Assembly (NCBI RefSeq): GCF_020463795.1
Contig: NZ_CP080025.1
Span: 313,001 to 377,000 of the forward strand
Source: Echinicola marina
GTDB lineage: Bacteria; Bacteroidota; Bacteroidia; Cytophagales; Cyclobacteriaceae
Length of the DNA: 64,000 bases
Direction: 5' to 3'
Shown here: positions 1 to 64,000 of the stretch, piece by piece
Layout: the number at the start of each line of letters is the position of its first letter
Numbering within the stretch: the stretch's first letter is position 1
The notes under the pieces: model-generated
Databases searched by the model: none
What the model saw: only the letters and a program-made list of their open reading frames with translations
Told to the model about the DNA's origin: nothing
Position numbers and translations under genes: made by a program

Positions 1-145
1 GTTCATGACTTAACCAAAGACTTGAGGTATCTACAGACAAGCTACCTTCTACAGTTTGAATAAAAAATTCATTAGTTTTTTCTTTACAAGCTATGGCCAA
101 GGCAAGAGAGGCGATTATCAGAAAACACTTAATACGCTGATTCAT
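1..145 (-). CDS. Phosphotriesterase-like lipoprotein, N-terminal fragment (cut by window edge)
   Basis: The reverse strand is open from an ATG at 145 to the window edge (48 codons). It begins with a signal peptide ending in a lipobox (...LAIAC), so the product is probably a lipid-anchored periplasmic or outer-membrane protein. The stretch after the lipobox reads ...FIQTVEGSLSVDTSSLWLSHE and is cut just where phosphotriesterase-family enzymes carry their first metal-binding motif (TV.G......G..L.HEH). I infer a metal-dependent hydrolase or lactonase of that family. It lies downstream of the M81/MlrC-like gene on the same strand with a terminator between them, so it may be a neighbour with a related catabolic role rather than part of one transcript. 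Only the first motif is visible, so the family call is tentative. Confidence 0.55.
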   Translation of the reverse strand, partial: MNQRIKCFLIIASLALAIACKEKTNEFFIQTVEGSLSVDTSSLWLSHE

Positions 146-281
146 GGAATTCCAAACGAATTTTAGCCGCTTTACAAATACTTAAAACCACCATTTCATT
201 ATAAATTACTCATTATAATTCAGAACACCAGCCAAATTCCTCCAACAAAATTTTCAAGCCATTCCGTATGACTGTCCATAT

Positions 282-320
282 AAAAAAAGAGCCCATCCTT
301 ACATGCAGATGGCGCTCTTT
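282..320 (-). terminator. Rho-independent terminator of the M81 gene
   Basis: Read on the minus strand, a hairpin with arms 286-297 and 308-320 (AAAGAGC and CCATC blocks, one bulged base, 10-nt loop) is followed by a run of seven T (complement of 282-288). It lies just past the stop codon of the M81-like gene at 344. Confidence 0.75.
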
Positions 321-343
321 GGGTATGGTATAAATCCTATTAC

Positions 344-1921
344 TTATTCATGAGATAAAGGAATAAACCGTGCAGATAAATCTGGTTTTTCCATTTCAGG
401 ATCAAAAGGGAACATGGGACGTTTAATGCGCTTATAATCCAAACGCATCAAATCCTGATCTACTCCGCCTGGAGTAAGCGCCAAGAGCCAATCAGCCCTC
501 ATATTATATAACTCTGGAACCAAGTAACCTATTTTCACGACTACTATATCCGTTTCTTTAGGATTGAGGCCCAAATTGGTAAAATCACTTTCATGATGAT
601 ACGGCTTTCGCTTTTTGGTAACAATCACATTAACCGAGCCTACCTTTACAACAACCTCTACATCTGCATCTCTATCACCTTTTTCTATGGCCAGCACCTT
701 TCCCTTCAAGGTTATTGGACCAGCAAATCGATCGTCTACAGCTGCCCCTACAGGAGCTTCAACCTCTCCACCAACACCTACTTTTTCAGCAGCTTCCACC
801 AGTTCAGGTCCTGGAATAGAGGCATAAATCAATGAAGGACCATCTTTCTTTTTAAATTCTGGCCTTGCCAATATTTCTTTCAAGGTCCAAGTCACATCAC
901 CAGCACCACCAGCAGTTGGGTTATCCCCTGAATCACTGATCATAAATGGTACCTTATCACTTTTTACAGCAGCATCCAAAGCCTCTTCAAGAGTAGCAGT
1001 AGGCGCAACAAAATCAAATTCCTCCCTGACTGACCAAAAGCTTTCCGCTAATTTCTCAGCTGTGCTGCCTACTTTTTCCTTATCATCTCCTGTCACCATT
1101 ACCACCCCGTGATTTCTTGGCTCATCTGCCCAAGCATAACCTATCCAAATCGCAGCATCCACAATCCCTTCCTGGTTTGCCGCTGGCGCTACCTGTTCAT
1201 ATAAACTTTTTCCCGGTTCTATACGGGTGGATGTTTTCTCCCCGGGCAATAAGATCGGAACAGGTACATAAGCCTTATAAGCAGGCTTACCCTTTCCACT
1301 TTCCAATCTTTCCAATAAATTATCCATGGCCCTTTTCTTGGATTCCAAAGCATCTTCATGTGGAGCCAACCTATAGCAGGTTATGATATCAGAATGCTTC
1401 GCCAATCTATGTGAAACATTACCATGCAAGTCCATGGAAGTGGAAATAATGGCTTCCTCCCCGATCACTTCACGGATTCTTTCTATCATATCCCCTTCTG
1501 GGTCATCAATCCCTTGAACGCTCATAGCACCGTGAATATCAAAAAACAAGCCATCATAAGGACCATTTTCTTTGAGCATCGACAATGTCTCATCCATCAA
1601 GGATTCATAAGCTTCCCTGCTCACTATCCCTCCAGGAATAGCATGGCCTTTCAAGGTGGGCACCCAATCAGCCCTTTTCCTATTCTCTGACCCTTCTGCC
1701 ATAAATGGATAATAATTGAAAATTTCTTCTCCTCTTCTGGCCTTAAAGGCTTCCTTTTCGGTCACCGCAGGAGAAAAGGTACTGGACTCAATGGCCAATC
1801 CCGCTATGGCTATCTTGGGTAAATCCAGCTCTTCCTTTTCTGATGAAGAAGTACAGCTGGAAAAACCCAGCACAAAAAGCATTAAACAAAACAATGTAGT
1901 CGTGGTAAGTGGTTTGTTCAT
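344..1921 (-). CDS. M81 family metallopeptidase (MlrC-like) lipoprotein
   Basis: 525 residues. A signal peptide ends in the lipobox GFSSC (Cys23), predicting a lipid-anchored envelope protein. The mature part starts with the MlrC signature (KIAIAGLAIESSTFSP), followed by FFDIHGAMSVQGIDDPEGD (about residues 127-144) and SMDLHGNVS (about 162-170), whose His and Asp residues are likely metal ligands. The C-terminal half carries SDSGDNPTAGGAGD, typical of the MlrC C-terminal domain. MlrC from Sphingomonas degrades linearised microcystin peptides, but most family members have unknown substrates, so a small-peptide or amide hydrolase role is the safe statement. An insertion sequence begins 32 bp upstream of the start codon, with its target duplication 22 bp upstream, so the original promoter may have been separated from the gene. 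A terminator follows the stop. Confidence 0.88.
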   Translation of the reverse strand: MNKPLTTTTLFCLMLFVLGFSSCTSSSEKEELDLPKIAIAGLAIESSTFSPAVTEKEAFKARRGEEIFNYYPFMAEGSENRKRADWVPTLKGHAIPGGIVSREAYESLMDETLSMLKENGPYDGLFFDIHGAMSVQGIDDPEGDMIERIREVIGEEAIISTSMDLHGNVSHRLAKHSDIITCYRLAPHEDALESKKRAMDNLLERLESGKGKPAYKAYVPVPILLPGEKTSTRIEPGKSLYEQVAPAANQEGIVDAAIWIGYAWADEPRNHGVVMVTGDDKEKVGSTAEKLAESFWSVREEFDFVAPTATLEEALDAAVKSDKVPFMISDSGDNPTAGGAGDVTWTLKEILARPEFKKKDGPSLIYASIPGPELVEAAEKVGVGGEVEAPVGAAVDDRFAGPITLKGKVLAIEKGDRDADVEVVVKVGSVNVIVTKKRKPYHHESDFTNLGLNPKETDIVVVKIGYLVPELYNMRADWLLALTPGGVDQDLMRLDYKRIKRPMFPFDPEMEKPDLSARFIPLSHE

Positions 1922-1943
1922 AAGTAAAGTTTTTAATTAATTT

Positions 1944-1952
1944 ATCCAATTT
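1944..1952. repeat. Left copy of 9-bp target-site duplication
   Basis: ATCCAATTT at 1944-1952 is repeated at 3288-3296, immediately outside the two inverted repeats of the insertion sequence. Joining the outer flanks restores an AT-rich sequence with ATCCAATTT between two near-mirror blocks. Confidence 0.85.
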
Positions 1953-3287
1953 CAATAGCGTCCTAAATAAAAAAATGGGAGGTCTTAATTTTTGCCCAAA
2001 ATAGTTATTTTGGGTTTGCACCAAAAACTCAGACCTCCCATGGGTAATATTACATTGTTTTCACAAATTATTAAAAAGATAGACCGATCAATTTTCAAGA
2101 ATTTGGTAAAGAAAAAGCAGACCGATAAGGGCTGCAAGGGATTCGATAGCTGGACACATCTTGTCTCGATGTTGTTCTGCCATTTTGCCAAGAGCACCTC
2201 GGTAAGGGACATTTCCAACGGACTCCGGTCTGCCACCGGTAACCTTAACCATCTTGGTATTTCCAGGGCCCCTTCCAAATCAAGTATCAGCTATCAGAAC
2301 AAACGAAGGGATTCGGACCTGTTCAGGGACCTTTACTATTCCCTGCTGGGAAGTTTAGGACAGCAGGCTTCCATTAAGAGGTCCAAACTCAGGATCAAGG
2401 TTCCTGTTTATCTGCTGGATGCCACGGTGATCAGCCTTTGCCTTTCGGTTTTTGACTGGGCCACTTTCCGTACCAAAAAGGGAGCTGTAAAGATGCATAC
2501 CCTGCTGGAATATGACGGGAAACTCCCTGTTTACGTGAACATTACCGAGGGGAGTGTCGGGGACAATAAAGGGGCTTACGACATCCCCCTGGAAAAAGGG
2601 TCGGTGATCGTCGCCGACCGGTATTACAATGACTTTCCCATGCTCAACGTCTGGGACAGCAAAGGGGTGTTCTTCGTGATCAGGCACAAGGGCAACCTTG
2701 CTTTCAGTACCGTCGAAGAACGGGAACTGCCCACAACAACCGCTCAACATGTGCTCAAGGACGAAGAAATCGAACTGACAAACCCACAGTCCAAGGCCAA
2801 GTACCCCGGGAGGCTCAGAAGAGTGGCCGTGTGGGATGAGGAAAACCAGCAGACCATAGAACTGATCACCAACAACTTTGCATGGGCCGCTCAGACCATT
2901 GGGGATCTCTACAAATCACGATGGGAAATTGAGGTGTTTTTTCGGGACATCAAGCAGCTATTGCATATCAAAACTTTTATCGGAACCTCTAAAAATGCGG
3001 TAATGATCCAGATATGGACGGCTTTGATCACCATCCTGTTGCTCAAAGTCATGAAGGCTACCGCAAAATTCGGCTGGCACCTGTCCAATCTTGTCGCCTT
3101 TATCCGGCTTAATATCTTTGTTAAAATCGAACTGCAGAAATGGCTCGACAGCCCCTTCATGGAACCCGATAAACCACCCCAGAATATAGTACAGGGGGAT
3201 CTGTTTGCTCAAACTCCTTAATATGTCCCTAATTTGGATTTAAACACTGGATAAAGGGCTTATCAAAAATTATTTAGGACAGCATTG
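1953..3287 (+). mobile_element. Complete IS4-type insertion sequence, 1335 bp
   Basis: The element is bounded by 18-bp imperfect inverted repeats: CAATAGCGTCCTAAATAA at 1953-1970 and, read from the right end, CAATGCTGTCCTAAATAA at 3287-3270 (15 of 18 identical). A 9-bp direct repeat flanks it, and it carries one intact transposase gene filling almost the whole length. GC content is visibly higher than in the surroundings, and codon choice differs (CTG, GCC, AAG rich). Intact repeats, duplication and reading frame suggest a recent insertion that may still be active. It sits in the gap between the M81 gene and the M48 protease gene. Confidence 0.9.
2040..3221 (+). CDS. IS4 family transposase with DUF4372-type N-terminus
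   Basis: I place the start at the ATG at 2040 (MGNITLFSQIIKKIDRS...), where the family usually begins. An in-frame upstream ATG at 1992 would add 16 residues. The N-terminal region resembles the DUF4372 domain common in Bacteroidota IS4 transposases (SWTHLVSMLFCHFAKSTSVRDI). The DDE catalytic core follows: first Asp in YLLDATVISL, second in VIVADRYYND, and the IS4 signature Y..R...E......K in YKSRWEIEVFFRDIKQLL near the C-terminus. The frame is intact and ends 66 bp before the right inverted repeat. It would catalyse cut-and-paste movement of the element. Confidence 0.92.
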   Translation: MGNITLFSQIIKKIDRSIFKNLVKKKQTDKGCKGFDSWTHLVSMLFCHFAKSTSVRDISNGLRSATGNLNHLGISRAPSKSSISYQNKRRDSDLFRDLYYSLLGSLGQQASIKRSKLRIKVPVYLLDATVISLCLSVFDWATFRTKKGAVKMHTLLEYDGKLPVYVNITEGSVGDNKGAYDIPLEKGSVIVADRYYNDFPMLNVWDSKGVFFVIRHKGNLAFSTVEERELPTTTAQHVLKDEEIELTNPQSKAKYPGRLRRVAVWDEENQQTIELITNNFAWAAQTIGDLYKSRWEIEVFFRDIKQLLHIKTFIGTSKNAVMIQIWTALITILLLKVMKATAKFGWHLSNLVAFIRLNIFVKIELQKWLDSPFMEPDKPPQNIVQGDLFAQTP

Positions 3288-3296
3288 ATCCAATTT
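3288..3296. repeat. Right copy of 9-bp target-site duplication
   Basis: ATCCAATTT, identical to 1944-1952, directly after the right inverted repeat of the insertion sequence. Confidence 0.85.
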
Positions 3297-3398
3297 AATT
3301 AAATTTTTACCAAATGTATCAAAAACACCCCTCTTCTTTATCCGGTATTCAAAGGACCATTAAAAATCACTTCGTGAAATAAAAACCAAGCCACATCT

Positions 3399-4631
3399 TT
3401 AATCTTCCAATTTTCCCAATCGTTTCATTAAAGGTGGATGGGAATAATTGACAAAAACATATAGTGGATGGGGATTAATCTGGCTTAGGGTTTTCACTGA
3501 TAGGGTCTTTAGGGCAGCCGCCAAAGGCTCGCCTGCATAGGTTTCCTTGGCATATCGATCAGCCTCGAACTCGTTTTTCCTGCTTAAAATATTCATTCCG
3601 ATTCCCAAAAAGGTAGATATAGGCGAAAATAGCAGGGCAAATCCAATTAAGTTCAAATGTACGGCCACCCTTTCGGCTCCCATTGCCAAACTGATCATCT
3701 CGCTATTTACAAACAATGACAAAATATATAGCATCAACCCCACCTGCAAAATACTGATGACCATACTTTGTAGAATATGCTTTTTCTTATAATGCCCGAT
3801 CTCATGCGCTAAAACAGCCACCAATTCCTCCTTACTATGTTGCGCTATCAAGGTATCATATAACACCACCTTCTTTTGCCTACCAATTCCAGAAAAGAAG
3901 GCATTGGCCTTGGTAGAACGGGTACTCCCATCAATGACAAATACATTTTCTAAGGAAAAGCCCACTGAAGCAGCATAGGCCAAGATGCTTTCTTTAAGTT
4001 CTCCCTCCTCTAAAGGGCTAAGCTTATTGAAAAGTGGTAAAATCCATGAAGTATAGAACATATTGAGCAGTACCATAAAAACGGCTGCCACCAGCCAAAA
4101 ATAAAGCCAAAAGGAACTCCCCAGTTCATTGATCAGCCAAAGCAGTAATGCCAAAAGACCGCCACCAATTAGAATGGTCAATGCATATCCCTTGAGCTTA
4201 TCCAAAACAAAAGTCTTTTTACTGGTTTTGTTAAAACCAAAATCCTCCTCGATTTTAAAGGTATGGTAATAGTCAAATGGCAGGGAAAGCAAGTCTGAAC
4301 CTATAAAAAGCAAACCAAAATAAATCAGGGATTGCCAAATGGGATTTTCGACCCAAGAACAAACCCAAGTGTCCAACATCCCAAAAACACCCCAATAAAG
4401 TAATCCAAGCGTTACAATAAAAGACAAAAAGCCAGTAAGCAAACCAAATTTAAAATTTACCTTTTGATAGTTTTTTGAATCTTGAAGTTTTGCTTTGTCC
4501 AAGTAATTGGCCAATGTTTTGGGTACAGCCGGCACCTGCTGTCGCACATTCAACCAACTGCTAAGTTTATCAAAAAAGAAGCCTAGTACAATCAGCCCCA
4601 CCATTAGGTATTTTAGTCCTTCTGCGCTCAT
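3399..4631 (-). CDS. M48 family metallopeptidase, CaaX-protease (Ste24) type
   Basis: 410 residues, a polytopic inner-membrane zinc protease. The N-terminal half has several hydrophobic membrane segments (about 10-25, 62-85, 100-118, 150-195) matching the M48 N-terminal domain. The zinc site HEIGH lies at about residues 276-280, the third ligand in the NEFEADRYA motif near 350, with more membrane segments between. The STKANAFFSGIGRQKKVVLYDTL stretch before HEIGH is typical of Ste24/HtpX relatives. Bacteria lack prenylated CaaX proteins of the eukaryotic kind, so the role is probably membrane-protein quality control. It starts 12 bp after the stop of the PorP/SprF gene and is probably cotranscribed with it. 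Confidence 0.9.
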   Translation of the reverse strand: MSAEGLKYLMVGLIVLGFFFDKLSSWLNVRQQVPAVPKTLANYLDKAKLQDSKNYQKVNFKFGLLTGFLSFIVTLGLLYWGVFGMLDTWVCSWVENPIWQSLIYFGLLFIGSDLLSLPFDYYHTFKIEEDFGFNKTSKKTFVLDKLKGYALTILIGGGLLALLLWLINELGSSFWLYFWLVAAVFMVLLNMFYTSWILPLFNKLSPLEEGELKESILAYAASVGFSLENVFVIDGSTRSTKANAFFSGIGRQKKVVLYDTLIAQHSKEELVAVLAHEIGHYKKKHILQSMVISILQVGLMLYILSLFVNSEMISLAMGAERVAVHLNLIGFALLFSPISTFLGIGMNILSRKNEFEADRYAKETYAGEPLAAALKTLSVKTLSQINPHPLYVFVNYSHPPLMKRLGKLED

Positions 4632-4643
4632 GCGGCAAATCTA

Positions 4644-5693
4644 CTAAAATTTGGGACAAGGCAATAGTGTCTCCCTTAGCCTTGGAGCGCCAGGATTGCT
4701 ATCTGGAAGCCTTAAGGAAATACTTATTTCATGCGCTCCTCCAGATTGAATACCCAATTGCGAAACAGTATAATCAAAACTATAGCCCACATCCAAACCA
4801 GAGGGAAGACTCACTCCTATCAAAGCCACAATAGCATCCCGGTTACTTTCGCTGTTCAACGGCTTATATGGCAAGCCCCTATACCAAAGTCCTACAATCA
4901 AAGGCTCGGCATACAAATAAGCCCCCAAATCCAATTGCTCAAATGGGCCTTGTCGTTTGTAATTGACCGTAGGGACAAAATACCGCTGTTTATAGGTATG
5001 GGTAAAATCCCTTTTCATGGCCCCATGTCCCAAACCTATCCTATACCCCGCGTGAGCTGAATATTTCCTGGGCAAAAGGCTCTCCCCATCCAAAAAAGAC
5101 TGATTGGGTTGATTAATATGGTGCACGGAGGCTCCGAGCCATAGATTTTCCGTATAGAACAATCCTCCGAAAGAAAGAGAAAACATATTCACAGGTTCTC
5201 CCAATCCAGACAAATCAGAATTGCCCGGCAATAAAGGACCAAAAGGGTCTTCAGGATTGATCTGATTGGCAAAGATCAAATTTTCATAATAACCGATATC
5301 CCTGCGGATATAACTAGCCTGAAATCCCGGTCGAAAATAAACAGATTCAGCAATTCTCAGTTCATATGAGTATATTCCAGAAATGGTAAGCGATCTAAGG
5401 TCCGCGGCCCCTTCTACATCATTCATGATCATCAGACCAAAACCACTATTATAGCGTTCCAAAAAAGTATCGGCATAAACAGAAAATGTATTGAACTGCG
5501 CATCCAAGCCTGGCCATTGGGTTCTATAATTAGCTCCAATACGCGTTTGATAATCCGATCCAGCAAAAGCAGGATTCAAATAAAGTGGCGCTGCATAATA
5601 CTGACTATATTGAGGATCCTGTCCAAAACTATATTTAGTGATGAACGTAAATGCTAAAGTGCAAAAAACTATATTTATATAAGACCTAAACAA
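4644..5693 (-). CDS. PorP/SprF family type IX secretion outer-membrane protein
   Basis: 349 residues with an N-terminal signal peptide ending ...KYSFGQ. The mature start DPQYSQYYAAPLYLNPAFAGS is the hallmark of PorP/SprF proteins, which form outer-membrane beta-barrels associated with the type IX secretion system. The rest alternates short beta-strand-like segments. In Flavobacterium johnsoniae SprF is required for secretion of the giant adhesin SprB, and PorP/SprF-like proteins are generally encoded beside substrates with type B C-terminal domains. Here the gene is divergent from such a substrate gene (starts 80 bp apart), so I infer that it serves that substrate. The shared 80-bp region must hold both promoters. 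Confidence 0.92.
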   Translation of the reverse strand: MFRSYINIVFCTLAFTFITKYSFGQDPQYSQYYAAPLYLNPAFAGSDYQTRIGANYRTQWPGLDAQFNTFSVYADTFLERYNSGFGLMIMNDVEGAADLRSLTISGIYSYELRIAESVYFRPGFQASYIRRDIGYYENLIFANQINPEDPFGPLLPGNSDLSGLGEPVNMFSLSFGGLFYTENLWLGASVHHINQPNQSFLDGESLLPRKYSAHAGYRIGLGHGAMKRDFTHTYKQRYFVPTVNYKRQGPFEQLDLGAYLYAEPLIVGLWYRGLPYKPLNSESNRDAIVALIGVSLPSGLDVGYSFDYTVSQLGIQSGGAHEISISLRLPDSNPGAPRLRETLLPCPKF

Positions 5694-5773
5694 TTATTTG
5701 TTCGTTTATTTGAATAACTAAGATTATAAACGTTTTACCTGAAAATGGTGTTGTTTACATCCACTGTTAAATT

Positions 5774-8700
5774 ATGAAAAGGACTCCTATATACATAAAT
5801 TTCAGATTGATTTATATATACTATGGGATAATTTTATGTCTTTTATTTACAAACAATTCTTTTTCGCAGGGATACAATAATAATGAATGGATATTTGGTT
5901 ACTGTGGCCCAGGTACTGAGAACAACTATATCTCCTTCGGCAAAGGAGACACTCCCAATGTAAACACTTTGCCAGGCTCAGTCGTAGTAGGCCAAAACAA
6001 TAATGCCATCGCCATTGACCCTATCACTGGAGAACCTTTGTTTTACACCAATGGTGAATTGGTTTATAACTACCTCAATGAACCCATACAAGGAGCTCCC
6101 AATGGTATCAATGGTGATTTTGACGGAAGTCAAACTGTGGCGATTGCTCCATTGAACTATGACCCTGAAGGTGAACAGACCTATTACACTTTTTACCTAA
6201 GTCCATCCGGGCAACTCCAATACGCAGTGATGGACATGAATGCCCAAGGTTCCGCTCCTGCCAATTCACCTCCAGCTGGTGAAGTAAGCAGCTTGGATCA
6301 AGTTATTGGCCCCGCATCTGGAGCGGTCACAGTGGTAAAAACACCCGACTCACCCAGCTACCTGATCAGCTTTGAAGGAGGTGAATTGGTGTCCAGGGAA
6401 ATCAATGACGTAGAAGGTGATTTTATCATTACAGATAACCAAGTCATCAGTAATACTCCCGAAAGGATGGTTTTTGATGAATCTACAGGAAAACTCATTA
6501 TTATCCCCGGTGACCCTTCGAGCCCCCTTACAGTTTTGGACTTTGATACAGGAACCGGTACTTTTTCAAACCCTCAAACAATAGACCAATCCATAGGTGC
6601 TCCGAGCAGTGAATATGGAGGAGCAAGCCTTTCTCCAGATGGAAATTCCATCTATTTCTCCAAGGGAAATGAGTTGTTGAGGATTCCTATTGATGATCTT
6701 TCGGCTGCACCTGAAATCATCCCTACACCTCCAAGCTCGAACACAGAAACCATTGAGCAGATCATGGATGTCAAAGTAGGCCCAGATGGACAACTTTATT
6801 ATATCTATCAGGAATCCAATAACGACGCATACTATGTTGGTACTTTAGAGAATCCAGATGAAACAGATCCTACCCTTTTGACAGTGGATGAAAACCCATT
6901 TAATGGCACGGATTTTTGTGGGGGGATATTCCCTTCATTTGCCCCTAATTCAGACTTGGATGTCAGTGTGGATTTCACTTGGATGCCACAGATGCCCTGT
7001 ATGAATAATCCCTTACAGTTAACCTCCCTGCTTAACCCTCCCAACATCCCCGTAAGCTCCTATGCATGGGAAGTTTTGCCTCCTCCCACAGACCAGGATG
7101 GTGAAGAAATCGAATTGGACCTAACCGAAGAACACTTATTACTGCCTGCTGACGCAACGGGTGAACAAAACATCACTGTAAACCTTACTGTGACCTTGGC
7201 AGATGGCAGTACGGAAACAGTATCTTATCCCATAACCTTTCAGGAAAACAACCTGCAAGCCAGCTTTACGCCTTCGGATACAACGACCTGTTTGACCTGT
7301 CTTGATCTCAATGAAATGCTAGATGTCCAATCTGGTGAGGAAGGGCAAGGCGGTGGCTCCGGAGGAGGTGGTATCGGAGGAGGTGGCCAAGGAGGCGGCT
7401 CCACTTATGAGTATTTCTGGTCCAATAAAAAAGAAGAGGGATGGATAGCTGAAGGAGCCAATGAAGTCTGTGAACCGGGTACATACTGGGTACTGGCCCG
7501 CGAACCAGGTTCTTCATGTTATGTATATGCGGAAACCACCGTTAAAATGTGGGATCCTGTAGCCAATGAAAAAGTAAATGACCAAACCAATAATATTTGG
7601 TATTTCGGCAATGGCGCAGGCCTAGACTTTAACCCAGATCCAGACGACCCCAATGCGCCTGTTCCCAGACCTGTAGAAGATCCGGGATTTACATGGGATT
7701 TACCAGCCGGGACCACCACCATCTCAGATCAGGCAGGCCAAGTACTGTTTTATACGGATGGACAGACTGTTTGGGACCTTAACGGCAATCCCATGCAAGG
7801 CGGAGAGGACATAGGTGGCGACAACAGTGCCTCCCAAAGTGTCATTGCAGTAAAGGTTCCCCAAGAACAAACCCTGTACTATTTGTTCACTACAGAATCA
7901 GCATCGGGGGGATCAAATCAGGTCAAATTCTCTCTAGTAGACATAAAAGGTGAAAACCAGCAGGGAATCGGCAGTGTAGTCAGTGGTAACAACTTCCTCT
8001 TCGATCCAGCCACCGAGCAATCTGCTGCTATCAGTTCGGGGGATACGACTTGGGTAATGTTTCATGAAATGGGCAATAACACCTTCCGTGCCTATCCAGT
8101 CACCTCACAAGGAGTAGGACAATCTATCAATAGTTCCGTAGGCAGTAACCATGACTTTGGCACGGGTGTAGGTGCCATGAAATTCAGTCCGGACGGGGAA
8201 AAGCTGGCAGTTACAGTGGTGGACGCAAACGGCTGTAGTAAAGTCGACGTATTTGACTTTGATGAACAAACCGGAGAACTCAGTGAGTATGCCACCATTG
8301 ACTTGGGCTGTGATGACGAAGTTTATGGCTTGGAGTTTGGCAGTGATAGCAACAAAATCTTCGTCTCCTATCAAAATGGTGAGGGGATTGAAGAAATCCC
8401 TATTCAAGGAGTCACATTGACCGATGATACTGACCCAAACAATCCTGTGACCAGTGTCTGTCCAAATTGTTTCGAGAACGCCAATAGCCAAGCAGCAATA
8501 GAACAATGTATACAAGACAGTAGAACGACGCTTTCAGGGAGCAGCGGAAGTAACTTGGGTGCCCTGCAAATGGGACCTGACGGCCAGATTTATGTCTCGG
8601 TCGTCGGAGCACCACAGGTTGGCACCATCCAACCTGGCAATGACTGTAATACCAGCTTTTATAATGAACAAGGGCCGACTACCAGTTTAGATGGAAGTGC

Positions 8701-11383
8701 TACCAACAACCTAGGACTACCTTCCTATGTCCAAAACTCGGGAAGCAATGTCCCAGATCCTGAAATCGCCGGTCCCGACAGGGTTTGCTTGGAAGATGGC
8801 CAGGCTTTTGTAGAATTTGAAGGAGCTGGTGAGCCTGATATTGACTTCTATAACTGGACCATTACCGATAGCAATAACGCTACCATTTTCACCTACAGTG
8901 GTGAAGGGGATGATTTTCAAAACATGGAGTATACCTTTGACTCAGCAGGCGTCTATACGGTCTTATTGGACGTGGAAAGATGTGGTAATCCTGATTATTA
9001 TGCTGGCAGTCTGGAAATAGAAGTGGTAGCTCCCCCAACGATCACACTCCAGGATGACATTACGCTTTGTGCAGGAAATACGGTAACCCTTACAGCAATA
9101 GACGGCTACGATCCCAATGAGGGGCTTTACACATTTGAATGGATCAATGCGCAGGGTGAGATCCTAGGAGATAGTACGTCCAATTCCATAGATGTTTCGG
9201 AAGAAAGCATCTATACCGTAACAGTCAATCATATCATTCCGGCAGACGCAGACTCCACCTTTCAGTCATGCCCGGCCAGCTCATCAGTCTTTGTGGGGCC
9301 TGCATTTGACTTTGAACTTACTCAGGATGCAGAGGAATCATGTTATGAGGAAAATTATATCAACTTTGCTCCCGACACCCCTGTAAGTGGTGAATGGTCC
9401 TATCAGGTACAAGGAAGTACCGACCCTCCTACAATGCTGGGAACAGGATTTGAATGGGAAATAAATGTGGAAAGCCTACCTGGACCAGACCTATATGATA
9501 TTATATTTAGAGCCGAAGACCCTATTCTTCCGGGTTGTGTGGTCGAGAAAAGGGTAGAACTTCGAGTGGACCCACTACCTGAATTCACCACCACTATTCT
9601 CAACAATGCCAGTGATTGTGCCACAGCAGATGGAAGTTTTGAAATCACCATGATGTCAGATGCACAAACGGTCACTGTAGAAGAAACAGGAGATAGCTTC
9701 ACCAATGTAACTGACGGCCAAACTTTAGGCCCCATTACTGACCTTTTACCTGGAGTATACACCATAACTGCAGAGAATGATGGCTGTAAATTCATCGAAA
9801 CAGTAAGCATCGAAAACCAAAACCCACCGGCAGGCTTTGAATATACTGTTACCGCTAATCCAGAAGAATGCGATGCAAATGGCATTGCGAATGGCAGTTT
9901 GATCATTACCTTGACAGGAAACATCTCCAACGGATCATACACCATCATCAATGAAGATGATGGAGAGCAACTCACCGGTACGATCTCAGGCAGCGTTACA
10001 GTCCCCCTTTCAGATGGCACCTATGCCCTTGAAGTTTCGGACCCTAATAATTGCGCTGTTCCTGATCCACAAAATTATGTGATCGACCCTAAAGTTCCTG
10101 TAGGCTTTACCGTTCCATCCAATCCGGTAGCCTGTGAGGCATTCTATTTTACTCCTGAACCTGCCGTAGGCATAAATTATACCATTACAGGACCAGCGGG
10201 TACAATTATTTCGCCCGAAGCCAATGGTGTTTATATCCTTGATATAGAGGGATTGTACACGGTATTTGGAGAGGATCCGAATGGAATTGATTGCCCTAGA
10301 ACCAGGGAAATGAACCTCACCATCAATGACCAAGTTCAATTTACCCTGCCGGCACCCGATTATGATTGTGATGATGGAGCACTGTACACTGCTGAATTGG
10401 GGCCTGGGCTGAATCCTTCGGACTATATTTTCCTCTGGAGAAATTCCATTGGAGAGATAGTAGGTAGAAACCAAAGCTTTTCTTCAAGTATTGAGGGCAA
10501 CTATTCCTTGGATGTTCAGCCTAAAATTGGTACTCCATGCCCCCAAGCCCCTATCGAGTTTGTCGTGGAGCCGCTGCCAGAAAACGTTGATATCCAACTT
10601 AACTTGACAAACCCAATATGTGATGGTAATTCTGTGGCCACACTTACGGCCACTTATCCTGAACTGGGAAATATCCAAGCCGAAACGCGCTGGTTTACGG
10701 TAGACAATAATAATATCAGCACCTATATACCAGGGCTGGATGGTATGGATGAAATAACTGTAACTGAACCGGGCACCTATCGCGTAAGACTGATAGCGGA
10801 AGCATTTGGCAGATTATGCTCTATTGGAAATGATAAAATAACAGTATTGGCCTCTGAGAACCGTCCTCCAATATTAGATGACACCTATACCATCTGTGCC
10901 ATTGAAGGGGTGACAGAAACTTTAGATTCATTGGGTAATTGGGATACCTTTGAATGGTATCTTGACGATGAACTGGTGAGCACAGATTCCATTTTCACCC
11001 CGACCTTGCCAGGTAATTACACTTTAATGTTAAGTGACATTGCAGGCTGCTCTTTTGTGGATACCTTTGAGGTCATAGAAGACTGTAGACTAAGAATCGT
11101 CTTCCCTGAAGCACTTATTCCTGAAGATCCCAACAGAAACTTTGTCGTATACGTCAATGACTTCGTTGATGAAATCAGTGTATTGATCTATAATAGATGG
11201 GGAGAATTGATCAAACATTGTATAGAACAAAATGTGCCAGGAAACTCTCCTTTCTGTACTTGGGACGGCACCGTAAATGGTAAAAAAGTCCCCGTAGGAA
11301 CCTATCCGGTCATTATTAAGTTTAATAGCGAAGAACAAAATATAGAGAGAACCATAAAAAAAGCTATAGTAGTAGTAGAATAA
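5774..11383 (+). CDS. Large T9SS substrate with type B (gliding-motility-associated) C-terminal domain
   Basis: 1869 residues. An N-terminal hydrophobic signal segment ends at ...NSFSQ. There are two related WD/propeller-like modules. The first (about 38-420) starts NNNEWIFGYCGPG and contains GEPLFYTNGELVY; the second (about 605-970) starts NNIWYFGNGAG and contains GQVLFYTDGQTVWD. A glycine-rich linker (about 523-542) separates them. PKD/Ig-like domains with paired cysteines follow from about 1000 onward. The last ~95 residues (VFPEALIPEDPNRNFVVYV... VLIYNRWGELI ... WDGTVNGKKVPVGTYPVII) are the gliding-motility-associated CHU_C/type B sorting domain that targets proteins through the type IX system to the surface. 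Probably a cell-surface or released adhesin; the ligand is unknown. yaaA begins only 4 bp downstream. Confidence 0.9.
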   Translation: MKRTPIYINFRLIYIYYGIILCLLFTNNSFSQGYNNNEWIFGYCGPGTENNYISFGKGDTPNVNTLPGSVVVGQNNNAIAIDPITGEPLFYTNGELVYNYLNEPIQGAPNGINGDFDGSQTVAIAPLNYDPEGEQTYYTFYLSPSGQLQYAVMDMNAQGSAPANSPPAGEVSSLDQVIGPASGAVTVVKTPDSPSYLISFEGGELVSREINDVEGDFIITDNQVISNTPERMVFDESTGKLIIIPGDPSSPLTVLDFDTGTGTFSNPQTIDQSIGAPSSEYGGASLSPDGNSIYFSKGNELLRIPIDDLSAAPEIIPTPPSSNTETIEQIMDVKVGPDGQLYYIYQESNNDAYYVGTLENPDETDPTLLTVDENPFNGTDFCGGIFPSFAPNSDLDVSVDFTWMPQMPCMNNPLQLTSLLNPPNIPVSSYAWEVLPPPTDQDGEEIELDLTEEHLLLPADATGEQNITVNLTVTLADGSTETVSYPITFQENNLQASFTPSDTTTCLTCLDLNEMLDVQSGEEGQGGGSGGGGIGGGGQGGGSTYEYFWSNKKEEGWIAEGANEVCEPGTYWVLAREPGSSCYVYAETTVKMWDPVANEKVNDQTNNIWYFGNGAGLDFNPDPDDPNAPVPRPVEDPGFTWDLPAGTTTISDQAGQVLFYTDGQTVWDLNGNPMQGGEDIGGDNSASQSVIAVKVPQEQTLYYLFTTESASGGSNQVKFSLVDIKGENQQGIGSVVSGNNFLFDPATEQSAAISSGDTTWVMFHEMGNNTFRAYPVTSQGVGQSINSSVGSNHDFGTGVGAMKFSPDGEKLAVTVVDANGCSKVDVFDFDEQTGELSEYATIDLGCDDEVYGLEFGSDSNKIFVSYQNGEGIEEIPIQGVTLTDDTDPNNPVTSVCPNCFENANSQAAIEQCIQDSRTTLSGSSGSNLGALQMGPDGQIYVSVVGAPQVGTIQPGNDCNTSFYNEQGPTTSLDGSATNNLGLPSYVQNSGSNVPDPEIAGPDRVCLEDGQAFVEFEGAGEPDIDFYNWTITDSNNATIFTYSGEGDDFQNMEYTFDSAGVYTVLLDVERCGNPDYYAGSLEIEVVAPPTITLQDDITLCAGNTVTLTAIDGYDPNEGLYTFEWINAQGEILGDSTSNSIDVSEESIYTVTVNHIIPADADSTFQSCPASSSVFVGPAFDFELTQDAEESCYEENYINFAPDTPVSGEWSYQVQGSTDPPTMLGTGFEWEINVESLPGPDLYDIIFRAEDPILPGCVVEKRVELRVDPLPEFTTTILNNASDCATADGSFEITMMSDAQTVTVEETGDSFTNVTDGQTLGPITDLLPGVYTITAENDGCKFIETVSIENQNPPAGFEYTVTANPEECDANGIANGSLIITLTGNISNGSYTIINEDDGEQLTGTISGSVTVPLSDGTYALEVSDPNNCAVPDPQNYVIDPKVPVGFTVPSNPVACEAFYFTPEPAVGINYTITGPAGTIISPEANGVYILDIEGLYTVFGEDPNGIDCPRTREMNLTINDQVQFTLPAPDYDCDDGALYTAELGPGLNPSDYIFLWRNSIGEIVGRNQSFSSSIEGNYSLDVQPKIGTPCPQAPIEFVVEPLPENVDIQLNLTNPICDGNSVATLTATYPELGNIQAETRWFTVDNNNISTYIPGLDGMDEITVTEPGTYRVRLIAEAFGRLCSIGNDKITVLASENRPPILDDTYTICAIEGVTETLDSLGNWDTFEWYLDDELVSTDSIFTPTLPGNYTLMLSDIAGCSFVDTFEVIEDCRLRIVFPEALIPEDPNRNFVVYVNDFVDEISVLIYNRWGELIKHCIEQNVPGNSPFCTWDGTVNGKKVPVGTYPVIIKFNSEEQNIERTIKKAIVVVE

Positions 11384-11387
11384 AAAT

Positions 11388-12140
11388 ATGATTGCAATAA
11401 TATCCCCCGCTAAAACTCTTGATCTTAGCACCACTGATATTTCCTTGGCATCCCAGCCTGATTTTAAATCTGATATCAAAGCCTTGGTATCCATCATGAA
11501 AAAAAAATCCTCCTCAGACATCCAAAAGTTGATGAAGGTAAGTGAAAACATTGCCCAGCTCAATGAGGAAAGATACCAAAATTTCAGTGCTGACTTTAAC
11601 GTAGAAAATTCCAAGCAGGCACTTTTGGCCTTCAAAGGTGATGTGTACAAAAGCATGGATGTAGATAACTATTCCGAAGAAGACCTGAACTTTGCACAGG
11701 AGCACCTTAGGATTCTTTCAGGACTTTATGGTTTGCTAAAGCCAATGGACCTAATACAACCTTATAGATTGGAAATGGGTATTTCCCTGAAAAATAAAAA
11801 AGGTAAGAACCTTTATGAATACTGGGGAACAAAGATTTCCAAAGCCTTAAATGAATTGGCTCAAGGAGAAGCTATCATTAACCTCGCTTCTCAAGAATAC
11901 GCCAAAGCTGTTGACAAAAAATCCTTGAAATCACGATTGATCAATGTAAATTTTAAAGAACATAGGGATGGTAAATACAAGATCATCGGCATCTTTGCCA
12001 AGCAAGCAAGGGGCTTAATGGCTGACTATATCATCAAAAACCAAATTACTGAGCCAGAGAAAATCAAACTATTTAATGTGGATGGATATGAATTTTCTGC
12101 TCCACAAAGCACGGAAAACGAATGGATCTTCGTTAGATAA
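11388..12140 (+). CDS. yaaA: Peroxide stress protein YaaA (DUF328 family)
   Basis: 250 residues, the normal family length. It begins with the conserved MIAIISPAKTLDL and contains the core FKGDVYKSMD and LRILSGLYGLLKPMDLIQPYRLEMG, near the DNA-binding and helix-hairpin-helix-like region described for E. coli YaaA. In E. coli YaaA limits intracellular iron and DNA damage during peroxide stress. It is a cytosolic single-domain protein. The start lies 4 bp after the stop of the large T9SS substrate, so read-through transcription is likely even though the functions look unrelated. Confidence 0.93.
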   Translation: MIAIISPAKTLDLSTTDISLASQPDFKSDIKALVSIMKKKSSSDIQKLMKVSENIAQLNEERYQNFSADFNVENSKQALLAFKGDVYKSMDVDNYSEEDLNFAQEHLRILSGLYGLLKPMDLIQPYRLEMGISLKNKKGKNLYEYWGTKISKALNELAQGEAIINLASQEYAKAVDKKSLKSRLINVNFKEHRDGKYKIIGIFAKQARGLMADYIIKNQITEPEKIKLFNVDGYEFSAPQSTENEWIFVR

Positions 12141-12166
12141 GTAATTGAAGTCCTAACTCAAGTAAG

Positions 12167-12203
12167 GCCAGCGGGAAAGCACTTAGTCCAACCTGCTGGC
12201 TTT
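12167..12203 (+). terminator. Possible weak terminator after yaaA
   Basis: A hairpin with arms 12167-12175 (GCCAGCGGG) and 12192-12200 (CCTGCTGGC), one mismatch, is followed by only three T. It separates yaaA from the RlpA-like gene. The short T-run makes efficient termination uncertain. Confidence 0.4.
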
Positions 12204-12221
12204 AGTATTTATTGCCCAAAA

Positions 12222-12587
12222 ATGAAAAAAGAAATAAGCCTGTTGATGCTCATAGGACTATTGATTTTCAGTTCATGCGCCAGTATTACCAAACATAGCG
12301 CAAGAAGTGAAAAAGGCCTTGCCAGCTATTATGCCAATAAGTTCGACGGAAGAAAAACTGCAAGTGGTGAACGCTATCATCACAGCAAATTGACGGCTGC
12401 GCATAGAAGCCTGCCGTTTGGGACTATGGTAACAGTGGAAAACCTTAGAAACGGAAAAACGGTAAAAGTCAGAATTAATGATAGAGGGCCTTTTGTCTCC
12501 GGCCGGGTAATCGACCTTTCCAAAAAAGCAGCAAAAAGAATCGACATGATACGGGATGGAGTGGTTCCAGTCAGGATAAAATATTAG
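12222..12587 (+). CDS. rlpA: RlpA-like septal-ring/lytic transglycosylase lipoprotein
   Basis: 121 residues. The signal peptide ends with the lipobox FSSCA (Cys19). The mature domain is a complete double-psi beta-barrel: [21 protein letters not shown], then [21 protein letters not shown], then [18 protein letters not shown], which carries the conserved Asp of the DPBB fold. In Pseudomonas RlpA cleaves denuded glycan strands during cell separation. This protein lacks the C-terminal SPOR domain that anchors the longer RlpA proteins at the septum, so localisation may differ. The gene is convergent with pgk, with a strong pgk terminator between them. Confidence 0.88.
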
Positions 12588-12628
12588 CAAGCAACTGTTC
12601 ACCAAATTGTTACAATAACCTGATCGAC

Positions 12629-12658
12629 AAAAAAAGGCTGCCTCATAAGAAGCAGCCC
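12629..12658 (-). terminator. Rho-independent terminator of pgk
   Basis: On the minus strand the stem GGCTGC/GCAGCC (arms 12652-12657 and 12636-12641, 10-nt loop) is followed by seven T (complement of 12629-12635). It sits 30 bp past the pgk stop codon. Confidence 0.85.
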
Positions 12659-12689
12659 TAACAGTTATAGTCACTAAATTTTAAGAATA

Positions 12690-13889
12690 TTAAGGTTCCA
12701 AGGCTTTTACACCAGGAAGCTCTTTGCCTTCCATATATTCCAGTAGAGCTCCTCCACCGGTGGAAACAAAAGACACATCTTCTCCTAATCCAAACTTATT
12801 CACTGCAGCAGCAGAATCACCACCACCGATCAAGCTAAATGCTCCTGCTTTGGTTGCCTCCACAACTGCATCAGCAATCGCCTTGGTGCCTTTGTCAAAG
12901 CTGGACATTTCAAATACACCCATTGGACCATTCCAAAGGATTGTTTTAGAGTTTTTCACCACGTCAGCAAAAAGGACCCTAGTTTCTTCTCCAATATCCA
13001 AGCCCATCCATCCGTCAGGAATTTGTCCGCTTTTAGAAGTTCCTTGTTCAGCATCATTGGCAAAATCAGTAGAGATCACATTATCCAATGGTAAATAAAG
13101 GTTAACCCCCTTTGCCTTTGCTTTTTCTACCAATTCCAGCGTCAATGGCATTTTATCTTCTTCCAATAAAGAATCACCAATGGTTCCTCCTTTTGCTTTA
13201 GCAAAGGTATAAGACATACCTCCACCAATGATCAGGTTATCCACCTTGTCCATCAATTTCTCGATGATCAAGATTTTATCGGAGATTTTTGCCCCTCCCA
13301 TGATGGCCGTAAATGGCCTCACTGGATTGCCCAACACCTTATCAGCATTTTCCAATTCAGAGAGCATCAAATAACCACATACTTTATCATTGAAATACTC
13401 AGCCACAATAGCTGTAGAAGCATGTGCACGGTGAGCAGTACCGAAGGCATCATTTACATAAATATCTCCAAGGCCAGCCAATTTCTGGGCAAACTCAGCA
13501 TCACCTTTCGTTTCTTCTTTATAGAATCTCAAGTTTTCCAAAAGTAAAACTTCACCTCCTTTAAGGCCTGCAGCCAATTGTTTTGCTTCATCACCAACAC
13601 AATCAGGCGCAAATTTCACAGGACGGTCCAAAGCCTTTTCCAAATCCAATAAAATATGCTTTAGAGAGAATTTGTCCTCAGGCCCCTCCTTGGGACGACC
13701 AAGGTGGGACATCAAAATCACGCCACCACCATCTTTCAAAATTTTGTTGATGGTCGGCAAAGCTGCCTGGATCCTGGTATCATCTGTTACATTGAAATCA
13801 CCGTCCAATGGAACATTGAAATCTACTCTTACTAGGGCTTTTTTACCTTCAAAGCTAAGGTTATCAACAGATTTTATCCTACTGTTCAT
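12690..13889 (-). CDS. pgk: Phosphoglycerate kinase
   Basis: 399 residues, the standard bacterial length. It converts 1,3-bisphosphoglycerate and ADP to 3-phosphoglycerate and ATP in glycolysis, and the reverse in gluconeogenesis. Visible signatures are the substrate-binding [12 protein letters not shown] near the N-terminus, LMSHLGRPK, the basic-patch arginines in [12 protein letters not shown] and [19 protein letters not shown], and the nucleotide-binding C-terminal [13 protein letters not shown] and [15 protein letters not shown]. It ends at a clear terminator and probably forms a single-gene unit. Confidence 0.98.
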
Positions 13890-13941
13890 GGTTAAATAGG
13901 TTTTAATATGATTTTTAATTTCTAATATAATTTGAAAAAAG

Positions 13942-14904
13942 CTATTTGGCAGAAGCTCTTCTCAGACGGTCATTGATCGCTTTGCCCAGCCCCTTTTCGG
14001 GCAGCTCCTCTGACAAAATCACCGACACATCCTGTTGGTCCAAATATCGCATGGCAGCAAATAGTTGCTGGGCGGCCTCCTTAAAATCCCCCTTTTCACT
14101 AAGCACAATTTGATTTCCCTCAGCAATACCTTCATATTTCTTCTGAAAGCTCAACACTCCAAATTGCTTTCCCTTTTCCATATAATAAGGTACCAATTGT
14201 TCTAAATCTCCCAAAATAAAAGGCTTCCTAGGCGCATAATGACTTTTTAGCATCCCTGGAGATTTTGGATTACTGCTAGACTGCGGTAAAATCAACACAT
14301 TTCCTACCACCTCTTTGATGGCTGACACTTCCACGCCCCCAAGCCTGTAAATGATAATTTGCCCCTCTTCTACTCCCACAATGGTACTCTCCAATCCCAC
14401 CTCACACTTTCCTCCATCTAGCACATATGGAATCTTACCTTCCAACTGATCCACTACATGGGATGCTTGGGTAGGGCTAATATAACCAAATGGATTGGCA
14501 CTTGGTGCAGCCAAAGGAAAATCCAGGGATAATAATAACGCTCTGGTCAATGGATGGCTAGGCACCCTAACCGCCACCTGATCCAAACCACTGGTCACCA
14601 AATCGGGAACAACATTCTTTTTGGGCAACAATAGCGTGAGTGGTCCCGGCCAAAACCTATCTGCCAATTCTACTAATTCAGGTAATAATCCAGTAGTATA
14701 AGACTGGATCTGATCTACGCTGCCTGTATGAACGATCAAAGGATCAAAGCTAGGCCTATTCTTGGTTTCAAAAATCTTAGTAACCGCCTCAGGATTTAAG
14801 GCATTTCCTGCGAGACCATAAACCGTTTCCGTAGGTATTCCTACTAGATCTCCTGCCTCTAGGATCTCCTTTGCCTTGGTTATATCTTTTCCGATCGTTG
14901 TCAT
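13942..14904 (-). CDS. L-threonylcarbamoyladenylate synthase (Sua5/YwlC type)
   Basis: 320 residues. It makes threonylcarbamoyl-AMP from threonine, bicarbonate and ATP for the universal t6A37 modification of ANN-reading tRNAs. The N-terminal ~200 residues are the YrdC-like catalytic domain: [55 protein letters not shown], and [15 protein letters not shown]. The following ~110 residues form a Sua5 domain ([17 protein letters not shown] linker). The two-domain form is the Sua5 type rather than the short TsaC. The start codon overlaps the stop of the upstream TPR lipoprotein gene by 4 bases (ATGA), indicating translational coupling. Confidence 0.93.
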
Positions 14905-15641
14905 TCAGAAGCTGTATCACAAAATTCATCAATCCATTCCTGAGCATCTGAATACCCAAGACTCAAGGCCTTCTTCAGGTGCATGCAGCCTTCTTCTTTC
15001 TTTCCCAGTGCGCTCATTTGGGTAACACCAAGGAGGTAAAAAGCAGGGCCATTTTGGTCATCAAGCGCCACCGCTCTTTCCAAGGCATTAATGGCTTCTA
15101 AGGGATTATTATTTCCCAATAGGGCTTTTGCTCGGTTAAAATGTACTAAAGCCTGATTGGGATCCACCTGTAAGGCCATATCAAAATCCAGGATAGCATC
15201 TTCATATTGCTCCATACCTAGCAATGCCAGGCCGCGATTATAATAAATATCTGTTTGGTTGGGGTCAAGGGCACTGGCCATATTATAATTTTTGACCGCA
15301 TTCTTAAACTCCTTTTTTTCCAGGAGTGCATTGCCTAAATTCAAATAAGGCTTATAAGAAGTAGAATCTATTTCCTTGGAAGTCTCAAAAGCAGCTATTG
15401 CCTCATCCCATTGCTCCAGTTCAAAAAAGGCTACCCCCCTGGCATTATGGGCCGCGGTATTCTTTGAATTTTTCACGATCACTTTATCAAAATAACTGAT
15501 CGCTTCTTGGTAATTTCCACTTCGCAGTTCTTTGACTCCCGCATCGTAAAGTTCCTGCTCTGAAGGGGAGCAAGCCCAAAACATCAACATCAGCAAAGGC
15601 AATATTAGTAATTTTCTCACTTTTGGTAATTTTTCAGACAA
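14901..15641 (-). CDS. Tetratricopeptide-repeat lipoprotein
   Basis: 246 residues. A signal peptide with lipobox MFWAC (Cys24) is followed by about six TPR units between residues 28 and 230 (for example YDAGVKELRSGNYQEAISYF and FNRAKALLGNNNPLEAINAL). TPR arrays bind protein partners; the partner is unknown. It is probably anchored in the envelope facing the periplasm. The gene is translationally coupled (ATGA overlap) to the tRNA t6A enzyme downstream, which looks like an operon of convenience. Confidence 0.88.
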   Translation of the reverse strand: MSEKLPKVRKLLILPLLMLMFWACSPSEQELYDAGVKELRSGNYQEAISYFDKVIVKNSKNTAAHNARGVAFFELEQWDEAIAAFETSKEIDSTSYKPYLNLGNALLEKKEFKNAVKNYNMASALDPNQTDIYYNRGLALLGMEQYEDAILDFDMALQVDPNQALVHFNRAKALLGNNNPLEAINALERAVALDDQNGPAFYLLGVTQMSALGKKEEGCMHLKKALSLGYSDAQEWIDEFCDTASE

Positions 15642-15782
15642 AGATAAGAATTATAAATGATCTGACAGATTATTAGAACAATCTTTACCAAATATCTAAC
15701 AACCAGTCATAATCAATCAATTAGCAACCTCAAAAAAACAGCATGCCCAGCAGCCCAAATCCTAAAATGAAAGATAAACTTA

Positions 15783-16334
15783 TTAAAAAACCAATTCTGA
15801 TTTGCTGGTTTTTTCCAACATCCTAATGATAGAATCATTACTATTCACCACATCAGGAACAGTCTCAAAGCTCACCCAGGCCAAATCCTTACTTTCCTCG
15901 CTAATGGTCAAGGGCTCGTCCATGGCAGCTTCCACCAGAAATCGCACATCATAATGGTAATGCTGCTGCTCTTTGGCATTGGCTGGAATCAAATGCTTAT
16001 CAATATCAAAAATAAAGGAATCCACCAGCTTTAATGAAATCAATCCGCTTTCCTCTTTTGCTTCGGTCATGGCCACCTCCATCAGGTTATCGTTTCCATC
16101 TGCATGTCCGCCCAATTGCAACCAGCGATTTAATTTTCTATGGTGTGTCAGCAGCGCATGGGTCCTGGTTTTGTTCACTATCCATGCCGACGCAGTAAAA
16201 TGCCCTTCTGACCTCTCCCTTGAAAAGGCCATTGGATCATCTGCAAGTGCTATAAAGTCATTGATAAAAGATTTTTCCTCCTCAAATGGAGTCCGGTAAT
16301 TGTTTAATATTTTCTTAAGTCCTTCTCTATTCAT
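15783..16334 (-). CDS. Nudix hydrolase
   Basis: 183 residues from the ATG at 16334. An upstream ATG at 16376 would overlap the preceding gene by 50 bp, while 16334 gives an 8-bp overlap and a typical family start (MNREGLKKILNNY). The Nudix region is LGGHADGNDNLMEVAMTEAKEESGL (about residues 79-103). The EAKEESG helix keeps the catalytic glutamates, but the usual Arg of the REUXEE motif is replaced by Ala-Lys. The family removes nucleoside diphosphate-linked moieties; the substrate cannot be told from sequence. It is the last gene of a likely operon with the upstream hypothetical gene and recQ. Confidence 0.85.
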   Translation of the reverse strand: MNREGLKKILNNYRTPFEEEKSFINDFIALADDPMAFSRERSEGHFTASAWIVNKTRTHALLTHHRKLNRWLQLGGHADGNDNLMEVAMTEAKEESGLISLKLVDSFIFDIDKHLIPANAKEQQHYHYDVRFLVEAAMDEPLTISEESKDLAWVSFETVPDVVNSNDSIIRMLEKTSKSELVF

Positions 16335-16920
16335 GTTTATTGGGGTGATTAAATATTGCTTCAATAAAGGAATCAAACGATTTGGCTTTGGTATACAGCC
16401 TGTCAGAATAAACCGTGACGAGGATTTTTATCATCTGGGGCTGATGGTTAACCAATACTTTTTCGATAGTAACATTTCCAAAAAGCTGCTCCGTTTGATC
16501 CGCCATTAAGGTTGGCTTGGGCTTAAGGTATTGCTTCTCTGTAATATTGATTCCCTGCTTCTTTTCTTGAACAGATCGTTCAATACTTACACGATCATAT
16601 CCTAAAGCTAACATTCGCTCGCCAAATGCAAAGAAAAGCTGGTAAAAATTTTCGGAATTAAAGGGAAAATCATAAAAAATTGCGATTCCATTGGCGTATG
16701 GCGAACGGTATATCTGAATTTCAGGATTTGATACTTCTCCTATTTTCTCCAAATGGTAACTGGAATAAATAGATTCAAATAACTTTTTCCCCTCTGCTGA
16801 TCTCATCCATTGCTGTACATTGGCTTTGTCCTCAGGGCCATATTTCGCGTTTTCCCGATGACTGATCGTCTCCTTATCCTTTGGAAAAAGCTTATTCAAG
16901 ATATTTTCTACAAATGTCAT
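16327..16920 (-). CDS. Conserved hypothetical protein (unknown function)
   Basis: 197 residues, no signal peptide or membrane segment, mixed alpha/beta character. I do not recognise a domain. It overlaps recQ by 4 bases upstream (16917-16920) and the Nudix gene by about 8 bases downstream, so all three are probably translated as one coupled unit. Charged N-terminal helix (about 15-40) and an aromatic-rich middle (IAIFYDFPFNSENFYQLFFAFG) are the only notable features. Confidence 0.75.
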   Translation of the reverse strand: MTFVENILNKLFPKDKETISHRENAKYGPEDKANVQQWMRSAEGKKLFESIYSSYHLEKIGEVSNPEIQIYRSPYANGIAIFYDFPFNSENFYQLFFAFGERMLALGYDRVSIERSVQEKKQGINITEKQYLKPKPTLMADQTEQLFGNVTIEKVLVNHQPQMIKILVTVYSDRLYTKAKSFDSFIEAIFNHPNKHE

Positions 16921-18839
16921 TCAGCGTTTTTCTTTATTCTTCCATCTTCCAAGCTTATCAAAAGCCCTTCCTCTTCCATTTGTCGAAGCAGTTTTAAGGC
17001 TTCATCATCCTCATGACTAAATCCAGCTTCTGACAAGAGCTCTTTATAGGTAAACAAAGCTCCTGTATTTAAAGTTTTCAATAACTTTTGCCTCATCTCC
17101 ACAAGATGCCCTACTAGGTCTCCTGCCCTTTTATTTTCTAAACAAACGTCACAGACGCCGCAAGGTTCATCTTTTTCTTCCCCGAAATAAGACAATAGCT
17201 GTAGGGTCCTGCAAAGGACGCCATTTTCTATATACTGGACCATGGATTTGGCCTTTGCCACACTATTCTCCCGCCTTTCACTGATCCGCTTTACATTAAG
17301 CGGCAACCTCCCCGCATCAAAACGGGGCGTTAAAAATGTTACTTGTGGTTTGTCCTTTTTCTTATTATAAGCTCCTATGCCCAAATTTTCCATCCGCTCC
17401 AAAAGCTTGACCACCTGCCCCTCGGACACATTCAGGATACCCGCTATTTTTTCCTCATTGATTTTGATATACTCGGTAAAAAGCTCCCCCCCATGCATCC
17501 TTAGCAGTACCTTGATCAATGGATCCAAACTTGCCTGTGCGATCTGATAACCATAAAGCTCCTTCTGATCTACCAAAAAATGAAACGAACTGGCACTATA
17601 AAAACCTTCGTTCAATTCTACCAGGCCTTCTTCCTGCAAAATCTTCAGCGCATGGTACGTCAGCAAAACATCCAAATTATAAATATTGGTAAATGTCGTA
17701 ATCTCAAAATCATAACTCACCATCAAACTGCTGCCTACAGCTATCCGGTAATAATTGGCCAAACTCTGATAAACCCTTTTGATAAATTCAATAGGTGGAT
17801 AAGCCTGCTCTGCCCGTTCCTGAAGCAGCTCCAAATCCCGGTCTTGATAAAGGATGACCGCAAACGCCTTCCATTCATCACGACCAGCCCTACCTGCTTC
17901 TTGGTAATAGTTCTCTAAATTCTCAGGAATGTCCGCATGGATCACCACTCTCACATCAGGCTTGTCTATCCCCATCCCAAAGGCATTGGTTGCCACCATG
18001 ACCCTGATTTTGTTGTTTTTCCAATCCAATTGCCTAAGTTCCCGGCTTGCCTTATCCAAACCGGCATGATAATAGGTTGCCGAAATCCCCAACTGATGCA
18101 AGGCAAGGGCCAAATCCTTACAGCCTTTTCTGCTTCTCACATACACAATGGCCGCCCCATTGACACGTTTCAGAATTTCAACGGCTTTCTCTAGCTTATT
18201 CTCCACCTTTCTGACCGCATAACTCAGGTTCTTTCTGGCAAATGACTTGACAAATAAATTGGGGGACTTCAATGCCAGTTTCTCCACTATATCCGTCCTG
18301 ACTTTTGGAGTGGCAGACGCTGTCAGGGCTATAAAAGGAACATCTGGCTGATACTCCCGCAATTTGGCTATTTCCAAATAAGGAGGCCTAAAATCATAAC
18401 CCCACTGTGAAATACAATGCGCTTCATCTATTGCAATAAGGCTGACCGTCATCTTCTTGAAACGCGCTATAAATAAATCAGTCCTTAAACGCTCAGGGGA
18501 CACATACAGGAACTTATAATTACCATATATGCAATTGTCCAATGTAGTATCAATTTCCCGCTTGCGCATACCAGAGTAAATGGCCGTCGCCAAAATCCCT
18601 CTTTGACGCAAATTATCTACTTGGTCCTTCATCAAGGCTATTAACGGGCTGACCACTACACAAACCCCCTCTTGCATCAGGGCCGGTACCTGAAAACAAA
18701 CGGACTTCCCCCCACCTGTAGGAAGCAGGGCCAAAGTATCCTTTCCACTGGCTACAGAAAGGACAATATCCTGCTGCATCGGTCTGAAATCATCATAACC
18801 GAAAACCTTTTTTAATACTGATAATGCTTTTGTTTTCAA
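16917..18839 (-). CDS. recQ: RecQ-family ATP-dependent DNA helicase
   Basis: 640 residues from a TTG at 18839. I choose this start because it lies one base after the stop of the enoyl-CoA hydratase gene and about 14 codons before the conserved GYDDFRPMQQDI. An ATG at 18917 would overlap that gene by 77 bp. Helicase motifs are Walker A LLPTGGGKS, the DEAH box IDEAHCISQWGYDFRP, motif IV-VI regions AIVYVRSRKG, ATNAFGMGIDKPDVR and YYQEAGRAGRD. A zinc-binding Cys cluster (CGVCDVC) is followed by a winged-helix-like tail. No clear HRDC domain is seen, making this a shorter RecQ. It is a 3'-5' helicase for recombination and fork repair. Four-base overlap with the next gene. Confidence 0.93.
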   Translation of the reverse strand: MKTKALSVLKKVFGYDDFRPMQQDIVLSVASGKDTLALLPTGGGKSVCFQVPALMQEGVCVVVSPLIALMKDQVDNLRQRGILATAIYSGMRKREIDTTLDNCIYGNYKFLYVSPERLRTDLFIARFKKMTVSLIAIDEAHCISQWGYDFRPPYLEIAKLREYQPDVPFIALTASATPKVRTDIVEKLALKSPNLFVKSFARKNLSYAVRKVENKLEKAVEILKRVNGAAIVYVRSRKGCKDLALALHQLGISATYYHAGLDKASRELRQLDWKNNKIRVMVATNAFGMGIDKPDVRVVIHADIPENLENYYQEAGRAGRDEWKAFAVILYQDRDLELLQERAEQAYPPIEFIKRVYQSLANYYRIAVGSSLMVSYDFEITTFTNIYNLDVLLTYHALKILQEEGLVELNEGFYSASSFHFLVDQKELYGYQIAQASLDPLIKVLLRMHGGELFTEYIKINEEKIAGILNVSEGQVVKLLERMENLGIGAYNKKKDKPQVTFLTPRFDAGRLPLNVKRISERRENSVAKAKSMVQYIENGVLCRTLQLLSYFGEEKDEPCGVCDVCLENKRAGDLVGHLVEMRQKLLKTLNTGALFTYKELLSEAGFSHEDDEALKLLRQMEEEGLLISLEDGRIKKNAE

Positions 18840-18840
18840 C

Positions 18841-19617
18841 TTACCACTCAATTGTCTTTTTCTCCAGAAAAGCCGCAATCCCTTTTTTACAGTCCTCTGT
18901 TCCCCTGGCTTGGGCATTCATATGGGCAGCATAATCCAATGCATCTTCAAGGCCCATCTCCTGAACCTTTGCAATCATCTCTTTGGTCAGGGCAAGTGAC
19001 TGACCGGAATTTTGTTTTAACAAACCTTCTGCAAATCCCCTTACTTTCTCCTCCAGCTCTCCAGCATCATACACTTCATTTACCAAGCCCAATGCCTTTG
19101 CTTTTTCTCCCGACACCAATTCTCCTCCCAAAAGTAAACTTTTGGCAGCGCCTTCTCCTATTTTTCGAAGTAAAAACACCAAAACCATCGCAGGAACAAA
19201 CCCTATCCTCACCTCAGTATATCCCATAAAAGCAGCAGGAACCACAAAGGAAAAATCACATACCGATACCAGGCCACATCCGCCAGCTATGGCATGCCCA
19301 TGCACTTGAGCAATTACCACTTTCGGAAAAGTATAAATCTTATAAAAGAGCTCCTTTAAATGCCTGCTATCAGCTAAATTCTCCTCAAAATTATTAAGCT
19401 GCATATTCTTTATATCTTCAAGATCGGCACCAGCACAAAACACTTTTCCTTCTCCCTTCAAAATGACCACCCTCACTTCAGCATCCTTTTCTAGCGCATC
19501 AAAAGCCGCTATCAAACGCCCTACCATTTCTCCATTAAGTGCATTTCGCTTTTCAGGACGGTTCATAATGACATAAGCTATCCGCCCTTGTTTCTCTATG
19601 ACCACATGATTTCCCAT
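18841..19617 (-). CDS. Enoyl-CoA hydratase/isomerase family protein
   Basis: 258 residues, the usual crotonase-fold length. Visible elements are the N-terminal IAYVIMNRPEKRNALNGEM, the first oxyanion-hole segment FCAGADLEDIKNM and the second HGHAIAGGCGLVSVCDF. The position of the second catalytic Glu in enoyl-CoA hydratases falls near YTEVRIGFVPAM (Glu present), favouring true hydratase or a methylglutaconyl-CoA hydratase-like enzyme. Cytosolic; fatty-acid or branched-chain amino-acid breakdown. It immediately precedes recQ (one base between stop and TTG), a coupling without functional link. Confidence 0.9.
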   Translation of the reverse strand: MGNHVVIEKQGRIAYVIMNRPEKRNALNGEMVGRLIAAFDALEKDAEVRVVILKGEGKVFCAGADLEDIKNMQLNNFEENLADSRHLKELFYKIYTFPKVVIAQVHGHAIAGGCGLVSVCDFSFVVPAAFMGYTEVRIGFVPAMVLVFLLRKIGEGAAKSLLLGGELVSGEKAKALGLVNEVYDAGELEEKVRGFAEGLLKQNSGQSLALTKEMIAKVQEMGLEDALDYAAHMNAQARGTEDCKKGIAAFLEKKTIEW

Positions 19618-19673
19618 AATTTAGATGTCTTGGTTAGTTGAAGATAGGTGGAGTAAGCTGTTCTTCCAAAAAT

Positions 19674-21638
19674 TTAATTTCCTGTCCCCAAAATAATTTT
19701 ATAGGCGCTTTCTCCTAATTTCAAATTATCCCTTTTTGCCAAAACCTTCCAGCCCCCCTCCTCAAAAAAGGACAATTCCCCTACCGGTAAAGTACTCAAG
19801 TCAAGTACCCCCTTATTGATCAAAAGGGATTTACCATCTGGCAAATACACCCGTCTTTGATCGCCCTGCCCCTCACTTTTCAATTCAAAAACAGCTTGAT
19901 TTACTAGATAAGCCCTATGGGGCTCGACTTTAAATTCCTTCTCTTTGGATGGTAAATTCCAATTGATTTTGTACAGCTTCCCCTTATTAAAATAGTCCAT
20001 GGCCATACCTTCCCTAAGACAATAGACATATAGTTCATTTTTCTGCGCCTTCAAAAACCACTTCATATAATACTGAGCAATGCCCAAAAAACAAACAATG
20101 AAAAACACAAAAGCATAAGTCTTTCTTCTATACTCATAAACATAAAACACACAAACCACTCCCAGCCAAAATAGCAGCATCCCTGCCAGGTCTATATATA
20201 TCCCCTCTGTTTGAGCAAAAGGTAAGTCCTGAATGCTAAAAATAAGATAGTTCAAAACCCTCACCACTCCTTCCAGTAAACCGGTCAAAAGAGGAAAGGA
20301 AAAGTCAAAAATCAATAACAATAAATAGGGCAGCCCCAAGGCCATGATCAGAAATGCTCCAGGAATAGCCCACAGATTGGCCAACAAACCATAATTAGGA
20401 AAAACATGAAAATAATAAGCTGAAATGGGAAATGTAGCCAGTTGAGCAGCAATACTTACTGAGCTTATCTCCCATAAATAATACAGCAACTTATTTTTGG
20501 GCAACCATAATCTTCTGATTCTTGGCTGCAAAACCACTATACCTAGCACCGCAGCATAGGAAAGCTGAAACCCTACTTCGTAAATAATGAAAGGCTGAAG
20601 AACCAGCAATACCACCGCAGATAAAGCCAAAGAATTAATGATGGATGGAGAGCGGGACATGACTTGGGCCAAAGACAAAATGGTGAACATACTAGCTGCC
20701 CTCATAACCGAAGGGGACAATCCAGTAAGCAAAGCATAAGCCCATATTAAAAGTACAATAACGGACAATATAACCAACCGTTTCCCTTGGGAAGATTGCA
20801 CAGGCTTAAAGAAAAGAAAAAAGAAGCCATAAATCATGCCCACATGCAAGCCAGAAACGGCCAGAATATGCATGGTTCCTGCCTTGACATAAGCATCACT
20901 TAGGGCTTCGTCCAAATCTTGTTTCTCTCCCAATAAGAAAGCTTTCAAAACTTGTGCTACCTGTCCATCTTTTATCTCTCTGTCAATGACTATCATGGCA
21001 TTGTCACGAATGTTACTGATCCATGAATAAATGGGCTGTTCGTTCACTTTGCCCAAAACCGATAGGCTCTTACCGACAAATTGACTATGATAAATCTGTT
21101 TATTGGCCAAGAATCCCCTATAATCAAATTCTTTTGGATTGCTTGGCGGAGCTAGTTTCTCAGGTTTCCCCTGTAACCAAAGGACATCCCCAATATGAAG
21201 CACTGAGTCCAGCCGATGATATATCATCACCTGCCCGCTCGCTTCAAAATACCCACGGGGAGTTTTTACTGTTTTCACCGCTACCTTATTGGCAATGGAA
21301 TTTGATTTTTCCCGATCTGAGGATAAAACAACCGCCATATACCCCTCTACCTCCTGAAACCCCATCAAATGATTGGGTTCATTGCGCTCATCCGCTTGAT
21401 AAGCCAAGTAATAACCGCTAAGCATCAACATAAAATAAGCCAAGACGGGATAGCACCATTTATAGGCAAATCCTCTTTTACTTAACTGCCCAATGGCCAA
21501 GGTGAAATAAAGCAGTAACAACAGGACAATCCCCCATATCAGTGCTTCATTATTGAAAAAATGAAAGTGGGGATAGCTTAGAATACCTAAAGCAATAAAT
21601 GCGAAATAGCGCAAAAATGGGAATTCATTAAATTTCAT
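19674..21638 (-). CDS. comEC: ComEC/Rec2-type competence membrane channel
   Basis: 654 residues from the ATG at 21638 (MKFNEFPFLRYFAFIALG), which starts directly with the first membrane helix. A longer frame back to 21722 would run into the terminator hairpin of the upstream gene. The protein has an N-terminal DUF4131-like region, then the Competence domain with the signature YVKAGTMHILAVSGLHVGM and many membrane helices (about residues 200-490). The C-terminal part is short and shows no metallo-beta-lactamase HxHxDH motif, as is common in Bacteroidota ComEC. It would pass single-stranded DNA across the inner membrane during uptake. Confidence 0.88.
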   Translation of the reverse strand: MKFNEFPFLRYFAFIALGILSYPHFHFFNNEALIWGIVLLLLLYFTLAIGQLSKRGFAYKWCYPVLAYFMLMLSGYYLAYQADERNEPNHLMGFQEVEGYMAVVLSSDREKSNSIANKVAVKTVKTPRGYFEASGQVMIYHRLDSVLHIGDVLWLQGKPEKLAPPSNPKEFDYRGFLANKQIYHSQFVGKSLSVLGKVNEQPIYSWISNIRDNAMIVIDREIKDGQVAQVLKAFLLGEKQDLDEALSDAYVKAGTMHILAVSGLHVGMIYGFFFLFFKPVQSSQGKRLVILSVIVLLIWAYALLTGLSPSVMRAASMFTILSLAQVMSRSPSIINSLALSAVVLLVLQPFIIYEVGFQLSYAAVLGIVVLQPRIRRLWLPKNKLLYYLWEISSVSIAAQLATFPISAYYFHVFPNYGLLANLWAIPGAFLIMALGLPYLLLLIFDFSFPLLTGLLEGVVRVLNYLIFSIQDLPFAQTEGIYIDLAGMLLFWLGVVCVFYVYEYRRKTYAFVFFIVCFLGIAQYYMKWFLKAQKNELYVYCLREGMAMDYFNKGKLYKINWNLPSKEKEFKVEPHRAYLVNQAVFELKSEGQGDQRRVYLPDGKSLLINKGVLDLSTLPVGELSFFEEGGWKVLAKRDNLKLGESAYKIILGTGN

Positions 21639-21689
21639 GATAAAAAAGTTTACCTGTAATTTAAGAAGTCCTTCGATAAATCTCAAGTC

Positions 21690-21739
21690 AAAAAAAAACT
21701 GTTCCAAAATCCGACTTATCAAAAGTCACTTTGGAACAG
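21690..21739 (-). terminator. Rho-independent terminator of the outer-membrane protein gene
   Basis: Minus-strand hairpin with 10-bp perfect arms CTGTTCCAAA/TTTGGAACAG (21730-21739 and 21699-21708), an inner GACTT/AAGTC stem, then nine T (complement of 21690-21698). It follows the stop of the gene at 21771 and separates it from comEC. Confidence 0.88.
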
Positions 21740-21770
21740 CCTACACAATGGTTTTATTTGATAGTAAGTT

Positions 21771-22316
21771 TTAGAATCTATAGCCAATACTTACACCAGC
21801 ATTCAGTTCAACTGCAGAAAACCTATCTTTAACTTCATCACTAAAACCTCTTGCTAAATTCACATAAGGCGCAATGGCAAACTTGTCTCCTTGAACAAAT
21901 TTATAACCTGCTCCAATGCCCAACATCGCACTGTTCATATCCGTTTCCATCATTGGATTATTATCCTTAACCTCCTGAAAATCCCCAAAACGGTATTTGA
22001 AAAAAGGATATACATATAGGCTCCCATCACTATAATCATTCAGGAAATAAAAATTATAGGAAAACAACAAACTATTGGTATTGTACTCTTTGGAGTCATT
22101 TTCTGAATTATACCCAAAACGATCATTGATAAGATACTCAACCCCAATGGACTGGTTTTGCTCAACAAAATACTCATATCCAATCTCTACAGAGCCTTGA
22201 ATTATCGTATTGAGGATATTGAGCTTGATTTCACTTTTATTATACTCATCTTCTGATTGGGCCTTAGCTTGTAAAAAGAACCCAAATAACATTAAAACTA
22301 GTAGTAACTTTTTCAT
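21771..22316 (-). CDS. Outer-membrane beta-barrel protein
   Basis: 181 residues. A clean signal peptide (MKKLLLVLMLFGFFLQAKAQ) is followed by alternating amphipathic strands such as SIGVEYLINDRFGY, LLFSYNFYFLND, LYVYPFFKYRFG and AMLGIGAGYKFVQGDKFAIAPYVNLARGF. It ends in Phe (VSIGYRF), the usual signal for barrel insertion. The layout fits the DUF3575/OmpW-like small barrels of Bacteroidota. The function is unknown. It is transcribed alone and ends in a strong terminator. Confidence 0.82.
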   Translation of the reverse strand: MKKLLLVLMLFGFFLQAKAQSEDEYNKSEIKLNILNTIIQGSVEIGYEYFVEQNQSIGVEYLINDRFGYNSENDSKEYNTNSLLFSYNFYFLNDYSDGSLYVYPFFKYRFGDFQEVKDNNPMMETDMNSAMLGIGAGYKFVQGDKFAIAPYVNLARGFSDEVKDRFSAVELNAGVSIGYRF

Positions 22317-22375
22317 ATGGATTAATTAAATAATTGACACTGTCTATCGAAGCAAGTAGTGGACCAAAACAACAA

Positions 22376-22816
22376 CTATGAAAATGTTTTTTCCATTTTA
22401 TAGTGCTGTATATCACATTCGGTAAATATATCCCCTACCTTTCTAAAACCAAATTTTTCATATAAAGGAACAGCCCCCAACTGTCCATGCAAATAAAGTA
22501 GCTTATCCTTTGCTTGCGAATTCCCCTGAATGTCCCGCAGCACCGCAGCGACCAAAGCCTGTCCGATCCCTTTTCCTCGAGCTGCTTTTAGCACGGCAAA
22601 GCGCTCCAGTTTCACACCCTTTTCGGTAAAGCGCCACCTAGCAGTCCCGACGGCATGCCCCTCCAAGCTGGCCAAAAAATGAGTGGAAGTTTCCTCAAAC
22701 TCATCGTATTCCTCTTCCCTGTCTACCTTTTGTTCTTCTACGAAAACCTCTTCTCTGATTTTAAAAACCTGCTCAAGATCCACTTTATTCTGAACCTTTT
22801 TGACTTTTATATTCAT
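22376..22816 (-). CDS. GNAT family N-acetyltransferase
   Basis: 146 residues from the ATG at 22816 (MNIKVKKVQNKVDLEQVFKIR). The start lies inside the 3' end of phoH (32-bp overlap). The acetyl-CoA binding motif A is visible as LERFAVLKAARGKGIGQALV (R-x-x-G-K-G-I-G), with a C-terminal LYEKFGFRKVGDIFTECDIQHYKM typical of ElaA/YjcF-like acetyltransferases. The substrate is unknown. It is probably cotranscribed with phoH. Confidence 0.88.
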   Translation of the reverse strand: MNIKVKKVQNKVDLEQVFKIREEVFVEEQKVDREEEYDEFEETSTHFLASLEGHAVGTARWRFTEKGVKLERFAVLKAARGKGIGQALVAAVLRDIQGNSQAKDKLLYLHGQLGAVPLYEKFGFRKVGDIFTECDIQHYKMEKTFS

Positions 22817-23774
22817 CTTTGAGTTTTTCCTTTTCCAAATCATCTTTATCGTAAGCCTCAATAATGGATTTTACCAACCTGTGACGAATCACATCCTTTC
22901 CGCCTAACTTCACCAAACCAATTCCCTTCACATCTTTCAATACACGAAGTGCTTCTCTCAATCCCGACTTTTGTTTACTCGGCAAATCCACTTGGGTCTG
23001 ATCACCTGTAATGATCACTTTTGAATTAGGCCCCATTCTGGTCAAGAACATTTTAATTTGTTCTCTGGTCGTATTCTGGGCTTCATCCAAAAGTACAAAA
23101 GCATCATGCAAGGTTCTACCACGCATATAAGCCAACGGAGCGATCTCAATCACCCTATTTTCTTGGTAAAACTTCAGTTTTTCTGCAGGAACCATATCTC
23201 CCAAGGCATCGTAAATTGGCCTCAAATAAGGATCCAGCTTTTCCTGAAGATCACCAGGCAAAAAGCCTAGGTTTTCGCCAGCTTCCACTGCTGGCCGCGT
23301 AATGATGATCCGTTTCACCTCTCTGTTTTTAAGCGCCCTTACGGCCAAGGCTACTGCGATATAGGTTTTTCCGGTACCGGCAGGCCCAAGGGCAAACACC
23401 AAGTCATTCTTAAAAGCAGCATCCACCAATTTACGTTGATTACTGGATTTCGGTTTAATGACCAAGCCCTTATTGCCAAATACGATAATATCATTTTTAT
23501 GCTCTTCCTCAAAGGGTACCCCCTCCAGGTCAATATACTCCTTTACATTCTCCGGGGTCACCTGACCAAAACGGTTAAAATGTTGCAAAAGCATATTAAG
23601 AACATCATTGATCCGAATAATTTCAGGTGCCATGCCCTGAATTCGAATTTCATTTCCACGCGAAACAATTTTGCTTTTTGGGAATGCCGCAGCTATTTGA
23701 CGGATATTCTCATTTTCAGAGCCGAGAAAATCCAAAAGCGGGATATTTTCTAAAGTAATTACCTTTTCTACCAA
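22785..23774 (-). CDS. phoH: PhoH-family ATPase
   Basis: 329 residues. An N-terminal KH-like region (about 1-110) is followed by the PhoH P-loop ATPase: Walker A LGPAGTGKTYIA (about 133-144), TRPAVEAGENLGFLPGD, and Walker B/DEAQN in FVLLDEAQNTTREQIKMFLTRMG, then ITGDQTQVDLP. PhoH proteins are cytosolic ATPases linked to RNA metabolism and ribosome maturation (often beside YbeY). No phosphate-box is visible here. The 3' end overlaps the GNAT gene. It is divergent from the SAM hydrolase gene. Confidence 0.95.
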   Translation of the reverse strand: MVEKVITLENIPLLDFLGSENENIRQIAAAFPKSKIVSRGNEIRIQGMAPEIIRINDVLNMLLQHFNRFGQVTPENVKEYIDLEGVPFEEEHKNDIIVFGNKGLVIKPKSSNQRKLVDAAFKNDLVFALGPAGTGKTYIAVALAVRALKNREVKRIIITRPAVEAGENLGFLPGDLQEKLDPYLRPIYDALGDMVPAEKLKFYQENRVIEIAPLAYMRGRTLHDAFVLLDEAQNTTREQIKMFLTRMGPNSKVIITGDQTQVDLPSKQKSGLREALRVLKDVKGIGLVKLGGKDVIRHRLVKSIIEAYDKDDLEKEKLKDEYKSQKGSE

Positions 23775-23827
23775 TCCGATATGATGTATTTAGCTTTGTC
23801 AGATTATTCTTAGACAAATAAAATTTC

Positions 23828-23835
23828 TATTTTTG
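23828..23835 (+). promoter_or_regulatory. Possible Bacteroidota -7 promoter element
   Basis: TATTTTTG matches the Bacteroidota -7 consensus TAnnTTTG, 43 bp before the ATG at 23878. I do not see a convincing -33 TTG at the expected spacing, so this is suggestive only. Confidence 0.3.
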
Positions 23836-23877
23836 TTTACACTTACAAAAGTACAAAATTTTAATTGACTTCGTTCC

Positions 23878-24657
23878 ATGGCCTTAGTAACATTCCTGTC
23901 TGATTTTGGAGATTGTGATTATTATGTACCTGCAGTAAAAGCCAAGATGTTATCCATCAATCCTCAGCTGAATATCATCGATATTTCGCATAAAATTGAC
24001 ACTTATGACATCGCCCACGCTGCATTTGTACTAAGGTCGGTCTACAAAGACTTTCCCAAAGGGACCATTCACCTCGTAGCTCTCAACAGCACCAGCAGCA
24101 TCACTTCAGGATTTATTGGCATCAAATTAGAAGAACACATCTTCATCGGCCCCAATAATGGCGTCTTGAGCATGTTGGCGGATTACGACCCAGGAATTGT
24201 AGTGCAATTTGCTGATATCCATGTAAAGGACAGCTCCTTTCCGGCAAAGGACATCCTTGCTCCCATTGCAGCAAAAGTAGCCAGCGGGGCAGCCATTCAT
24301 GATTTTGGCGGTCCATTGAAGCAAATCAAAAAAATGATGCCCAGACAGATCAAAGCCACTAAAAAGCAAATCGTCGGTCATGTATTAAGGGTGGACAACT
24401 ATGGTAACCTGATCACCAATATCCCCAAAGATGTATTCAACACCTTAAACCCAGGCAAATTCACCTTGGAGTTTAGCCGCGAGATACTGGAGAAAATCAA
24501 CCAATCCTATGATAATGTAGAACCAGGTGATTGCTTTGCTTTTTTCAATAGCCTGGATTTACTGGAAATCGGAATTAATCATGGCCATGGAGCTGACCTT
24601 CTTGGCCTAAAATACGACAGTCCCGTAATGATTAACTTTCACAGAGAAGAAGATTAA
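23878..24657 (+). CDS. SAM hydroxide adenosyltransferase (DUF62, chlorinase/fluorinase fold)
   Basis: 259 residues, normal for the family. The N-terminal ALVTFLSDFGDCDYYVPAVKAKML carries the conserved SDFG motif with the active-site Asp, followed by IDISHKIDTYDIAHAAFVL and the IFIGPNNGVLS motif. The C-terminal domain (about 170-259) has VLRVDNYGNLITNIP. Most DUF62 proteins split S-adenosylmethionine with water to adenosine and methionine; halogenases of this fold have extra loops, which I do not see here. It is a monocistronic unit closed by a strong hairpin. Confidence 0.92.
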   Translation: MALVTFLSDFGDCDYYVPAVKAKMLSINPQLNIIDISHKIDTYDIAHAAFVLRSVYKDFPKGTIHLVALNSTSSITSGFIGIKLEEHIFIGPNNGVLSMLADYDPGIVVQFADIHVKDSSFPAKDILAPIAAKVASGAAIHDFGGPLKQIKKMMPRQIKATKKQIVGHVLRVDNYGNLITNIPKDVFNTLNPGKFTLEFSREILEKINQSYDNVEPGDCFAFFNSLDLLEIGINHGHGADLLGLKYDSPVMINFHREED

Positions 24658-24660
24658 TTG

Positions 24661-24697
24661 AAAACGCATAGCATATTTTTTCTATGCTATGCGTTTT
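24661..24697 (+). terminator. Strong terminator hairpin after the SAM hydrolase gene
   Basis: A perfect 15-bp inverted repeat (AAAACGCATAGCATA, 24661-24675, and its complement 24683-24697) with loop TTTTTTC starts 3 bp after the stop codon. Its A and T ends would allow termination in both directions. Confidence 0.88.
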
Positions 24698-25052
24698 CCT
24701 TCCCGAAAGACCTTCCATTTTTTTGATTAAAATCACTTCCCGAAAAAACTTTTCACTTGAACTAAAAAAATCTTCTCTCCCGATTTTTAAGCTACCCAAA
24801 CCAAAGAAACACCACTAAGCAACAGGTGTACAAACACTTAACATCAAACCAACAAAAATCGGCTTTAGACAATCTGATAATCGAAAAAATTAATTTGAAA
24901 AAAAATCAAAATATCTAGGCTCCAGCTATTGCACAAGAAAAAATCTTTGTCCATATTTGCATCCCATTCAGGAAGGAATGGAAACAAAACGAGAGAGAAA
25001 TTACTCCAATGTTTTGACAAAAATGATTGAACATACCATGTCACTAAGCTCA
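24698..25052. other. AT-rich intergenic region, no gene seen
   Basis: About 355 bp between the terminator and the tRNA region. It holds scattered short repeats (two TTCCCGAAA copies near 24701 and 24738) but no convincing reading frame, promoter or RNA. Confidence 0.5.
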
Positions 25053-25155
25053 AGTGGCGGAATTGATAGACCTGCCTTTGCCGGCAGGCAGGCGCTTTGG
25101 ATCAAGGCCTGTGAAATAAATATTTTGATCCCTGTTGGTAAAAGTACCGCAGCAT
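25048..25155 (+). pseudogene. Degenerate tRNA-Leu-like sequence with palindromic insert
   Basis: GTGGCGGAATTGATAGAC at 25054-25071 is nearly the same as the D-arm region of the intact tRNA-Leu about 110 bp downstream (one difference, A for G). The D-arm is then interrupted by a GC-rich palindrome (CCTGCC...GGCAGG, 25071-25092). No matching anticodon stem, T-arm or 3' acceptor follows; instead there are two small hairpins (GGATCAA/TTGATCC around 25098-25131 and GGTA/TACC around 25137-25148). I interpret it as a decayed tRNA-Leu copy broken by a mobile palindrome. Confidence 0.5.
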
Positions 25156-25157
25156 AT

Positions 25158-25239
25158 GCCCAGGTGGCGGAATTGGTAGACGCGTTGGTCTCAAACACCA
25201 ATGCCTTCGGGCGTGCCGGTTCGACTCCGGCCCTGGGTA
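25158..25239 (+). tRNA. tRNA-Leu (anticodon CAA)
   Basis: Complete class II tRNA of 82 nt. Acceptor arms are GCCCAGG (25158-25164) and CCTGGGT (25232-25238) with discriminator A. The D-arm is GGCGGAATTGGTAGAC. The anticodon stem TTGGT/ACCAA encloses loop CTCAAAC with anticodon CAA, reading UUG. The long variable arm TGCCTTCGGGCGT and T-arm GCCGG/CCGGC with TTCGACT complete it. CCA is not encoded. Its 3' end is the integration site of the island that follows. Confidence 0.97.
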
Positions 25240-25241
25240 CA
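25224..25241 (+). repeat. Left attachment core (tRNA 3' end)
   Basis: ACTCCGGCCCTGGGTACA at 25224-25241 covers the 3' half of the tRNA T-arm, the acceptor strand and two bases beyond. An identical 18-bp copy lies at 44789-44806, beyond the integrase gene. Tyrosine integrases commonly use tRNA 3' ends as attB. Confidence 0.9.
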
Positions 25242-25242
25242 C

Positions 25243-25277
25243 AAAACCCCTTCAGATGGAAATCAGAAGGGGTTTTT
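25243..25277 (+). terminator. Terminator after tRNA-Leu, supplied by the island
   Basis: Arms AAAACCCCTTC (25243-25253) and GAAGGGGTTTT (25266-25276), with an inner GAT/ATC pairing, are followed by a T-rich tract. It begins just inside the island and would replace the tRNA's former terminator, which now lies at 44808. Confidence 0.88.
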
Positions 25278-25284
25278 CTATTTT

Positions 25285-25306
25285 TTGCTAAACTATTGCT
25301 AAACCA
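25285..25306 (+). promoter_or_regulatory. Paired TTGCTAAAC boxes, putative integrase arm site (left)
   Basis: Two direct copies of TTGCTAAAC at 25285-25293 and 25296-25304, one helical turn (11 bp) apart. The same pair, 21 of 22 bases identical over the whole site, occurs at 44632-44653 near the other end. The arrangement fits arm-type binding sites of a tyrosine integrase or excisionase. Confidence 0.6.
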
Positions 25307-25506
25307 TTTCTTTTTGCCTTAAAATAAAAGTGACTTTCACTATTAACCTTATCAAAAATATCACTTTTATTCAGCGCATTCTATTTCAAAAAAACAAGTA
25401 CATGCTAAAAATCTAATTTGCCTATTAATTTCATTTAGCTTTCAGAGAAATTTTCATGGTAAATTCTAAATAATCAATATTCTAATAATTTCACCATAAA
25501 AGAAAA

Positions 25507-25537
25507 TAAAAAAGGCCACTCAACAAATTGAGTAGCC
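25507..25537 (-). terminator. Rho-independent terminator of the 74-residue gene
   Basis: Minus-strand hairpin with arms 25528-25537 and 25514-25523 (ACTCAA/TTGAGT core, one mismatch, 4-nt loop) followed by a T-rich run (complement of 25507-25513). It supports real transcription of the small gene at 25564-25788. Confidence 0.82.
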
Positions 25538-25563
25538 CAAAATCTAAATTTCTTGGCAAAAGG

Positions 25564-25788
25564 TTATCCATAAAGATACTTGTGGACTACTTTTACAAAC
25601 CCCCTCTTGGTTTCTGCCTTGCCGATGACCTTGGTACCAGTAGTATCAATTTCTTCGACTTTCACAGAGCTGCAGCCCTTTTCGAGGTAGAATTTTTTGG
25701 CACCCCATATCGTTTCATACCTATACGAACTACCATGTTGCGCCCACGAGAGCACAGATTTAGCGATTTCTCTTTTTATTTCGCTCAT
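25564..25788 (-). CDS. Small hypothetical protein (74 residues)
   Basis: Lysine- and glutamate-rich soluble protein with no recognised domain. It starts MSEIKREIAKSVLSWAQHGSS and ends ...GFVKVVHKYLYG. A proper terminator sits 26 bp past its stop, which supports it being a gene. It is the first gene inside the left island boundary and on the same strand as the satellite-like module, but about 400 bp separate it from the next gene. Function unknown. Confidence 0.6.
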   Translation of the reverse strand: MSEIKREIAKSVLSWAQHGSSYRYETIWGAKKFYLEKGCSSVKVEEIDTTGTKVIGKAETKRGFVKVVHKYLYG

Positions 25789-26204
25789 TTAAAAGTAATA
25801 ATTAATTAAAAAATAATAGAAAAAATATCTCTCAAACGTAATCTCACTACTACATCTGGACCAACATTAACCAAATATCATCTTTCAATAGTTCCCTCTG
25901 ATTCTACTTTATTTATTTTTTTCCTTTTGTATCCAATAGATATGACTTAAGGTATTCAATTAACCATTTGGTTTAATAAAAATCCCTTTCATTTATTCAT
26001 CAAGGGCCAACATTATCTTAACCCCAGCATTTTTGATATATGGGTCTTATAAAGAAAAAAAGATATTAAAAAATCACCCCTAATTTGAGTATATATTACA
26101 CGTACTAAAACTACCTTCGATGCCAGCTTTAAACATTTCAAAATTAAGGGCAAAAATAAGCCTACTTTCAACCATGAATTACATCACCAAATAAGGGTTG
26201 GTTC
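25789..26204. other. Very AT-rich intergenic region inside the island
   Basis: About 416 bp without a credible gene. It ends in an inverted repeat CAAATAAGG/CCTTATTTG (26188-26196 and 26210-26218) that spans the stop codon of the next gene and may act as a weak terminator. The location beside the possible initiator gene would suit a replication origin, but no iteron array is visible. Confidence 0.4.
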
Positions 26205-27179
26205 TTATACCTTATTTGATGATGTGATTTTACTAGGTTCCATCAAGTCATTCATTTTTTTCTCCACTAGCTTAGACAAGCTATCTTGTAACTCTAATTT
26301 ACCCGATTCTTCCATCAATTGATTAAATCTCTTGTTCCATATTTTGTAGGTGCTTTCAGAAGCTTTTTGTTTTACAAACTTTCTATCAACCGGATTCCCC
26401 ATTAACCTTTTAATTTGATAATCCTTAAAATCATCGTTTACAGTCACTCCAATAGCAGTTGAAAACAAAACCCTTTCAACAAGCAAGATTAACTCAAATA
26501 ATATTTGTGTAATCCAAGAAGTACCCAATAAATCCGCAGGCCTATACACATGAATAGGCGTATGCTTTCGTTTATGGACATAGCTCATTAACATTTCCTG
26601 CTCCACCCGTAATGTTGGTCCAATCATCTGCCTATCATGCTCCCAAACCTCAAATTGCTTGTTATAGATTTTAAATCGTGTATTCGTTTTCTTAATATAT
26701 TTTCCATAGCAATGATGTTTCCTGCCACCCTTCATATCCCCAAAAAAATCAGGACCTAACATTAGACAGTATGGAAAGAACTCATTTGAATCAACCATTA
26801 AGTTACACCCAATTGTCATTCTAATTATTTTGGCATCCAAAAACTCCTTCCCAAAACGTTGTACAAAAATCTGAATTGTCTTTATAATTTCGTCATGGGT
26901 ATAGTCCCCATAATTATTCCCATGGTAAAACTTATGCCAGGAGTTTTTTATCAAAAGGAAATCACTATTCATTTCAAGCCTCAACCCTTTCCAATTCCCC
27001 AAATATTTGGTTACAATACCATGCCTAAAAACGGGACTGAAAGTTATGTCATAATATACAAACTGTTGGGGCAACCTTTCCTTAACTATACTAGGCGAAT
27101 CAACTTCCATCTTGACTACTAAGTCATCAATCACCCCCAGCCTCCTCTCTTTTTTGATAAAAACGTAATTCCAAAACAT
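26205..27179 (-). CDS. Possible phage/plasmid-type replication initiator
   Basis: 324 residues, soluble. The segment SWHKFYHGNNYGDYTHDEI (about 80-98) followed by AKIIRMTIGCNLMVD resembles the gene II/X-type replication proteins of filamentous phages and related plasmids, which carry KFY.G.N and a metal-binding core. I cannot point to a definite HUH motif or catalytic Tyr. The C-terminal part is basic and helical. The ATG at 27179 overlaps the upstream gene by 53 bp; a GTG at 27134, overlapping its stop by 8 bp, is an alternative start. It is the last gene of the minus-strand satellite-like module. It could equally be an unrelated element-specific protein. Confidence 0.5.
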   Translation of the reverse strand: MFWNYVFIKKERRLGVIDDLVVKMEVDSPSIVKERLPQQFVYYDITFSPVFRHGIVTKYLGNWKGLRLEMNSDFLLIKNSWHKFYHGNNYGDYTHDEIIKTIQIFVQRFGKEFLDAKIIRMTIGCNLMVDSNEFFPYCLMLGPDFFGDMKGGRKHHCYGKYIKKTNTRFKIYNKQFEVWEHDRQMIGPTLRVEQEMLMSYVHKRKHTPIHVYRPADLLGTSWITQILFELILLVERVLFSTAIGVTVNDDFKDYQIKRLMGNPVDRKFVKQKASESTYKIWNKRFNQLMEESGKLELQDSLSKLVEKKMNDLMEPSKITSSNKV

Positions 27180-27510
27180 CCTTGTTCATTTTTCGGAAAG
27201 ACAAGGAATAATTTAAACCTAAAGAAGAAAGAAAAGGAGATTGGACAGTAGAGTACCAATCCCCAATTTCTTCAGATTGTGCAATAAACACTTTAGATCC
27301 CTTGCATTCCCCTGTGCTCATCAATACCGAATATTTAGCTCCAAACATACTAAGGAGATCTGGAAGGGACTCTATTATCCCAAAAACCTTTACAGCATCT
27401 AAGCCCATATTTTGCCATTCTGCCCATTGGTATTTCCCAGTGGACAATTTGAGATAATAAGCTGAAAAGAATGGTGTTTTTCCAAAAACCAGCTTATCCG
27501 TCCTACTCAT
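27127..27510 (-). CDS. Hypothetical protein of the island module
   Basis: 127 residues, no signal peptide, no recognised domain. It is rich in aromatic residues (YYLKLSTGKYQWAEWQNMG) and ends in a charged tail (FYQKREEAGGD). It overlaps the HTH gene by 8 bases (27503-27510) and the possible initiator gene downstream, so the three are translationally coupled. Position between excisionase-like and initiator-like genes suggests a replication or regulation accessory, which is inference only. Confidence 0.6.
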   Translation of the reverse strand: MSRTDKLVFGKTPFFSAYYLKLSTGKYQWAEWQNMGLDAVKVFGIIESLPDLLSMFGAKYSVLMSTGECKGSKVFIAQSEEIGDWYSTVQSPFLSSLGLNYSLSFRKMNKDVLELRFYQKREEAGGD

Positions 27511-27784
27511 GATTAAGTGGCTTCATAGCCTTTTCAATATCCGACCTTAAAAAATAAACCCTATTACCAATCCCGTAGCTTTGAAGCTTGCCTTTCTTGA
27601 CCCAATTATGTAAAGTGCTCAATTCAATTTTAAGCATATCAGCCACTTCTTTTCTAGAAAGATACTCTTCGGGCTGATCAGGCTTGAATTCCTTTTTTAA
27701 CTCTTGGAAATGTTTTAAAAAGAGGACAGAAAAACGGTCTTCCACCTCTTCAAGTGTCATTTCAAATAACTGTAGTTTTTTCAT
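27503..27784 (-). CDS. Helix-turn-helix protein, excisionase/AlpA-like
   Basis: 93 residues. The C-terminal half matches the MerR/excisionase-type HTH_17 fold: YLSRKEVADMLKIELSTLHNWVKKGKL...GNRVYFLRSDIEKAM. The N-terminal ~40 residues are a charged helix (LEEVEDRFSVLFLKHFQELKK). Such proteins in integrative elements act as recombination directionality factors or as activators of excision and replication (AlpA in Gram-negative satellites). The gene is followed by two overlapping genes on the same strand. In Bacteroidota elements this HTH type is very common. Confidence 0.85.
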   Translation of the reverse strand: MKKLQLFEMTLEEVEDRFSVLFLKHFQELKKEFKPDQPEEYLSRKEVADMLKIELSTLHNWVKKGKLQSYGIGNRVYFLRSDIEKAMKPLNHE

Positions 27785-27863
27785 GAGTATTTTTTTGATT
27801 ACTCATGCAAGGTCAAAAAGTGACCGTATGGTTACCAGTACGAAATCGTATGATGGATAAAAT

Positions 27864-28892
27864 TTAGTGTTTTTTAAATTCTAATTGATTTAATACCATA
27901 TTATATACGCTTGATCTTTTATCTGTTTCCATATTTTTGAGGGTTTTAAATTGTCCCAAGTCAGCTATTCCAAACTCTTCTTCTGACTCAACCTCCTTCT
28001 TAAAGTAATCCTGGGTGCATACAATAAACCCATCCTTTTTCATCATCCTATATATGAAAGCAATATCAGTCTTTGATTTTCCTATCTTCGAATTCTTAAT
28101 TAATTCACAAAACAGTAAATATCCATCATCAACAAATACATTTTTGAATTTCCTTTTCTTTTCTTTCAAAATAGAATCTTTACCTATTTCTTCTTCCAGA
28201 TTCTTATTATGAAACAACTTTGACTCAAAATTTTTCTCTTGGGCCCGCTCTTTAGTCGCTATTTCCACTTCAACAAACACTCTTAATTTCCTGAGTTCAT
28301 TCAAAACATCTAACCGAATCTCAGGAATTAACCTCTTCGCATCCTCATCTGACTTAAGACTACTCTCAAAGAAGTCTAATTCTAGAAGTTTATCTGATGG
28401 ATATTCATTTATTTCAAGTTCAGATTTGAATCTTTCAAAATCGTAATCTTCTATTAATTTCTTTTCTAATGCCTCATCTCTCTTTTGCATTTCCTCAGAA
28501 TTAAGGATAAAAGTAAGTTTACGAACAACATTCTCCGCCTCTAATAATTTATTCCCTATTGCCAAGGAATACCCATTTAAGAAATCCTCAAAAGATTTAC
28601 TTGGTTTAGGTTGGAAATTTTCAACCATTTCATTCATAAAATGGTTAATTGAGGATACCATGCTATCAACCTCTTTCAAGTCCTTAAAAACAATTTCCTT
28701 ACCCTTCACAAAGAATTTAACATATTCATTGGCTTTTACAGACACCTCTAAATTTTGATTTCTCAGAGCTGTTAAAACCAATTCTATATCTTTGAGCAAG
28801 GCTATACTCTTAGCTTCCCCCTGCTTATTGTCAAAATGATATTCAAAAAACCTATTGTAATAGAACTTGGGATCCACGGTTAATTCATTCAT
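27864..28892 (-). CDS. Hypothetical protein of the island module
   Basis: 342 residues, soluble, strongly charged and mostly helical, Lys/Glu rich with a predicted coiled-coil-like middle (about 170-260). No family recognised. The start overlaps the stop of the TerS-like gene by 4 bases (ATGA), and an 80-bp gap follows before the HTH gene. The C-terminal FGIADLGQFKTLKNMETDKRS... resembles the tails of Bacteroidota element proteins that I cannot name. Function unknown. Confidence 0.65.
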   Translation of the reverse strand: MNELTVDPKFYYNRFFEYHFDNKQGEAKSIALLKDIELVLTALRNQNLEVSVKANEYVKFFVKGKEIVFKDLKEVDSMVSSINHFMNEMVENFQPKPSKSFEDFLNGYSLAIGNKLLEAENVVRKLTFILNSEEMQKRDEALEKKLIEDYDFERFKSELEINEYPSDKLLELDFFESSLKSDEDAKRLIPEIRLDVLNELRKLRVFVEVEIATKERAQEKNFESKLFHNKNLEEEIGKDSILKEKKRKFKNVFVDDGYLLFCELIKNSKIGKSKTDIAFIYRMMKKDGFIVCTQDYFKKEVESEEEFGIADLGQFKTLKNMETDKRSSVYNMVLNQLEFKKH

Positions 28893-29338
28893 TCTGATTC
28901 AACGTTCATCATGTCCAACAAAATCTTCAATGCCCGTAATTTATTATGCAAGATTATGCGAAAGCCATTTTCATTAACTCGAATATCTTTGATTGCTGCC
29001 ACCTTTGAAGGGTTAATTTGACCTAATGACTTCAGGGTAAAATCATGATTTACAAAGTCTGTTATCCTACTAAAGGCAATTGTCTCAAGCTCTTGCAACA
29101 CTTTTTCTTGATCTTCAGCTAGTCTTTCATATACCCTATCCTTTTCTCGCTCTATCAGTTTCTTAATATGGGGTTTGGCCATGTTTTCATAACCTTGCTG
29201 CCTGGCTAAACGGGGACTATATCCTGCCTTTCTGGCTGCATCCGCAGCATTATAAGATTTACAATAGTATGTAACAAACAGATTCTCCTTGTCTGTTAAG
29301 CAGTCTGTCTCCTTTTTATGTGGTTGTTGGTGTTTCAT
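28889..29338 (-). CDS. Phage terminase small subunit-like protein (TerS)
   Basis: 149 residues from the ATG at 29338 (an upstream TTG at 29362 is possible). The N-terminal part matches the Terminase_2 family: CLTDKENLFVTYYCKSYNAADAARKAGYSPRLARQQGYENM..., the DNA-binding HTH used to recognise packaging sites. It is followed by a helical region (LIEREKDRVYERLAEDQEKVLQ) and a C-terminal domain. No large terminase, portal or capsid gene is present anywhere in the island. A lone small subunit is a hallmark of phage satellites that redirect a helper phage's packaging motor. It could alternatively be a domesticated DNA-binding relic. Confidence 0.78.
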   Translation of the reverse strand: MKHQQPHKKETDCLTDKENLFVTYYCKSYNAADAARKAGYSPRLARQQGYENMAKPHIKKLIEREKDRVYERLAEDQEKVLQELETIAFSRITDFVNHDFTLKSLGQINPSKVAAIKDIRVNENGFRIILHNKLRALKILLDMMNVESE

Positions 29339-29469
29339 GTTATCAAATACTAAAACAATCAAAATTTAACAAAACCATATAGTTTACCGTGAAAACAACT
29401 TTACTACACTTTTAAAATGTTAAGTTTTGTCAGGTCTGTAAGCCATCAAAAAAACGCATTCAGACATGT

Positions 29470-30081
29470 TTATCTTCCAATTTTCAATTTGTACTTTAAT
29501 TCAAAGTCACTTTTATTCATCAATTCTTCGAAGCTCAACTCTCCTTCTTCTTCCGCTTGTGCTTTTCTAAAATGCCAGTATGGATTAAATTCCCCCTCAT
29601 GGAGTTCTATATGAACAACCTGTTTTTTCTCTGTGAACTCGTGAGAGATTTTCTGCACATAGTATCTTGAATTTTCAAAATATGCATATAGAAATGGAAT
29701 ATCAATACTTTCCCCCACTCTCGGTAAAACAGGAATAGATTTACAAAAAAGGTTTACTGCTATTTGTCTCTTCTGAGAATAGATTTCTAACCAATATTCA
29801 ATCTCAGAAAATTCAAAAGGAACATCCCACGCCTCATCAATTACTGCATCATAGATTTCGTATAAGTAATTTCTGAGCCTGTCATATTTAATATTAAATC
29901 GGATGGACAGCTGTTTGACCGAGGGAATTTTATCACCAAATTCCTTTTCCCAATCACATTCTAAAAAGGGACTTAAAAAAACATTGAATTCATTCCCCTT
30001 CTCTAAAACAATCTTAAGTCTACCGGGGAGTCTCATCAGGTCAAATAATATATTTTTTGTGGAAATTTGGCCCTTATTCAT
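29470..30081 (-). CDS. Hypothetical protein of the island module
   Basis: 203 residues, no signal peptide or membrane segment. A short region KIPSVKQLSIRFNIKYDRLRNYLYEIYDAV (about 52-81) could form a helix-turn-helix. The rest is acidic with several Trp and Tyr. It is the first gene of the minus-strand module, divergent from hsdM, and may be a regulator, but nothing in the sequence proves this. Confidence 0.6.
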   Translation of the reverse strand: MNKGQISTKNILFDLMRLPGRLKIVLEKGNEFNVFLSPFLECDWEKEFGDKIPSVKQLSIRFNIKYDRLRNYLYEIYDAVIDEAWDVPFEFSEIEYWLEIYSQKRQIAVNLFCKSIPVLPRVGESIDIPFLYAYFENSRYYVQKISHEFTEKKQVVHIELHEGEFNPYWHFRKAQAEEEGELSFEELMNKSDFELKYKLKIGR

Positions 30082-30469
30082 ATGTTTGGATTTAAATTAA
30101 TTAACAAAAGTTTTCACGATAATTTAAGCAATTACAAGCCATATTGCTACTTTACAAACAAACTTTGACGTAAAAAGCGACATATATCTCATGATTACAC
30201 TTTTTCCACAAATACCATTATATTTACCATTAAACTATCTTTTTATACTAAGAATGAAAAAAACTTTTGCCCGAGCATGCTTTTATATCGTAAGAACATA
30301 CTTATCCATCGATCATGCATTGGAAAACGAAAATCCAAAATAAATCTATGGCTTACCTAATCCTCATTCAAAGTATCCTGGATGAGAGTACGTGTTCTTG
30401 AAATAAAAAGACAAACCAAAAATCATCGACAAAAAATTCTATTAGAAAAAAATAAGAGTACAATCCTTT
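30082..30469. other. Divergent intergenic region between satellite module and restriction operon
   Basis: 388 bp, AT-rich, must contain the promoters of both the 203-residue gene (minus) and hsdM (plus). I see no clear TAnnTTTG element, operator repeat or small gene. Confidence 0.45.
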
Positions 30470-32035
30470 ATGGCTAAGAAAAAGCAAGAGCAGGAAGTGG
30501 CCCTGGAAAAGAAGCTGTGGAAGACCGCAGATAAACTGAGAAATAACATCGATGCTGCTGAGTACAAGCATGTGGTGCTGGGGCTGATCTTTTTAAAATA
30601 CATATCCGATGCCTTTGATGAACTGTATGAAAAGCTTAAGAATGGCGAAGGAGAATATGTGGGAGCAGATCCAGAAGATAAAGATGAATATGGAGCTGAA
30701 AATGTGTTCTTCGTCCCAGAGAAAGCAAGATGGTCCTATATACAGTCACAGGCAAAGTTGCCAAATATCGGTAAGCTGATCGATGATGCCATGGATATGA
30801 TCGAGGCCGATAACAATACCCTCAAAGGGATTTTGCCCAAAGTGTACGGTCGTCAGAATCTTGGTAGTGCCACAGTTGGCGAATTGATCGATACCATTGG
30901 TACGATTGCCTTGGGAGACCATAAGGCTAAAAGCCAGGATGTACTGGGACGGGTGTACGAATACTTCTTGGGCCAGTTTGCTCTTGCTGAAGGCCAAAAA
31001 GGTGGACAGTTCTATACTCCTGAAAGCATAGTAAAGTTATTGGTAGAAATGCTCGAACCGTATAAAGGAAGGGTGTACGATCCATGTTGTGGAAGTGGAG
31101 GAATGTTTGTACAGTCAGAAAAATTTATTGAAAACCATCAGGGACGTTTGGATGATATTTCGGTGTACGGACAGGAAAGTAACCAGACCACTTACCGTCT
31201 ATGTAGGATGAATCTGGCGATACGTGGTATAGATGGTTCCAATATCAAGTGGAATACGGAAGGTTCCTTCCTGAACAATGCCCATAAGGACTTAAAGGCT
31301 GATTATATTATTGCCAATCCTCCCTTTAATGTGAGTGATTGGAGCGGGGAGTTATTAAGGGATGATGCCCGGTGGCAATATGGTGTACCTCCGACAGGGA
31401 ATGCCAATTTTGGCTGGGTGCAACACTTCTTGTACCACCTTAAGCCGGATGGTGGCCATGCTGGCTTTGTCTTGGCAAACGGTTCCCTAAGTTCCAATAC
31501 TGGTGGAGAGGGATTGATCCGTCAAAAACTGGTGGAGAATGATTTAGTGGAATGTATTGTGATGCTGCCCAAGGCCTTGTTCTTTAATACGGGAATTCCT
31601 GCCTGCTTGTGGTTTTTGCGCAGAGGAAAGAAAAAACGCAATGGTGAATTACTCTTTATCGATGCCTCCGACCTGGGCTATATGATAGACCGCAAAAACA
31701 GAACCTTTGCAGCAGAGGACATTGCAAAAGTAGCCGACACTTACCACAATTGGTTGTCTGTCAGTTCGAGCGGAGTCGAGAACCAAGGCAAGTCCAAAGT
31801 GTATGAAGACATCAAAGGTTTCTGCAAATCAGCTACCATCGAGGATATCAAAAAACACAAATTCGTACTTACACCAGGTCGCTATGTAGGCATTCCCGAT
31901 GAAGAAGATGATGGTATTCCTTTTCAGGAAAAAGTTGATGCCATTACTGAAAAGTTGCGGACACAAATGCAAACTGCTCAGGAGCTGGACCAGGAAATTA
32001 AAAAGCAGATGGCTAAAATTGGTATTGAGTTATGA
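30470..32035 (+). CDS. hsdM: Type I restriction-modification DNA methyltransferase (HsdM)
   Basis: 521 residues. An N-terminal HsdM_N helical domain ([36 protein letters not shown]) is followed by the N6-adenine methyltransferase: [21 protein letters not shown]-binding motif [15 protein letters not shown], and catalytic motif IV ANPPFN (about 282-287). It methylates adenine in the bipartite site recognised by HsdS and is needed for cleavage by HsdR. The stop overlaps the hsdS start (ATGA). First gene of a six-gene plus-strand operon. Confidence 0.97.
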
Positions 32036-33333
32036 GTGAGTGGAAGGAAGTAACCATAGGTGAAATTGCAGAGGTGAAAACAGGACCGTTTGGAAGTGCA
32101 TTATTGAATGAACAATATATTCAAGGAGGAACCCCGGTTATTACAGTAGAGCACATAAAAGATTTCCGGATTTCTCAATTGGATTATCCCTCTGTAACTG
32201 ATGAAGATAAAGATAGATTATCAAGCTACACCTTAGAAGAAGGAGATATTGTTTTCTCTAGAGTTGGGTCTGTAGATCTTAGTGCAATTGCATTGAAAGA
32301 AAATATTGGTTGGCTATTTTCAAGTAGAATGCTTAGGGTTAGACCAGATCGGAAATTAATTGATCCTTTGTATTTGTCTTACTATCTAAGACTCTATGGA
32401 GTTAGAAAGTATATAAACAACATCGCTGTGGGTTCAACCATGCCTTCTATCAATACTCAGATATTAAAAAGTATTCCAGTAATTCATTGCGAGCTATCAG
32501 AACAAAAAGAAATAGCTAAAGCACTTTCTAGCCTCGACCAAAAAATCACGCTACTCCAGGAGCAAAACCAAACCTTGGAGGAACTTGCGCAGACACTGTT
32601 TAAGCGGTGGTTTGTGGAGTTTGAGTTTCCCATCTCCGAAGAACAAGCTGCTGCCATGGGCAATCCTGACTTAGTAGGCCAGCCCTACAAAAGCTCTAGC
32701 GGAAAAATGACAGCAAGTGAACTTGGAGAGATTCCAGAGGGGTGGACGTTATCTACTATCGGAGAAAATGTTGAAACATTGGGAGGCGGTACCCCCTCTA
32801 CTCAGGAGCCAGCTTACTGGGAAAACGGCGAGATTTTTTGGTATTCGCCTACAGACCTAACAAAGTCAAATAGTATGTTCTCGAATAGTTCAAGCAAGAA
32901 AATTTCTGAGTTAGGACTTCAGAAAAGTTCAGCAAAGTTATTTCCAGCTTATTCAATTTTGATGACAAGTAGGGCTACTGTGGGTGAAATCACAATAAAC
33001 ACATCTGAAGCATGTACTAATCAAGGTTTTATAACACTTATTCCAAATGAGAAGATTTCCCTATTCTTTCTATATGATTGGCTAAAAACGAAATTAAGCA
33101 CAGTTCATAATCTAGCATCAGGAAGCACCTTTCCTGAGATTAGTAAAACAGACTTCAGGAATATGGAAGTATTGATTGGAACAAGTCAGATTCATCAACA
33201 CTTTGATGAATCGATGAAGCCAATTTTTAAATCAATTGAGAATAATACAAATGAAATTCAATCCCTCACCGAATTAAGAGATACGTTATTGCCAAAGTTG
33301 ATGAGTGGGGAGTTGAGACCGAATATTATATAA
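32032..33333 (+). CDS. hsdS: Type I restriction-modification specificity subunit (HsdS)
   Basis: 433 residues with the usual two target-recognition domains (about 1-155 and 240-390), each followed by a conserved helix ([38 protein letters not shown]; and [41 protein letters not shown]). The recognition domains determine a bipartite asymmetric DNA site that cannot be read from sequence. Both are markedly more AT-rich than the central conserved helix region, as expected for domains exchanged by recombination. It overlaps hsdM by 4 bp, and 11 bp separate it from the next gene. Confidence 0.95.
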
Positions 33334-33344
33334 AACCTTATCAT

Positions 33345-34709
33345 ATGAAAATTTTTGGTAACAATGGAGATAGAATTGATTATCTCGAAGAGGAAAGATT
33401 AAAAATTTGGGAGCGAATTACTGAATTGGAAAAAGATCTTAAAGCCAAATCGTCTGATTCTGAAAAAGAGGCAAAAGAACATTCTAAAAAGGCAGCATTA
33501 TTTAGAAATAGGGCTGAATCAAGATTAAAAGAAGCGACGGATTTTCTTTCGGATATAGAAAAAGAGGTTGAATTGATTGCTGGCCTAGGAAAAAGTACTG
33601 AAGAAAAGGTTAAGGAAATAGACGATTTATTGCTCACAATAAAGAATGCTGAGTCAAGCTTAAGCAACCTTGAAGAACTCCAAGAAAAATTCCCAAATAT
33701 TGACGATCATCTTAATAATCTTGAAACTCTATCTGAATCGATTACTGATTATCATTCAAAATCCCAGGCCTCGCTAAACAACATTAACAAGCGTAAGAAA
33801 GAAGTAGATGAAATATATTTCGAAATATTTGGGTACGATCAAGAAAATGATGAAACAGGTGAGACACAGCATATAGGAGGGGTTAAGGAAGAACTTGAGG
33901 AAGCCTATTCCCAATTAATTGAAGATATTGATCAGGGCAAAAAGGATTTAGAAAAACTTAATAGTTCTTACAAAGAGAATTATAAAGATTTTGAGAAGGA
34001 ATACCACAAGAAGTATACTCAGATAACAGAAGAAATAGCGGGTCTTTTGCCTAATGCTCTAACTGCTGGACTAAGTTCTGCATTTTCATCTAAAAAAACT
34101 GATGAGGTTATGTCAGCCAAGTGGCATCGAATTACTTTTTTTTCTGGAATAGGATTAATGATATTGGTTAGTATGATACCTGCAGCTGTTAGTTATTATT
34201 ATATTACTTTGGATGTGCCACTAGACGAAGTAATATTGAAATTGCCCAGAGTTGTCTTAGCGATACTTCCTATATATATACCAATATTGTGGTTAGCTTA
34301 TTCTTCAAATAAAAAACTAAACCTATCTAAAAGGCTAATAGAGGAATACTCTCATAAGGAGGTGTTAAGTAGAACCTATGAAGGTCTAACCAAACAAATA
34401 GCCAACATGGGGGATAAGGATAATTCAGAAGAGTTGAGATTTAGATTATTGGCAAACTTTTTACAAGTTACTTCCGAAAATCCTGGTAAGTTAATTTCAA
34501 ACTATGAAGCTTCAGATCATCCTTTGATGGAAGCTCTCGAACAAAGTTATAAATTTCAACTTGTAATAGATAAACTTGAAGGTATACCTGGAATGGGTAA
34601 GATAGCAGCTATTTTGGATAAAAAGAAGCAGAAGAAATTTGAAGAAAAGGAAAAAATAATTAATGAGGCTTGGAAGGTAAATGTGGAGGAGCCAGAAGAT
34701 GAAAACTAA
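33345..34709 (+). CDS. Unknown coiled-coil membrane protein inside the restriction operon
   Basis: 454 residues. A long charged coiled-coil region (about 10-250, many heptads such as DYLEEERLKIWERITELEKDLK) is followed by two membrane helices (about 263-285, ITFFSGIGLMILVSMIPAAV, and about 302-322, VVLAILPIYIPILWLAYSS) and a soluble helical C-terminus (about 330-454). No nuclease, NTPase or other enzymatic motif is visible. It starts 11 bp after hsdS, but 85 bp separate it from hsdR. It is not a known subunit of type I enzymes. The build resembles membrane sensors or effectors in defence systems; this is inference only. Confidence 0.8.
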   Translation: MKIFGNNGDRIDYLEEERLKIWERITELEKDLKAKSSDSEKEAKEHSKKAALFRNRAESRLKEATDFLSDIEKEVELIAGLGKSTEEKVKEIDDLLLTIKNAESSLSNLEELQEKFPNIDDHLNNLETLSESITDYHSKSQASLNNINKRKKEVDEIYFEIFGYDQENDETGETQHIGGVKEELEEAYSQLIEDIDQGKKDLEKLNSSYKENYKDFEKEYHKKYTQITEEIAGLLPNALTAGLSSAFSSKKTDEVMSAKWHRITFFSGIGLMILVSMIPAAVSYYYITLDVPLDEVILKLPRVVLAILPIYIPILWLAYSSNKKLNLSKRLIEEYSHKEVLSRTYEGLTKQIANMGDKDNSEELRFRLLANFLQVTSENPGKLISNYEASDHPLMEALEQSYKFQLVIDKLEGIPGMGKIAAILDKKKQKKFEEKEKIINEAWKVNVEEPEDEN

Positions 34710-34794
34710 TTATACCTAGGTTTAAAGGGGGCGGTATGGAGGTAGAATTGATAAGCGAGATCAATTGGAAAAGTATTTTTAAAGCTTAAATGTT

Positions 34795-37700
34795 ATGACC
34801 AAAATAACTGAAAACGACATAGAGTTATGGGCCATTGAGGAATTGGAGAACCTTGGATGGAACTATATCCATGGTGCTTTAATTGCTCCAGATGGTGAGC
34901 AGCCCGAACGAAATACTTTTGGAGATATAATCCTCAGAGAAAGATTGAAGGAGGGAATTTCTCGTAATAATCCTACTATTCCCTATGAGGCACAGCAAGA
35001 AGCTTTAAAAGTAGTGGAGCGGATCGTGTCTCCGGAATTGATGGTCAATAACCAGTCCTTTCATGAACTGCTTACAGAAGGTGTCCCCGTTGAGTATCGC
35101 AAGGACGGGGTTCAGCGAGGTGATCGGGTTCAGTTGGTCGATTTTAACAATCCCGAACAAAATGATTTTTTGGTAGTTAACCAATTCACCATTATTGAAA
35201 ACAATAATAATAAACGTCCTGACCTAATCCTTTTCGTTAATGGTCTGCCCTTGGTATTGTTTGAGCTTAAAAATGCCATAGATGAAAATGCTACGTTGCT
35301 ATCTGCCTATAAGCAAATCCAAACCTATAAAGACACTATTCCCAGCCTTTTTACCTTTAACACTTTTTGTGTATTGTCTGATGGGGCCGATGCCAAGGCA
35401 GGTTCTCTTTCTGCTGGTTTTTCTCGATATCTGGCCTGGAAATCCAGTGATGGGGTAAAAGAAGCCTCACTTCTTAATAGTCAGCTAGAGGTTTTGATCA
35501 AGGGCTTGATGAATCCTGCTAATCTATTGGATTATATACGTCACTTTATTGTATTTGAGGAAACCAAGCACATTGATAGTTCTGGGATAGCCAACATACA
35601 AACCATTAAGAAAGTAGCGGCCTATCACCAGTATTATGCTGTGAACAAAGCCATTGAATCGGTTAAAAAAGCGGCTTCTTCCGATGGTGATCGAAAGGGA
35701 GGAGTTGTCTGGCATACCCAGGGAAGTGGAAAGTCCCTTTCAATGGTATTTTTCTCAGGGAAGTTGGTGCTACAGTTGGACAATCCAACCGTCTTGGTTA
35801 TCACGGACCGAAACGACTTGGACGACCAGTTGTTTGATACTTTTGCATCTTCCAAACAGCTTCTAAGACAAGTTCCAGTACAGGCAGAAAGCCGAGACCA
35901 TCTCAAAGCACTATTAAAAGTAGCTTCAGGAGGAATTGTTTTTGCCACCATCCAGAAGTTCCAACCAGATGATGGAAGCAATGAGTACAAAGAACTTTCG
36001 GCCAGAACCAATATTGTTGTGGTTGCCGATGAAGCTCACCGTACCCAGTATGGTTTTAAACCCAAAAGTATAGAGGTCAAAGATGATAAGGGCAATGTTG
36101 TTGGACAGCGCCTAGTGTACGGTTTTGCCAAGTATATGCGTGATGCCTTGCCTAATGCGACCTATTTGGGCTTTACAGGTACTCCGGTTGAATCTACAGA
36201 CAATAACACTCCTGCAGTATTCGGGAACTATGTAGATATCTATGATATCGCACAAGCTGTGGAGGATGGAGCAACGGTACCGATTTATTATGAAAGTCGT
36301 CTAGTAAAGATCAACCTATCAGAAGAGGGTAAACAGCTTATTGAAGACCTGGACAATGAACTGGCCAGTGATGAGCTTTCCGATACACAAAAAGCCAAGG
36401 CTAAATGGACCAAGGTAGAAGCCATCATAGGTAGTCCTGAACGTTTGCGTAAAGTAGCAGAGGATCTTGTTTTCCACTATGAAGAACGAAGTAATAGTGG
36501 ATTGGAAGGTAAAGCAATGATCGTGGCCATGAGCAGGCAAATAGCCGTGGACCTGTACAAAGAGATTATTGCCATACGACCACATTGGCATGATGATGAC
36601 TTGGATAAAGGAGTCCTAAAAGTAGTAATGACAGCAGCTTCTTCAGATGGTCCTGATATGATGAAACATCATACCTCCAAAGAGCAAAGAAGGGCTTTGG
36701 CAGATCGAATGAAGGATACTACCGATCCATTGAAATTGGTTATTGTTCGGGATATGTGGCTTACCGGGTTTGATGCACCAAGCATGCATACCCTGTACAT
36801 CGACAAGCCCATGAAGGGACATAACCTAATGCAGGCCATTGCCAGGGTGAACCGGGTGTATAAGGACAAACCGGGAGGGCTGGTAGTGGACTACTTTGGA
36901 ATTGCTTCAGATTTGAAGAAAGCATTGTCTTTTTATTCAGACAGTGGAGGTAAAGGAGATCCTGCAGAAGCTCAGGAGAAGGCAGTGCAGTTGATGTTAG
37001 AAAAGTTGGAAGTGGTTTCTCAGATGTTTGAAGAAAAGGCTGAATCAGCCAATGTTAGTTTTCAAATAGCAGCCGAAGATCAGGGGCTTTATGGGAAGCC
37101 CTTTGCCTATGAGGATTATATTGATGGCAGCGTAAAAGAAAAGTTGGAAATCATTTTATCAGCGGTGGAGCATGTATTGAGTTTGGAAGATGGGAAAAAC
37201 CGATTTGTGAGAGAGGTAACTGCCCTGTCCAAAGCTTTTGCCATTGCTTTGCCCCATGAACAAGCCATGGATGCCAAGGATGAAATTGCCTTTTTCCAGG
37301 CTGTAAAGGCGAGAATCCAAAAGTTTGATACAGGAACCTCCACAGGTGGTAAATCTGATTATGAAATCGAAACGGCCATCAAACAGGTGGTGGATCAAGC
37401 GATAGTTTCTGAGCAGGTAATCGATATCTTTGATGCCGCAGGGATTAAGAAGCCAGAGCTTTCCGTATTGGATGATGGCTTCCTGGAGGAAATGCGGGAT
37501 ATGAAACATAAAAACCTTGCATTGGAGGTATTGAAGAAGTTGTTGAATGATGAAATAAAAGTTAGGGCCAGGCATAATGTGGTTCAAAGCAGGTCTTTGA
37601 TGGATATGTTGGAATCTTCCATCAAGCGCTATCAGAATAACTTGATCAGTGCTGCCGAGATCATACAGGAGATGATCGAACTGGCCAAGGAAATAAAAGC

Positions 37701-38013
37701 AGCTGATAATCGAGGGGATAAAATGGGCTTGTCAAAGGATGAGCTGGCTTTTTACGATGCAGTAGCCAATAATAAAAGTGCAAAGGATCTACTTGGTGAT
37801 GATATATTATTAAAGCTTTCTAGGGTCTTGGTAGAGCGGGTTAAAGCCAATGCCTCCATAGACTGGACAGTAAAGGAATCAGTAAAGAAGAAACTTAAAG
37901 TAATAGTAAAAAGAACACTTCGCCAATACGGCTACCCACCTGACTTGCAGAAGCTGGCAACAGATACAGTACTGCAGCAGGCTGAGGCATTGGCGGATTT
38001 TTGGAGTAATTAA
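34795..38013 (+). CDS. hsdR: Type I restriction endonuclease subunit (HsdR)
   Basis: 1072 residues. The N-terminal PD-(D/E)XK nuclease is visible as RPDLILFVNGLPLVLFELK (about 140-161). The superfamily 2 translocase follows with Walker A HTQGSGKSLSM (about 306-316), VITDRNDL, Walker B/DEAH VADEAHRTQYG, GFTGTPV, and later VRDMWLTGFDAPSMHTLYIDKP and QAIARVNRVY. The C-terminal region is helical for contacting the methylase complex. The complete HsdR would translocate unmodified DNA and cut at distance. It is separated from mcrB by 11 bp. Confidence 0.97.
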   Translation: MTKITENDIELWAIEELENLGWNYIHGALIAPDGEQPERNTFGDIILRERLKEGISRNNPTIPYEAQQEALKVVERIVSPELMVNNQSFHELLTEGVPVEYRKDGVQRGDRVQLVDFNNPEQNDFLVVNQFTIIENNNNKRPDLILFVNGLPLVLFELKNAIDENATLLSAYKQIQTYKDTIPSLFTFNTFCVLSDGADAKAGSLSAGFSRYLAWKSSDGVKEASLLNSQLEVLIKGLMNPANLLDYIRHFIVFEETKHIDSSGIANIQTIKKVAAYHQYYAVNKAIESVKKAASSDGDRKGGVVWHTQGSGKSLSMVFFSGKLVLQLDNPTVLVITDRNDLDDQLFDTFASSKQLLRQVPVQAESRDHLKALLKVASGGIVFATIQKFQPDDGSNEYKELSARTNIVVVADEAHRTQYGFKPKSIEVKDDKGNVVGQRLVYGFAKYMRDALPNATYLGFTGTPVESTDNNTPAVFGNYVDIYDIAQAVEDGATVPIYYESRLVKINLSEEGKQLIEDLDNELASDELSDTQKAKAKWTKVEAIIGSPERLRKVAEDLVFHYEERSNSGLEGKAMIVAMSRQIAVDLYKEIIAIRPHWHDDDLDKGVLKVVMTAASSDGPDMMKHHTSKEQRRALADRMKDTTDPLKLVIVRDMWLTGFDAPSMHTLYIDKPMKGHNLMQAIARVNRVYKDKPGGLVVDYFGIASDLKKALSFYSDSGGKGDPAEAQEKAVQLMLEKLEVVSQMFEEKAESANVSFQIAAEDQGLYGKPFAYEDYIDGSVKEKLEIILSAVEHVLSLEDGKNRFVREVTALSKAFAIALPHEQAMDAKDEIAFFQAVKARIQKFDTGTSTGGKSDYEIETAIKQVVDQAIVSEQVIDIFDAAGIKKPELSVLDDGFLEEMRDMKHKNLALEVLKKLLNDEIKVRARHNVVQSRSLMDMLESSIKRYQNNLISAAEIIQEMIELAKEIKAADNRGDKMGLSKDELAFYDAVANNKSAKDLLGDDILLKLSRVLVERVKANASIDWTVKESVKKKLKVIVKRTLRQYGYPPDLQKLATDTVLQQAEALADFWSN

Positions 38014-38024
38014 GTACTAAAAAT

Positions 38025-40865
38025 ATGGCATTTGAACCCGAAAAAATCACAAAAGACCACATACTTAAGGCAATTGAAAAAATTAAACAAGAAAAACTTG
38101 ATTTAAATCCCTCCACGAGATGGAATGTGGTTATTAATGGTCAGAGCTTTCCTCCTAAGGAAATTATGAGGTACGCACACCAAGAAATGAATGGTGAGTT
38201 TTTATGGACATATGGTGGAGGAGAAGCCACTAATAAATGGCTAAAGCAATTTGATTTTAAAATTGTTTCTAAGACGGAAAACAATGATCCTGTACTCGGT
38301 TTAATTGAACGATATAAGGAGCATGCTCTTAAGTCGAAATTAAAAGATGAACTCTATAAATGGCGATTGGTGAAAGCTTTCCATGGTAGACCTAATCCAG
38401 ATTCATCTGATTTTACCAATGAATTTTTATCAATCAATTTCGCTAATTTAATTGATGGTCCTCGAGCCCTTGCCTCTGCAAATTTATTGGCAAAGAATCG
38501 ACCCGATGATTTTTGTGAGGCATTTAAAATTTTGTTCAATGAAGAAAATAAACTTGAGTACAGGCTGTCAAGTTTCGAAAAAAGATGTGAGGCAATACAT
38601 TCAGAAATAAGTCATTTACCTCATAGACAGGATGAACGAACAATGGCTACCTATTTAGCTTTTTATGATTCTTCCAAATACGCTTTCTATAAAGATTCTT
38701 TCTATCAGAAATATTGCAAGTTGATCGGTATCAAACCTGAAAAACGTGGAAAAAAACTAATTCATTATCTTTCTCTGTTGGAGGATTTTGTAGAGAACTA
38801 CATTTTAGAAGATTCTGAATTACTAAATTTAAAAAAGCAATTATTGACTGATGATTGTTATGAAGATTTGAATCATAAAATTTTTGCACAAGATATTTTG
38901 TACTCAACATTGGATCAACAAAAAGGGTTAGGCAGAAACTATTGGAGGGTTGGAACAAGTGATCATAAATCCAATTATTGGGATATTATGCAAGACAATC
39001 AATATATTTCAATCGGTTGGAAAGAAATCGGAGATTTAAGAGAAAAGGAGGTAAAAAATAAAAAGGATATAATACAACTTTTAGAAAGCGAAGGCTATTA
39101 CTTAGACGACAAAAAGGTTGGCAGCAGAAAGGCAGGAGAAATATTAAATTTCTATAATGACATAAAGGATGGGGACATCATTATTGCCCAAGCTGGATCA
39201 GATATTTTAGGTATAGGAGAAGTGGTTGATGAATATAACTATGATTCTTCTCAAATATTTTCACATTTCAAGCCTGTGGAATGGAAACTACAATCTCCAA
39301 ATCTTAAGAACATTGAAGGATTGAGGACAACAGTTTATAAAATTTCTCAACTCGACTTTATAAATAAAATAGATCATCTACTTAAAATAAATAAAAAGGA
39401 ACAAAAAATGATTAATGAACTCAATCAGATCCTTTTTGGGCCTCCAGGAACCGGAAAAACTTATTATACGCTAAATAAGGCATTAGAGCTTTGTGGCGAA
39501 GATTTAAAAGGATTAAGTAGAGCTGATATCAAAGATCGCTTTGAACAATTGGTAGATGAGGGAAGAATTATTTTCACAACCTTTCATCAAAGCATGACTT
39601 ATGAAGATTTTGTAGAAGGAATTAAACCTATTGAACCCGAAAAGGAAGGTGATCCGGTCGTTTATAGGGTAGAGGAAGGGATTTTTAGAAAGTTATGTAT
39701 TGAAGCATCTTTTTCACTAGCCAAGGAGGAAGAATCAGTTGCCACTGAAAATGTACTCGATTTCTCATTAGCCTTCGATATTTTTGTCCAAGAAACTGAA
39801 GAGAACCTTGCCTCAGGAAAAAGCATTGAATTGGATACCAAAAATGGAGGAAAAGTAATTGTGGATGGTATTTCTCAGCAAGGTAACATCATCATTAAAC
39901 ATCCAGGAAGAGATAATACCTACCCTGTTTCTAAACAGAGGCTTTCAAAACTGCATGCTGCATTTCCAGACTTAGACGATGTAAACAATATAGATCAACA
40001 ATTTAGGTCGATAATAGGAGGAAGTAACTCTACAGCGAATTGGTCAGTACTAAACGCTATCAGGAATAACACCCCTGTAGCTAAAGAAACTCCAAAGGAG
40101 ATTAGAAAATACTCTTGGGACGATAAAGTGCAAGTAGTCAAATCTTTGAAAAAAGAAGATTACAAAGGAAAGACAGGGGATCCATATGTACTTATTATTG
40201 ATGAAATAAATCGAGGAAATGTATCTCAGATTTTCGGGGAGTTAATCACTTTAATTGAAGAAGATAAACGTCTAGGCAATCCAGAGGCTATTCAAGTCCA
40301 ACTTCCATACAGTAAGGAATGGTTTGGGGTTCCTCCCAATGTTCATATTATTGGAACGATGAACACAGCAGACCGAAGTGTGGAAGCATTAGATACTGCC
40401 CTAAGAAGAAGGTTTAGCTTTACCGAAATGCCTCCAAAACCAAAGATAATTAAATCGGAAGGCAAAGCAGTTAACGGTATTATTAACGGAATAGATCTTT
40501 CTGATCTTTTAGAAACAATAAACAGACGTATTGAAAAGCTTCTAAACAAAGACCATATGGTTGGTCATAGTTATTTCTTATCCGTCAAGGGGTTGGAAGA
40601 ATTGAAAGCCGCTTTTCAAAACAAGATTATTCCCTTACTCCAGGAATATTTTTTTGGTGATTACGGGAAAATCGGTTTGGTCATCGGTGCCAATTTTTTT
40701 GAAATTGAATACAATCAAATCGAGGATGAGTTCTTCGCTCACTTTGAGGATTATGATTCAGGTTCATTGCTAGAGCGTAAGGTGTATTATCTCAGAAATG
40801 TTCAAGATATGGATGATGACACTTTTATTCAGGCCATAAATGTACTGTTAAGAAAAACTAATTAA
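38025..40865 (+). CDS. mcrB: McrB-like GTPase with ScoMcrA-type head and EVE-like domain
   Basis: 946 residues. The N-terminus (about 1-85: ITKDHILKAIEKIKQEK ... VVINGQSFPPKEIMRYA) resembles the head domain of ScoMcrA-type modification-dependent restriction proteins. A helical region follows, then an EVE/PUA-like modified-base reader (about 304-442: GRNYWRVGTSD, YISIGWKEIGDL, DGDIIIAQAGSDILGIGEV). The AAA+ McrB GTPase has Walker A GPPGTGKTYYT (about 471), IIDEINRGNVSQIFGEL, and the McrB signature GTMNTADRSVEALDTALRRRF. It would assemble with McrC to cleave DNA containing modified bases. It ends directly against mcrC. Confidence 0.9.
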   Translation: MAFEPEKITKDHILKAIEKIKQEKLDLNPSTRWNVVINGQSFPPKEIMRYAHQEMNGEFLWTYGGGEATNKWLKQFDFKIVSKTENNDPVLGLIERYKEHALKSKLKDELYKWRLVKAFHGRPNPDSSDFTNEFLSINFANLIDGPRALASANLLAKNRPDDFCEAFKILFNEENKLEYRLSSFEKRCEAIHSEISHLPHRQDERTMATYLAFYDSSKYAFYKDSFYQKYCKLIGIKPEKRGKKLIHYLSLLEDFVENYILEDSELLNLKKQLLTDDCYEDLNHKIFAQDILYSTLDQQKGLGRNYWRVGTSDHKSNYWDIMQDNQYISIGWKEIGDLREKEVKNKKDIIQLLESEGYYLDDKKVGSRKAGEILNFYNDIKDGDIIIAQAGSDILGIGEVVDEYNYDSSQIFSHFKPVEWKLQSPNLKNIEGLRTTVYKISQLDFINKIDHLLKINKKEQKMINELNQILFGPPGTGKTYYTLNKALELCGEDLKGLSRADIKDRFEQLVDEGRIIFTTFHQSMTYEDFVEGIKPIEPEKEGDPVVYRVEEGIFRKLCIEASFSLAKEEESVATENVLDFSLAFDIFVQETEENLASGKSIELDTKNGGKVIVDGISQQGNIIIKHPGRDNTYPVSKQRLSKLHAAFPDLDDVNNIDQQFRSIIGGSNSTANWSVLNAIRNNTPVAKETPKEIRKYSWDDKVQVVKSLKKEDYKGKTGDPYVLIIDEINRGNVSQIFGELITLIEEDKRLGNPEAIQVQLPYSKEWFGVPPNVHIIGTMNTADRSVEALDTALRRRFSFTEMPPKPKIIKSEGKAVNGIINGIDLSDLLETINRRIEKLLNKDHMVGHSYFLSVKGLEELKAAFQNKIIPLLQEYFFGDYGKIGLVIGANFFEIEYNQIEDEFFAHFEDYDSGSLLERKVYYLRNVQDMDDDTFIQAINVLLRKTN

Positions 40866-42146
40866 TTGGGAAAGGAGAAATCGAATATCACCGTTTTTGA
40901 ACATGAATGGCTTCGCACTGATCGTGGGGAACAAAAATTAACCTCTGGTCAGTTTGAGGCTTTGCAGCAATTCTATGGTGAAAATGGAGTGCCTTATTAT
41001 TCTCTTATACATCATGGGGTAAGGTTCAATGAGTATGTTGGAGTGATTCAGATTGGCAAAACCATAATAGAGGTTCTGCCAAAAGTGGATAAATTAAAAA
41101 GTACTGGGGATGAAATTAAATCAACGTGGAGGGGTGTTCTTGTTTCTATGCTTCGTGCTGTGGGTGTATTTGATATTCATGCACCCAGTAGAAGTGACTT
41201 ACATTTAAGGTCTAATTCAATTCTTGACCTGTATTTTGAGCTATTCATCAAAGAGGTTGAATATCTCCTTCATAGAGGGCTGGTTAAGAAGTACCGAAAA
41301 ACAGAGGGTAATAGGACCGCTTTGAAAGGTAGTATCCAATTTGCGAAGCATATTAATCAAAACTTGGTGCATCAGGAAAGGTTTTATGTAAAGTATACCA
41401 CATATGACAAAGAGCATAATATTCATGCTGTTCTTTACAAAGCGCTGAGATTGTTAAGTTATATTAATACCAATGTACAATTGAATAGTCGATTGGGAGC
41501 TCTATTATTAGATTTTCCTGAATTGTATGATATTAAAGTAACTGAATCATTATTTGAAAAGATTACTTACGACCGGAAAACTGATCCATACAGGAATGCA
41601 CTAGGAATAGCCAAACTCATTCTTCTCAATTATCACCCAGATGTAAAAAAGGGGGCAAATAATGTATTGGCATTGATGTTTGATATGAATGTTTTATGGG
41701 AGCAGTTTGTATATGTAAGCCTAAGGAAACACAAAGGGAGTTCTACCAGTATAGTGGCACAGAATACTAAGAACTTTTGGAAACCGAATAATGGCTATCA
41801 TTCTAAAATGAAGCCTGATATTGTTCTTAATAAGGGTATGGAAGATTGTGTTGTGCTAGATACCAAATGGAAAAACTTAAACGGTTATAATCCCTCACCT
41901 GAGGACCTCAGGCAGATGTTTGTGTATATGAAGTATTATGGAGCCAAGAAAGTGGCTTTGGTTTATCCAGGGGTAGAAAATCAAAATCAATCTGGTCAAT
42001 ATTATGACCATTCTTCGCATGATTCAAAAGATTTGAGTGAAGAGGAATGTAGTATTATTTCTATTGGGATTGAAAGTGATATAAGAGTGTGGCAGAGAGA
42101 TATACATGAGTTAATAATCAGTTGGTGCCTTTTTAAAGACTATTAA
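40866..42146 (+). CDS. mcrC: McrC-family restriction nuclease subunit
   Basis: 426 residues starting at a TTG that directly abuts the mcrB stop codon. The N-terminal domain (IQIGKTIIEVLPKVD) contacts McrB. The PD-(D/E)XK nuclease is visible as MKPDIVLNKGMEDCVVLDTKWK (about 316-337, Asp...Asp-x-Lys). It supplies the cutting activity and stimulates GTP hydrolysis of McrB. The TTG start and zero spacing suggest translation coupled to mcrB and a lower yield. Last gene of the restriction operon; no clear terminator follows. Confidence 0.93.
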   Translation: MGKEKSNITVFEHEWLRTDRGEQKLTSGQFEALQQFYGENGVPYYSLIHHGVRFNEYVGVIQIGKTIIEVLPKVDKLKSTGDEIKSTWRGVLVSMLRAVGVFDIHAPSRSDLHLRSNSILDLYFELFIKEVEYLLHRGLVKKYRKTEGNRTALKGSIQFAKHINQNLVHQERFYVKYTTYDKEHNIHAVLYKALRLLSYINTNVQLNSRLGALLLDFPELYDIKVTESLFEKITYDRKTDPYRNALGIAKLILLNYHPDVKKGANNVLALMFDMNVLWEQFVYVSLRKHKGSSTSIVAQNTKNFWKPNNGYHSKMKPDIVLNKGMEDCVVLDTKWKNLNGYNPSPEDLRQMFVYMKYYGAKKVALVYPGVENQNQSGQYYDHSSHDSKDLSEEECSIISIGIESDIRVWQRDIHELIISWCLFKDY

Positions 42147-42224
42147 GCCTTCCACCTGTCCTTTAAACACAAAAAAATAATGGAATTCTTATTTTCATTT
42201 ATTACACCATGTTATTCTAAATTT

Positions 42225-43283
42225 CTAGTTAGAATGTAAATCAAATTTAATCAATCCAACTAAAGGCTTTTCCGATAGCGCTAAAGTTTCAGATGATAAA
42301 GTGTCATAGGATATATCCATACGATTTTTAAGAGCAATAAAAACTTGACCATAACCATCTTTCCATGACTTCCATTCTCGGATTACAATTTGAATTCTTT
42401 CAATTCTAGATAACAAAATTTGAACATCTTCTTCTCTACTCTTTGAAATCTCAACCTGAGCAACTTCTTTTAATTTTAAAAATAAACCCTCATTCCAAAC
42501 ATCTATCCCTACTTCTTTTTTCCCAATACTTTCAAAAAAAACTTTGGAAACATCATCAACTTGATTAGCAAAATCGTTTAATTTAGATTCAGGATTCAAA
42601 TACTTACGAAGAATTGTAACTCTATGTTCTTCTATACCCATTAATTGAGAGTTATATTCCTTTCTGAGCTTGTCAACCCCATTAGTAAACTTATTATAAT
42701 GGGTTTTTAACTGTGAATTTGCAACACTTAAATACTCCAGAGGACTAACCATATTATAAAAACTCTTTCTTATTTCATTTTCATCTCCTACTACATTAAT
42801 AACAAACACGTTCAACAACTTTGTAAATGGAATTTCTCGTAATTTATGGAGATTAATTGTTTTAATTATTAAGGGAAAATCATCTATATGATCTAGTGAT
42901 TTTAATCCAGCTATAAAACTATCTAGATTCGAAATTTGATCCGAAATAATTGATTTATGTAATTCTACCCACAATGAAACCATATTTCGAATTGAAATCG
43001 CCTCATTTCTTGCATTCCTTTTTTTACCAAAGTACGAAAACACATAACCTGCGGCAAAGATTAACAGTGGAGTAAGAACTAAAAATATAGTATCTGGAGT
43101 AACTCCCAAAACAAAAATCGGTTCTTCTTTTAGATTTGATATTACAGAAGCAATTTCCTGTAATTCCTTTTTATTATTTAAAACCTTGAGCGCCCAATCA
43201 ATTGACTCACGATCTGTAAAAATCTTCAAACTGTCAATTCTTTGGGTATAGATATTATTTTCTACGAAAACCGAATCTCTCAT
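42225..43283 (-). CDS. Unknown single-pass membrane protein in the island
   Basis: 352 residues. A short N-terminal region of about 60 residues precedes one membrane helix (about 62-84, VTPDTIFLVLTPLLIFAAGYVFSYF) with a basic stop (GKKRNARN). The rest is a large mainly helical, coiled-coil-like cytoplasmic domain with no enzyme motif. It is convergent with mcrC and upstream of nothing on its strand. Together with the membrane protein between hsdS and hsdR it is one of two unidentified membrane proteins in the cargo. A defence or sensing role is only inferred from location. Confidence 0.72.
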   Translation of the reverse strand: MRDSVFVENNIYTQRIDSLKIFTDRESIDWALKVLNNKKELQEIASVISNLKEEPIFVLGVTPDTIFLVLTPLLIFAAGYVFSYFGKKRNARNEAISIRNMVSLWVELHKSIISDQISNLDSFIAGLKSLDHIDDFPLIIKTINLHKLREIPFTKLLNVFVINVVGDENEIRKSFYNMVSPLEYLSVANSQLKTHYNKFTNGVDKLRKEYNSQLMGIEEHRVTILRKYLNPESKLNDFANQVDDVSKVFFESIGKKEVGIDVWNEGLFLKLKEVAQVEISKSREEDVQILLSRIERIQIVIREWKSWKDGYGQVFIALKNRMDISYDTLSSETLALSEKPLVGLIKFDLHSN

Positions 43284-43338
43284 ATCTTTTTATTTCTTCA
43301 AAAAGAAAATCGAATATATTAATAATTAAGTCTAAATT

Positions 43339-44595
43339 TTAATCCATGTACTTCAAAAACATCCTAGCATTTTCATCCATATCCTTAGGTTTATTGATAT
43401 AGGCCAAAAAAGTACTCTCCTTAGAATGCCCCGTAATCCCCATTAAAATTGTTGTAGGAACTTTCTTATAATAGTTAGTAGCAAATGACCTGCGACAGGT
43501 ATGGGAGGTAATTAGCATATGTTTGGGATATTTTCCAAACTCCTTCCTCTTTGTCTCCTTATTATACTTTTTTCCATCAATCAAATCATTCAATTCGGCT
43601 GCCTTGGCAATATCCTTAATGTATTCATTGAATTTCGCTTGACTAACCTTATAGGGAAACCCATCTTGTAAAATTCTATTTATCTCCTTAGTTATAGGAA
43701 CTGAGATGATTTTACCTGTCTTTTGTTGCTTAATATCAAATATCCTACAATCTCCAGCATCCCGAATCATCGCTTCATTAAGGTTCAAGAGGTCCCCTCC
43801 TCGTTGACCTATTTCACAGCCTATCAGGAGCCACTTTCTAGCATTTACCAAAGCTCCTCTTTCCAATTTTACCTGCTTAATTTTCTCCAGCTCCTCAACA
43901 GTTAACGTAACTATATTTCGATCTTCATTAGATTCAGTAAAAGCCTCAATAATATGAACTTTTGGATTGACTTTTATTCCAATTTTTTCAGCATCAATGG
44001 ATATACTTTTCAAAAATGCAATGGATTTTCCGGCATGATTCACAGAGTAGTTCTTCTTATTCAACAACCAACCTTTAAATCGCTCTGTAAACACTAAATC
44101 AATATCCCTAAACCTGATTGGCTTTTTCGAATATCTCTGAAATTCCTCCACAATCTTTTTAAAAGTTTGGTAGTTTTTTATTGTATTTTCAGATAAGCCC
44201 ACTCTACTTTTTCCTTTTATCTTCCGGCTAGAAGCATTATTAATAATATAATTTACATGACTGATAAATAAATCTTGATCATCCTCATCCCTGCTCCTAT
44301 TAAAACAAATATCAATTTGATTATCAAAGAATTCCTTTGAAAGACTCTCTCCTTCAGATTGAGCTTCATTGATCCTATCTGTAAGAAAAGATTCCAAAAC
44401 CTTTAGCTGTTTAGCTATTTGCTTGTTTGTCTCATCGTTTTGCTTAGGTAGCCCTTTAAACTCACTCCAGTTTTTAGGGTGAATAACAAAGCCCGTTCTA
44501 CAAAAATAGACTTGCCCTCTTTTGATAGATACGACTACATAAACCGGAACTGCCTTATCTAGCTTACTTCTGATGATAAATTTAATACTTGCCAT
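43339..44595 (-). CDS. Tyrosine-type site-specific integrase
   Basis: 418 residues. An arm-binding domain (about 1-90, VPVYVVVSIKRGQVYFCRTGFVIHPKNW) precedes the SAM-like core-binding domain (about 105-200) and the catalytic domain. Active-site residues are Arg265 (GQRGGD), Lys near 292, His365-x-x-Arg368 (SHTCRRSF), His390 (GITGHS) and Tyr399 (FLAYIN). It would catalyse integration and excision at the tRNA-Leu 3' end. It lies 193 bp inside the right attachment repeat, reading inward. The paired boxes at 44632-44653 lie just upstream of its start and could also control its promoter. Confidence 0.95.
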   Translation of the reverse strand: MASIKFIIRSKLDKAVPVYVVVSIKRGQVYFCRTGFVIHPKNWSEFKGLPKQNDETNKQIAKQLKVLESFLTDRINEAQSEGESLSKEFFDNQIDICFNRSRDEDDQDLFISHVNYIINNASSRKIKGKSRVGLSENTIKNYQTFKKIVEEFQRYSKKPIRFRDIDLVFTERFKGWLLNKKNYSVNHAGKSIAFLKSISIDAEKIGIKVNPKVHIIEAFTESNEDRNIVTLTVEELEKIKQVKLERGALVNARKWLLIGCEIGQRGGDLLNLNEAMIRDAGDCRIFDIKQQKTGKIISVPITKEINRILQDGFPYKVSQAKFNEYIKDIAKAAELNDLIDGKKYNKETKRKEFGKYPKHMLITSHTCRRSFATNYYKKVPTTILMGITGHSKESTFLAYINKPKDMDENARMFLKYMD

Positions 44596-44631
44596 GAATG
44601 AGGAAATATGTATTCATCAAATCTAATAAAT

Positions 44632-44653
44632 TTGCTAAACCATTGCTAAACCA
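44632..44653 (+). promoter_or_regulatory. Paired TTGCTAAAC boxes, putative integrase arm site (right)
   Basis: TTGCTAAAC at 44632-44640 and 44643-44651, same orientation and 11-bp period as the pair at 25285-25304. It lies 36 bp upstream of the integrase start, so binding could also repress or activate the gene. Confidence 0.6.
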
Positions 44654-44788
44654 AATCACTATTTTATGCTATTTATTTAAACTTTATACTACCTTCACTC
44701 CTATCTAAATCAAGCAAAAAAGCGTCAAAAAATCCCATTTAAAGTTAATTTATGGAAATTCAAATAGCACCCGAATCCATTTGTTATT

Positions 44789-44806
44789 ACTCCGGCCCTG
44801 GGTACA
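44789..44806 (+). repeat. Right attachment core
   Basis: ACTCCGGCCCTGGGTACA, identical to 25224-25241 in the tRNA 3' end, and not part of any tRNA here. It marks the right boundary of the island. Confidence 0.9.
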
Positions 44807-44807
44807 A

Positions 44808-44838
44808 AGCTCTCCTTTTTTTGGAGAGCTTTTTTTTT
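44808..44838 (+). terminator. Displaced original tRNA-Leu terminator
   Basis: Hairpin AGCTCTCC (44808-44815) and GGAGAGCT (44823-44830) with a T7 loop and an eight-T tail. Without the island it would lie directly after the tRNA-Leu. Confidence 0.88.
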
Positions 44839-45419
44839 GAATTCATAATATTCAACTTTTCTACTCCGCTTTTTCTAACCAACGTATTACATTAAGGGAC
44901 CAAGCCGAAAAGCTAGGGAAAGCAGTCTATTTTAGCTATGATATACGCTATTTATTAACCACAGATGGATAAAGATGAACACGGATATTTATTTTTAATA
45001 CATCTGTGTGCATCCTTTTACGCAATTGACTATCTAGGCAGGCCAGTGACTTAAACTAGGCTTGATCTGACAAGGGTAGACAAAATTTAAGTTTGAAATT
45101 ATTCACCCTGACAGACGATATAATTAGACAGAGTCGTACATGATGCATACCGCATCGAATTACAGGGAGAGTCCCTGCGCAGAAAAAGAAAAAGCAATCC
45201 CGAAAATCAATAGCTTTAACGCGATGAAAGCTCATCATTCCTAACAAAAAAATCCCTTAAGTCTGGGGGCAATTTGCAGGGCTGGTAGAGGTTCAATTTG
45301 ATCGCAATAGGCAAATTGGATTAAATAATCATTTGCTCCCATTGCAAAAGTAAGGGAAATTCGGTTTTTTTTATTTTCTTGCACCTTTCATAAAGAGTTG
45401 GCTTTTTAAAATAATAATT
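44839..45419. other. Intergenic region right of the island
   Basis: About 580 bp without a convincing gene. It contains an inverted repeat CACAGATG/CATCTGTG (44960-44967 and 45001-45008) inside a stretch of the ACCACAGATG...GAACACGGAT kind found as dispersed repeats in many bacteria. Short open frames at 45056-45247 (minus) and about 45141-45244 (plus) show no family features. Confidence 0.4.
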
Positions 45420-47147
45420 TTGGCGTTTTTCATCCGATCAACACGATTGAAGGGTTTTGTTTTGGTATTCCTTTTATTGGTACTGATTTCTTCTCAGGTC
45501 AAGGCCCAATATTCCAAGTTGCTTCATAAACCACATGTTGAGCAAAAGGAGATATTATCTGATTTATATTATAGTGCCAGTGATGGTGGTTTTCCTTTCA
45601 AAGCTTTTGCTGACACAGTAGCAGGGATGCGTGAACTAGCAATAAAAGAAAAAGACCCCAACTTGTTGATGGAAGCAGATCTGTTGGAAGCTTTTTATAA
45701 AGTCTTTAATGGATTGGGAACGGTGGATCTCTTGATTCAGGTTCAAAAGGAAAGTAAAGCAAAAGGGTTTCAATACATCGCCAGTAGGGCTGCCAATGCC
45801 ATCGCTGGAGTCTATTGGGGGGATATGGAATTTCAAAAATCCATTCATTGGCACCTTCTGCTGGATGAGTTGATCAGTAAAATGAGCATTGAGGAATTTC
45901 CTGACAAAGCCATCTTCCTACAGCAAATTGGAAATGACTTCTTTTTTTTCGGAGATTATAAAAAGGCAATTTCCTATTTTCGAAGGGTGGCGAAGCTGCC
46001 CTTGGATGATTTTTATATCTACGCCTATCGACATTCATTCAATAACCTGGGGCTTTCTTACCGTGAAATTGGCAATTTGGATAGTTCAGATTATTATTTT
46101 GAACGCCTGTTGGTGCATGCAGATACCACTTCTGAACAGTGGGTGGGGATAGCCTCCGGAAATAAGGGTTTCAATCATTTCCTCAAAGGGGAATTTGATG
46201 CTGCAATTCCCTACTTAGAAACCGACATCCGGATTGCCGAACAATTTGAAGATTTTGGATTAGCAGCGGGTTCATGTATTCCGATTGCTGATATCTACAT
46301 TCAGCAAGGGGGCCTATCACTGGCAAGAGCTTACATCGATAAAGCAAAAGAATATATTCAACTCACAGGTCAAACTGATCGATATGCAAAGCTATATCCT
46401 GTCATGAGCAAATGGGAAGCAGCCATGAATCATCCCCAACTGGCAACTACCTACCTGGATTCTGCCCTTATTTCCCAAAAAAGAGTGAATGAGAAATTCA
46501 GTGCCCTCAAGCTGATGCGAGCAAATCAAGAAGTAATGGCCAGCAAAAGGGAAAGGGAAATTCTCAAACTACAAGATGAGGGGGAAAGAAATAAAATGAC
46601 CCGAAATTTTATTATTGGAGGCTTGATATTATTATTGGTTGTCTTTTTGGTGGTATATCAAATTCAGGATGGACGAAACAAAGCAGAACAAAAGTTGAAG
46701 ACCGTTGAGCTGGAGCAGACGCATCTGCAATTGGAAAATGCCAGAAGCCAGCTAAAAACCTACCTCAACAAAATCAATGATAATTCTAGAATTATTCAGT
46801 CGCTGGAAAAATCACAGCCTACAGCTGTGCAGCAGAAATTACTGGATGAGCTTAAGGAAAGTACGATTTTGACAGAGGTGGACTGGGACTCATTTCAGAA
46901 GCAATTCGCCAAAGTCTTTCCTGGTTTGATTGCAGATATGCAAAATAAATACCCTGCTCTTTCACCAGCGGAGCTTCGTTTTTTGCTCCTTACCAAATTG
47001 GAAATTCCAAAAGGCCAAATCGCAAATGCCTTGGGGATTTCTCCGGCATCTCTTCGGGTGACCTGGTATAGAATCCGAAAAAAGCTGGATTTACCCAAAG
47101 ATTTTTCAGCTTCCCAATTTTTTGAAAAGTTCGTTTCTGAATCCTGA
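45420..47147 (+). CDS. TPR sensor protein with membrane helix and C-terminal HTH
   Basis: 575 residues starting at TTG (no nearby in-frame ATG before the signal sequence). A signal or anchor segment (LKGFVLVFLLLVLISSQVKAQ) is followed by tetratricopeptide-like repeats (about 40-370) predicted to be periplasmic, a membrane helix (about 396-415, FIIGGLILLLVVFLVVYQI), a coiled coil (about 420-470) and a LuxR/GerE-like helix-turn-helix (about 505-560, LSPAELRFLLLTKLEIPKGQIANALGISPASLRVTWYRIRKKL). This is a common Bacteroidota regulator design, sensing in the periplasm and binding DNA at the membrane. It lies just upstream of a giant adhesin gene, which may be its target. Confidence 0.85.
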   Translation: MAFFIRSTRLKGFVLVFLLLVLISSQVKAQYSKLLHKPHVEQKEILSDLYYSASDGGFPFKAFADTVAGMRELAIKEKDPNLLMEADLLEAFYKVFNGLGTVDLLIQVQKESKAKGFQYIASRAANAIAGVYWGDMEFQKSIHWHLLLDELISKMSIEEFPDKAIFLQQIGNDFFFFGDYKKAISYFRRVAKLPLDDFYIYAYRHSFNNLGLSYREIGNLDSSDYYFERLLVHADTTSEQWVGIASGNKGFNHFLKGEFDAAIPYLETDIRIAEQFEDFGLAAGSCIPIADIYIQQGGLSLARAYIDKAKEYIQLTGQTDRYAKLYPVMSKWEAAMNHPQLATTYLDSALISQKRVNEKFSALKLMRANQEVMASKREREILKLQDEGERNKMTRNFIIGGLILLLVVFLVVYQIQDGRNKAEQKLKTVELEQTHLQLENARSQLKTYLNKINDNSRIIQSLEKSQPTAVQQKLLDELKESTILTEVDWDSFQKQFAKVFPGLIADMQNKYPALSPAELRFLLLTKLEIPKGQIANALGISPASLRVTWYRIRKKLDLPKDFSASQFFEKFVSES

Positions 47148-47247
47148 AGGCCTGTTTTTTCGTTTGTAACGCTTTTGTAACGCCCCAGAATGTCATTTTT
47201 TGGAAGCTTGGAACTATGTTTAAGGCTTTAGTTAAACTTGTTCTCAA

Positions 47248-47397
47248 ATGTCAAAACGCAAATCAATCCTTTGGTGGGTAATTTTACTGTTGGTGGTAGT
47301 TGGATTTTTGGTCTACTGTTTTTTTGAGAAAAAGGAAAGAGAGATAGAAGAAAGCATTCAACAATTAGAAAAAACTGATGGTTTCAATTCCGAATAG
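47248..47397 (+). CDS. Small single-pass membrane protein (49 residues)
   Basis: An ATG at 47248 opens a 49-codon frame: basic N-terminus (MSKRKS), one membrane helix (ILWWVILLLVVVGFLVYCFF), then a charged tail (EKKEREIEESIQQLEK) and stop at 47397. The membrane-plus-charged-tail build and good codon use make it a plausible gene, although no family is recognised. It is 100 bp after the TPR regulator and 180 bp before the adhesin. Confidence 0.5.
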   Translation: MSKRKSILWWVILLLVVVGFLVYCFFEKKEREIEESIQQLEKTDGFNSE

Positions 47398-47577
47398 GTT
47401 CTCCAATTTTTTGTTAAAAAATGGAGTTATTCCACACTGGGTTCAGCTTTCAAAAAGCTATTTCATGCGGTTTCCATGGTGTTGCTGTAAAACTACCAAA
47501 AGCGCTGATATAGGCTTCCACAGATTATGACTGCGTCCAAAAAAACTGACGTCTTATTGATTTTACATTTAAATTCC

Positions 47578-50500
47578 ATGAAAAAACTTTACTCTTATCA
47601 CCATTTAAAATGGGTTTCCACTTTATTAATTTTCCTGTTTTCATTTCAGGTGGCTTTTGGACAAACTGTTGTAGAAAACTATGATGATGATGCAGGCTAT
47701 TCTATTACCAGTAAAGATTTTACCAATGATGGGATCAGGTATCAAATTAATGGTCCTGACCCAACCTATACCCATAAAACATCAAACAGTACTTATTCTC
47801 TATCTGAGGGGGGACTTTCAGACTATGCTCTTCAATTTGATACGGGTGGAGAGGGTACGATCAGTTCCATTACCATCAGTCTTAGTTCTGGAGGCAATTT
47901 TAGCCTAAACTCTTTATCATTTGATATTCAGGTCACTGGCAACGTTAACTTTTCAACCAGCGCGGGAGGGAATGTAATCTTACCGCCGAATGATGGCCCA
48001 TTTGCTCTTTATCGAAATTACAATTTTTCCTCCCAATCAGGTTTTAGCAATATCACCAGCTTCACAATTTCTGGAGTAGATATTGTTGTCGATTTGGATG
48101 ATTTATCCTATACCATACCTTCAGCGAACACACCACCAACTGCTTCCAGCTTTACAGCTGCCAATGGTCCCTATGAGAATTTGACCTATACTTTTTCAAC
48201 AGCAAGCTTTGGCTATTCAGACAGTGATGGGGATCCTATCAGCCATGTCTTAATAGAATCCCTGCCAGATGAGGGAACCTTATATGTTGATGCAGATAAC
48301 GATGATGTTTATGACGTCGGAGAGGAAGTCAGCATCAATGACCAAATCAGCAAGGCAGACCTAGATGCAGGAAATCTTCAATACATTCAAAATGGATCAA
48401 CCAATACTTCATTTCAATTTGAGGTGAATGACGGAACGGATAATAGTACTGGAAATTACATAGCGACATTAAATATTACCCCTGTTCCCACGGTTACACT
48501 TTATTTGACTAAGGCAGAAGACTTTGAAGGAAACTCCTCAGATAAGATGATCCAGGTTAATCTTTCACATTCTTTTGTGGCACCAGTCACGGTGAATCTA
48601 GGTTTCGGAGGTACGGCAACTGGGTCAGGAGTTGATTATTCGGTTCTTGTAAACCCAGTTATAATCAATCCTGGAACTACATTTGGGATGAGTGCTATTA
48701 GATTGGTTCATGATGCCCTGTATGAAGGAGATGAGACTATAACCATTGATATTGCTTCTGTGACGAATGGGGTTGAAAATGGTGCTCAACAACAAACTTT
48801 TACAATTTTGGAAGATGATCTCGCACCAACAGTTTCGCTCGAAGTAGTGGATTTTTGGAATCCTATTACTGATGAAAGTGGCAGTTATGCTTTTGTTAGA
48901 GGGAAAATTGATGCAGTAGCAGGAACGTCGATAACTATCCCTTTAAGCTTTTCAGGAACGGCGGTTGAAGGAACCGATTATGAAACTACTGATCTCGCGA
49001 TTACCCTATCTCCAGGACAAACCATGGACAGTATTCGGGTGGAATCCCTTTTGGATGGAATAGAAGAAGGAGATGAGACCATTATTATTGATATGGGTGC
49101 TCCGACCAACGGAATTAAAGGCAGCCCTGATCAGGTGACTTTGACCATCAAGGATGAGGATTTGGCTGCTCCTAAGGATTATACCGTAGAAATTAATCAG
49201 GACCGGATTCTTCCGTCCAATTCATCCGATGTCAGTTTTACCTTTACCAATGCCGAAATAGACGCGACCTATAATTATCTATTTACCAGTGCTGCAGGGG
49301 GAAGTACCGTTTCGGGTTCTGGAACAATTACTACAGCTAATCAAACCATTTCCAATATTGATCTAAGTGGATTGTCAGATGGTACCATTACACTTTCGGT
49401 GGACCTGACGGATTCATTCAATAATACCGGTGCCACAGTCCAAGATATTGCAGAAAAATTGGCCAGTATCCCTCCCTTCATGACGGGGGTTCCAACGGAT
49501 ATTACTGTGACCGAAGGAGTACCAAGCAGTATTGATCTGTCAGGATCCACTTTAGGTGATCCAGATGCAGCACCTGATGATGTGTTGGGAATCACATATA
49601 TTGCTTTGGGAGGAACACCTTCTTTTAATCCTGGAGTTGGTATTACAGTCAGCCAGCCAGTTCCTGGAGTTTGGACTACTTCGGGTACTATTTCAGACTT
49701 AAACACCTACCTGAGTGATCCATCCTCTATTATGTTTACCAGCAATCCAGGAGTAATAGGGGATAATGCCGGAACCATTGACTTAATCGGGAACGATGGA
49801 CTAGTAGGTGCGTCATTTGGTACTGTTAATATCGATGTGGTCACACCTACTTTAATTTCCATCAATGATGTTACGGTAGCTGAAGGCGACGCAGGTACTT
49901 CCACCCTACGGTTTACCGTATCATTAGATGCTCCAGCTCCGGCAGGCGGAGCTACGGTTGATTATGCCACATCGGATGGAACAGCCACAGCTGGATCAGA
50001 TTATACAGCTATTAGTGGAACGCTGAATTTTGCAGCGGGAGAAACCAGTAAGACGATAGATGTGTCTGTAAATAGAGACACTGAAGTAGAAGGAAGCGAA
50101 ACATTTACCATAACCCTTTCTAACCCTACAGGAACAGGGGTTGTCCTTGATGAGGCCATGGGCACTGGGTTGATTTTTAATGATGATTTCAAAAAGGCAA
50201 CCAGAATTTATTGGGCTAATCGTGAAAAGATACAATCTGCTAAGCTAGATGGTTCGGATATACAAACAATTGCAACAGGTCAATACAATGGAATTCGTAT
50301 TGATCACGAAAATCAGAAGCTATATTTCAATGAGCTCAGCGGTGATATTTTGAAAGCGGATCTGGATGGATCCAATGTAGAAACCATCGTTTCCGGAGCT
50401 GAAGCTTTCGGAATTGCATTGGATCTTGCCAATAGTAAAATTTACTGGACGGAATATGATAATAATAGGATAAGAAGAGCCAACCTGGACGGTTCCAATG

Positions 50501-53500
50501 TGGAAGATGTAGTTGCATCAGCTAATGGTCATACTGGGGTTTGGGTTGACAATTACACCAACAAAATATATTGGAGTGGTTATTTTTTAGATAAATTTTT
50601 CAGATCAAATTTAGATGGTACGAATAAAGAAGTTGTGGTCTCGAAAATAGGCAATCCATGGTCAGTTCAGGTAGATGCTTTAAATGGTAAACTATATTTT
50701 ACGGATTATTATGAGTTAGGAAGAGCCGATATGGATGGATCCAACATTGAAACTCTATCTAATTCTGGAACTTCGCTTGGAATGGATCTTGATTTGAAAG
50801 CAGGTAAAGTATATTATGGAGCAGCAGGAATCCGAATGGCAAATTTGGACGGAACTAGTGAAGCGGAAATAATACCTTATGCTTCCTCGGGTGACGTTTG
50901 GGGAATTGCACTAAGTACCGAAGATATTGATGTTTCTGTCTCTGTAGACGACGCAAGCATAGCAGAAGGAAACTCAGGAACAGGCACCTTAACCTTTACT
51001 GTAAGTCTGGATAATCCCGCTCCGGCAGGAGGAGCGACTGTTGACTATGCGACATCCAATGGATCTGCGATAGCAGGATCTGATTTTACCGCAGCAAGTG
51101 GAACAATAAGTTTTGCAGAAGGAGAGACCAGTAAAACCATAGATGTAAGCATAGCAGGTGACGAAATTCTAGAATCTGATGAGACGTTAACACTGATGCT
51201 TTCGAATCCTACTGGTACCAATGTCATGATCACTGATGGTACCGGCATGGGCACAATTACAAATGATGATCAAGCTGCTGTTACTATAGCAGAAGTGAGC
51301 GGAAATGAAGATGATGGAGCAATAACCTTAACGGCCACATTAGACAATGCTGTCCAAGGTGGATTTACAATAGATGTAAGCACTGCTGATGGTACGGCCA
51401 CTGTTGCCGACAATGACTACACTGCCGTGACCGGTCAAACCTTAACCTTTGCAGGTACCGCAGGTGAAATCCAGACCTTTACTGTGACGCCAACCCTTGA
51501 TTTAGTGCAGGAAGTGGATGAAACTTTAACTGTTTCTCAATCCAATTTGGCAAGTACAAGTCTAGCAGTGGATATTTCAGATGGAGCAATAGTTACGATC
51601 CTTAATGATGATTTCCCTCCTTCGGGATATACAGTGGCTTGGGATGATAATTTGATCAATTCTACTGAGGCCTTAAATACATTCTTTACAGTCTCTAATG
51701 CAGAGGTAGGCGCCACTATATTCTATTCCATTTCCAGTAGTGGAGATGGCAATACTGCCACTGTTGCCGGTAGTAAAGCAGTAGTTGATCTTAACCAAGT
51801 TGTCAATGTTGATGTGAGTTCTTTGGTTGATGGACACTTGACTGTAGAAGTTTATCTTCAGGATGCAGGTGGAAATAAAGGTCCTACAATAGGTAATAAT
51901 TCTACGGTGTTGGACCAAACAGCTCCTCCAGCTCCAGGTACTCCGGATTTGACTCGGGGTTCTGATTCCGGAGTATCGGCTTCGGATAACATTACCAATG
52001 ATTTAACGCCGACCTTTTCAGGGACAGCATTGGCAAATAGTACAGTCACTGTGATCAGTGACAAGGATGGGGTACTGGGTACCACAACTGCGAATGGATC
52101 CGGTAATTGGACCTTTACTGCAGGGAGCGATGTATCGAAAGGTGTTCATGTCATGACTGCTACCCAAGCTGACTTGGCAGGCAATAACAGTCCTGCCTCT
52201 AGTGGCTTGTCAGTCACTTTTGATGCCAATCCTCCTTCGGTCATATTAAAACCCGGTACCACTAACCTTACTTTGAACCAAGATGGAATTTCACCTACAC
52301 TTTCCATATCTGAATTGTTGTACTTTGCAATTTTTGACGATTTCACGCCACAAGGAAATATTCAGTCAAGCTTAAGTAAATCAGTTTTCAATTGCTCTGA
52401 TGTCGGAACTAATTCTGTAACTGTTACTGTAACCGACCTGGCTGGAAATTCTTGGATTGGGAACGCAAGTGTCAATATTATTGATTCAACAAATCCAGCC
52501 ATTCTTGCAAAATCAACAATCACCCTGAATGTGGATGCATTTGTAACAGTTGATTTGACCGTTGGAATGATAGATGAGGGATCCACAGATGCCTGCGGAA
52601 TTCAGTCTCAAGTATTAAGTAAAACTTCTTTCAGCAAAACTGATGAAGGATCCAATACAGTGAAATACACTGTTACCGATGTAAATGGTAATTCATCTGA
52701 AGTTGATATCGAGGTTATTATTGTGGTGGTTCCAAAAGTTCTCACTGTGACCGTTGATGCTGGTCAGACCAAGATCTATGGAGATCTCGATCCGGTATTA
52801 ACTTATCAGGCTTCAGGATTTGAACCAGGGGATGATGTAGGTATTTTGACTGGCGCTCTTTCAAGAGATCCGGGAAGCGACGTAGGGACTTATGCGATTA
52901 CTTTGGGTACGCTGGATGCAGGACCAAATTATACCATCAATTTCACCGGTTCGGACTTTGAAATCACATCTGCCCCCTTGAATGTGACAGCGATTAGGAA
53001 TTCTAAAGTATATGGGGATGCCGATCCAACCTTTGTCTTTGTTGCCTCAGGACTGAAAAATGGAGATCCAAGTTCTACAATCACAGGGGCTTTGGGAAGA
53101 GCAGTAGGCGAAGATGTTGGGATTTATGCTATCAATCAGGGGACACTAGATGCAGGTCCAAACTATTCGATCAACTTCGCTACTGCGAACTTTGAGATTA
53201 CCCCAGCTACCTTGGATATCACAGCTGATGCAGGTCAGAATAAGGTGTATGGCCAAGTCGATCCAGAATTGACGTATCAGTATTCAGGCTTGAAAAATGG
53301 GGATACAAAAGAAGGAGTGATCACCGGAGCATTGGCAAGAGCAACTGGAGAAGATATTGGAACATACCCAATTAATCAGGGGACGCTGGATGCAGGATCT
53401 AATTATACGATCAATTTTATTGATGAAGATTTTGTAATTACTCAGGGAACGATCAACGGAATCACCTTTGATGACGCCAGTTTTGTTTACGATGGAATAG

Positions 53501-56500
53501 AGAAGTCTCTGGCCATCACCGGTCCGCTCCCAGTGGGAACCCATGTGAATTATAGCAACAACGGAAGGACGGATGTTGGCACCCAGCAGGTTACCGCCAC
53601 GATCAGTGGATCGAACTTCACGACTCTGGTGCTGACTGCAGATTTGACGGTAACACCAGGAACTATCACGGGAATCAGCTTTGATGACGCCAGTTTTGTA
53701 TACGATGGAACAGAGAAGTCTCTGGCCATCACCGGTCCGCTCCCAGTGGGAACCCATGTGAATTATAGCAACAACGGAAGGACGGATGTTGGCACCCAGC
53801 AGGTTACCGCCACGATCAGTGGATCGAACTTCACGACTCTGGTGCTGACTGCAGATTTGACGGTAACACCAGGAACTATCACGGGAATCAGCTTTGATGA
53901 CGCCAGTTTTGTATACGATGGAACAGAGAAGTCTTTGGCCATCACCGGTCCGCTCCCAGTGGGAACCCATGTGAATTATAGCAACAACGGAAGGACGGAT
54001 GTTGGCACCCAGCAGGTGACAGCTACGATCAGTGGATCGAACTTCACGACTCTGGTGCTGACTGCAGATTTGACGGTAACACCAGGAATTATCACAGGAA
54101 TCACCTTTGATGACGCCAGTTTTGTATACGATGGAACAGAGAAGTCTCTGGCCATAGCTGGTCCGCTCCCAGTGGGAACCCATGTGAATTATAGCAACAA
54201 CGGAAGGACGGATGTAGGTACCCAGCAGGTTACCGCCACGATCAGTGGATCGAACTTCACGACTCTGGTGCTGACTGCAGATTTGACGGTAACGCCAGGA
54301 ACTATCACGGGAATCAGCTTTGATGACGCCAGTTTTGTATACGATGGAACAGAGAAGTCTTTGGCCATCACCGGTCCGCTCCCAGTGGGAACCCATGTGA
54401 ATTATACCAACAACGGAAGGACGGATGTTGGCACCCAGCAGGTTACCGCCACGATCAGTGGATCGAACTTCACGACTCTGGTGTTGACTGCAGATTTGAC
54501 GGTAAGCCCAGCGACTTTGGATATCACAGCAGATGCTGGCCAATCCAAAATCTATGATGATCCAGATCCGGTATTCAGCTTTGTAGCCGATGGCTTCGAA
54601 GGAGGAGATACTGAGACAATTCTCACAGGATCATTGACCAGAGCAGCTGGAGAGGATGTGGGCATCCATCCGATCAATCTGGGTACCCTGGATGCCGGTC
54701 CAAACTATACGATCAATTTCATTAGTGCTGACTTTGAGATCATACCTGCTACCTTGGGTATTACTGCTTATGCCGGCCAGAGTAAGATTTATGGAGATTC
54801 AGATCCAACACTTGGCTATCAGGTGGCAGGCCTGAAAAACGGAGATACCGAAGGAGTGATCACCGGAGCATTGGCCAGAACAGTAGGGGAAGATGTGGGA
54901 ATCTACGCGATCAATCTAGGAACACTGGATGCCGGAGCAAATTATACGATAGTATATAGCATAGCTGAGTTTGAAATAACTAAAGCAGCCTTGACGGTAA
55001 CTGCTGAAGATCAAAGTAAGGTTTATGGTGAGGCTGACCCTAGTTTAACTGTGAGCTATTCTGGCTTTGTGAACGGTGATGATGAATCTGCTTTGGGCGG
55101 AACGCTTGATGTGAGCCGTGCAGCCGGAGAGGATGTGGGCACTTATGCAATTACCGCTTCGGGTTATACTTCAAGCAATTATACCATCAGCTATGTAGAT
55201 GGCAGCTTAGAAATCACCCAAGCAGCCTTGACCGTTACCGCTGATGACCAAAGCAAGGTTTATGGTGAGACTGATGGTGCTTTAACAGTAAGTTATTCGG
55301 GATTTGTGAATAGCGATGATGAAACGGCATTGGGCGGTACTTTAAATATAAGCCGTGCAGCCGGAGAGGATGTGGGCACTTATGCAATTACCGCTTCGGG
55401 TTATACTTCAAGCAATTATACCATCAGCTATGTAGATGGCAGCTTTGAGATCACGCAGGCAGCCCTGACAGTTACCGCTGATGACCAGAGCAAGGTTTAC
55501 GGAGCAGCTGACCCAGCTTTAACAGTAAGTTATTCGGGATTTGTGAATGGTGATGACGCAACTGCCTTGGGCGGCACACTGGATGTAAGCCGAACTACCG
55601 GAGAGGATGTAGGTAACTATGCGATTACCGCCTCTGGTTATACTTCCGGTAACTATACGATCAGCTATGTGGATGGTAACTTGGAGATCACCAAGGCAGC
55701 TTTAACCGTAAGCGCTGATGACCAGAGCAAGGTTTACGGTGAGGCTGATGGTGCTTTAACAGTAAGTTATTCGGGATTTGTGAATAGCGATGATGCAACT
55801 GTCTTGGGCGGTACTTTGGATGTAAGCCGAGCAGCCGGAGAGGATGTAGGTACTTATGCGATTATGGCTTCCGGCTATACTTCAAGCAATTATACCATCA
55901 GCTATGTAGATGGCAGCTTTGAGATCACGCAGGCAGCCCTGACAGTTACTGCGGACGATCAAAGTAAGGTTTATGGAGAATCTGACCCAGCTTTGACCGT
56001 TTCCTATTCCGGCTTTGTGAACGGCGATGATGAGACTGCCTTGGGTGGCACATTGGATGTAAGCCGAGCTGCCGGAGAGGATGTGGGCACTTATGCAATT
56101 ACCGCTTCTGGTTATACTTCCGGTAACTATACGATCAGCTATGTGGATGGAAACTTTGAAATAAACCAGGCAGCCTTAACAGTCACTGCTGATGATAAAT
56201 CCAAGGTTTACGGAGAAACAGATGCTGCCTTGACCGTTTCCTATGCAGGTTTTGTGAACGGCGATGATGAGACTGCCTTGGGTGGCACATTGGATGTAAG
56301 CCGAGCTGCCGGAGAGGATGTGGGCACTTATGCAATTACCGCTTCTGGTTATACTTCCGGTAACTATACGATCAGCTATGTGGATGGCAACTTTGAAATA
56401 AACCAGGCAGCCTTAACAGTCACTGCTGATGATAAATCCAAGGTTTACGGAGAAACAGATGCTGCCTTGACCGTTTCCTATGCAGGTTTTGTGAACGGTG

Positions 56501-58407
56501 ATGATGAGACTGCCTTGGGTGGCACATTGGATGTAAGCCGAGCTGCCGGAGAGGATGTGGGCAATTATGCGATCACTGCTTCAGGTTATACTTCCGGTAA
56601 CTATACCATCAGCTATGTGGATGGAAACTTTGAGATTACCCAAGCAGCCTTGACAGTTACCGCTGATGACCAAAGCAAGGTTTACGGAGAAACTGATGGT
56701 GCTTTAACAGTAAGTTATTCGGGATTTGTGAATGGTGATGATGCAACTGCCTTGGGCGGCACACTGGATGTAAGCCGAACTACCGGAGAGGATGTAGGTA
56801 ACTATGCGATTACCGCCTCTGGTTATACTTCCGGTAACTATACGATCAGCTATGTGGATGGTAACTTGGAGATCACCAAGACAACTTTAACCGTAAGCGC
56901 TGATGACCAGAGCAAGGTTTACGGTGAGGCTGATGGTACTTTAACAGTAAGTTATTCGGGATTTGTGAATAGCGATGATGAAACTGTCTTGGGCGGCACA
57001 CTGGATGTGAGCCGAGCAGCCGGAGAGGATGTGGGCACTTATGCAATTACCGCTTCTGGTTATACTTCAAGCAATTATACCATCAGCTATGTAGATGGCA
57101 GCTTTGAGATCACGCAGGCAGCCCTGACAGTTACTGCGGACGATAAATCCAAGGTTTACGGAGAAACAGATGCTGCCTTGACCGTTTCCTATGCAGGTTT
57201 TGTGAACGGTGATGATGAGACTGCCTTGGGTGGCACATTGGATGTAAGCCGAGCTGCCGGAGAGGATGTGGGCAATTATGCGATCACTGCTTCAGGTTAT
57301 ACTTCCGGTAACTATACCATCAGCTATGTGGATGGAAACTTTGAGATTACCCAAGCAGCCTTGACAGTTACCCCCGATGACCAGAGCAAGGTGTATGGCA
57401 CCGCAGATCCTGTATTGAGCTATACGGCTTCCGGTTTTGTCAATGGTGACGACGGCAGCATCCTTAGTGGCAGCCTGAGCAGGGTTTCCGGAGAAGACAT
57501 CGGAGTTTATGCCATTGAGCTGGGCAGCCTGTCAGCCGGGGGCAATTATGATATTGTCTACCAGCCGGCCACGCTTACCATCCAGGGCAGGAAGATCGAA
57601 GAGGTTTACGAACCTACTGCGGTTACCGTGGACTGGGGAATCGATTTGGTCGAAATACCTTTGCCTGAAACAGTATTGGTGAGAACCGAACAAGATGAAT
57701 TCATTAATCTGGAGGTGAATTGGAATGTATCCACAGTGGATACCAGGAACAGGGGAGCTTACCGTATAACGGGGACCTTACAACTACCAGGAACCATCTT
57801 GGGAGAAGGACTACCTGTACCGTTTATGTTTGTCAATGTAAATGCCAAGCCTGCCCCAGTGGACCTTGTCCTTGACAATAACAGTTTCGAGGCCCAGAAC
57901 GGCCCTGTAGCGATAGGCAGCATCACGGTGGTGGATCCAGTGGATAACCAACATGTTCTGGAACTTGTTTCCGGAGCAGCGGACAATGGCTATTTCTCCC
58001 TTTCTGGCAACAGCCTGTACTGGGACAGCCAGGAAGCATTGGCGGGCAGAACTGCTTTCTCGGTCGAGGTGATGGTGGTGGATGCCGATGGCAATACACT
58101 TTCCAAGGTCTTTGAGGTCAACAGGCTGAGAAAATCCCTGAACGATATCGTGATCTACAATACCTTCAGTCCAAATGAAGACGGTACCAATGATACTTGG
58201 GGTGTTGAGGAGCTCAGGTACCAGACCGGTGTAAGGATCATGATATTTGAAAAAAGTGGTAACAGGCTCTTCTATACCGAAAATCCTGAAAAAAGGTGGG
58301 ATGGAACCTATAAGGGCAAGGAAATGGCAGTAGGGAGCTATTTCTGGGTAATCGAGTCCAAGGAAGATGATAAGGTACGAAGAGGCACCCTTAATTTATT
58401 GAAATGA
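47578..58407 (+). CDS. Giant repetitive T9SS adhesin with type B C-terminal domain
   Basis: 3609 residues from the ATG at 47578, where a signal peptide starts (MKKLYSYHHLKWVSTLLIFLFSFQVAFGQ); an ATG at 47527 would add 17 residues before it. In order: an N-terminal unknown domain, a cadherin-like region (about 190-300), two Calx-beta-like units (about 305-530), further Ig-like units, a clear Calx-beta (about 757-868), a YWTD-type beta-propeller (about 877-1115, YWANREKIQSAKLDGS...), another Calx-beta (about 1119-1231) and one more Calx-like unit, Big/HYR-like domains, YDG/MBG domains, five 71-residue repeats, ten 79-residue MBG repeats and a type B sorting domain in the last ~90 residues (YNTFSPNEDGTNDTW...RWDGTYKGKEMAVGSYFWVIE). 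A surface adhesin exported by the type IX system; ligand unknown. Confidence 0.92.
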   Translation: MKKLYSYHHLKWVSTLLIFLFSFQVAFGQTVVENYDDDAGYSITSKDFTNDGIRYQINGPDPTYTHKTSNSTYSLSEGGLSDYALQFDTGGEGTISSITISLSSGGNFSLNSLSFDIQVTGNVNFSTSAGGNVILPPNDGPFALYRNYNFSSQSGFSNITSFTISGVDIVVDLDDLSYTIPSANTPPTASSFTAANGPYENLTYTFSTASFGYSDSDGDPISHVLIESLPDEGTLYVDADNDDVYDVGEEVSINDQISKADLDAGNLQYIQNGSTNTSFQFEVNDGTDNSTGNYIATLNITPVPTVTLYLTKAEDFEGNSSDKMIQVNLSHSFVAPVTVNLGFGGTATGSGVDYSVLVNPVIINPGTTFGMSAIRLVHDALYEGDETITIDIASVTNGVENGAQQQTFTILEDDLAPTVSLEVVDFWNPITDESGSYAFVRGKIDAVAGTSITIPLSFSGTAVEGTDYETTDLAITLSPGQTMDSIRVESLLDGIEEGDETIIIDMGAPTNGIKGSPDQVTLTIKDEDLAAPKDYTVEINQDRILPSNSSDVSFTFTNAEIDATYNYLFTSAAGGSTVSGSGTITTANQTISNIDLSGLSDGTITLSVDLTDSFNNTGATVQDIAEKLASIPPFMTGVPTDITVTEGVPSSIDLSGSTLGDPDAAPDDVLGITYIALGGTPSFNPGVGITVSQPVPGVWTTSGTISDLNTYLSDPSSIMFTSNPGVIGDNAGTIDLIGNDGLVGASFGTVNIDVVTPTLISINDVTVAEGDAGTSTLRFTVSLDAPAPAGGATVDYATSDGTATAGSDYTAISGTLNFAAGETSKTIDVSVNRDTEVEGSETFTITLSNPTGTGVVLDEAMGTGLIFNDDFKKATRIYWANREKIQSAKLDGSDIQTIATGQYNGIRIDHENQKLYFNELSGDILKADLDGSNVETIVSGAEAFGIALDLANSKIYWTEYDNNRIRRANLDGSNVEDVVASANGHTGVWVDNYTNKIYWSGYFLDKFFRSNLDGTNKEVVVSKIGNPWSVQVDALNGKLYFTDYYELGRADMDGSNIETLSNSGTSLGMDLDLKAGKVYYGAAGIRMANLDGTSEAEIIPYASSGDVWGIALSTEDIDVSVSVDDASIAEGNSGTGTLTFTVSLDNPAPAGGATVDYATSNGSAIAGSDFTAASGTISFAEGETSKTIDVSIAGDEILESDETLTLMLSNPTGTNVMITDGTGMGTITNDDQAAVTIAEVSGNEDDGAITLTATLDNAVQGGFTIDVSTADGTATVADNDYTAVTGQTLTFAGTAGEIQTFTVTPTLDLVQEVDETLTVSQSNLASTSLAVDISDGAIVTILNDDFPPSGYTVAWDDNLINSTEALNTFFTVSNAEVGATIFYSISSSGDGNTATVAGSKAVVDLNQVVNVDVSSLVDGHLTVEVYLQDAGGNKGPTIGNNSTVLDQTAPPAPGTPDLTRGSDSGVSASDNITNDLTPTFSGTALANSTVTVISDKDGVLGTTTANGSGNWTFTAGSDVSKGVHVMTATQADLAGNNSPASSGLSVTFDANPPSVILKPGTTNLTLNQDGISPTLSISELLYFAIFDDFTPQGNIQSSLSKSVFNCSDVGTNSVTVTVTDLAGNSWIGNASVNIIDSTNPAILAKSTITLNVDAFVTVDLTVGMIDEGSTDACGIQSQVLSKTSFSKTDEGSNTVKYTVTDVNGNSSEVDIEVIIVVVPKVLTVTVDAGQTKIYGDLDPVLTYQASGFEPGDDVGILTGALSRDPGSDVGTYAITLGTLDAGPNYTINFTGSDFEITSAPLNVTAIRNSKVYGDADPTFVFVASGLKNGDPSSTITGALGRAVGEDVGIYAINQGTLDAGPNYSINFATANFEITPATLDITADAGQNKVYGQVDPELTYQYSGLKNGDTKEGVITGALARATGEDIGTYPINQGTLDAGSNYTINFIDEDFVITQGTINGITFDDASFVYDGIEKSLAITGPLPVGTHVNYSNNGRTDVGTQQVTATISGSNFTTLVLTADLTVTPGTITGISFDDASFVYDGTEKSLAITGPLPVGTHVNYSNNGRTDVGTQQVTATISGSNFTTLVLTADLTVTPGTITGISFDDASFVYDGTEKSLAITGPLPVGTHVNYSNNGRTDVGTQQVTATISGSNFTTLVLTADLTVTPGIITGITFDDASFVYDGTEKSLAIAGPLPVGTHVNYSNNGRTDVGTQQVTATISGSNFTTLVLTADLTVTPGTITGISFDDASFVYDGTEKSLAITGPLPVGTHVNYTNNGRTDVGTQQVTATISGSNFTTLVLTADLTVSPATLDITADAGQSKIYDDPDPVFSFVADGFEGGDTETILTGSLTRAAGEDVGIHPINLGTLDAGPNYTINFISADFEIIPATLGITAYAGQSKIYGDSDPTLGYQVAGLKNGDTEGVITGALARTVGEDVGIYAINLGTLDAGANYTIVYSIAEFEITKAALTVTAEDQSKVYGEADPSLTVSYSGFVNGDDESALGGTLDVSRAAGEDVGTYAITASGYTSSNYTISYVDGSLEITQAALTVTADDQSKVYGETDGALTVSYSGFVNSDDETALGGTLNISRAAGEDVGTYAITASGYTSSNYTISYVDGSFEITQAALTVTADDQSKVYGAADPALTVSYSGFVNGDDATALGGTLDVSRTTGEDVGNYAITASGYTSGNYTISYVDGNLEITKAALTVSADDQSKVYGEADGALTVSYSGFVNSDDATVLGGTLDVSRAAGEDVGTYAIMASGYTSSNYTISYVDGSFEITQAALTVTADDQSKVYGESDPALTVSYSGFVNGDDETALGGTLDVSRAAGEDVGTYAITASGYTSGNYTISYVDGNFEINQAALTVTADDKSKVYGETDAALTVSYAGFVNGDDETALGGTLDVSRAAGEDVGTYAITASGYTSGNYTISYVDGNFEINQAALTVTADDKSKVYGETDAALTVSYAGFVNGDDETALGGTLDVSRAAGEDVGNYAITASGYTSGNYTISYVDGNFEITQAALTVTADDQSKVYGETDGALTVSYSGFVNGDDATALGGTLDVSRTTGEDVGNYAITASGYTSGNYTISYVDGNLEITKTTLTVSADDQSKVYGEADGTLTVSYSGFVNSDDETVLGGTLDVSRAAGEDVGTYAITASGYTSSNYTISYVDGSFEITQAALTVTADDKSKVYGETDAALTVSYAGFVNGDDETALGGTLDVSRAAGEDVGNYAITASGYTSGNYTISYVDGNFEITQAALTVTPDDQSKVYGTADPVLSYTASGFVNGDDGSILSGSLSRVSGEDIGVYAIELGSLSAGGNYDIVYQPATLTIQGRKIEEVYEPTAVTVDWGIDLVEIPLPETVLVRTEQDEFINLEVNWNVSTVDTRNRGAYRITGTLQLPGTILGEGLPVPFMFVNVNAKPAPVDLVLDNNSFEAQNGPVAIGSITVVDPVDNQHVLELVSGAADNGYFSLSGNSLYWDSQEALAGRTAFSVEVMVVDADGNTLSKVFEVNRLRKSLNDIVIYNTFSPNEDGTNDTWGVEELRYQTGVRIMIFEKSGNRLFYTENPEKRWDGTYKGKEMAVGSYFWVIESKEDDKVRRGTLNLLK
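53446..54510 (+). repeat. Five tandem 213-bp repeats in the adhesin gene
   Basis: Exactly 5 x 213 bp encoding 71-residue units that begin G-T-I-x-G-I-x-FDDASFVYDG and end LTADLTV(T/S)P. Copies are almost identical at the DNA level, including synonymous sites, so they arose recently or are kept alike by gene conversion. The period is a multiple of three, so copy number can change without a frameshift. Confidence 0.95.
54988..57357 (+). repeat. Ten tandem 237-bp MBG repeats in the adhesin gene
   Basis: Exactly 10 x 237 bp encoding 79-residue MBG-type domains (ALTVTADDQSKVYGE ... NYTISYVDGNFEI). Units 3-4 and 8-9 share private variants (TTGEDVGN and NLEITK, then VSADDQ and VLGG), showing a five-unit (1185-bp) block duplication. 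An eleventh, divergent unit follows from 57358. Confidence 0.95.
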
Positions 58408-58466
58408 TGAAAAGGTTTTGTCAAGTAATTAAAGATTGTTTTGGAAATAGAAAGCCAGTTAATCAA

Positions 58467-59423
58467 ATGAAAAAGGTTTTAGTTTATACATTGATGTTCA
58501 TGCTGTCGGCACCTTTGATGGTGCTGGGGCAGTCGAGAAAATACATTAGCCAGTTCAACTTTTTCCAGAGTTACTATAACCCCGGGTTGACCGGTTATGA
58601 GGGCAGTACTTTAAGGGGCTTTGTCAGGAACCAATGGAGTGGTTTTGAAGGAGCGCCAAGGACCATGTTCTTTAGTGCGGAGCTGGATTTCGGGGAAATG
58701 AAAGGAGAGGAAGATCCTGCCCTGATGGGCAAAAATGCGGCCAGCCTCAACCTATTGTTCGATGAGTACGGGGCCTTCAGGGAAACCTCCCTGGTGCTGG
58801 GCTATGCCAGCAGGATCAGGCTGACAGAAAAGCACAACCTGCGCCTGGGTGCGGGGGTAAGCTATACCAATGTCAAACTGGACGGCACGTCCATGACCGT
58901 GGAGCAGCAGAACGACGAATTGCTGGGCCAGTATATCGGCGGCTTTTCCGATATGCAGATCATCGACTTCAATGTAGGCCTGGCGCTGACGCACGAAAAG
59001 TACTACCTGTCCTATGCCATGCACCAGGTCAACGGGGGCAGCATTTCCAGCGGAGATGAATTTATGGAAGGCAGGCCGATCAACTATATTGTACAGGCGG
59101 GCTACCGGGAGGCCCTGAGTGATCAGGTGTCCGTAATCGGGAATTTCTTTTACCGCAACCAGGAGGACCTTCCGGACAATATAGAATTTAACCTGAAGGC
59201 ATTGTTGATGGACAGGTTCTGGCTAGGGGCAGGGCACCGGGTGGATTATGCGAACAATTTGCAGCTGGGCTTCCTCTTGAAGCGGGTGAAGGTAGGCTAT
59301 GTCTATGAGTTCCCGACCAACGGCAGTTACCTGCTCCCTGGCAATACCCACGAGTTCATGGCCATATTCAACCTGTTCAGGACCAACGAAAGGAAACATG
59401 CCAAGGAAGTCTTGATTTGGTAG
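58467..59423 (+). CDS. PorP/SprF family type IX secretion outer-membrane protein
   Basis: 318 residues from the ATG at 58467, where a signal peptide begins (MKKVLVYTLMFMLSAPLMVLGQ). An in-frame ATG at 58404 overlaps the adhesin stop (ATGA) and may couple translation, adding 21 residues. The mature start RKYISQFNFFQSYYNPGLTGYEGS is the PorP/SprF hallmark, and the chain continues as beta-strand segments of an outer-membrane barrel. It very probably helps export or anchor the giant adhesin encoded directly upstream. GC content and codon choice (CTG, GGC, AAC) are higher than in the upstream adhesin repeats but match the adhesin's last kilobase. A perfect terminator follows. Confidence 0.92.
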   Translation: MKKVLVYTLMFMLSAPLMVLGQSRKYISQFNFFQSYYNPGLTGYEGSTLRGFVRNQWSGFEGAPRTMFFSAELDFGEMKGEEDPALMGKNAASLNLLFDEYGAFRETSLVLGYASRIRLTEKHNLRLGAGVSYTNVKLDGTSMTVEQQNDELLGQYIGGFSDMQIIDFNVGLALTHEKYYLSYAMHQVNGGSISSGDEFMEGRPINYIVQAGYREALSDQVSVIGNFFYRNQEDLPDNIEFNLKALLMDRFWLGAGHRVDYANNLQLGFLLKRVKVGYVYEFPTNGSYLLPGNTHEFMAIFNLFRTNERKHAKEVLIW

Positions 59424-59430
59424 GGATATT

Positions 59431-59481
59431 ATTAAAGGTCCTCATGGCTGGAACCATGAGGACCTTTAATATCAGTTTTTT
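59431..59481 (+). terminator. Strong terminator of the adhesin-PorP operon
   Basis: A perfect 17-bp stem (ATTAAAGGTCCTCATGG at 59431-59447 and its complement at 59454-59470) with a 6-nt loop, followed by a T6 run at 59476-59481. Confidence 0.92.
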
Positions 59482-60396
59482 ATCTTTAAGAGCTTAGATT
59501 TCATTTTTTCAACCTCTCAAATAAGCAGTTCATAGATTTTAAAAGGTTAATAATAATCCCCCTATGCTATAAAGAGATGAACTCATCATTTTTGCTGTCT
59601 TTTAGGTATTGATTAAAATCCTGTCAAAAGATACTAAGGTTTGAGAATGGTCATGAACCAAGATTCGATGGTTGAACCCGGAGTATGCAGAAGTACTGTC
59701 CAGTAACAATTCAGCACTTATTGCCTATTTCTGCTTACAAGCTCCTAGGCTTGTCTTTACCTTTGTTTATATAAAAACCAAATTATCTTCGGGTCACACA
59801 GGGATCTCCTTCGGATCACCTTCGGATTAAGCTCGGATATTTCCGAGTTAAATCCGAAGATAATTTGGATAAAAACCCTGCTTGATCCAGAGATATGGAA
59901 AAGGATACCTTACTTGTCCAAGGCTAATCCATAATGGGTACATAAAGGGATATAAGGTGTTTAGGAGATTGCTCGCTCCGTTGACTACATATAGAATGGA
60001 AGAGAAGTGGTGCAGGTTGAAATACTTGGGGCAAGAATATTTTGACTTGAATATGCATTCTTTTTCATAATTACAGATAAATACAGCCCTGTCCTCCCAC
60101 TACACATATCTAATTGACAGCCATTTCCCCCTCCGAGATAAACCTGTGGTTAATAATGATGAGATATTGATAGGGTCAAACCCGAAATATGCATGAGCCT
60201 ATCTATAATAATTCCCAAAGCATCATCAAGGTTTAATAAAGACGCTCCTACCCTTACCATCAGAAATATCACCGCCCCAAAACCTCCGATAAACCACTGA
60301 TAATAAAACAAATCCACCCCATATCTATTGGACTATGCTCATGGAATAGTTAAATTATGGACAAGACCTAACAGCACCAGTGCTAACGCCATTTTT
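59482..60396. other. Long intergenic region with palindromic element, no clear gene
   Basis: About 900 bp. Apart from the palindromic structure at 59778-59868, it contains only short open frames, such as 59882-60070 starting at TTG, that look non-coding. The promoter of the LolA-like/ABC operon should lie near the right end, but I do not recognise it. Confidence 0.5.
59778..59868. repeat. 91-bp nested palindromic element
   Basis: Outer arms CCAAATTATCTTCGG (59778-59792) and its exact complement (59854-59868) enclose an inner hairpin CTCGGA/TCCGAG (59832-59837 and 59842-59847), extended imperfectly by CGGAT/ATCCG. The unit TCGGAT occurs three times in the left and centre (59811, 59822, 59833). 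It can fold into one long branched structure. It may be a REP/MITE-like mobile palindrome or a structured RNA. Confidence 0.6.
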
Positions 60397-61137
60397 ATGA
60401 AAACGCTATTTTGCTTCATCTTCCTTTTCACACCTCTTTTGCTGGCTGCTCAAGATGCCACTGAGATCATCAAGAAGGTCGATCAGAAAATGAGGGGCAA
60501 ATCTTCATCCTCCAATATGACCATGAAAATCATCAGGCCAGATTGGTCAAGGGAAATTTCAATGAAAGGCTGGAGCCTAGGAACCGGCTATTCCCTCATC
60601 CTTATCACCAGTCCAGCAAGAGACCAAGGCACCGCTTTCCTCAAGCGTGATAAAGAAATTTGGAACTGGCAACCTACCATTGATAGGGTGGTGAAGCTGC
60701 CTCCTTCTATGATGAGCCAGTCTTGGATGGGCTCAGATTTTACTAATGATGATCTGGTGAAAGAATCTTCAGTACTTGAGGATTATGACCATTTTCTTAA
60801 AGGAGACACCATCATCAATAATTATGATTGCTGGAAACTAGAACTCATTCCCAAGGAGGATGCCGCAGTAGTATGGGGATCAATTGAATTATTTGTATCC
60901 AAAACGGACTATATAGAACTGCTCATCCGCTACTTTGATGAGGATGGCTTTCTTATCAATACCATGATTCTTTCAGACATCAAAGAAATGGATGGAAGAC
61001 TAATTCCCAGTAAAATGGATATGATCCCTGAGGAAAACCCCGACCAAAGGACAGTCATTATCTATAATGATCTTGATTTTGATATCGACATCGATGAAGG
61101 TTTTTTCTCTATTCAAAAAATGAAACGTATACGCTGA
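60397..61137 (+). CDS. LolA-like outer membrane lipoprotein-sorting protein
   Basis: 246 residues from the ATG at 60397, the start of a signal peptide (MKTLFCFIFLFTPLLLAAQ). An earlier ATG at 60328 would put 23 unlikely residues before it. The mature protein begins DATEIIKKVDQKMRGKSS and matches the LolA-like family (often named outer membrane lipoprotein-sorting protein) seen with MacB-type transporters. It probably binds a lipid or lipoprotein in the periplasm. Its stop overlaps the next gene's ATG by one base (TGATG), so the operon is translationally coupled. Confidence 0.85.
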   Translation: MKTLFCFIFLFTPLLLAAQDATEIIKKVDQKMRGKSSSSNMTMKIIRPDWSREISMKGWSLGTGYSLILITSPARDQGTAFLKRDKEIWNWQPTIDRVVKLPPSMMSQSWMGSDFTNDDLVKESSVLEDYDHFLKGDTIINNYDCWKLELIPKEDAAVVWGSIELFVSKTDYIELLIRYFDEDGFLINTMILSDIKEMDGRLIPSKMDMIPEENPDQRTVIIYNDLDFDIDIDEGFFSIQKMKRIR

Positions 61138-62360
61138 TGCTTCTTAAATTGGCTTGGAGAAATATCTGGAGAAATAAACGGCGGACCATTATCACCATTG
61201 TCAGCATTGCTTTTGCTGTCATCTTGTCCAGCCTTATGCGCTCCATGCAATTGGGTTCCTATGAAAGAATGATTGATAACAGCGTGCGTTTTTTGACCGG
61301 TTATATACAGATCCACCAAAAAGGATATTGGGAAGAGCAGGTAATTGATAATGCCTTCAAGCCTTCTTCAAACTTACAGCAAAAAGTCGAAGGAATCGAA
61401 GATGTAGAAGCAGCGGTCCCAAGACTGGAATCCTTTGCCTTAGCCTCTTACCGAACCCAGACCAAAGGGGCATTGGTCATAGGCATTGACCCTCAAAAAG
61501 AAGCCGCACTCACCAATGTCGAGGATAAGATTGTCCAAGGTAGCGCCTTTGAGATTAACGAAGAACATGTGCTGATCGGAACAGGACTGGCAGAATACCT
61601 GAAACTTTCTGTTGGCGATACCATCGTATTGATCAGCCAGGGTTACCATGGGGCAAATGCTGCAGGAAAATATACCGTTAGTGGTCTGGTCCAGTTTGGT
61701 TTGCCACAGCTCACCAATCAGGTAGTTTTCATGCCCTTGCCAGCCGCTCAATATTTCTTTGGTGCTGAGCAACTGCTTACTGCCTTAGCCATAGTCACTG
61801 AGCATCCAAAACATGTAAGTTCTATTGAGGCCAGTTTACGGGAGGAGCTTGACACCACTGCATTAGAAGTCATGAACTGGAGAACAATGATGCCAGAATT
61901 GGTTCAGGGAATAGAGGTAGACAATATTTCTGGCATTATCATGCTCATGCTACTCTATGTGGTAATAGGCTTTGGTATGTTTGGGACATTTCTGATGATG
62001 ACCACCGAGCGTCTTTATGAGTTTGGGATTTTACTTTCCGTAGGAATGAGAAGGTACAAACTGCAATTGATTATCTTTGCAGAAATCATCATGCTGGCTA
62101 TGATCGCTGTATTGGCAGGATTTGCCTTAAGCATCCCACTCATAAGTTATTTTTATCATCATCCCATCTCCTTATCTGAAGAATACAAGGCAGCATTTGA
62201 AAAGTTTGGAATCGAAGCGGTTTATGTTTTCAGTCTGGAACCCGTAGTATTTACCAGTCAGGCATGGGTGGTGTTTTTTATGGCCTTGGTGCTGGGGGGA
62301 TACCCGATATATAGCATCTGGAAACTGGAACCTGTAACTGCAATGAGAGAAGGAAGGTAA
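61137..62360 (+). CDS. ABC transporter permease (FtsX/MacB-LolC type)
   Basis: 407 residues. The N-terminal LAWRNIWRNKRRTIITIVSIAFAVILSSLM has the amphipathic helix and first membrane segment of LolC/FtsX permeases. A periplasmic MacB_PCD domain follows (about 45-250), and three more membrane helices sit at about 263-290, 310-340 and 370-395 (FtsX domain). It would act with the second permease and the ATPase downstream to move lipids, lipoproteins or another hydrophobic cargo out of the inner membrane by mechanotransmission. The stop is directly followed by the next ATG. Confidence 0.9.
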   Translation: MLLKLAWRNIWRNKRRTIITIVSIAFAVILSSLMRSMQLGSYERMIDNSVRFLTGYIQIHQKGYWEEQVIDNAFKPSSNLQQKVEGIEDVEAAVPRLESFALASYRTQTKGALVIGIDPQKEAALTNVEDKIVQGSAFEINEEHVLIGTGLAEYLKLSVGDTIVLISQGYHGANAAGKYTVSGLVQFGLPQLTNQVVFMPLPAAQYFFGAEQLLTALAIVTEHPKHVSSIEASLREELDTTALEVMNWRTMMPELVQGIEVDNISGIIMLMLLYVVIGFGMFGTFLMMTTERLYEFGILLSVGMRRYKLQLIIFAEIIMLAMIAVLAGFALSIPLISYFYHHPISLSEEYKAAFEKFGIEAVYVFSLEPVVFTSQAWVVFFMALVLGGYPIYSIWKLEPVTAMREGR

Positions 62361-63581
62361 ATGAATATGCTAATCAAAATCGCTTGGAGAAATGTATGGA
62401 GAAACAAAGGCCGGAGCATGGTGGTCATTGGCGCTATTGTCGTGGGCATCTGGGCCTTGATTTTTATGTTGGGCTTTATGAATGGCTTCACTGTTTCCTA
62501 TATCAATGGGGCCATTGAGCATGAAATCTCCCATATACAAATCCACCACCCAAAATTCAAAGAAGATTATAAAATAAGCTACAACATCCCAAATGGCACT
62601 GCCTTGGAAAAAACCCTTTCTTCTGAGCCAGGGATAGCCGCGATTTCCCCCAGAAGCTTAACCAATGGCATGGTTTCATCCACCAGAAAAGCCAGCGGAG
62701 TGCGTATATACGGCATCATTCCTGAACTGGAAAAAAGGGTCACCCACCATGACTCCTTATTAACAGAGGGCACTTATTTTGAATCCAAGCAGAAAAACCC
62801 CGTTGTAATTGGAAATGAGCTGGCGGAGGATCTGAAGGTAAACATCAACTCAAAAATAGTCCTGACCTTTCAAGATGAAGAAAACAATTTGGTTGCAGGA
62901 GCATTCCGAATAGTAGGCTTGATAGAAACCACCTCTCCCAATATCAACCAAGCTACTGCCTATGTAAAGAAGGAAGACCTGAACCGAATTGCCGGAATAG
63001 AGGATAACATTCATGAAATCGCCATTTTCCTTAACCATCCGGAAGATGAAACCATATTGGTGAAAGCACTTGAACAAAATCATCCAGCACTTCAGATAGA
63101 ATCTTGGAGAACCATCGCCCCGGAACTAGAACTCTTCCTTTCCATGACGGATAGTTTCCTCTGGGTGCTTTTTGGGATCATCATGACAGCGCTCATATTT
63201 GGCATTATCAATACCATGTTGATGGCTGTATTGGAACGTCATAGAGAACTGGGCATGTTGATGGCCATAGGGATGAACAAATGGCGGGTGTATATCATGA
63301 TCGTCATTGAAACAGTATTTCTATCCCTGGTGGGCGGCCCTTTGGGAGCTATTATTGGCCTGATTACCATGAATTGGCTGGGCATTCATGGTATTGATTT
63401 GAGTGCCTATTCAGCAGGACTAAAAGCCTATGGCTATGACAGCATCCTCTACCCTAGCATTGAAAACGACACCTATATATTGGTTACTATTGGAGTAATT
63501 ATCACTGCTTTGGCCGGAGCCCTTTATCCTGCCCACAAAGCCATTCAACTCAAGCCAAGCGAGGCCTTGCATATGACGTAA
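62361..63581 (+). CDS. ABC transporter permease (FtsX/MacB-LolE type)
   Basis: 406 residues, paralogous to the preceding permease: IAWRNVWRNKGRSMVVIGAIVVGIWALIFMLGF at the N-terminus, a periplasmic domain, and helices at about 268-290 and later, with the FtsX signature LERHRELGMLMAIGMNKWRVYIMI. The two permeases probably form a heterodimer like LolCE. It starts immediately after the stop of the first permease gene and ends 12 bp before the ATPase gene. Confidence 0.9.
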   Translation: MNMLIKIAWRNVWRNKGRSMVVIGAIVVGIWALIFMLGFMNGFTVSYINGAIEHEISHIQIHHPKFKEDYKISYNIPNGTALEKTLSSEPGIAAISPRSLTNGMVSSTRKASGVRIYGIIPELEKRVTHHDSLLTEGTYFESKQKNPVVIGNELAEDLKVNINSKIVLTFQDEENNLVAGAFRIVGLIETTSPNINQATAYVKKEDLNRIAGIEDNIHEIAIFLNHPEDETILVKALEQNHPALQIESWRTIAPELELFLSMTDSFLWVLFGIIMTALIFGIINTMLMAVLERHRELGMLMAIGMNKWRVYIMIVIETVFLSLVGGPLGAIIGLITMNWLGIHGIDLSAYSAGLKAYGYDSILYPSIENDTYILVTIGVIITALAGALYPAHKAIQLKPSEALHMT

Positions 63582-63593
63582 ACAAAAGAGATT

Positions 63594-64000
63594 ATGGAAA
63601 CAACCATTGGGAAAAAAATTGTCATTTCAACTGAAGACTTAGCCAAGACCTACCATGAGTCGAAGATACCAGTTCAGGCATTAAAAGATGTTGACCTGAA
63701 GATCGAAGAAGGTGAGTTTACGGCAATCGTCGGTCCTTCTGGTTCTGGTAAGACCACTCTTTTAAATATCATTGGAGGCCTTGACTCTCCCAGTAAAGGG
63801 AAGGTCATTATAGGAGACACAGATATATCAAAGTTGAAAGAGTCCGCACTGATAGATTTCAGGCTGCACCATATTGGTTTTGTTTTTCAGCAATACAATC
63901 TTATTCCAGTGCTCACAGCCAAAGAAAACGTGGAGTTTATCATGTTGCTGCAAAAGAAATCAATGCAAGAAATGGAAGAAAGGGCCATGCAACTTTTAAA
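63594..64000 (+). CDS. ABC transporter ATP-binding protein (MacB/LolD type), 5' part
   Basis: The frame opens at ATG 63594 (METTIGKKIVISTEDLAKTYHES) and runs off the window. Walker A GPSGSGKTTL is followed by IIGGLDSPSKGKVIIGD and the Q-loop FVFQQYNLIP. The signature motif and Walker B lie beyond the edge. It is the motor of the two-permease transporter, 12 bp after the second permease gene. Confidence 0.93.
   Translation, partial: METTIGKKIVISTEDLAKTYHESKIPVQALKDVDLKIEEGEFTAIVGPSGSGKTTLLNIIGGLDSPSKGKVIIGDTDISKLKESALIDFRLHHIGFVFQQYNLIPVLTAKENVEFIMLLQKKSMQEMEERAMQLL

Follow-up and report, generated by a model that had tools for sequence, protein, structure and literature searches.

Among phage-inducible chromosomal islands (PICIs), those encoding a small terminase (TerS), namely the SaPIs and Gram-negative PICIs, carry an integrase, an AlpA/MerR-type regulator, a replication module, att sites and cargo, and have TerS without a large terminase (TerL) and no structural genes, according to excerpts of PMC6092414. 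Capsid-forming PICIs (cf-PICIs) are likewise integrated, helper-dependent and equipped with a small terminase; in excerpts of PMC10690885 they encode capsid, portal, protease and large terminase and are said to be widely distributed across Bacteria. The PICMI satellites of Vibrionaceae combine Int, AlpA, a primase and type I RM/DRT defence with a lack of capsid genes and lie beside fis, and the word 'terminase' is absent from that text (PMC10803314). Integrative mobilizable elements (IMEs) with MOBT (Rep_trans) relaxases join such a protein to an HTH protein and integration (excerpts of PMC11389934). For Bacteroidota, no TerS-type phage satellite is described among the matches listed in the open-access full-text literature; the nearest case among them is that of Bacteroides uniformis defence genes in DNA from viral particles, which excerpts of PMC12829572 attribute to lateral transduction.

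Here we describe an island of 19,583 bp (25224-44806) within a 64-kb stretch of the Echinicola marina chromosome, referred to as the window. An earlier note had read a minus-strand module at 25564-30081, together with an integrase at the other end, as a candidate phage-satellite core of the kind known from phage-inducible islands. Both the module and the tyrosine integrase (43339-44595) were recovered. From its genes and their relatives, we consider it probable that the island is a phage satellite, part of a TerS-carrying, modular lineage of Cytophagales that is PICI-like in logic. Anatomy and comparison lend good support to the term satellite; membership of the PICI family is not established. 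The features are as follows.

25158-25240, plus strand: tRNA-Leu(CAA), integration target at the left end (ARAGORN; empty attB in G001 and G002)
25224-25241, plus strand: attL, 18-bp direct repeat
25296-25308, plus strand: possible integrase arm site (presumed function), 13-bp repeat with a second copy at 44632-44644
25564-25788, minus strand: 74-aa ORF, no family match (ORF list and profile searches)
26092-26103, minus strand: candidate replication origin or nick site ACGTGTAATATA, roughly 100 bp beyond the 3' end of rep
26177-26229, no strand assigned: strong inverted repeat overlapping the rep 3' end, terminator or origin part
26205-27134, minus strand: rep, putative Rep_trans/CRI-like replication initiator (the longest possible ORF starts at 27179)
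27127-27510, minus strand: 127-aa core protein (cluster 17, present in 4 sites), with an 8-bp overlap into rep
27503-27784, minus strand: AlpA/excisionase-like HTH_17 regulator (cluster 1)
27864-28892, minus strand: 342-aa core protein, conserved beside TerS/HTH (cluster 6, in 6 sites)
28889-29338, minus strand: terS, Terminase_2 small terminase (the longest possible ORF starts at 29362)
29470-30081, minus strand: 203-aa ORF, first gene of the module, no family match
30470-32035, plus strand: cargo, type I RM HsdM
32032-33333, plus strand: cargo, HsdS
33345-34709, plus strand: cargo, coiled-coil 454-aa protein with weak LmuB/JetC matches
34795-38013, plus strand: cargo, HsdR
38025-40865, plus strand: cargo, McrB-like AAA restriction protein
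40866-42146, plus strand: cargo, McrC (PF10117, 2.7e-58)
42225-43283, minus strand: 352-aa ORF, no family assigned
43339-44595, minus strand: int, tyrosine integrase (profile matches)
44789-44806, plus strand: attR, 18-bp direct repeat (ends checked against empty sites)

Both island ends consist of the 18-bp repeat of the tRNA-Leu(CAA) 3' end, and empty attB sites in two genomes of the same genus (G001 and G002) confirmed them. Close relatives of the integrase (E <1e-150) are found in the tRNA-Leu islands of G337, G584, G470 and G059, and repeats resembling the 13-bp arm-site repeat flank both att sites in G337 and G470 too. Much of the remainder of the island is restriction cargo. The module genes had been described as all coupled by short overlaps. 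This holds for three junctions: TerS overlaps the 342-aa gene by 4 bp, the HTH gene overlaps the 127-aa gene by 8 bp, and so does the 127-aa gene with rep if the GTG start suggested by relatives is taken. Elsewhere, however, 131 bp lie between the 203-aa gene and TerS, and 79 bp between the 342-aa gene and the HTH gene. No relative of the 203-aa ORF was found in the sister stretches. The proposed AlpA/excisionase-like HTH was borne out by matches to HTH_17 (2.8e-13), excisionase TIGR01764 (4e-8) and phrog_66 (4.3e-10).

The TerS-like protein passed the terminase models. The ORF at 29362-28889 matched Terminase_2 (PF03592) with an E value of 5.1e-31 and 108.6 bits (cut-off 26.1) as well as phrog_51 (5.3e-26), and a 4-row TerS profile matched solved small terminases (E 4.2e-14, 3zqp). 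In a TerS tree from which rows shorter than 100 aa were dropped and in which the viral rows were the best 25 of 79, the window TerS groups with elements lacking TerL in a clade of 15 rows (support 100/99), and none of these best 25 viral-contig rows lies inside that clade. Close relatives of the window TerS are under purifying selection (dN/dS 0.10-0.20 in five pairs, not all of which are independent). Broken TerS copies occur twice in the family.

We found 23 TerS genes of this type in 390 family genomes. TerL is missing beside 18 of them, located in 17 elements of 14 genomes. Three others are phage genes, one of which (G549) was classed by synteny with G514 on a contig too short to show TerL, and two lie at contig ends (G653a, G653b) and were kept out of the 17 elements. 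Since TerS without TerL recurs in 17 elements, the combination is more than chance, although the presence of TerS in every one of them is by construction, as they were selected by it. Direct repeats at tRNA 3' ends were detected in 15/17 elements, covering seven tRNA types; G604b and G686 are known at one end only. Sizes range from 7.6 to 21.9 kb with a median of 18.6 kb (16 islands); the 7.6-kb element of G163 has no recognised restriction gene. The HTH profile matched in 13 elements and gave no match in four, of which G595 showed a weak single-sequence match. Replication modules comprise Rep (8), a D5-type primase with DUF6371 instead of Rep (3, one of them, in G686, at the same tRNA-Leu), clusters 14 and 19 (3) and DUF6371 alone (1), with none recognised in two elements. 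The earlier note had proposed looking for relatives with the same core and different cargo, and such relatives exist: the core gene set recurs with different cargo among the TerS elements.

Whether relatives contain full phage or conjugative gene sets had been named beforehand as a test. An enlarged search found no TerL among 301 island ORFs of at least 60 aa, while the same search revealed TerL in 13 of 20 TerS stretches fetched order-wide (from 18 of 39 TerS genomes, with G114, G140 and G097 left unclassified). A narrower search had given 10/20; G377, G318 and G210 were gained, two of them also shown by PHROGs. The detector phrog_2 was rejected as sole means of finding TerL: besides overlooking the TerL of G007, it picks up PhoH and further ATPases with scores of about 19-31 bits. 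PF03354 was therefore added. Large unidentified neighbours of TerS, ten searched by Pfam and six of those by PHROGs, yielded no terminase; matches were to helicase, GmrSD, CHAT, TPR, Beta protein or unknown families. In whole-genome searches, none of the TerL models (PF03354 included), the HK97 capsid model PF05065 and the relaxase model PF03432, the only one used for relaxases, matched inside the TerS islands. Seven further ORFs of G163 were scanned (two of 66-69 aa were left out) with no structural match. At the sequence level, the 17 elements thus encode a packaging function, TerS without TerL, and are not themselves phages. A full phage, a prophage remnant and a classical IME were rejected on these grounds (no TerL in the 301 ORFs and no PF05065 or PF03354 match; no PF03432 relaxase).

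Compared with TerS-encoding PICIs as described in excerpts of PMC6092414, the islands share the integrase and att sites, the AlpA/excisionase-like regulator, a rep or primase module, the optional terS without TerL, cargo and a lack of recognised structural genes. In contrast to PICIs in the same excerpts, they reside in Cytophagales and are inserted at tRNA 3' ends. Where PICIs have a conserved replication origin, these islands show one conserved motif next to a Rep_trans-like Rep, and a search of 25100-30500 found no iteron array. Furthermore, no separate Stl-type or master repressor was seen, islands of close to 20 kb are larger than the ~15 kb given for PICIs, and TerS stands as a separate clade in a tree whose rows included no known PICI TerS. 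With cf-PICIs they share integration, a small terminase and, presumably, dependence on a helper, but no capsid, portal, protease or large terminase gene was recognised in them. With PICMI they have Int, AlpA, primase, defence genes such as type I RM and DRT, and the lack of capsid genes in common, but they carry TerS and occupy tRNA genes.

The 'possible Rep' of the earlier note held up in part. The window Rep itself matches no Pfam family (best PHROGs/NCBIfam E 0.07), but among 21 aligned members five matched Rep_trans PF02486 (best E 0.0034), the window Rep not among them, and one matched Phage_CRI (E 0.0088). It may thus be a weak Rep_trans/CRI relative, with weak evidence for Rep_trans membership. 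Its start at 27134 is a GTG, favoured by relatives. A tblastn search of 50,697 phage records with the window Rep found nothing, and the plasmid collection gave no match either. Viral contigs gave no match with the protein query and one distant match with a profile, and a contig scan with the single Rep protein returned 12 pattern matches and no relative.

Just 3' of Rep, all five islands with a close intact Rep carry the motif ACNTGTARTAYA, which is nearly Rep-exclusive; the null computed for it uses the five islands in which it was noticed. The window copy, ACGTGTAATATA, has its sole exact match in the 64 kb at 26092-26103. The motif occupies the same place in four other islands and in 13/19 database Rep loci, a count from a pattern not fixed beforehand, since the motif was first noticed in island downstream sequences and the pattern was lengthened and loosened after the database loci were known. 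A 7-bp stem at the motif showed a covariation of 0.231 versus 0.120 in shuffles (0/500 as high), and slid controls were lower. However, RNAalifold predicts no pair, and when the window copy was shuffled 200 times, 158 of the shuffled sequences folded no less well than the original. We therefore propose the motif as a candidate origin but do not claim a hairpin there. The stretch 26165-26235 at the rep 3' end folds with a z of -5.1. Relatives of Rep with the same motif occur on HTH-Rep elements of Flavobacteriia and other Bacteroidota, often with RM genes and without PF03592 at the locus. Since Rep elements without TerS exist, TerS is not essential to this chassis.

The island's TerS, its likely rep, the lack of recognised shell genes and the relatives in several tRNA genes suggest that it probably hitchhikes in the particles of other phages. 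Upon helper infection, the HTH regulator would trigger excision together with Int. Rep may then act at the ACNTGTARTAYA site and copy the circular form, most likely through rolling-circle replication, which would yield head-to-tail DNA. On this DNA, the satellite TerS would bind a pac site and recruit the large terminase of the helper, whose heads would thereby be filled with satellite DNA. After injection into a new cell, this DNA would integrate at tRNA-Leu. As cargo, the type I RM and McrBC systems may protect the host and give the satellite an edge in competition.

The helper would be an incoming phage, since the TerL and capsid models tried revealed none in the genome that contains the window. 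This lack of a resident helper is provisional, because the models can miss phages: PF05065 and PF03354 find nothing in the family phages G476 and G514, though both have TerL. Nor did any helper phage come to light whose TerS is closely related, and the TerS of the TerL-bearing G476 and G514 is distant. HK97-type resident prophages in G007 and G470 are doubtful helpers, as visual inspection suggests a P27-type TerS in them, unlike the satellite TerS. Viral contigs contained no TerS of the clade (best 25 of 79 rows) and one distant Rep, and hence no direct sign of packaged DNA.

Three other readings were weighed against a satellite. Foremost among them, though unlikely, is an integrative mobilizable element in which Rep would be a MOBT-type relaxase, ACNTGTARTAYA an oriT and TerS an accessory, with a conjugative element being hijacked. 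MOBT relaxases are related to Rep_trans initiators in excerpts of PMC11389934, Rep relatives with the motif lack PF03592 at their loci in Flavobacteriia and other Bacteroidota, and seven PF03432 relaxases in the window's own genome, all outside the island, would make conjugative helpers possible. However, three TerS elements, including G686 at tRNA-Leu, carry a D5/DUF5906 primase in Rep's place, which fits replication rather than transfer. Like the IMEs in those excerpts, the islands are integrated and pair a Rep_trans-like protein with an HTH; unlike them, they contain TerS, a Rep exchangeable with a primase and, with the PF03432 model, no transfer gene. TerS in 17/17 elements is no argument here, because they were chosen by it.

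We regard it as still less probable that a defence island co-opted TerS as an anti-phage decoy that poisons packaging, the island itself being unpackaged. The chiefly restriction cargo and a TerS apart from any TerL, with relatives under purifying selection, would fit, but elements at many different sites combine TerS with genes for integration and replication, and in one of them, the 7.6-kb G163 element, no restriction gene was recognised. Very improbable is a prophage remnant that retained int, regulator and terS and later gained defence genes. Gene types overlap with phages and broken TerS copies occur, but a similar compact gene set without TerL lies at seven tRNA types, TerS is selected and in its own clade, and the window Rep is without match in the phage records.

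If the satellite reading is true, such satellites are common and modular in the family (17 elements in 14/390 genomes) and could explain the movement of type I RM and other defence genes between tRNA sites. As a tentative and doubtful extension, a lineage of Bacteroidota satellites might form concatemers by Rep_trans-like rolling-circle replication from the ACNTGTARTAYA origin and be packaged by their own TerS via an incoming pac-type phage; TerS would have been added in Cytophagales to an older, Bacteroidota-wide HTH-Rep-origin chassis, often with restriction genes, and this would be a main route of defence-island spread. The pair of Rep and motif is a marker for finding more such elements. 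A class-wide search gave matches in 10/395 genomes, six of them outside the order, and named carriers of such elements include Cyclobacterium sp. 1_MG-2023 and Rhodonellum psychrophilum.

The minus-strand module at 30081-25564 is present as the earlier note described it, and its TerS-like protein is a clear Terminase_2 that passes the terminase models (PF03592, 5.1e-31, 108.6 bits). TerS also matched phrog_51 of the PHROGs (5.3e-26), and a 4-row TerS profile matched solved small terminases (4.2e-14). The HTH protein proved AlpA/excisionase-like in family searches, as claimed, and the integrase was found at the opposite end from the module:

28889-29338, minus strand: TerS (PF03592), start as suggested by relatives
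43339-44595: integrase, at the far end of the island

The 342-, 203-, 127- and 74-aa proteins matched no named family above chance level in Pfam, PHROGs or NCBIfam. The genes had been described as all coupled by short overlaps. Three overlaps were confirmed (TerS/342-aa gene, 4 bp; HTH/127-aa gene, 8 bp; 127-aa gene/rep, 8 bp), but gaps of 131 and 79 bp separate other genes, and the module is therefore coupled only in part.

The island comprises 19,583 bp (36.2% G+C) and is bounded at 25224-25241 and 44789-44806 by an 18-bp direct repeat that corresponds to the tRNA-Leu(CAA) 3' end. Two genomes of the same genus, G001 and G002, have an empty site in which the tRNA-Leu directly abuts the window's right flank. 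In G001, identity is 98.9% over 87 bp on the tRNA side (further left, 426 bp of flank are 89.9% identical) and 88% over 108 bp on the right side, with the 18-bp core in both sides; in G002, the tRNA side is 90.7% identical (86 bp) and the right side 84% (50 bp). A 13-bp repeat near both island ends (25296 and 44632) may be an arm site of the integrase. The cargo consists of a complete type I restriction-modification (RM) system, with a coiled-coil protein within it, and McrB/McrC. This 454-aa protein (33345-34709) gave weak LmuB/JetC-like matches and looks membrane-spanning by eye. Outside the island, a stretch of about 84 bp next to the target tRNA-Leu (25072-25154) is missing from the G001 empty site; by eye, the sequence just before it is similar to a tRNA-Leu start, which may reflect an old partial duplication. 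Immediately right of attR lies a dispersed repeat of about 210 bp (44897-45108), with 37 more full or partial copies in the same genome (73-94% identity) and about ten in G001. Further right, a 3626-aa ORF (47527-58407) contains many near-identical repeats and, by eye, a sorting-domain-like C-terminal end.

Among 390 genomes of the family, the TerS profile reported 25 places in 18 genomes. Two broken copies account for two places each, and we therefore count 23 genes. Classified by neighbourhood maps and TerL searches, 18 of these genes (17 elements in 14 genomes) occur without TerL, three belong to phages (G476 and G514 by TerL, G549 by synteny with G514) and two lie at contig ends (G653). 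An enlarged search found TerL in none of 301 ORFs of at least 60 aa from 18 island stretches (the 17 elements and G059, a decayed relative). Of 20 order-wide TerS stretches, the same search detected TerL in 13, three of which a narrower search had missed; four of the seven TerL-less ones look satellite-like (G292, G082 twice, G279), the others being G114, G140 and G097. Fifteen of the 17 elements have a 15-66 bp direct repeat that joins a tRNA 3' end (Leu, Thr, Asn, Arg, Val, Ser or Met) to their other end, and islands with repeats measure 7.6-21.9 kb (median 18.6, n=16, G059 included). Five relatives occupy the tRNA-Leu site in the same chromosomal context: G686, G337, G584 (Cyclobacterium sp. 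1_MG-2023), G470 (Rhodonellum psychrophilum) and G059 (Pararhodonellum marinum, TerS lost). Relatives with a common core and other cargo, as envisaged in the earlier note, were found as TerS elements at several tRNA sites with varied modules. In G470, a single island contains two TerS copies, one intact and the other broken (L211/L212). In G563, two islands lie in tandem at the same tRNA-Asn, and the TerS of one of them is broken (L183-L185). The G059 island, its Rep truncated, contains a reverse-transcriptase-like ORF by eye (L010:17140-18705).

A maximum likelihood tree of 67 TerS rows, rooted for drawing only and with no known-PICI TerS among the rows, placed the window TerS in a 15-row group (support 100/99) whose rows all come from TerL-less elements. 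Outside this group, where the TerS of G021, one of the 17 elements, is found, satellite and phage labels are intermixed with five changes on the tree, and from this mixture TerS seems to have been captured on more than one occasion. Within the group, dN/dS was 0.10-0.20 in five TerS pairs (Nei-Gojobori), rough values since dS is 0.48-1.40 and the pairs partly share members.

As the 17 elements were selected by TerS, its presence in all is no finding. By profile counts, Int occurs in 15 (the remaining two stretches may end short of it), HTH in 13 and Rep, as replication module, in eight. In three elements the module is a D5_N/DUF5906 primase accompanied by a DUF6371 protein (named from the G686 copies, the others assigned by clustering), in another three the uncharacterised proteins of clusters 14 and 19 take this place, one has DUF6371 alone and two have no recognised replication module. 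Type I RM with all three subunits recognised is found in 8/17. Next to related TerS, Rep and primase stand in for one another, in one case (G686) at the same tRNA-Leu; this speaks for a replication role of Rep.

The window Rep was named by no family library (Pfam, PHROGs, NCBIfam), and tblastn at E 0.01 gave no match among 72,556 plasmid and 50,697 phage records. Five of 21 aligned Rep members matched Rep_trans (best 0.0034) and one Phage_CRI (0.0088). Invariant residues of the alignment include K-x-Y-x-K and R-x-E, a pattern known from these families. A mobilizable element with Rep as a MOBT-type relaxase is a serious rival explanation, because MOBT relaxases are related to Rep_trans according to PMC11389934. 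A classical mobilizable element is disfavoured on the PF03432 relaxase model, whose matches (10/21 genomes) all lay outside the islands. HK97 capsid (PF05065) matched in 2/21 genomes (G007, G470), in resident prophages away from the islands, and TerL (PF03354) in the same two; no match to the three models fell inside any island of the 21 genomes. A phage was likewise rejected, TerL, PF05065 and PF03354 matches all being outside islands, although the latter two models are of limited sensitivity and matched in neither G476 nor G514, both TerL carriers.

Returning to Rep as a replication protein, a conserved motif, AC[N]TGTA[A/G]TA[T/C]A, follows immediately 3' of rep. Each island whose Rep is both close and intact (five in all: window, G337, G584, G470, G007) has exactly one copy, located after rep on the same strand, and the window copy is the sole exact match within 64 kb. 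None was found in nine TerS islands without Rep (two being partial stretches) or in three with a distant Rep (G547a, G563-1, G021), and no exact copy in G059 or G092, the latter having a one-mismatch copy. The motif lies 2-13 bp past the rep stop in 13 of 19 database Rep loci and is missing in six; only one further match occurred across 343,252 bp. The observed count was reached in 0 of 2,000 random island-window samples, with pattern and null chosen after the motif had been noticed. We read it as a candidate origin or nick site. The surrounding hairpin shows some covariation and gave no stable fold in folding tests. A strong inverted repeat across the rep 3' end (26177-26229, z -5.1) could be a terminator or belong to the replication region.

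Rep matches were obtained in 6/98 near genomes (own counted), in 51/390 order genomes (5-row profile) and at 23 database loci, with HTH matches in 19 and HsdM matches in nine of the 23 stretches. PF03592 matched in 8 of 31 genomes (own plus Rep carriers). TerS adjoins Rep in five, all in the window's family (own, G007, G337, Cyclobacterium sp. 1_MG-2023 and Rhodonellum); in the other three the match lies away from the Rep locus, judged by contig numbers. Rep elements without TerS also occur. HTH-Rep elements in Flavobacteriia and other Bacteroidota (L049-L063) have no PF03592 TerS at the locus, most have this candidate origin motif and several carry RM genes.

With TerS recognised by terminase models and related elements without full phage sets, the phage-satellite reading of the earlier note survives on both counts. 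We classify the island, from its sequence, as a putative TerS-carrying phage satellite lineage of Cytophagales. Its features match the PICI list in PMC6092414, except for a conserved origin and helper-linked features; it would work like a PICI, while membership in PICI proper is not established. Int, AlpA, a primase and defence genes are common to PICMIs and these elements, but PMC10803314 mentions no terminase for PICMIs, whereas window-type elements carry TerS. Literature searches on satellites in Bacteroidota yielded no description of such elements in the texts accessible.

In the window's own genome, PF05065 and PF03354 gave no match, and phrog_2 hits were weak (23-27 bits: the flanking PhoH gene and ORFs of 1869 and 718 aa). 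Since no resident helper was matched, the helper would provisionally be an incoming phage. The satellite carriers G470 and G007 harbour resident HK97-type prophages (L279 and L280) with a P27-like TerS by eye; these are possible helpers. Among viral contigs, none of the 25 best TerS rows (of 79) belonged to the TerS group, and Rep had one distant match. One viral-labelled contig, L100, displays an Int-HTH-primase-TerS layout with no TerL within the 14.5 kb covered and is likely another satellite, although this is suggestive only.
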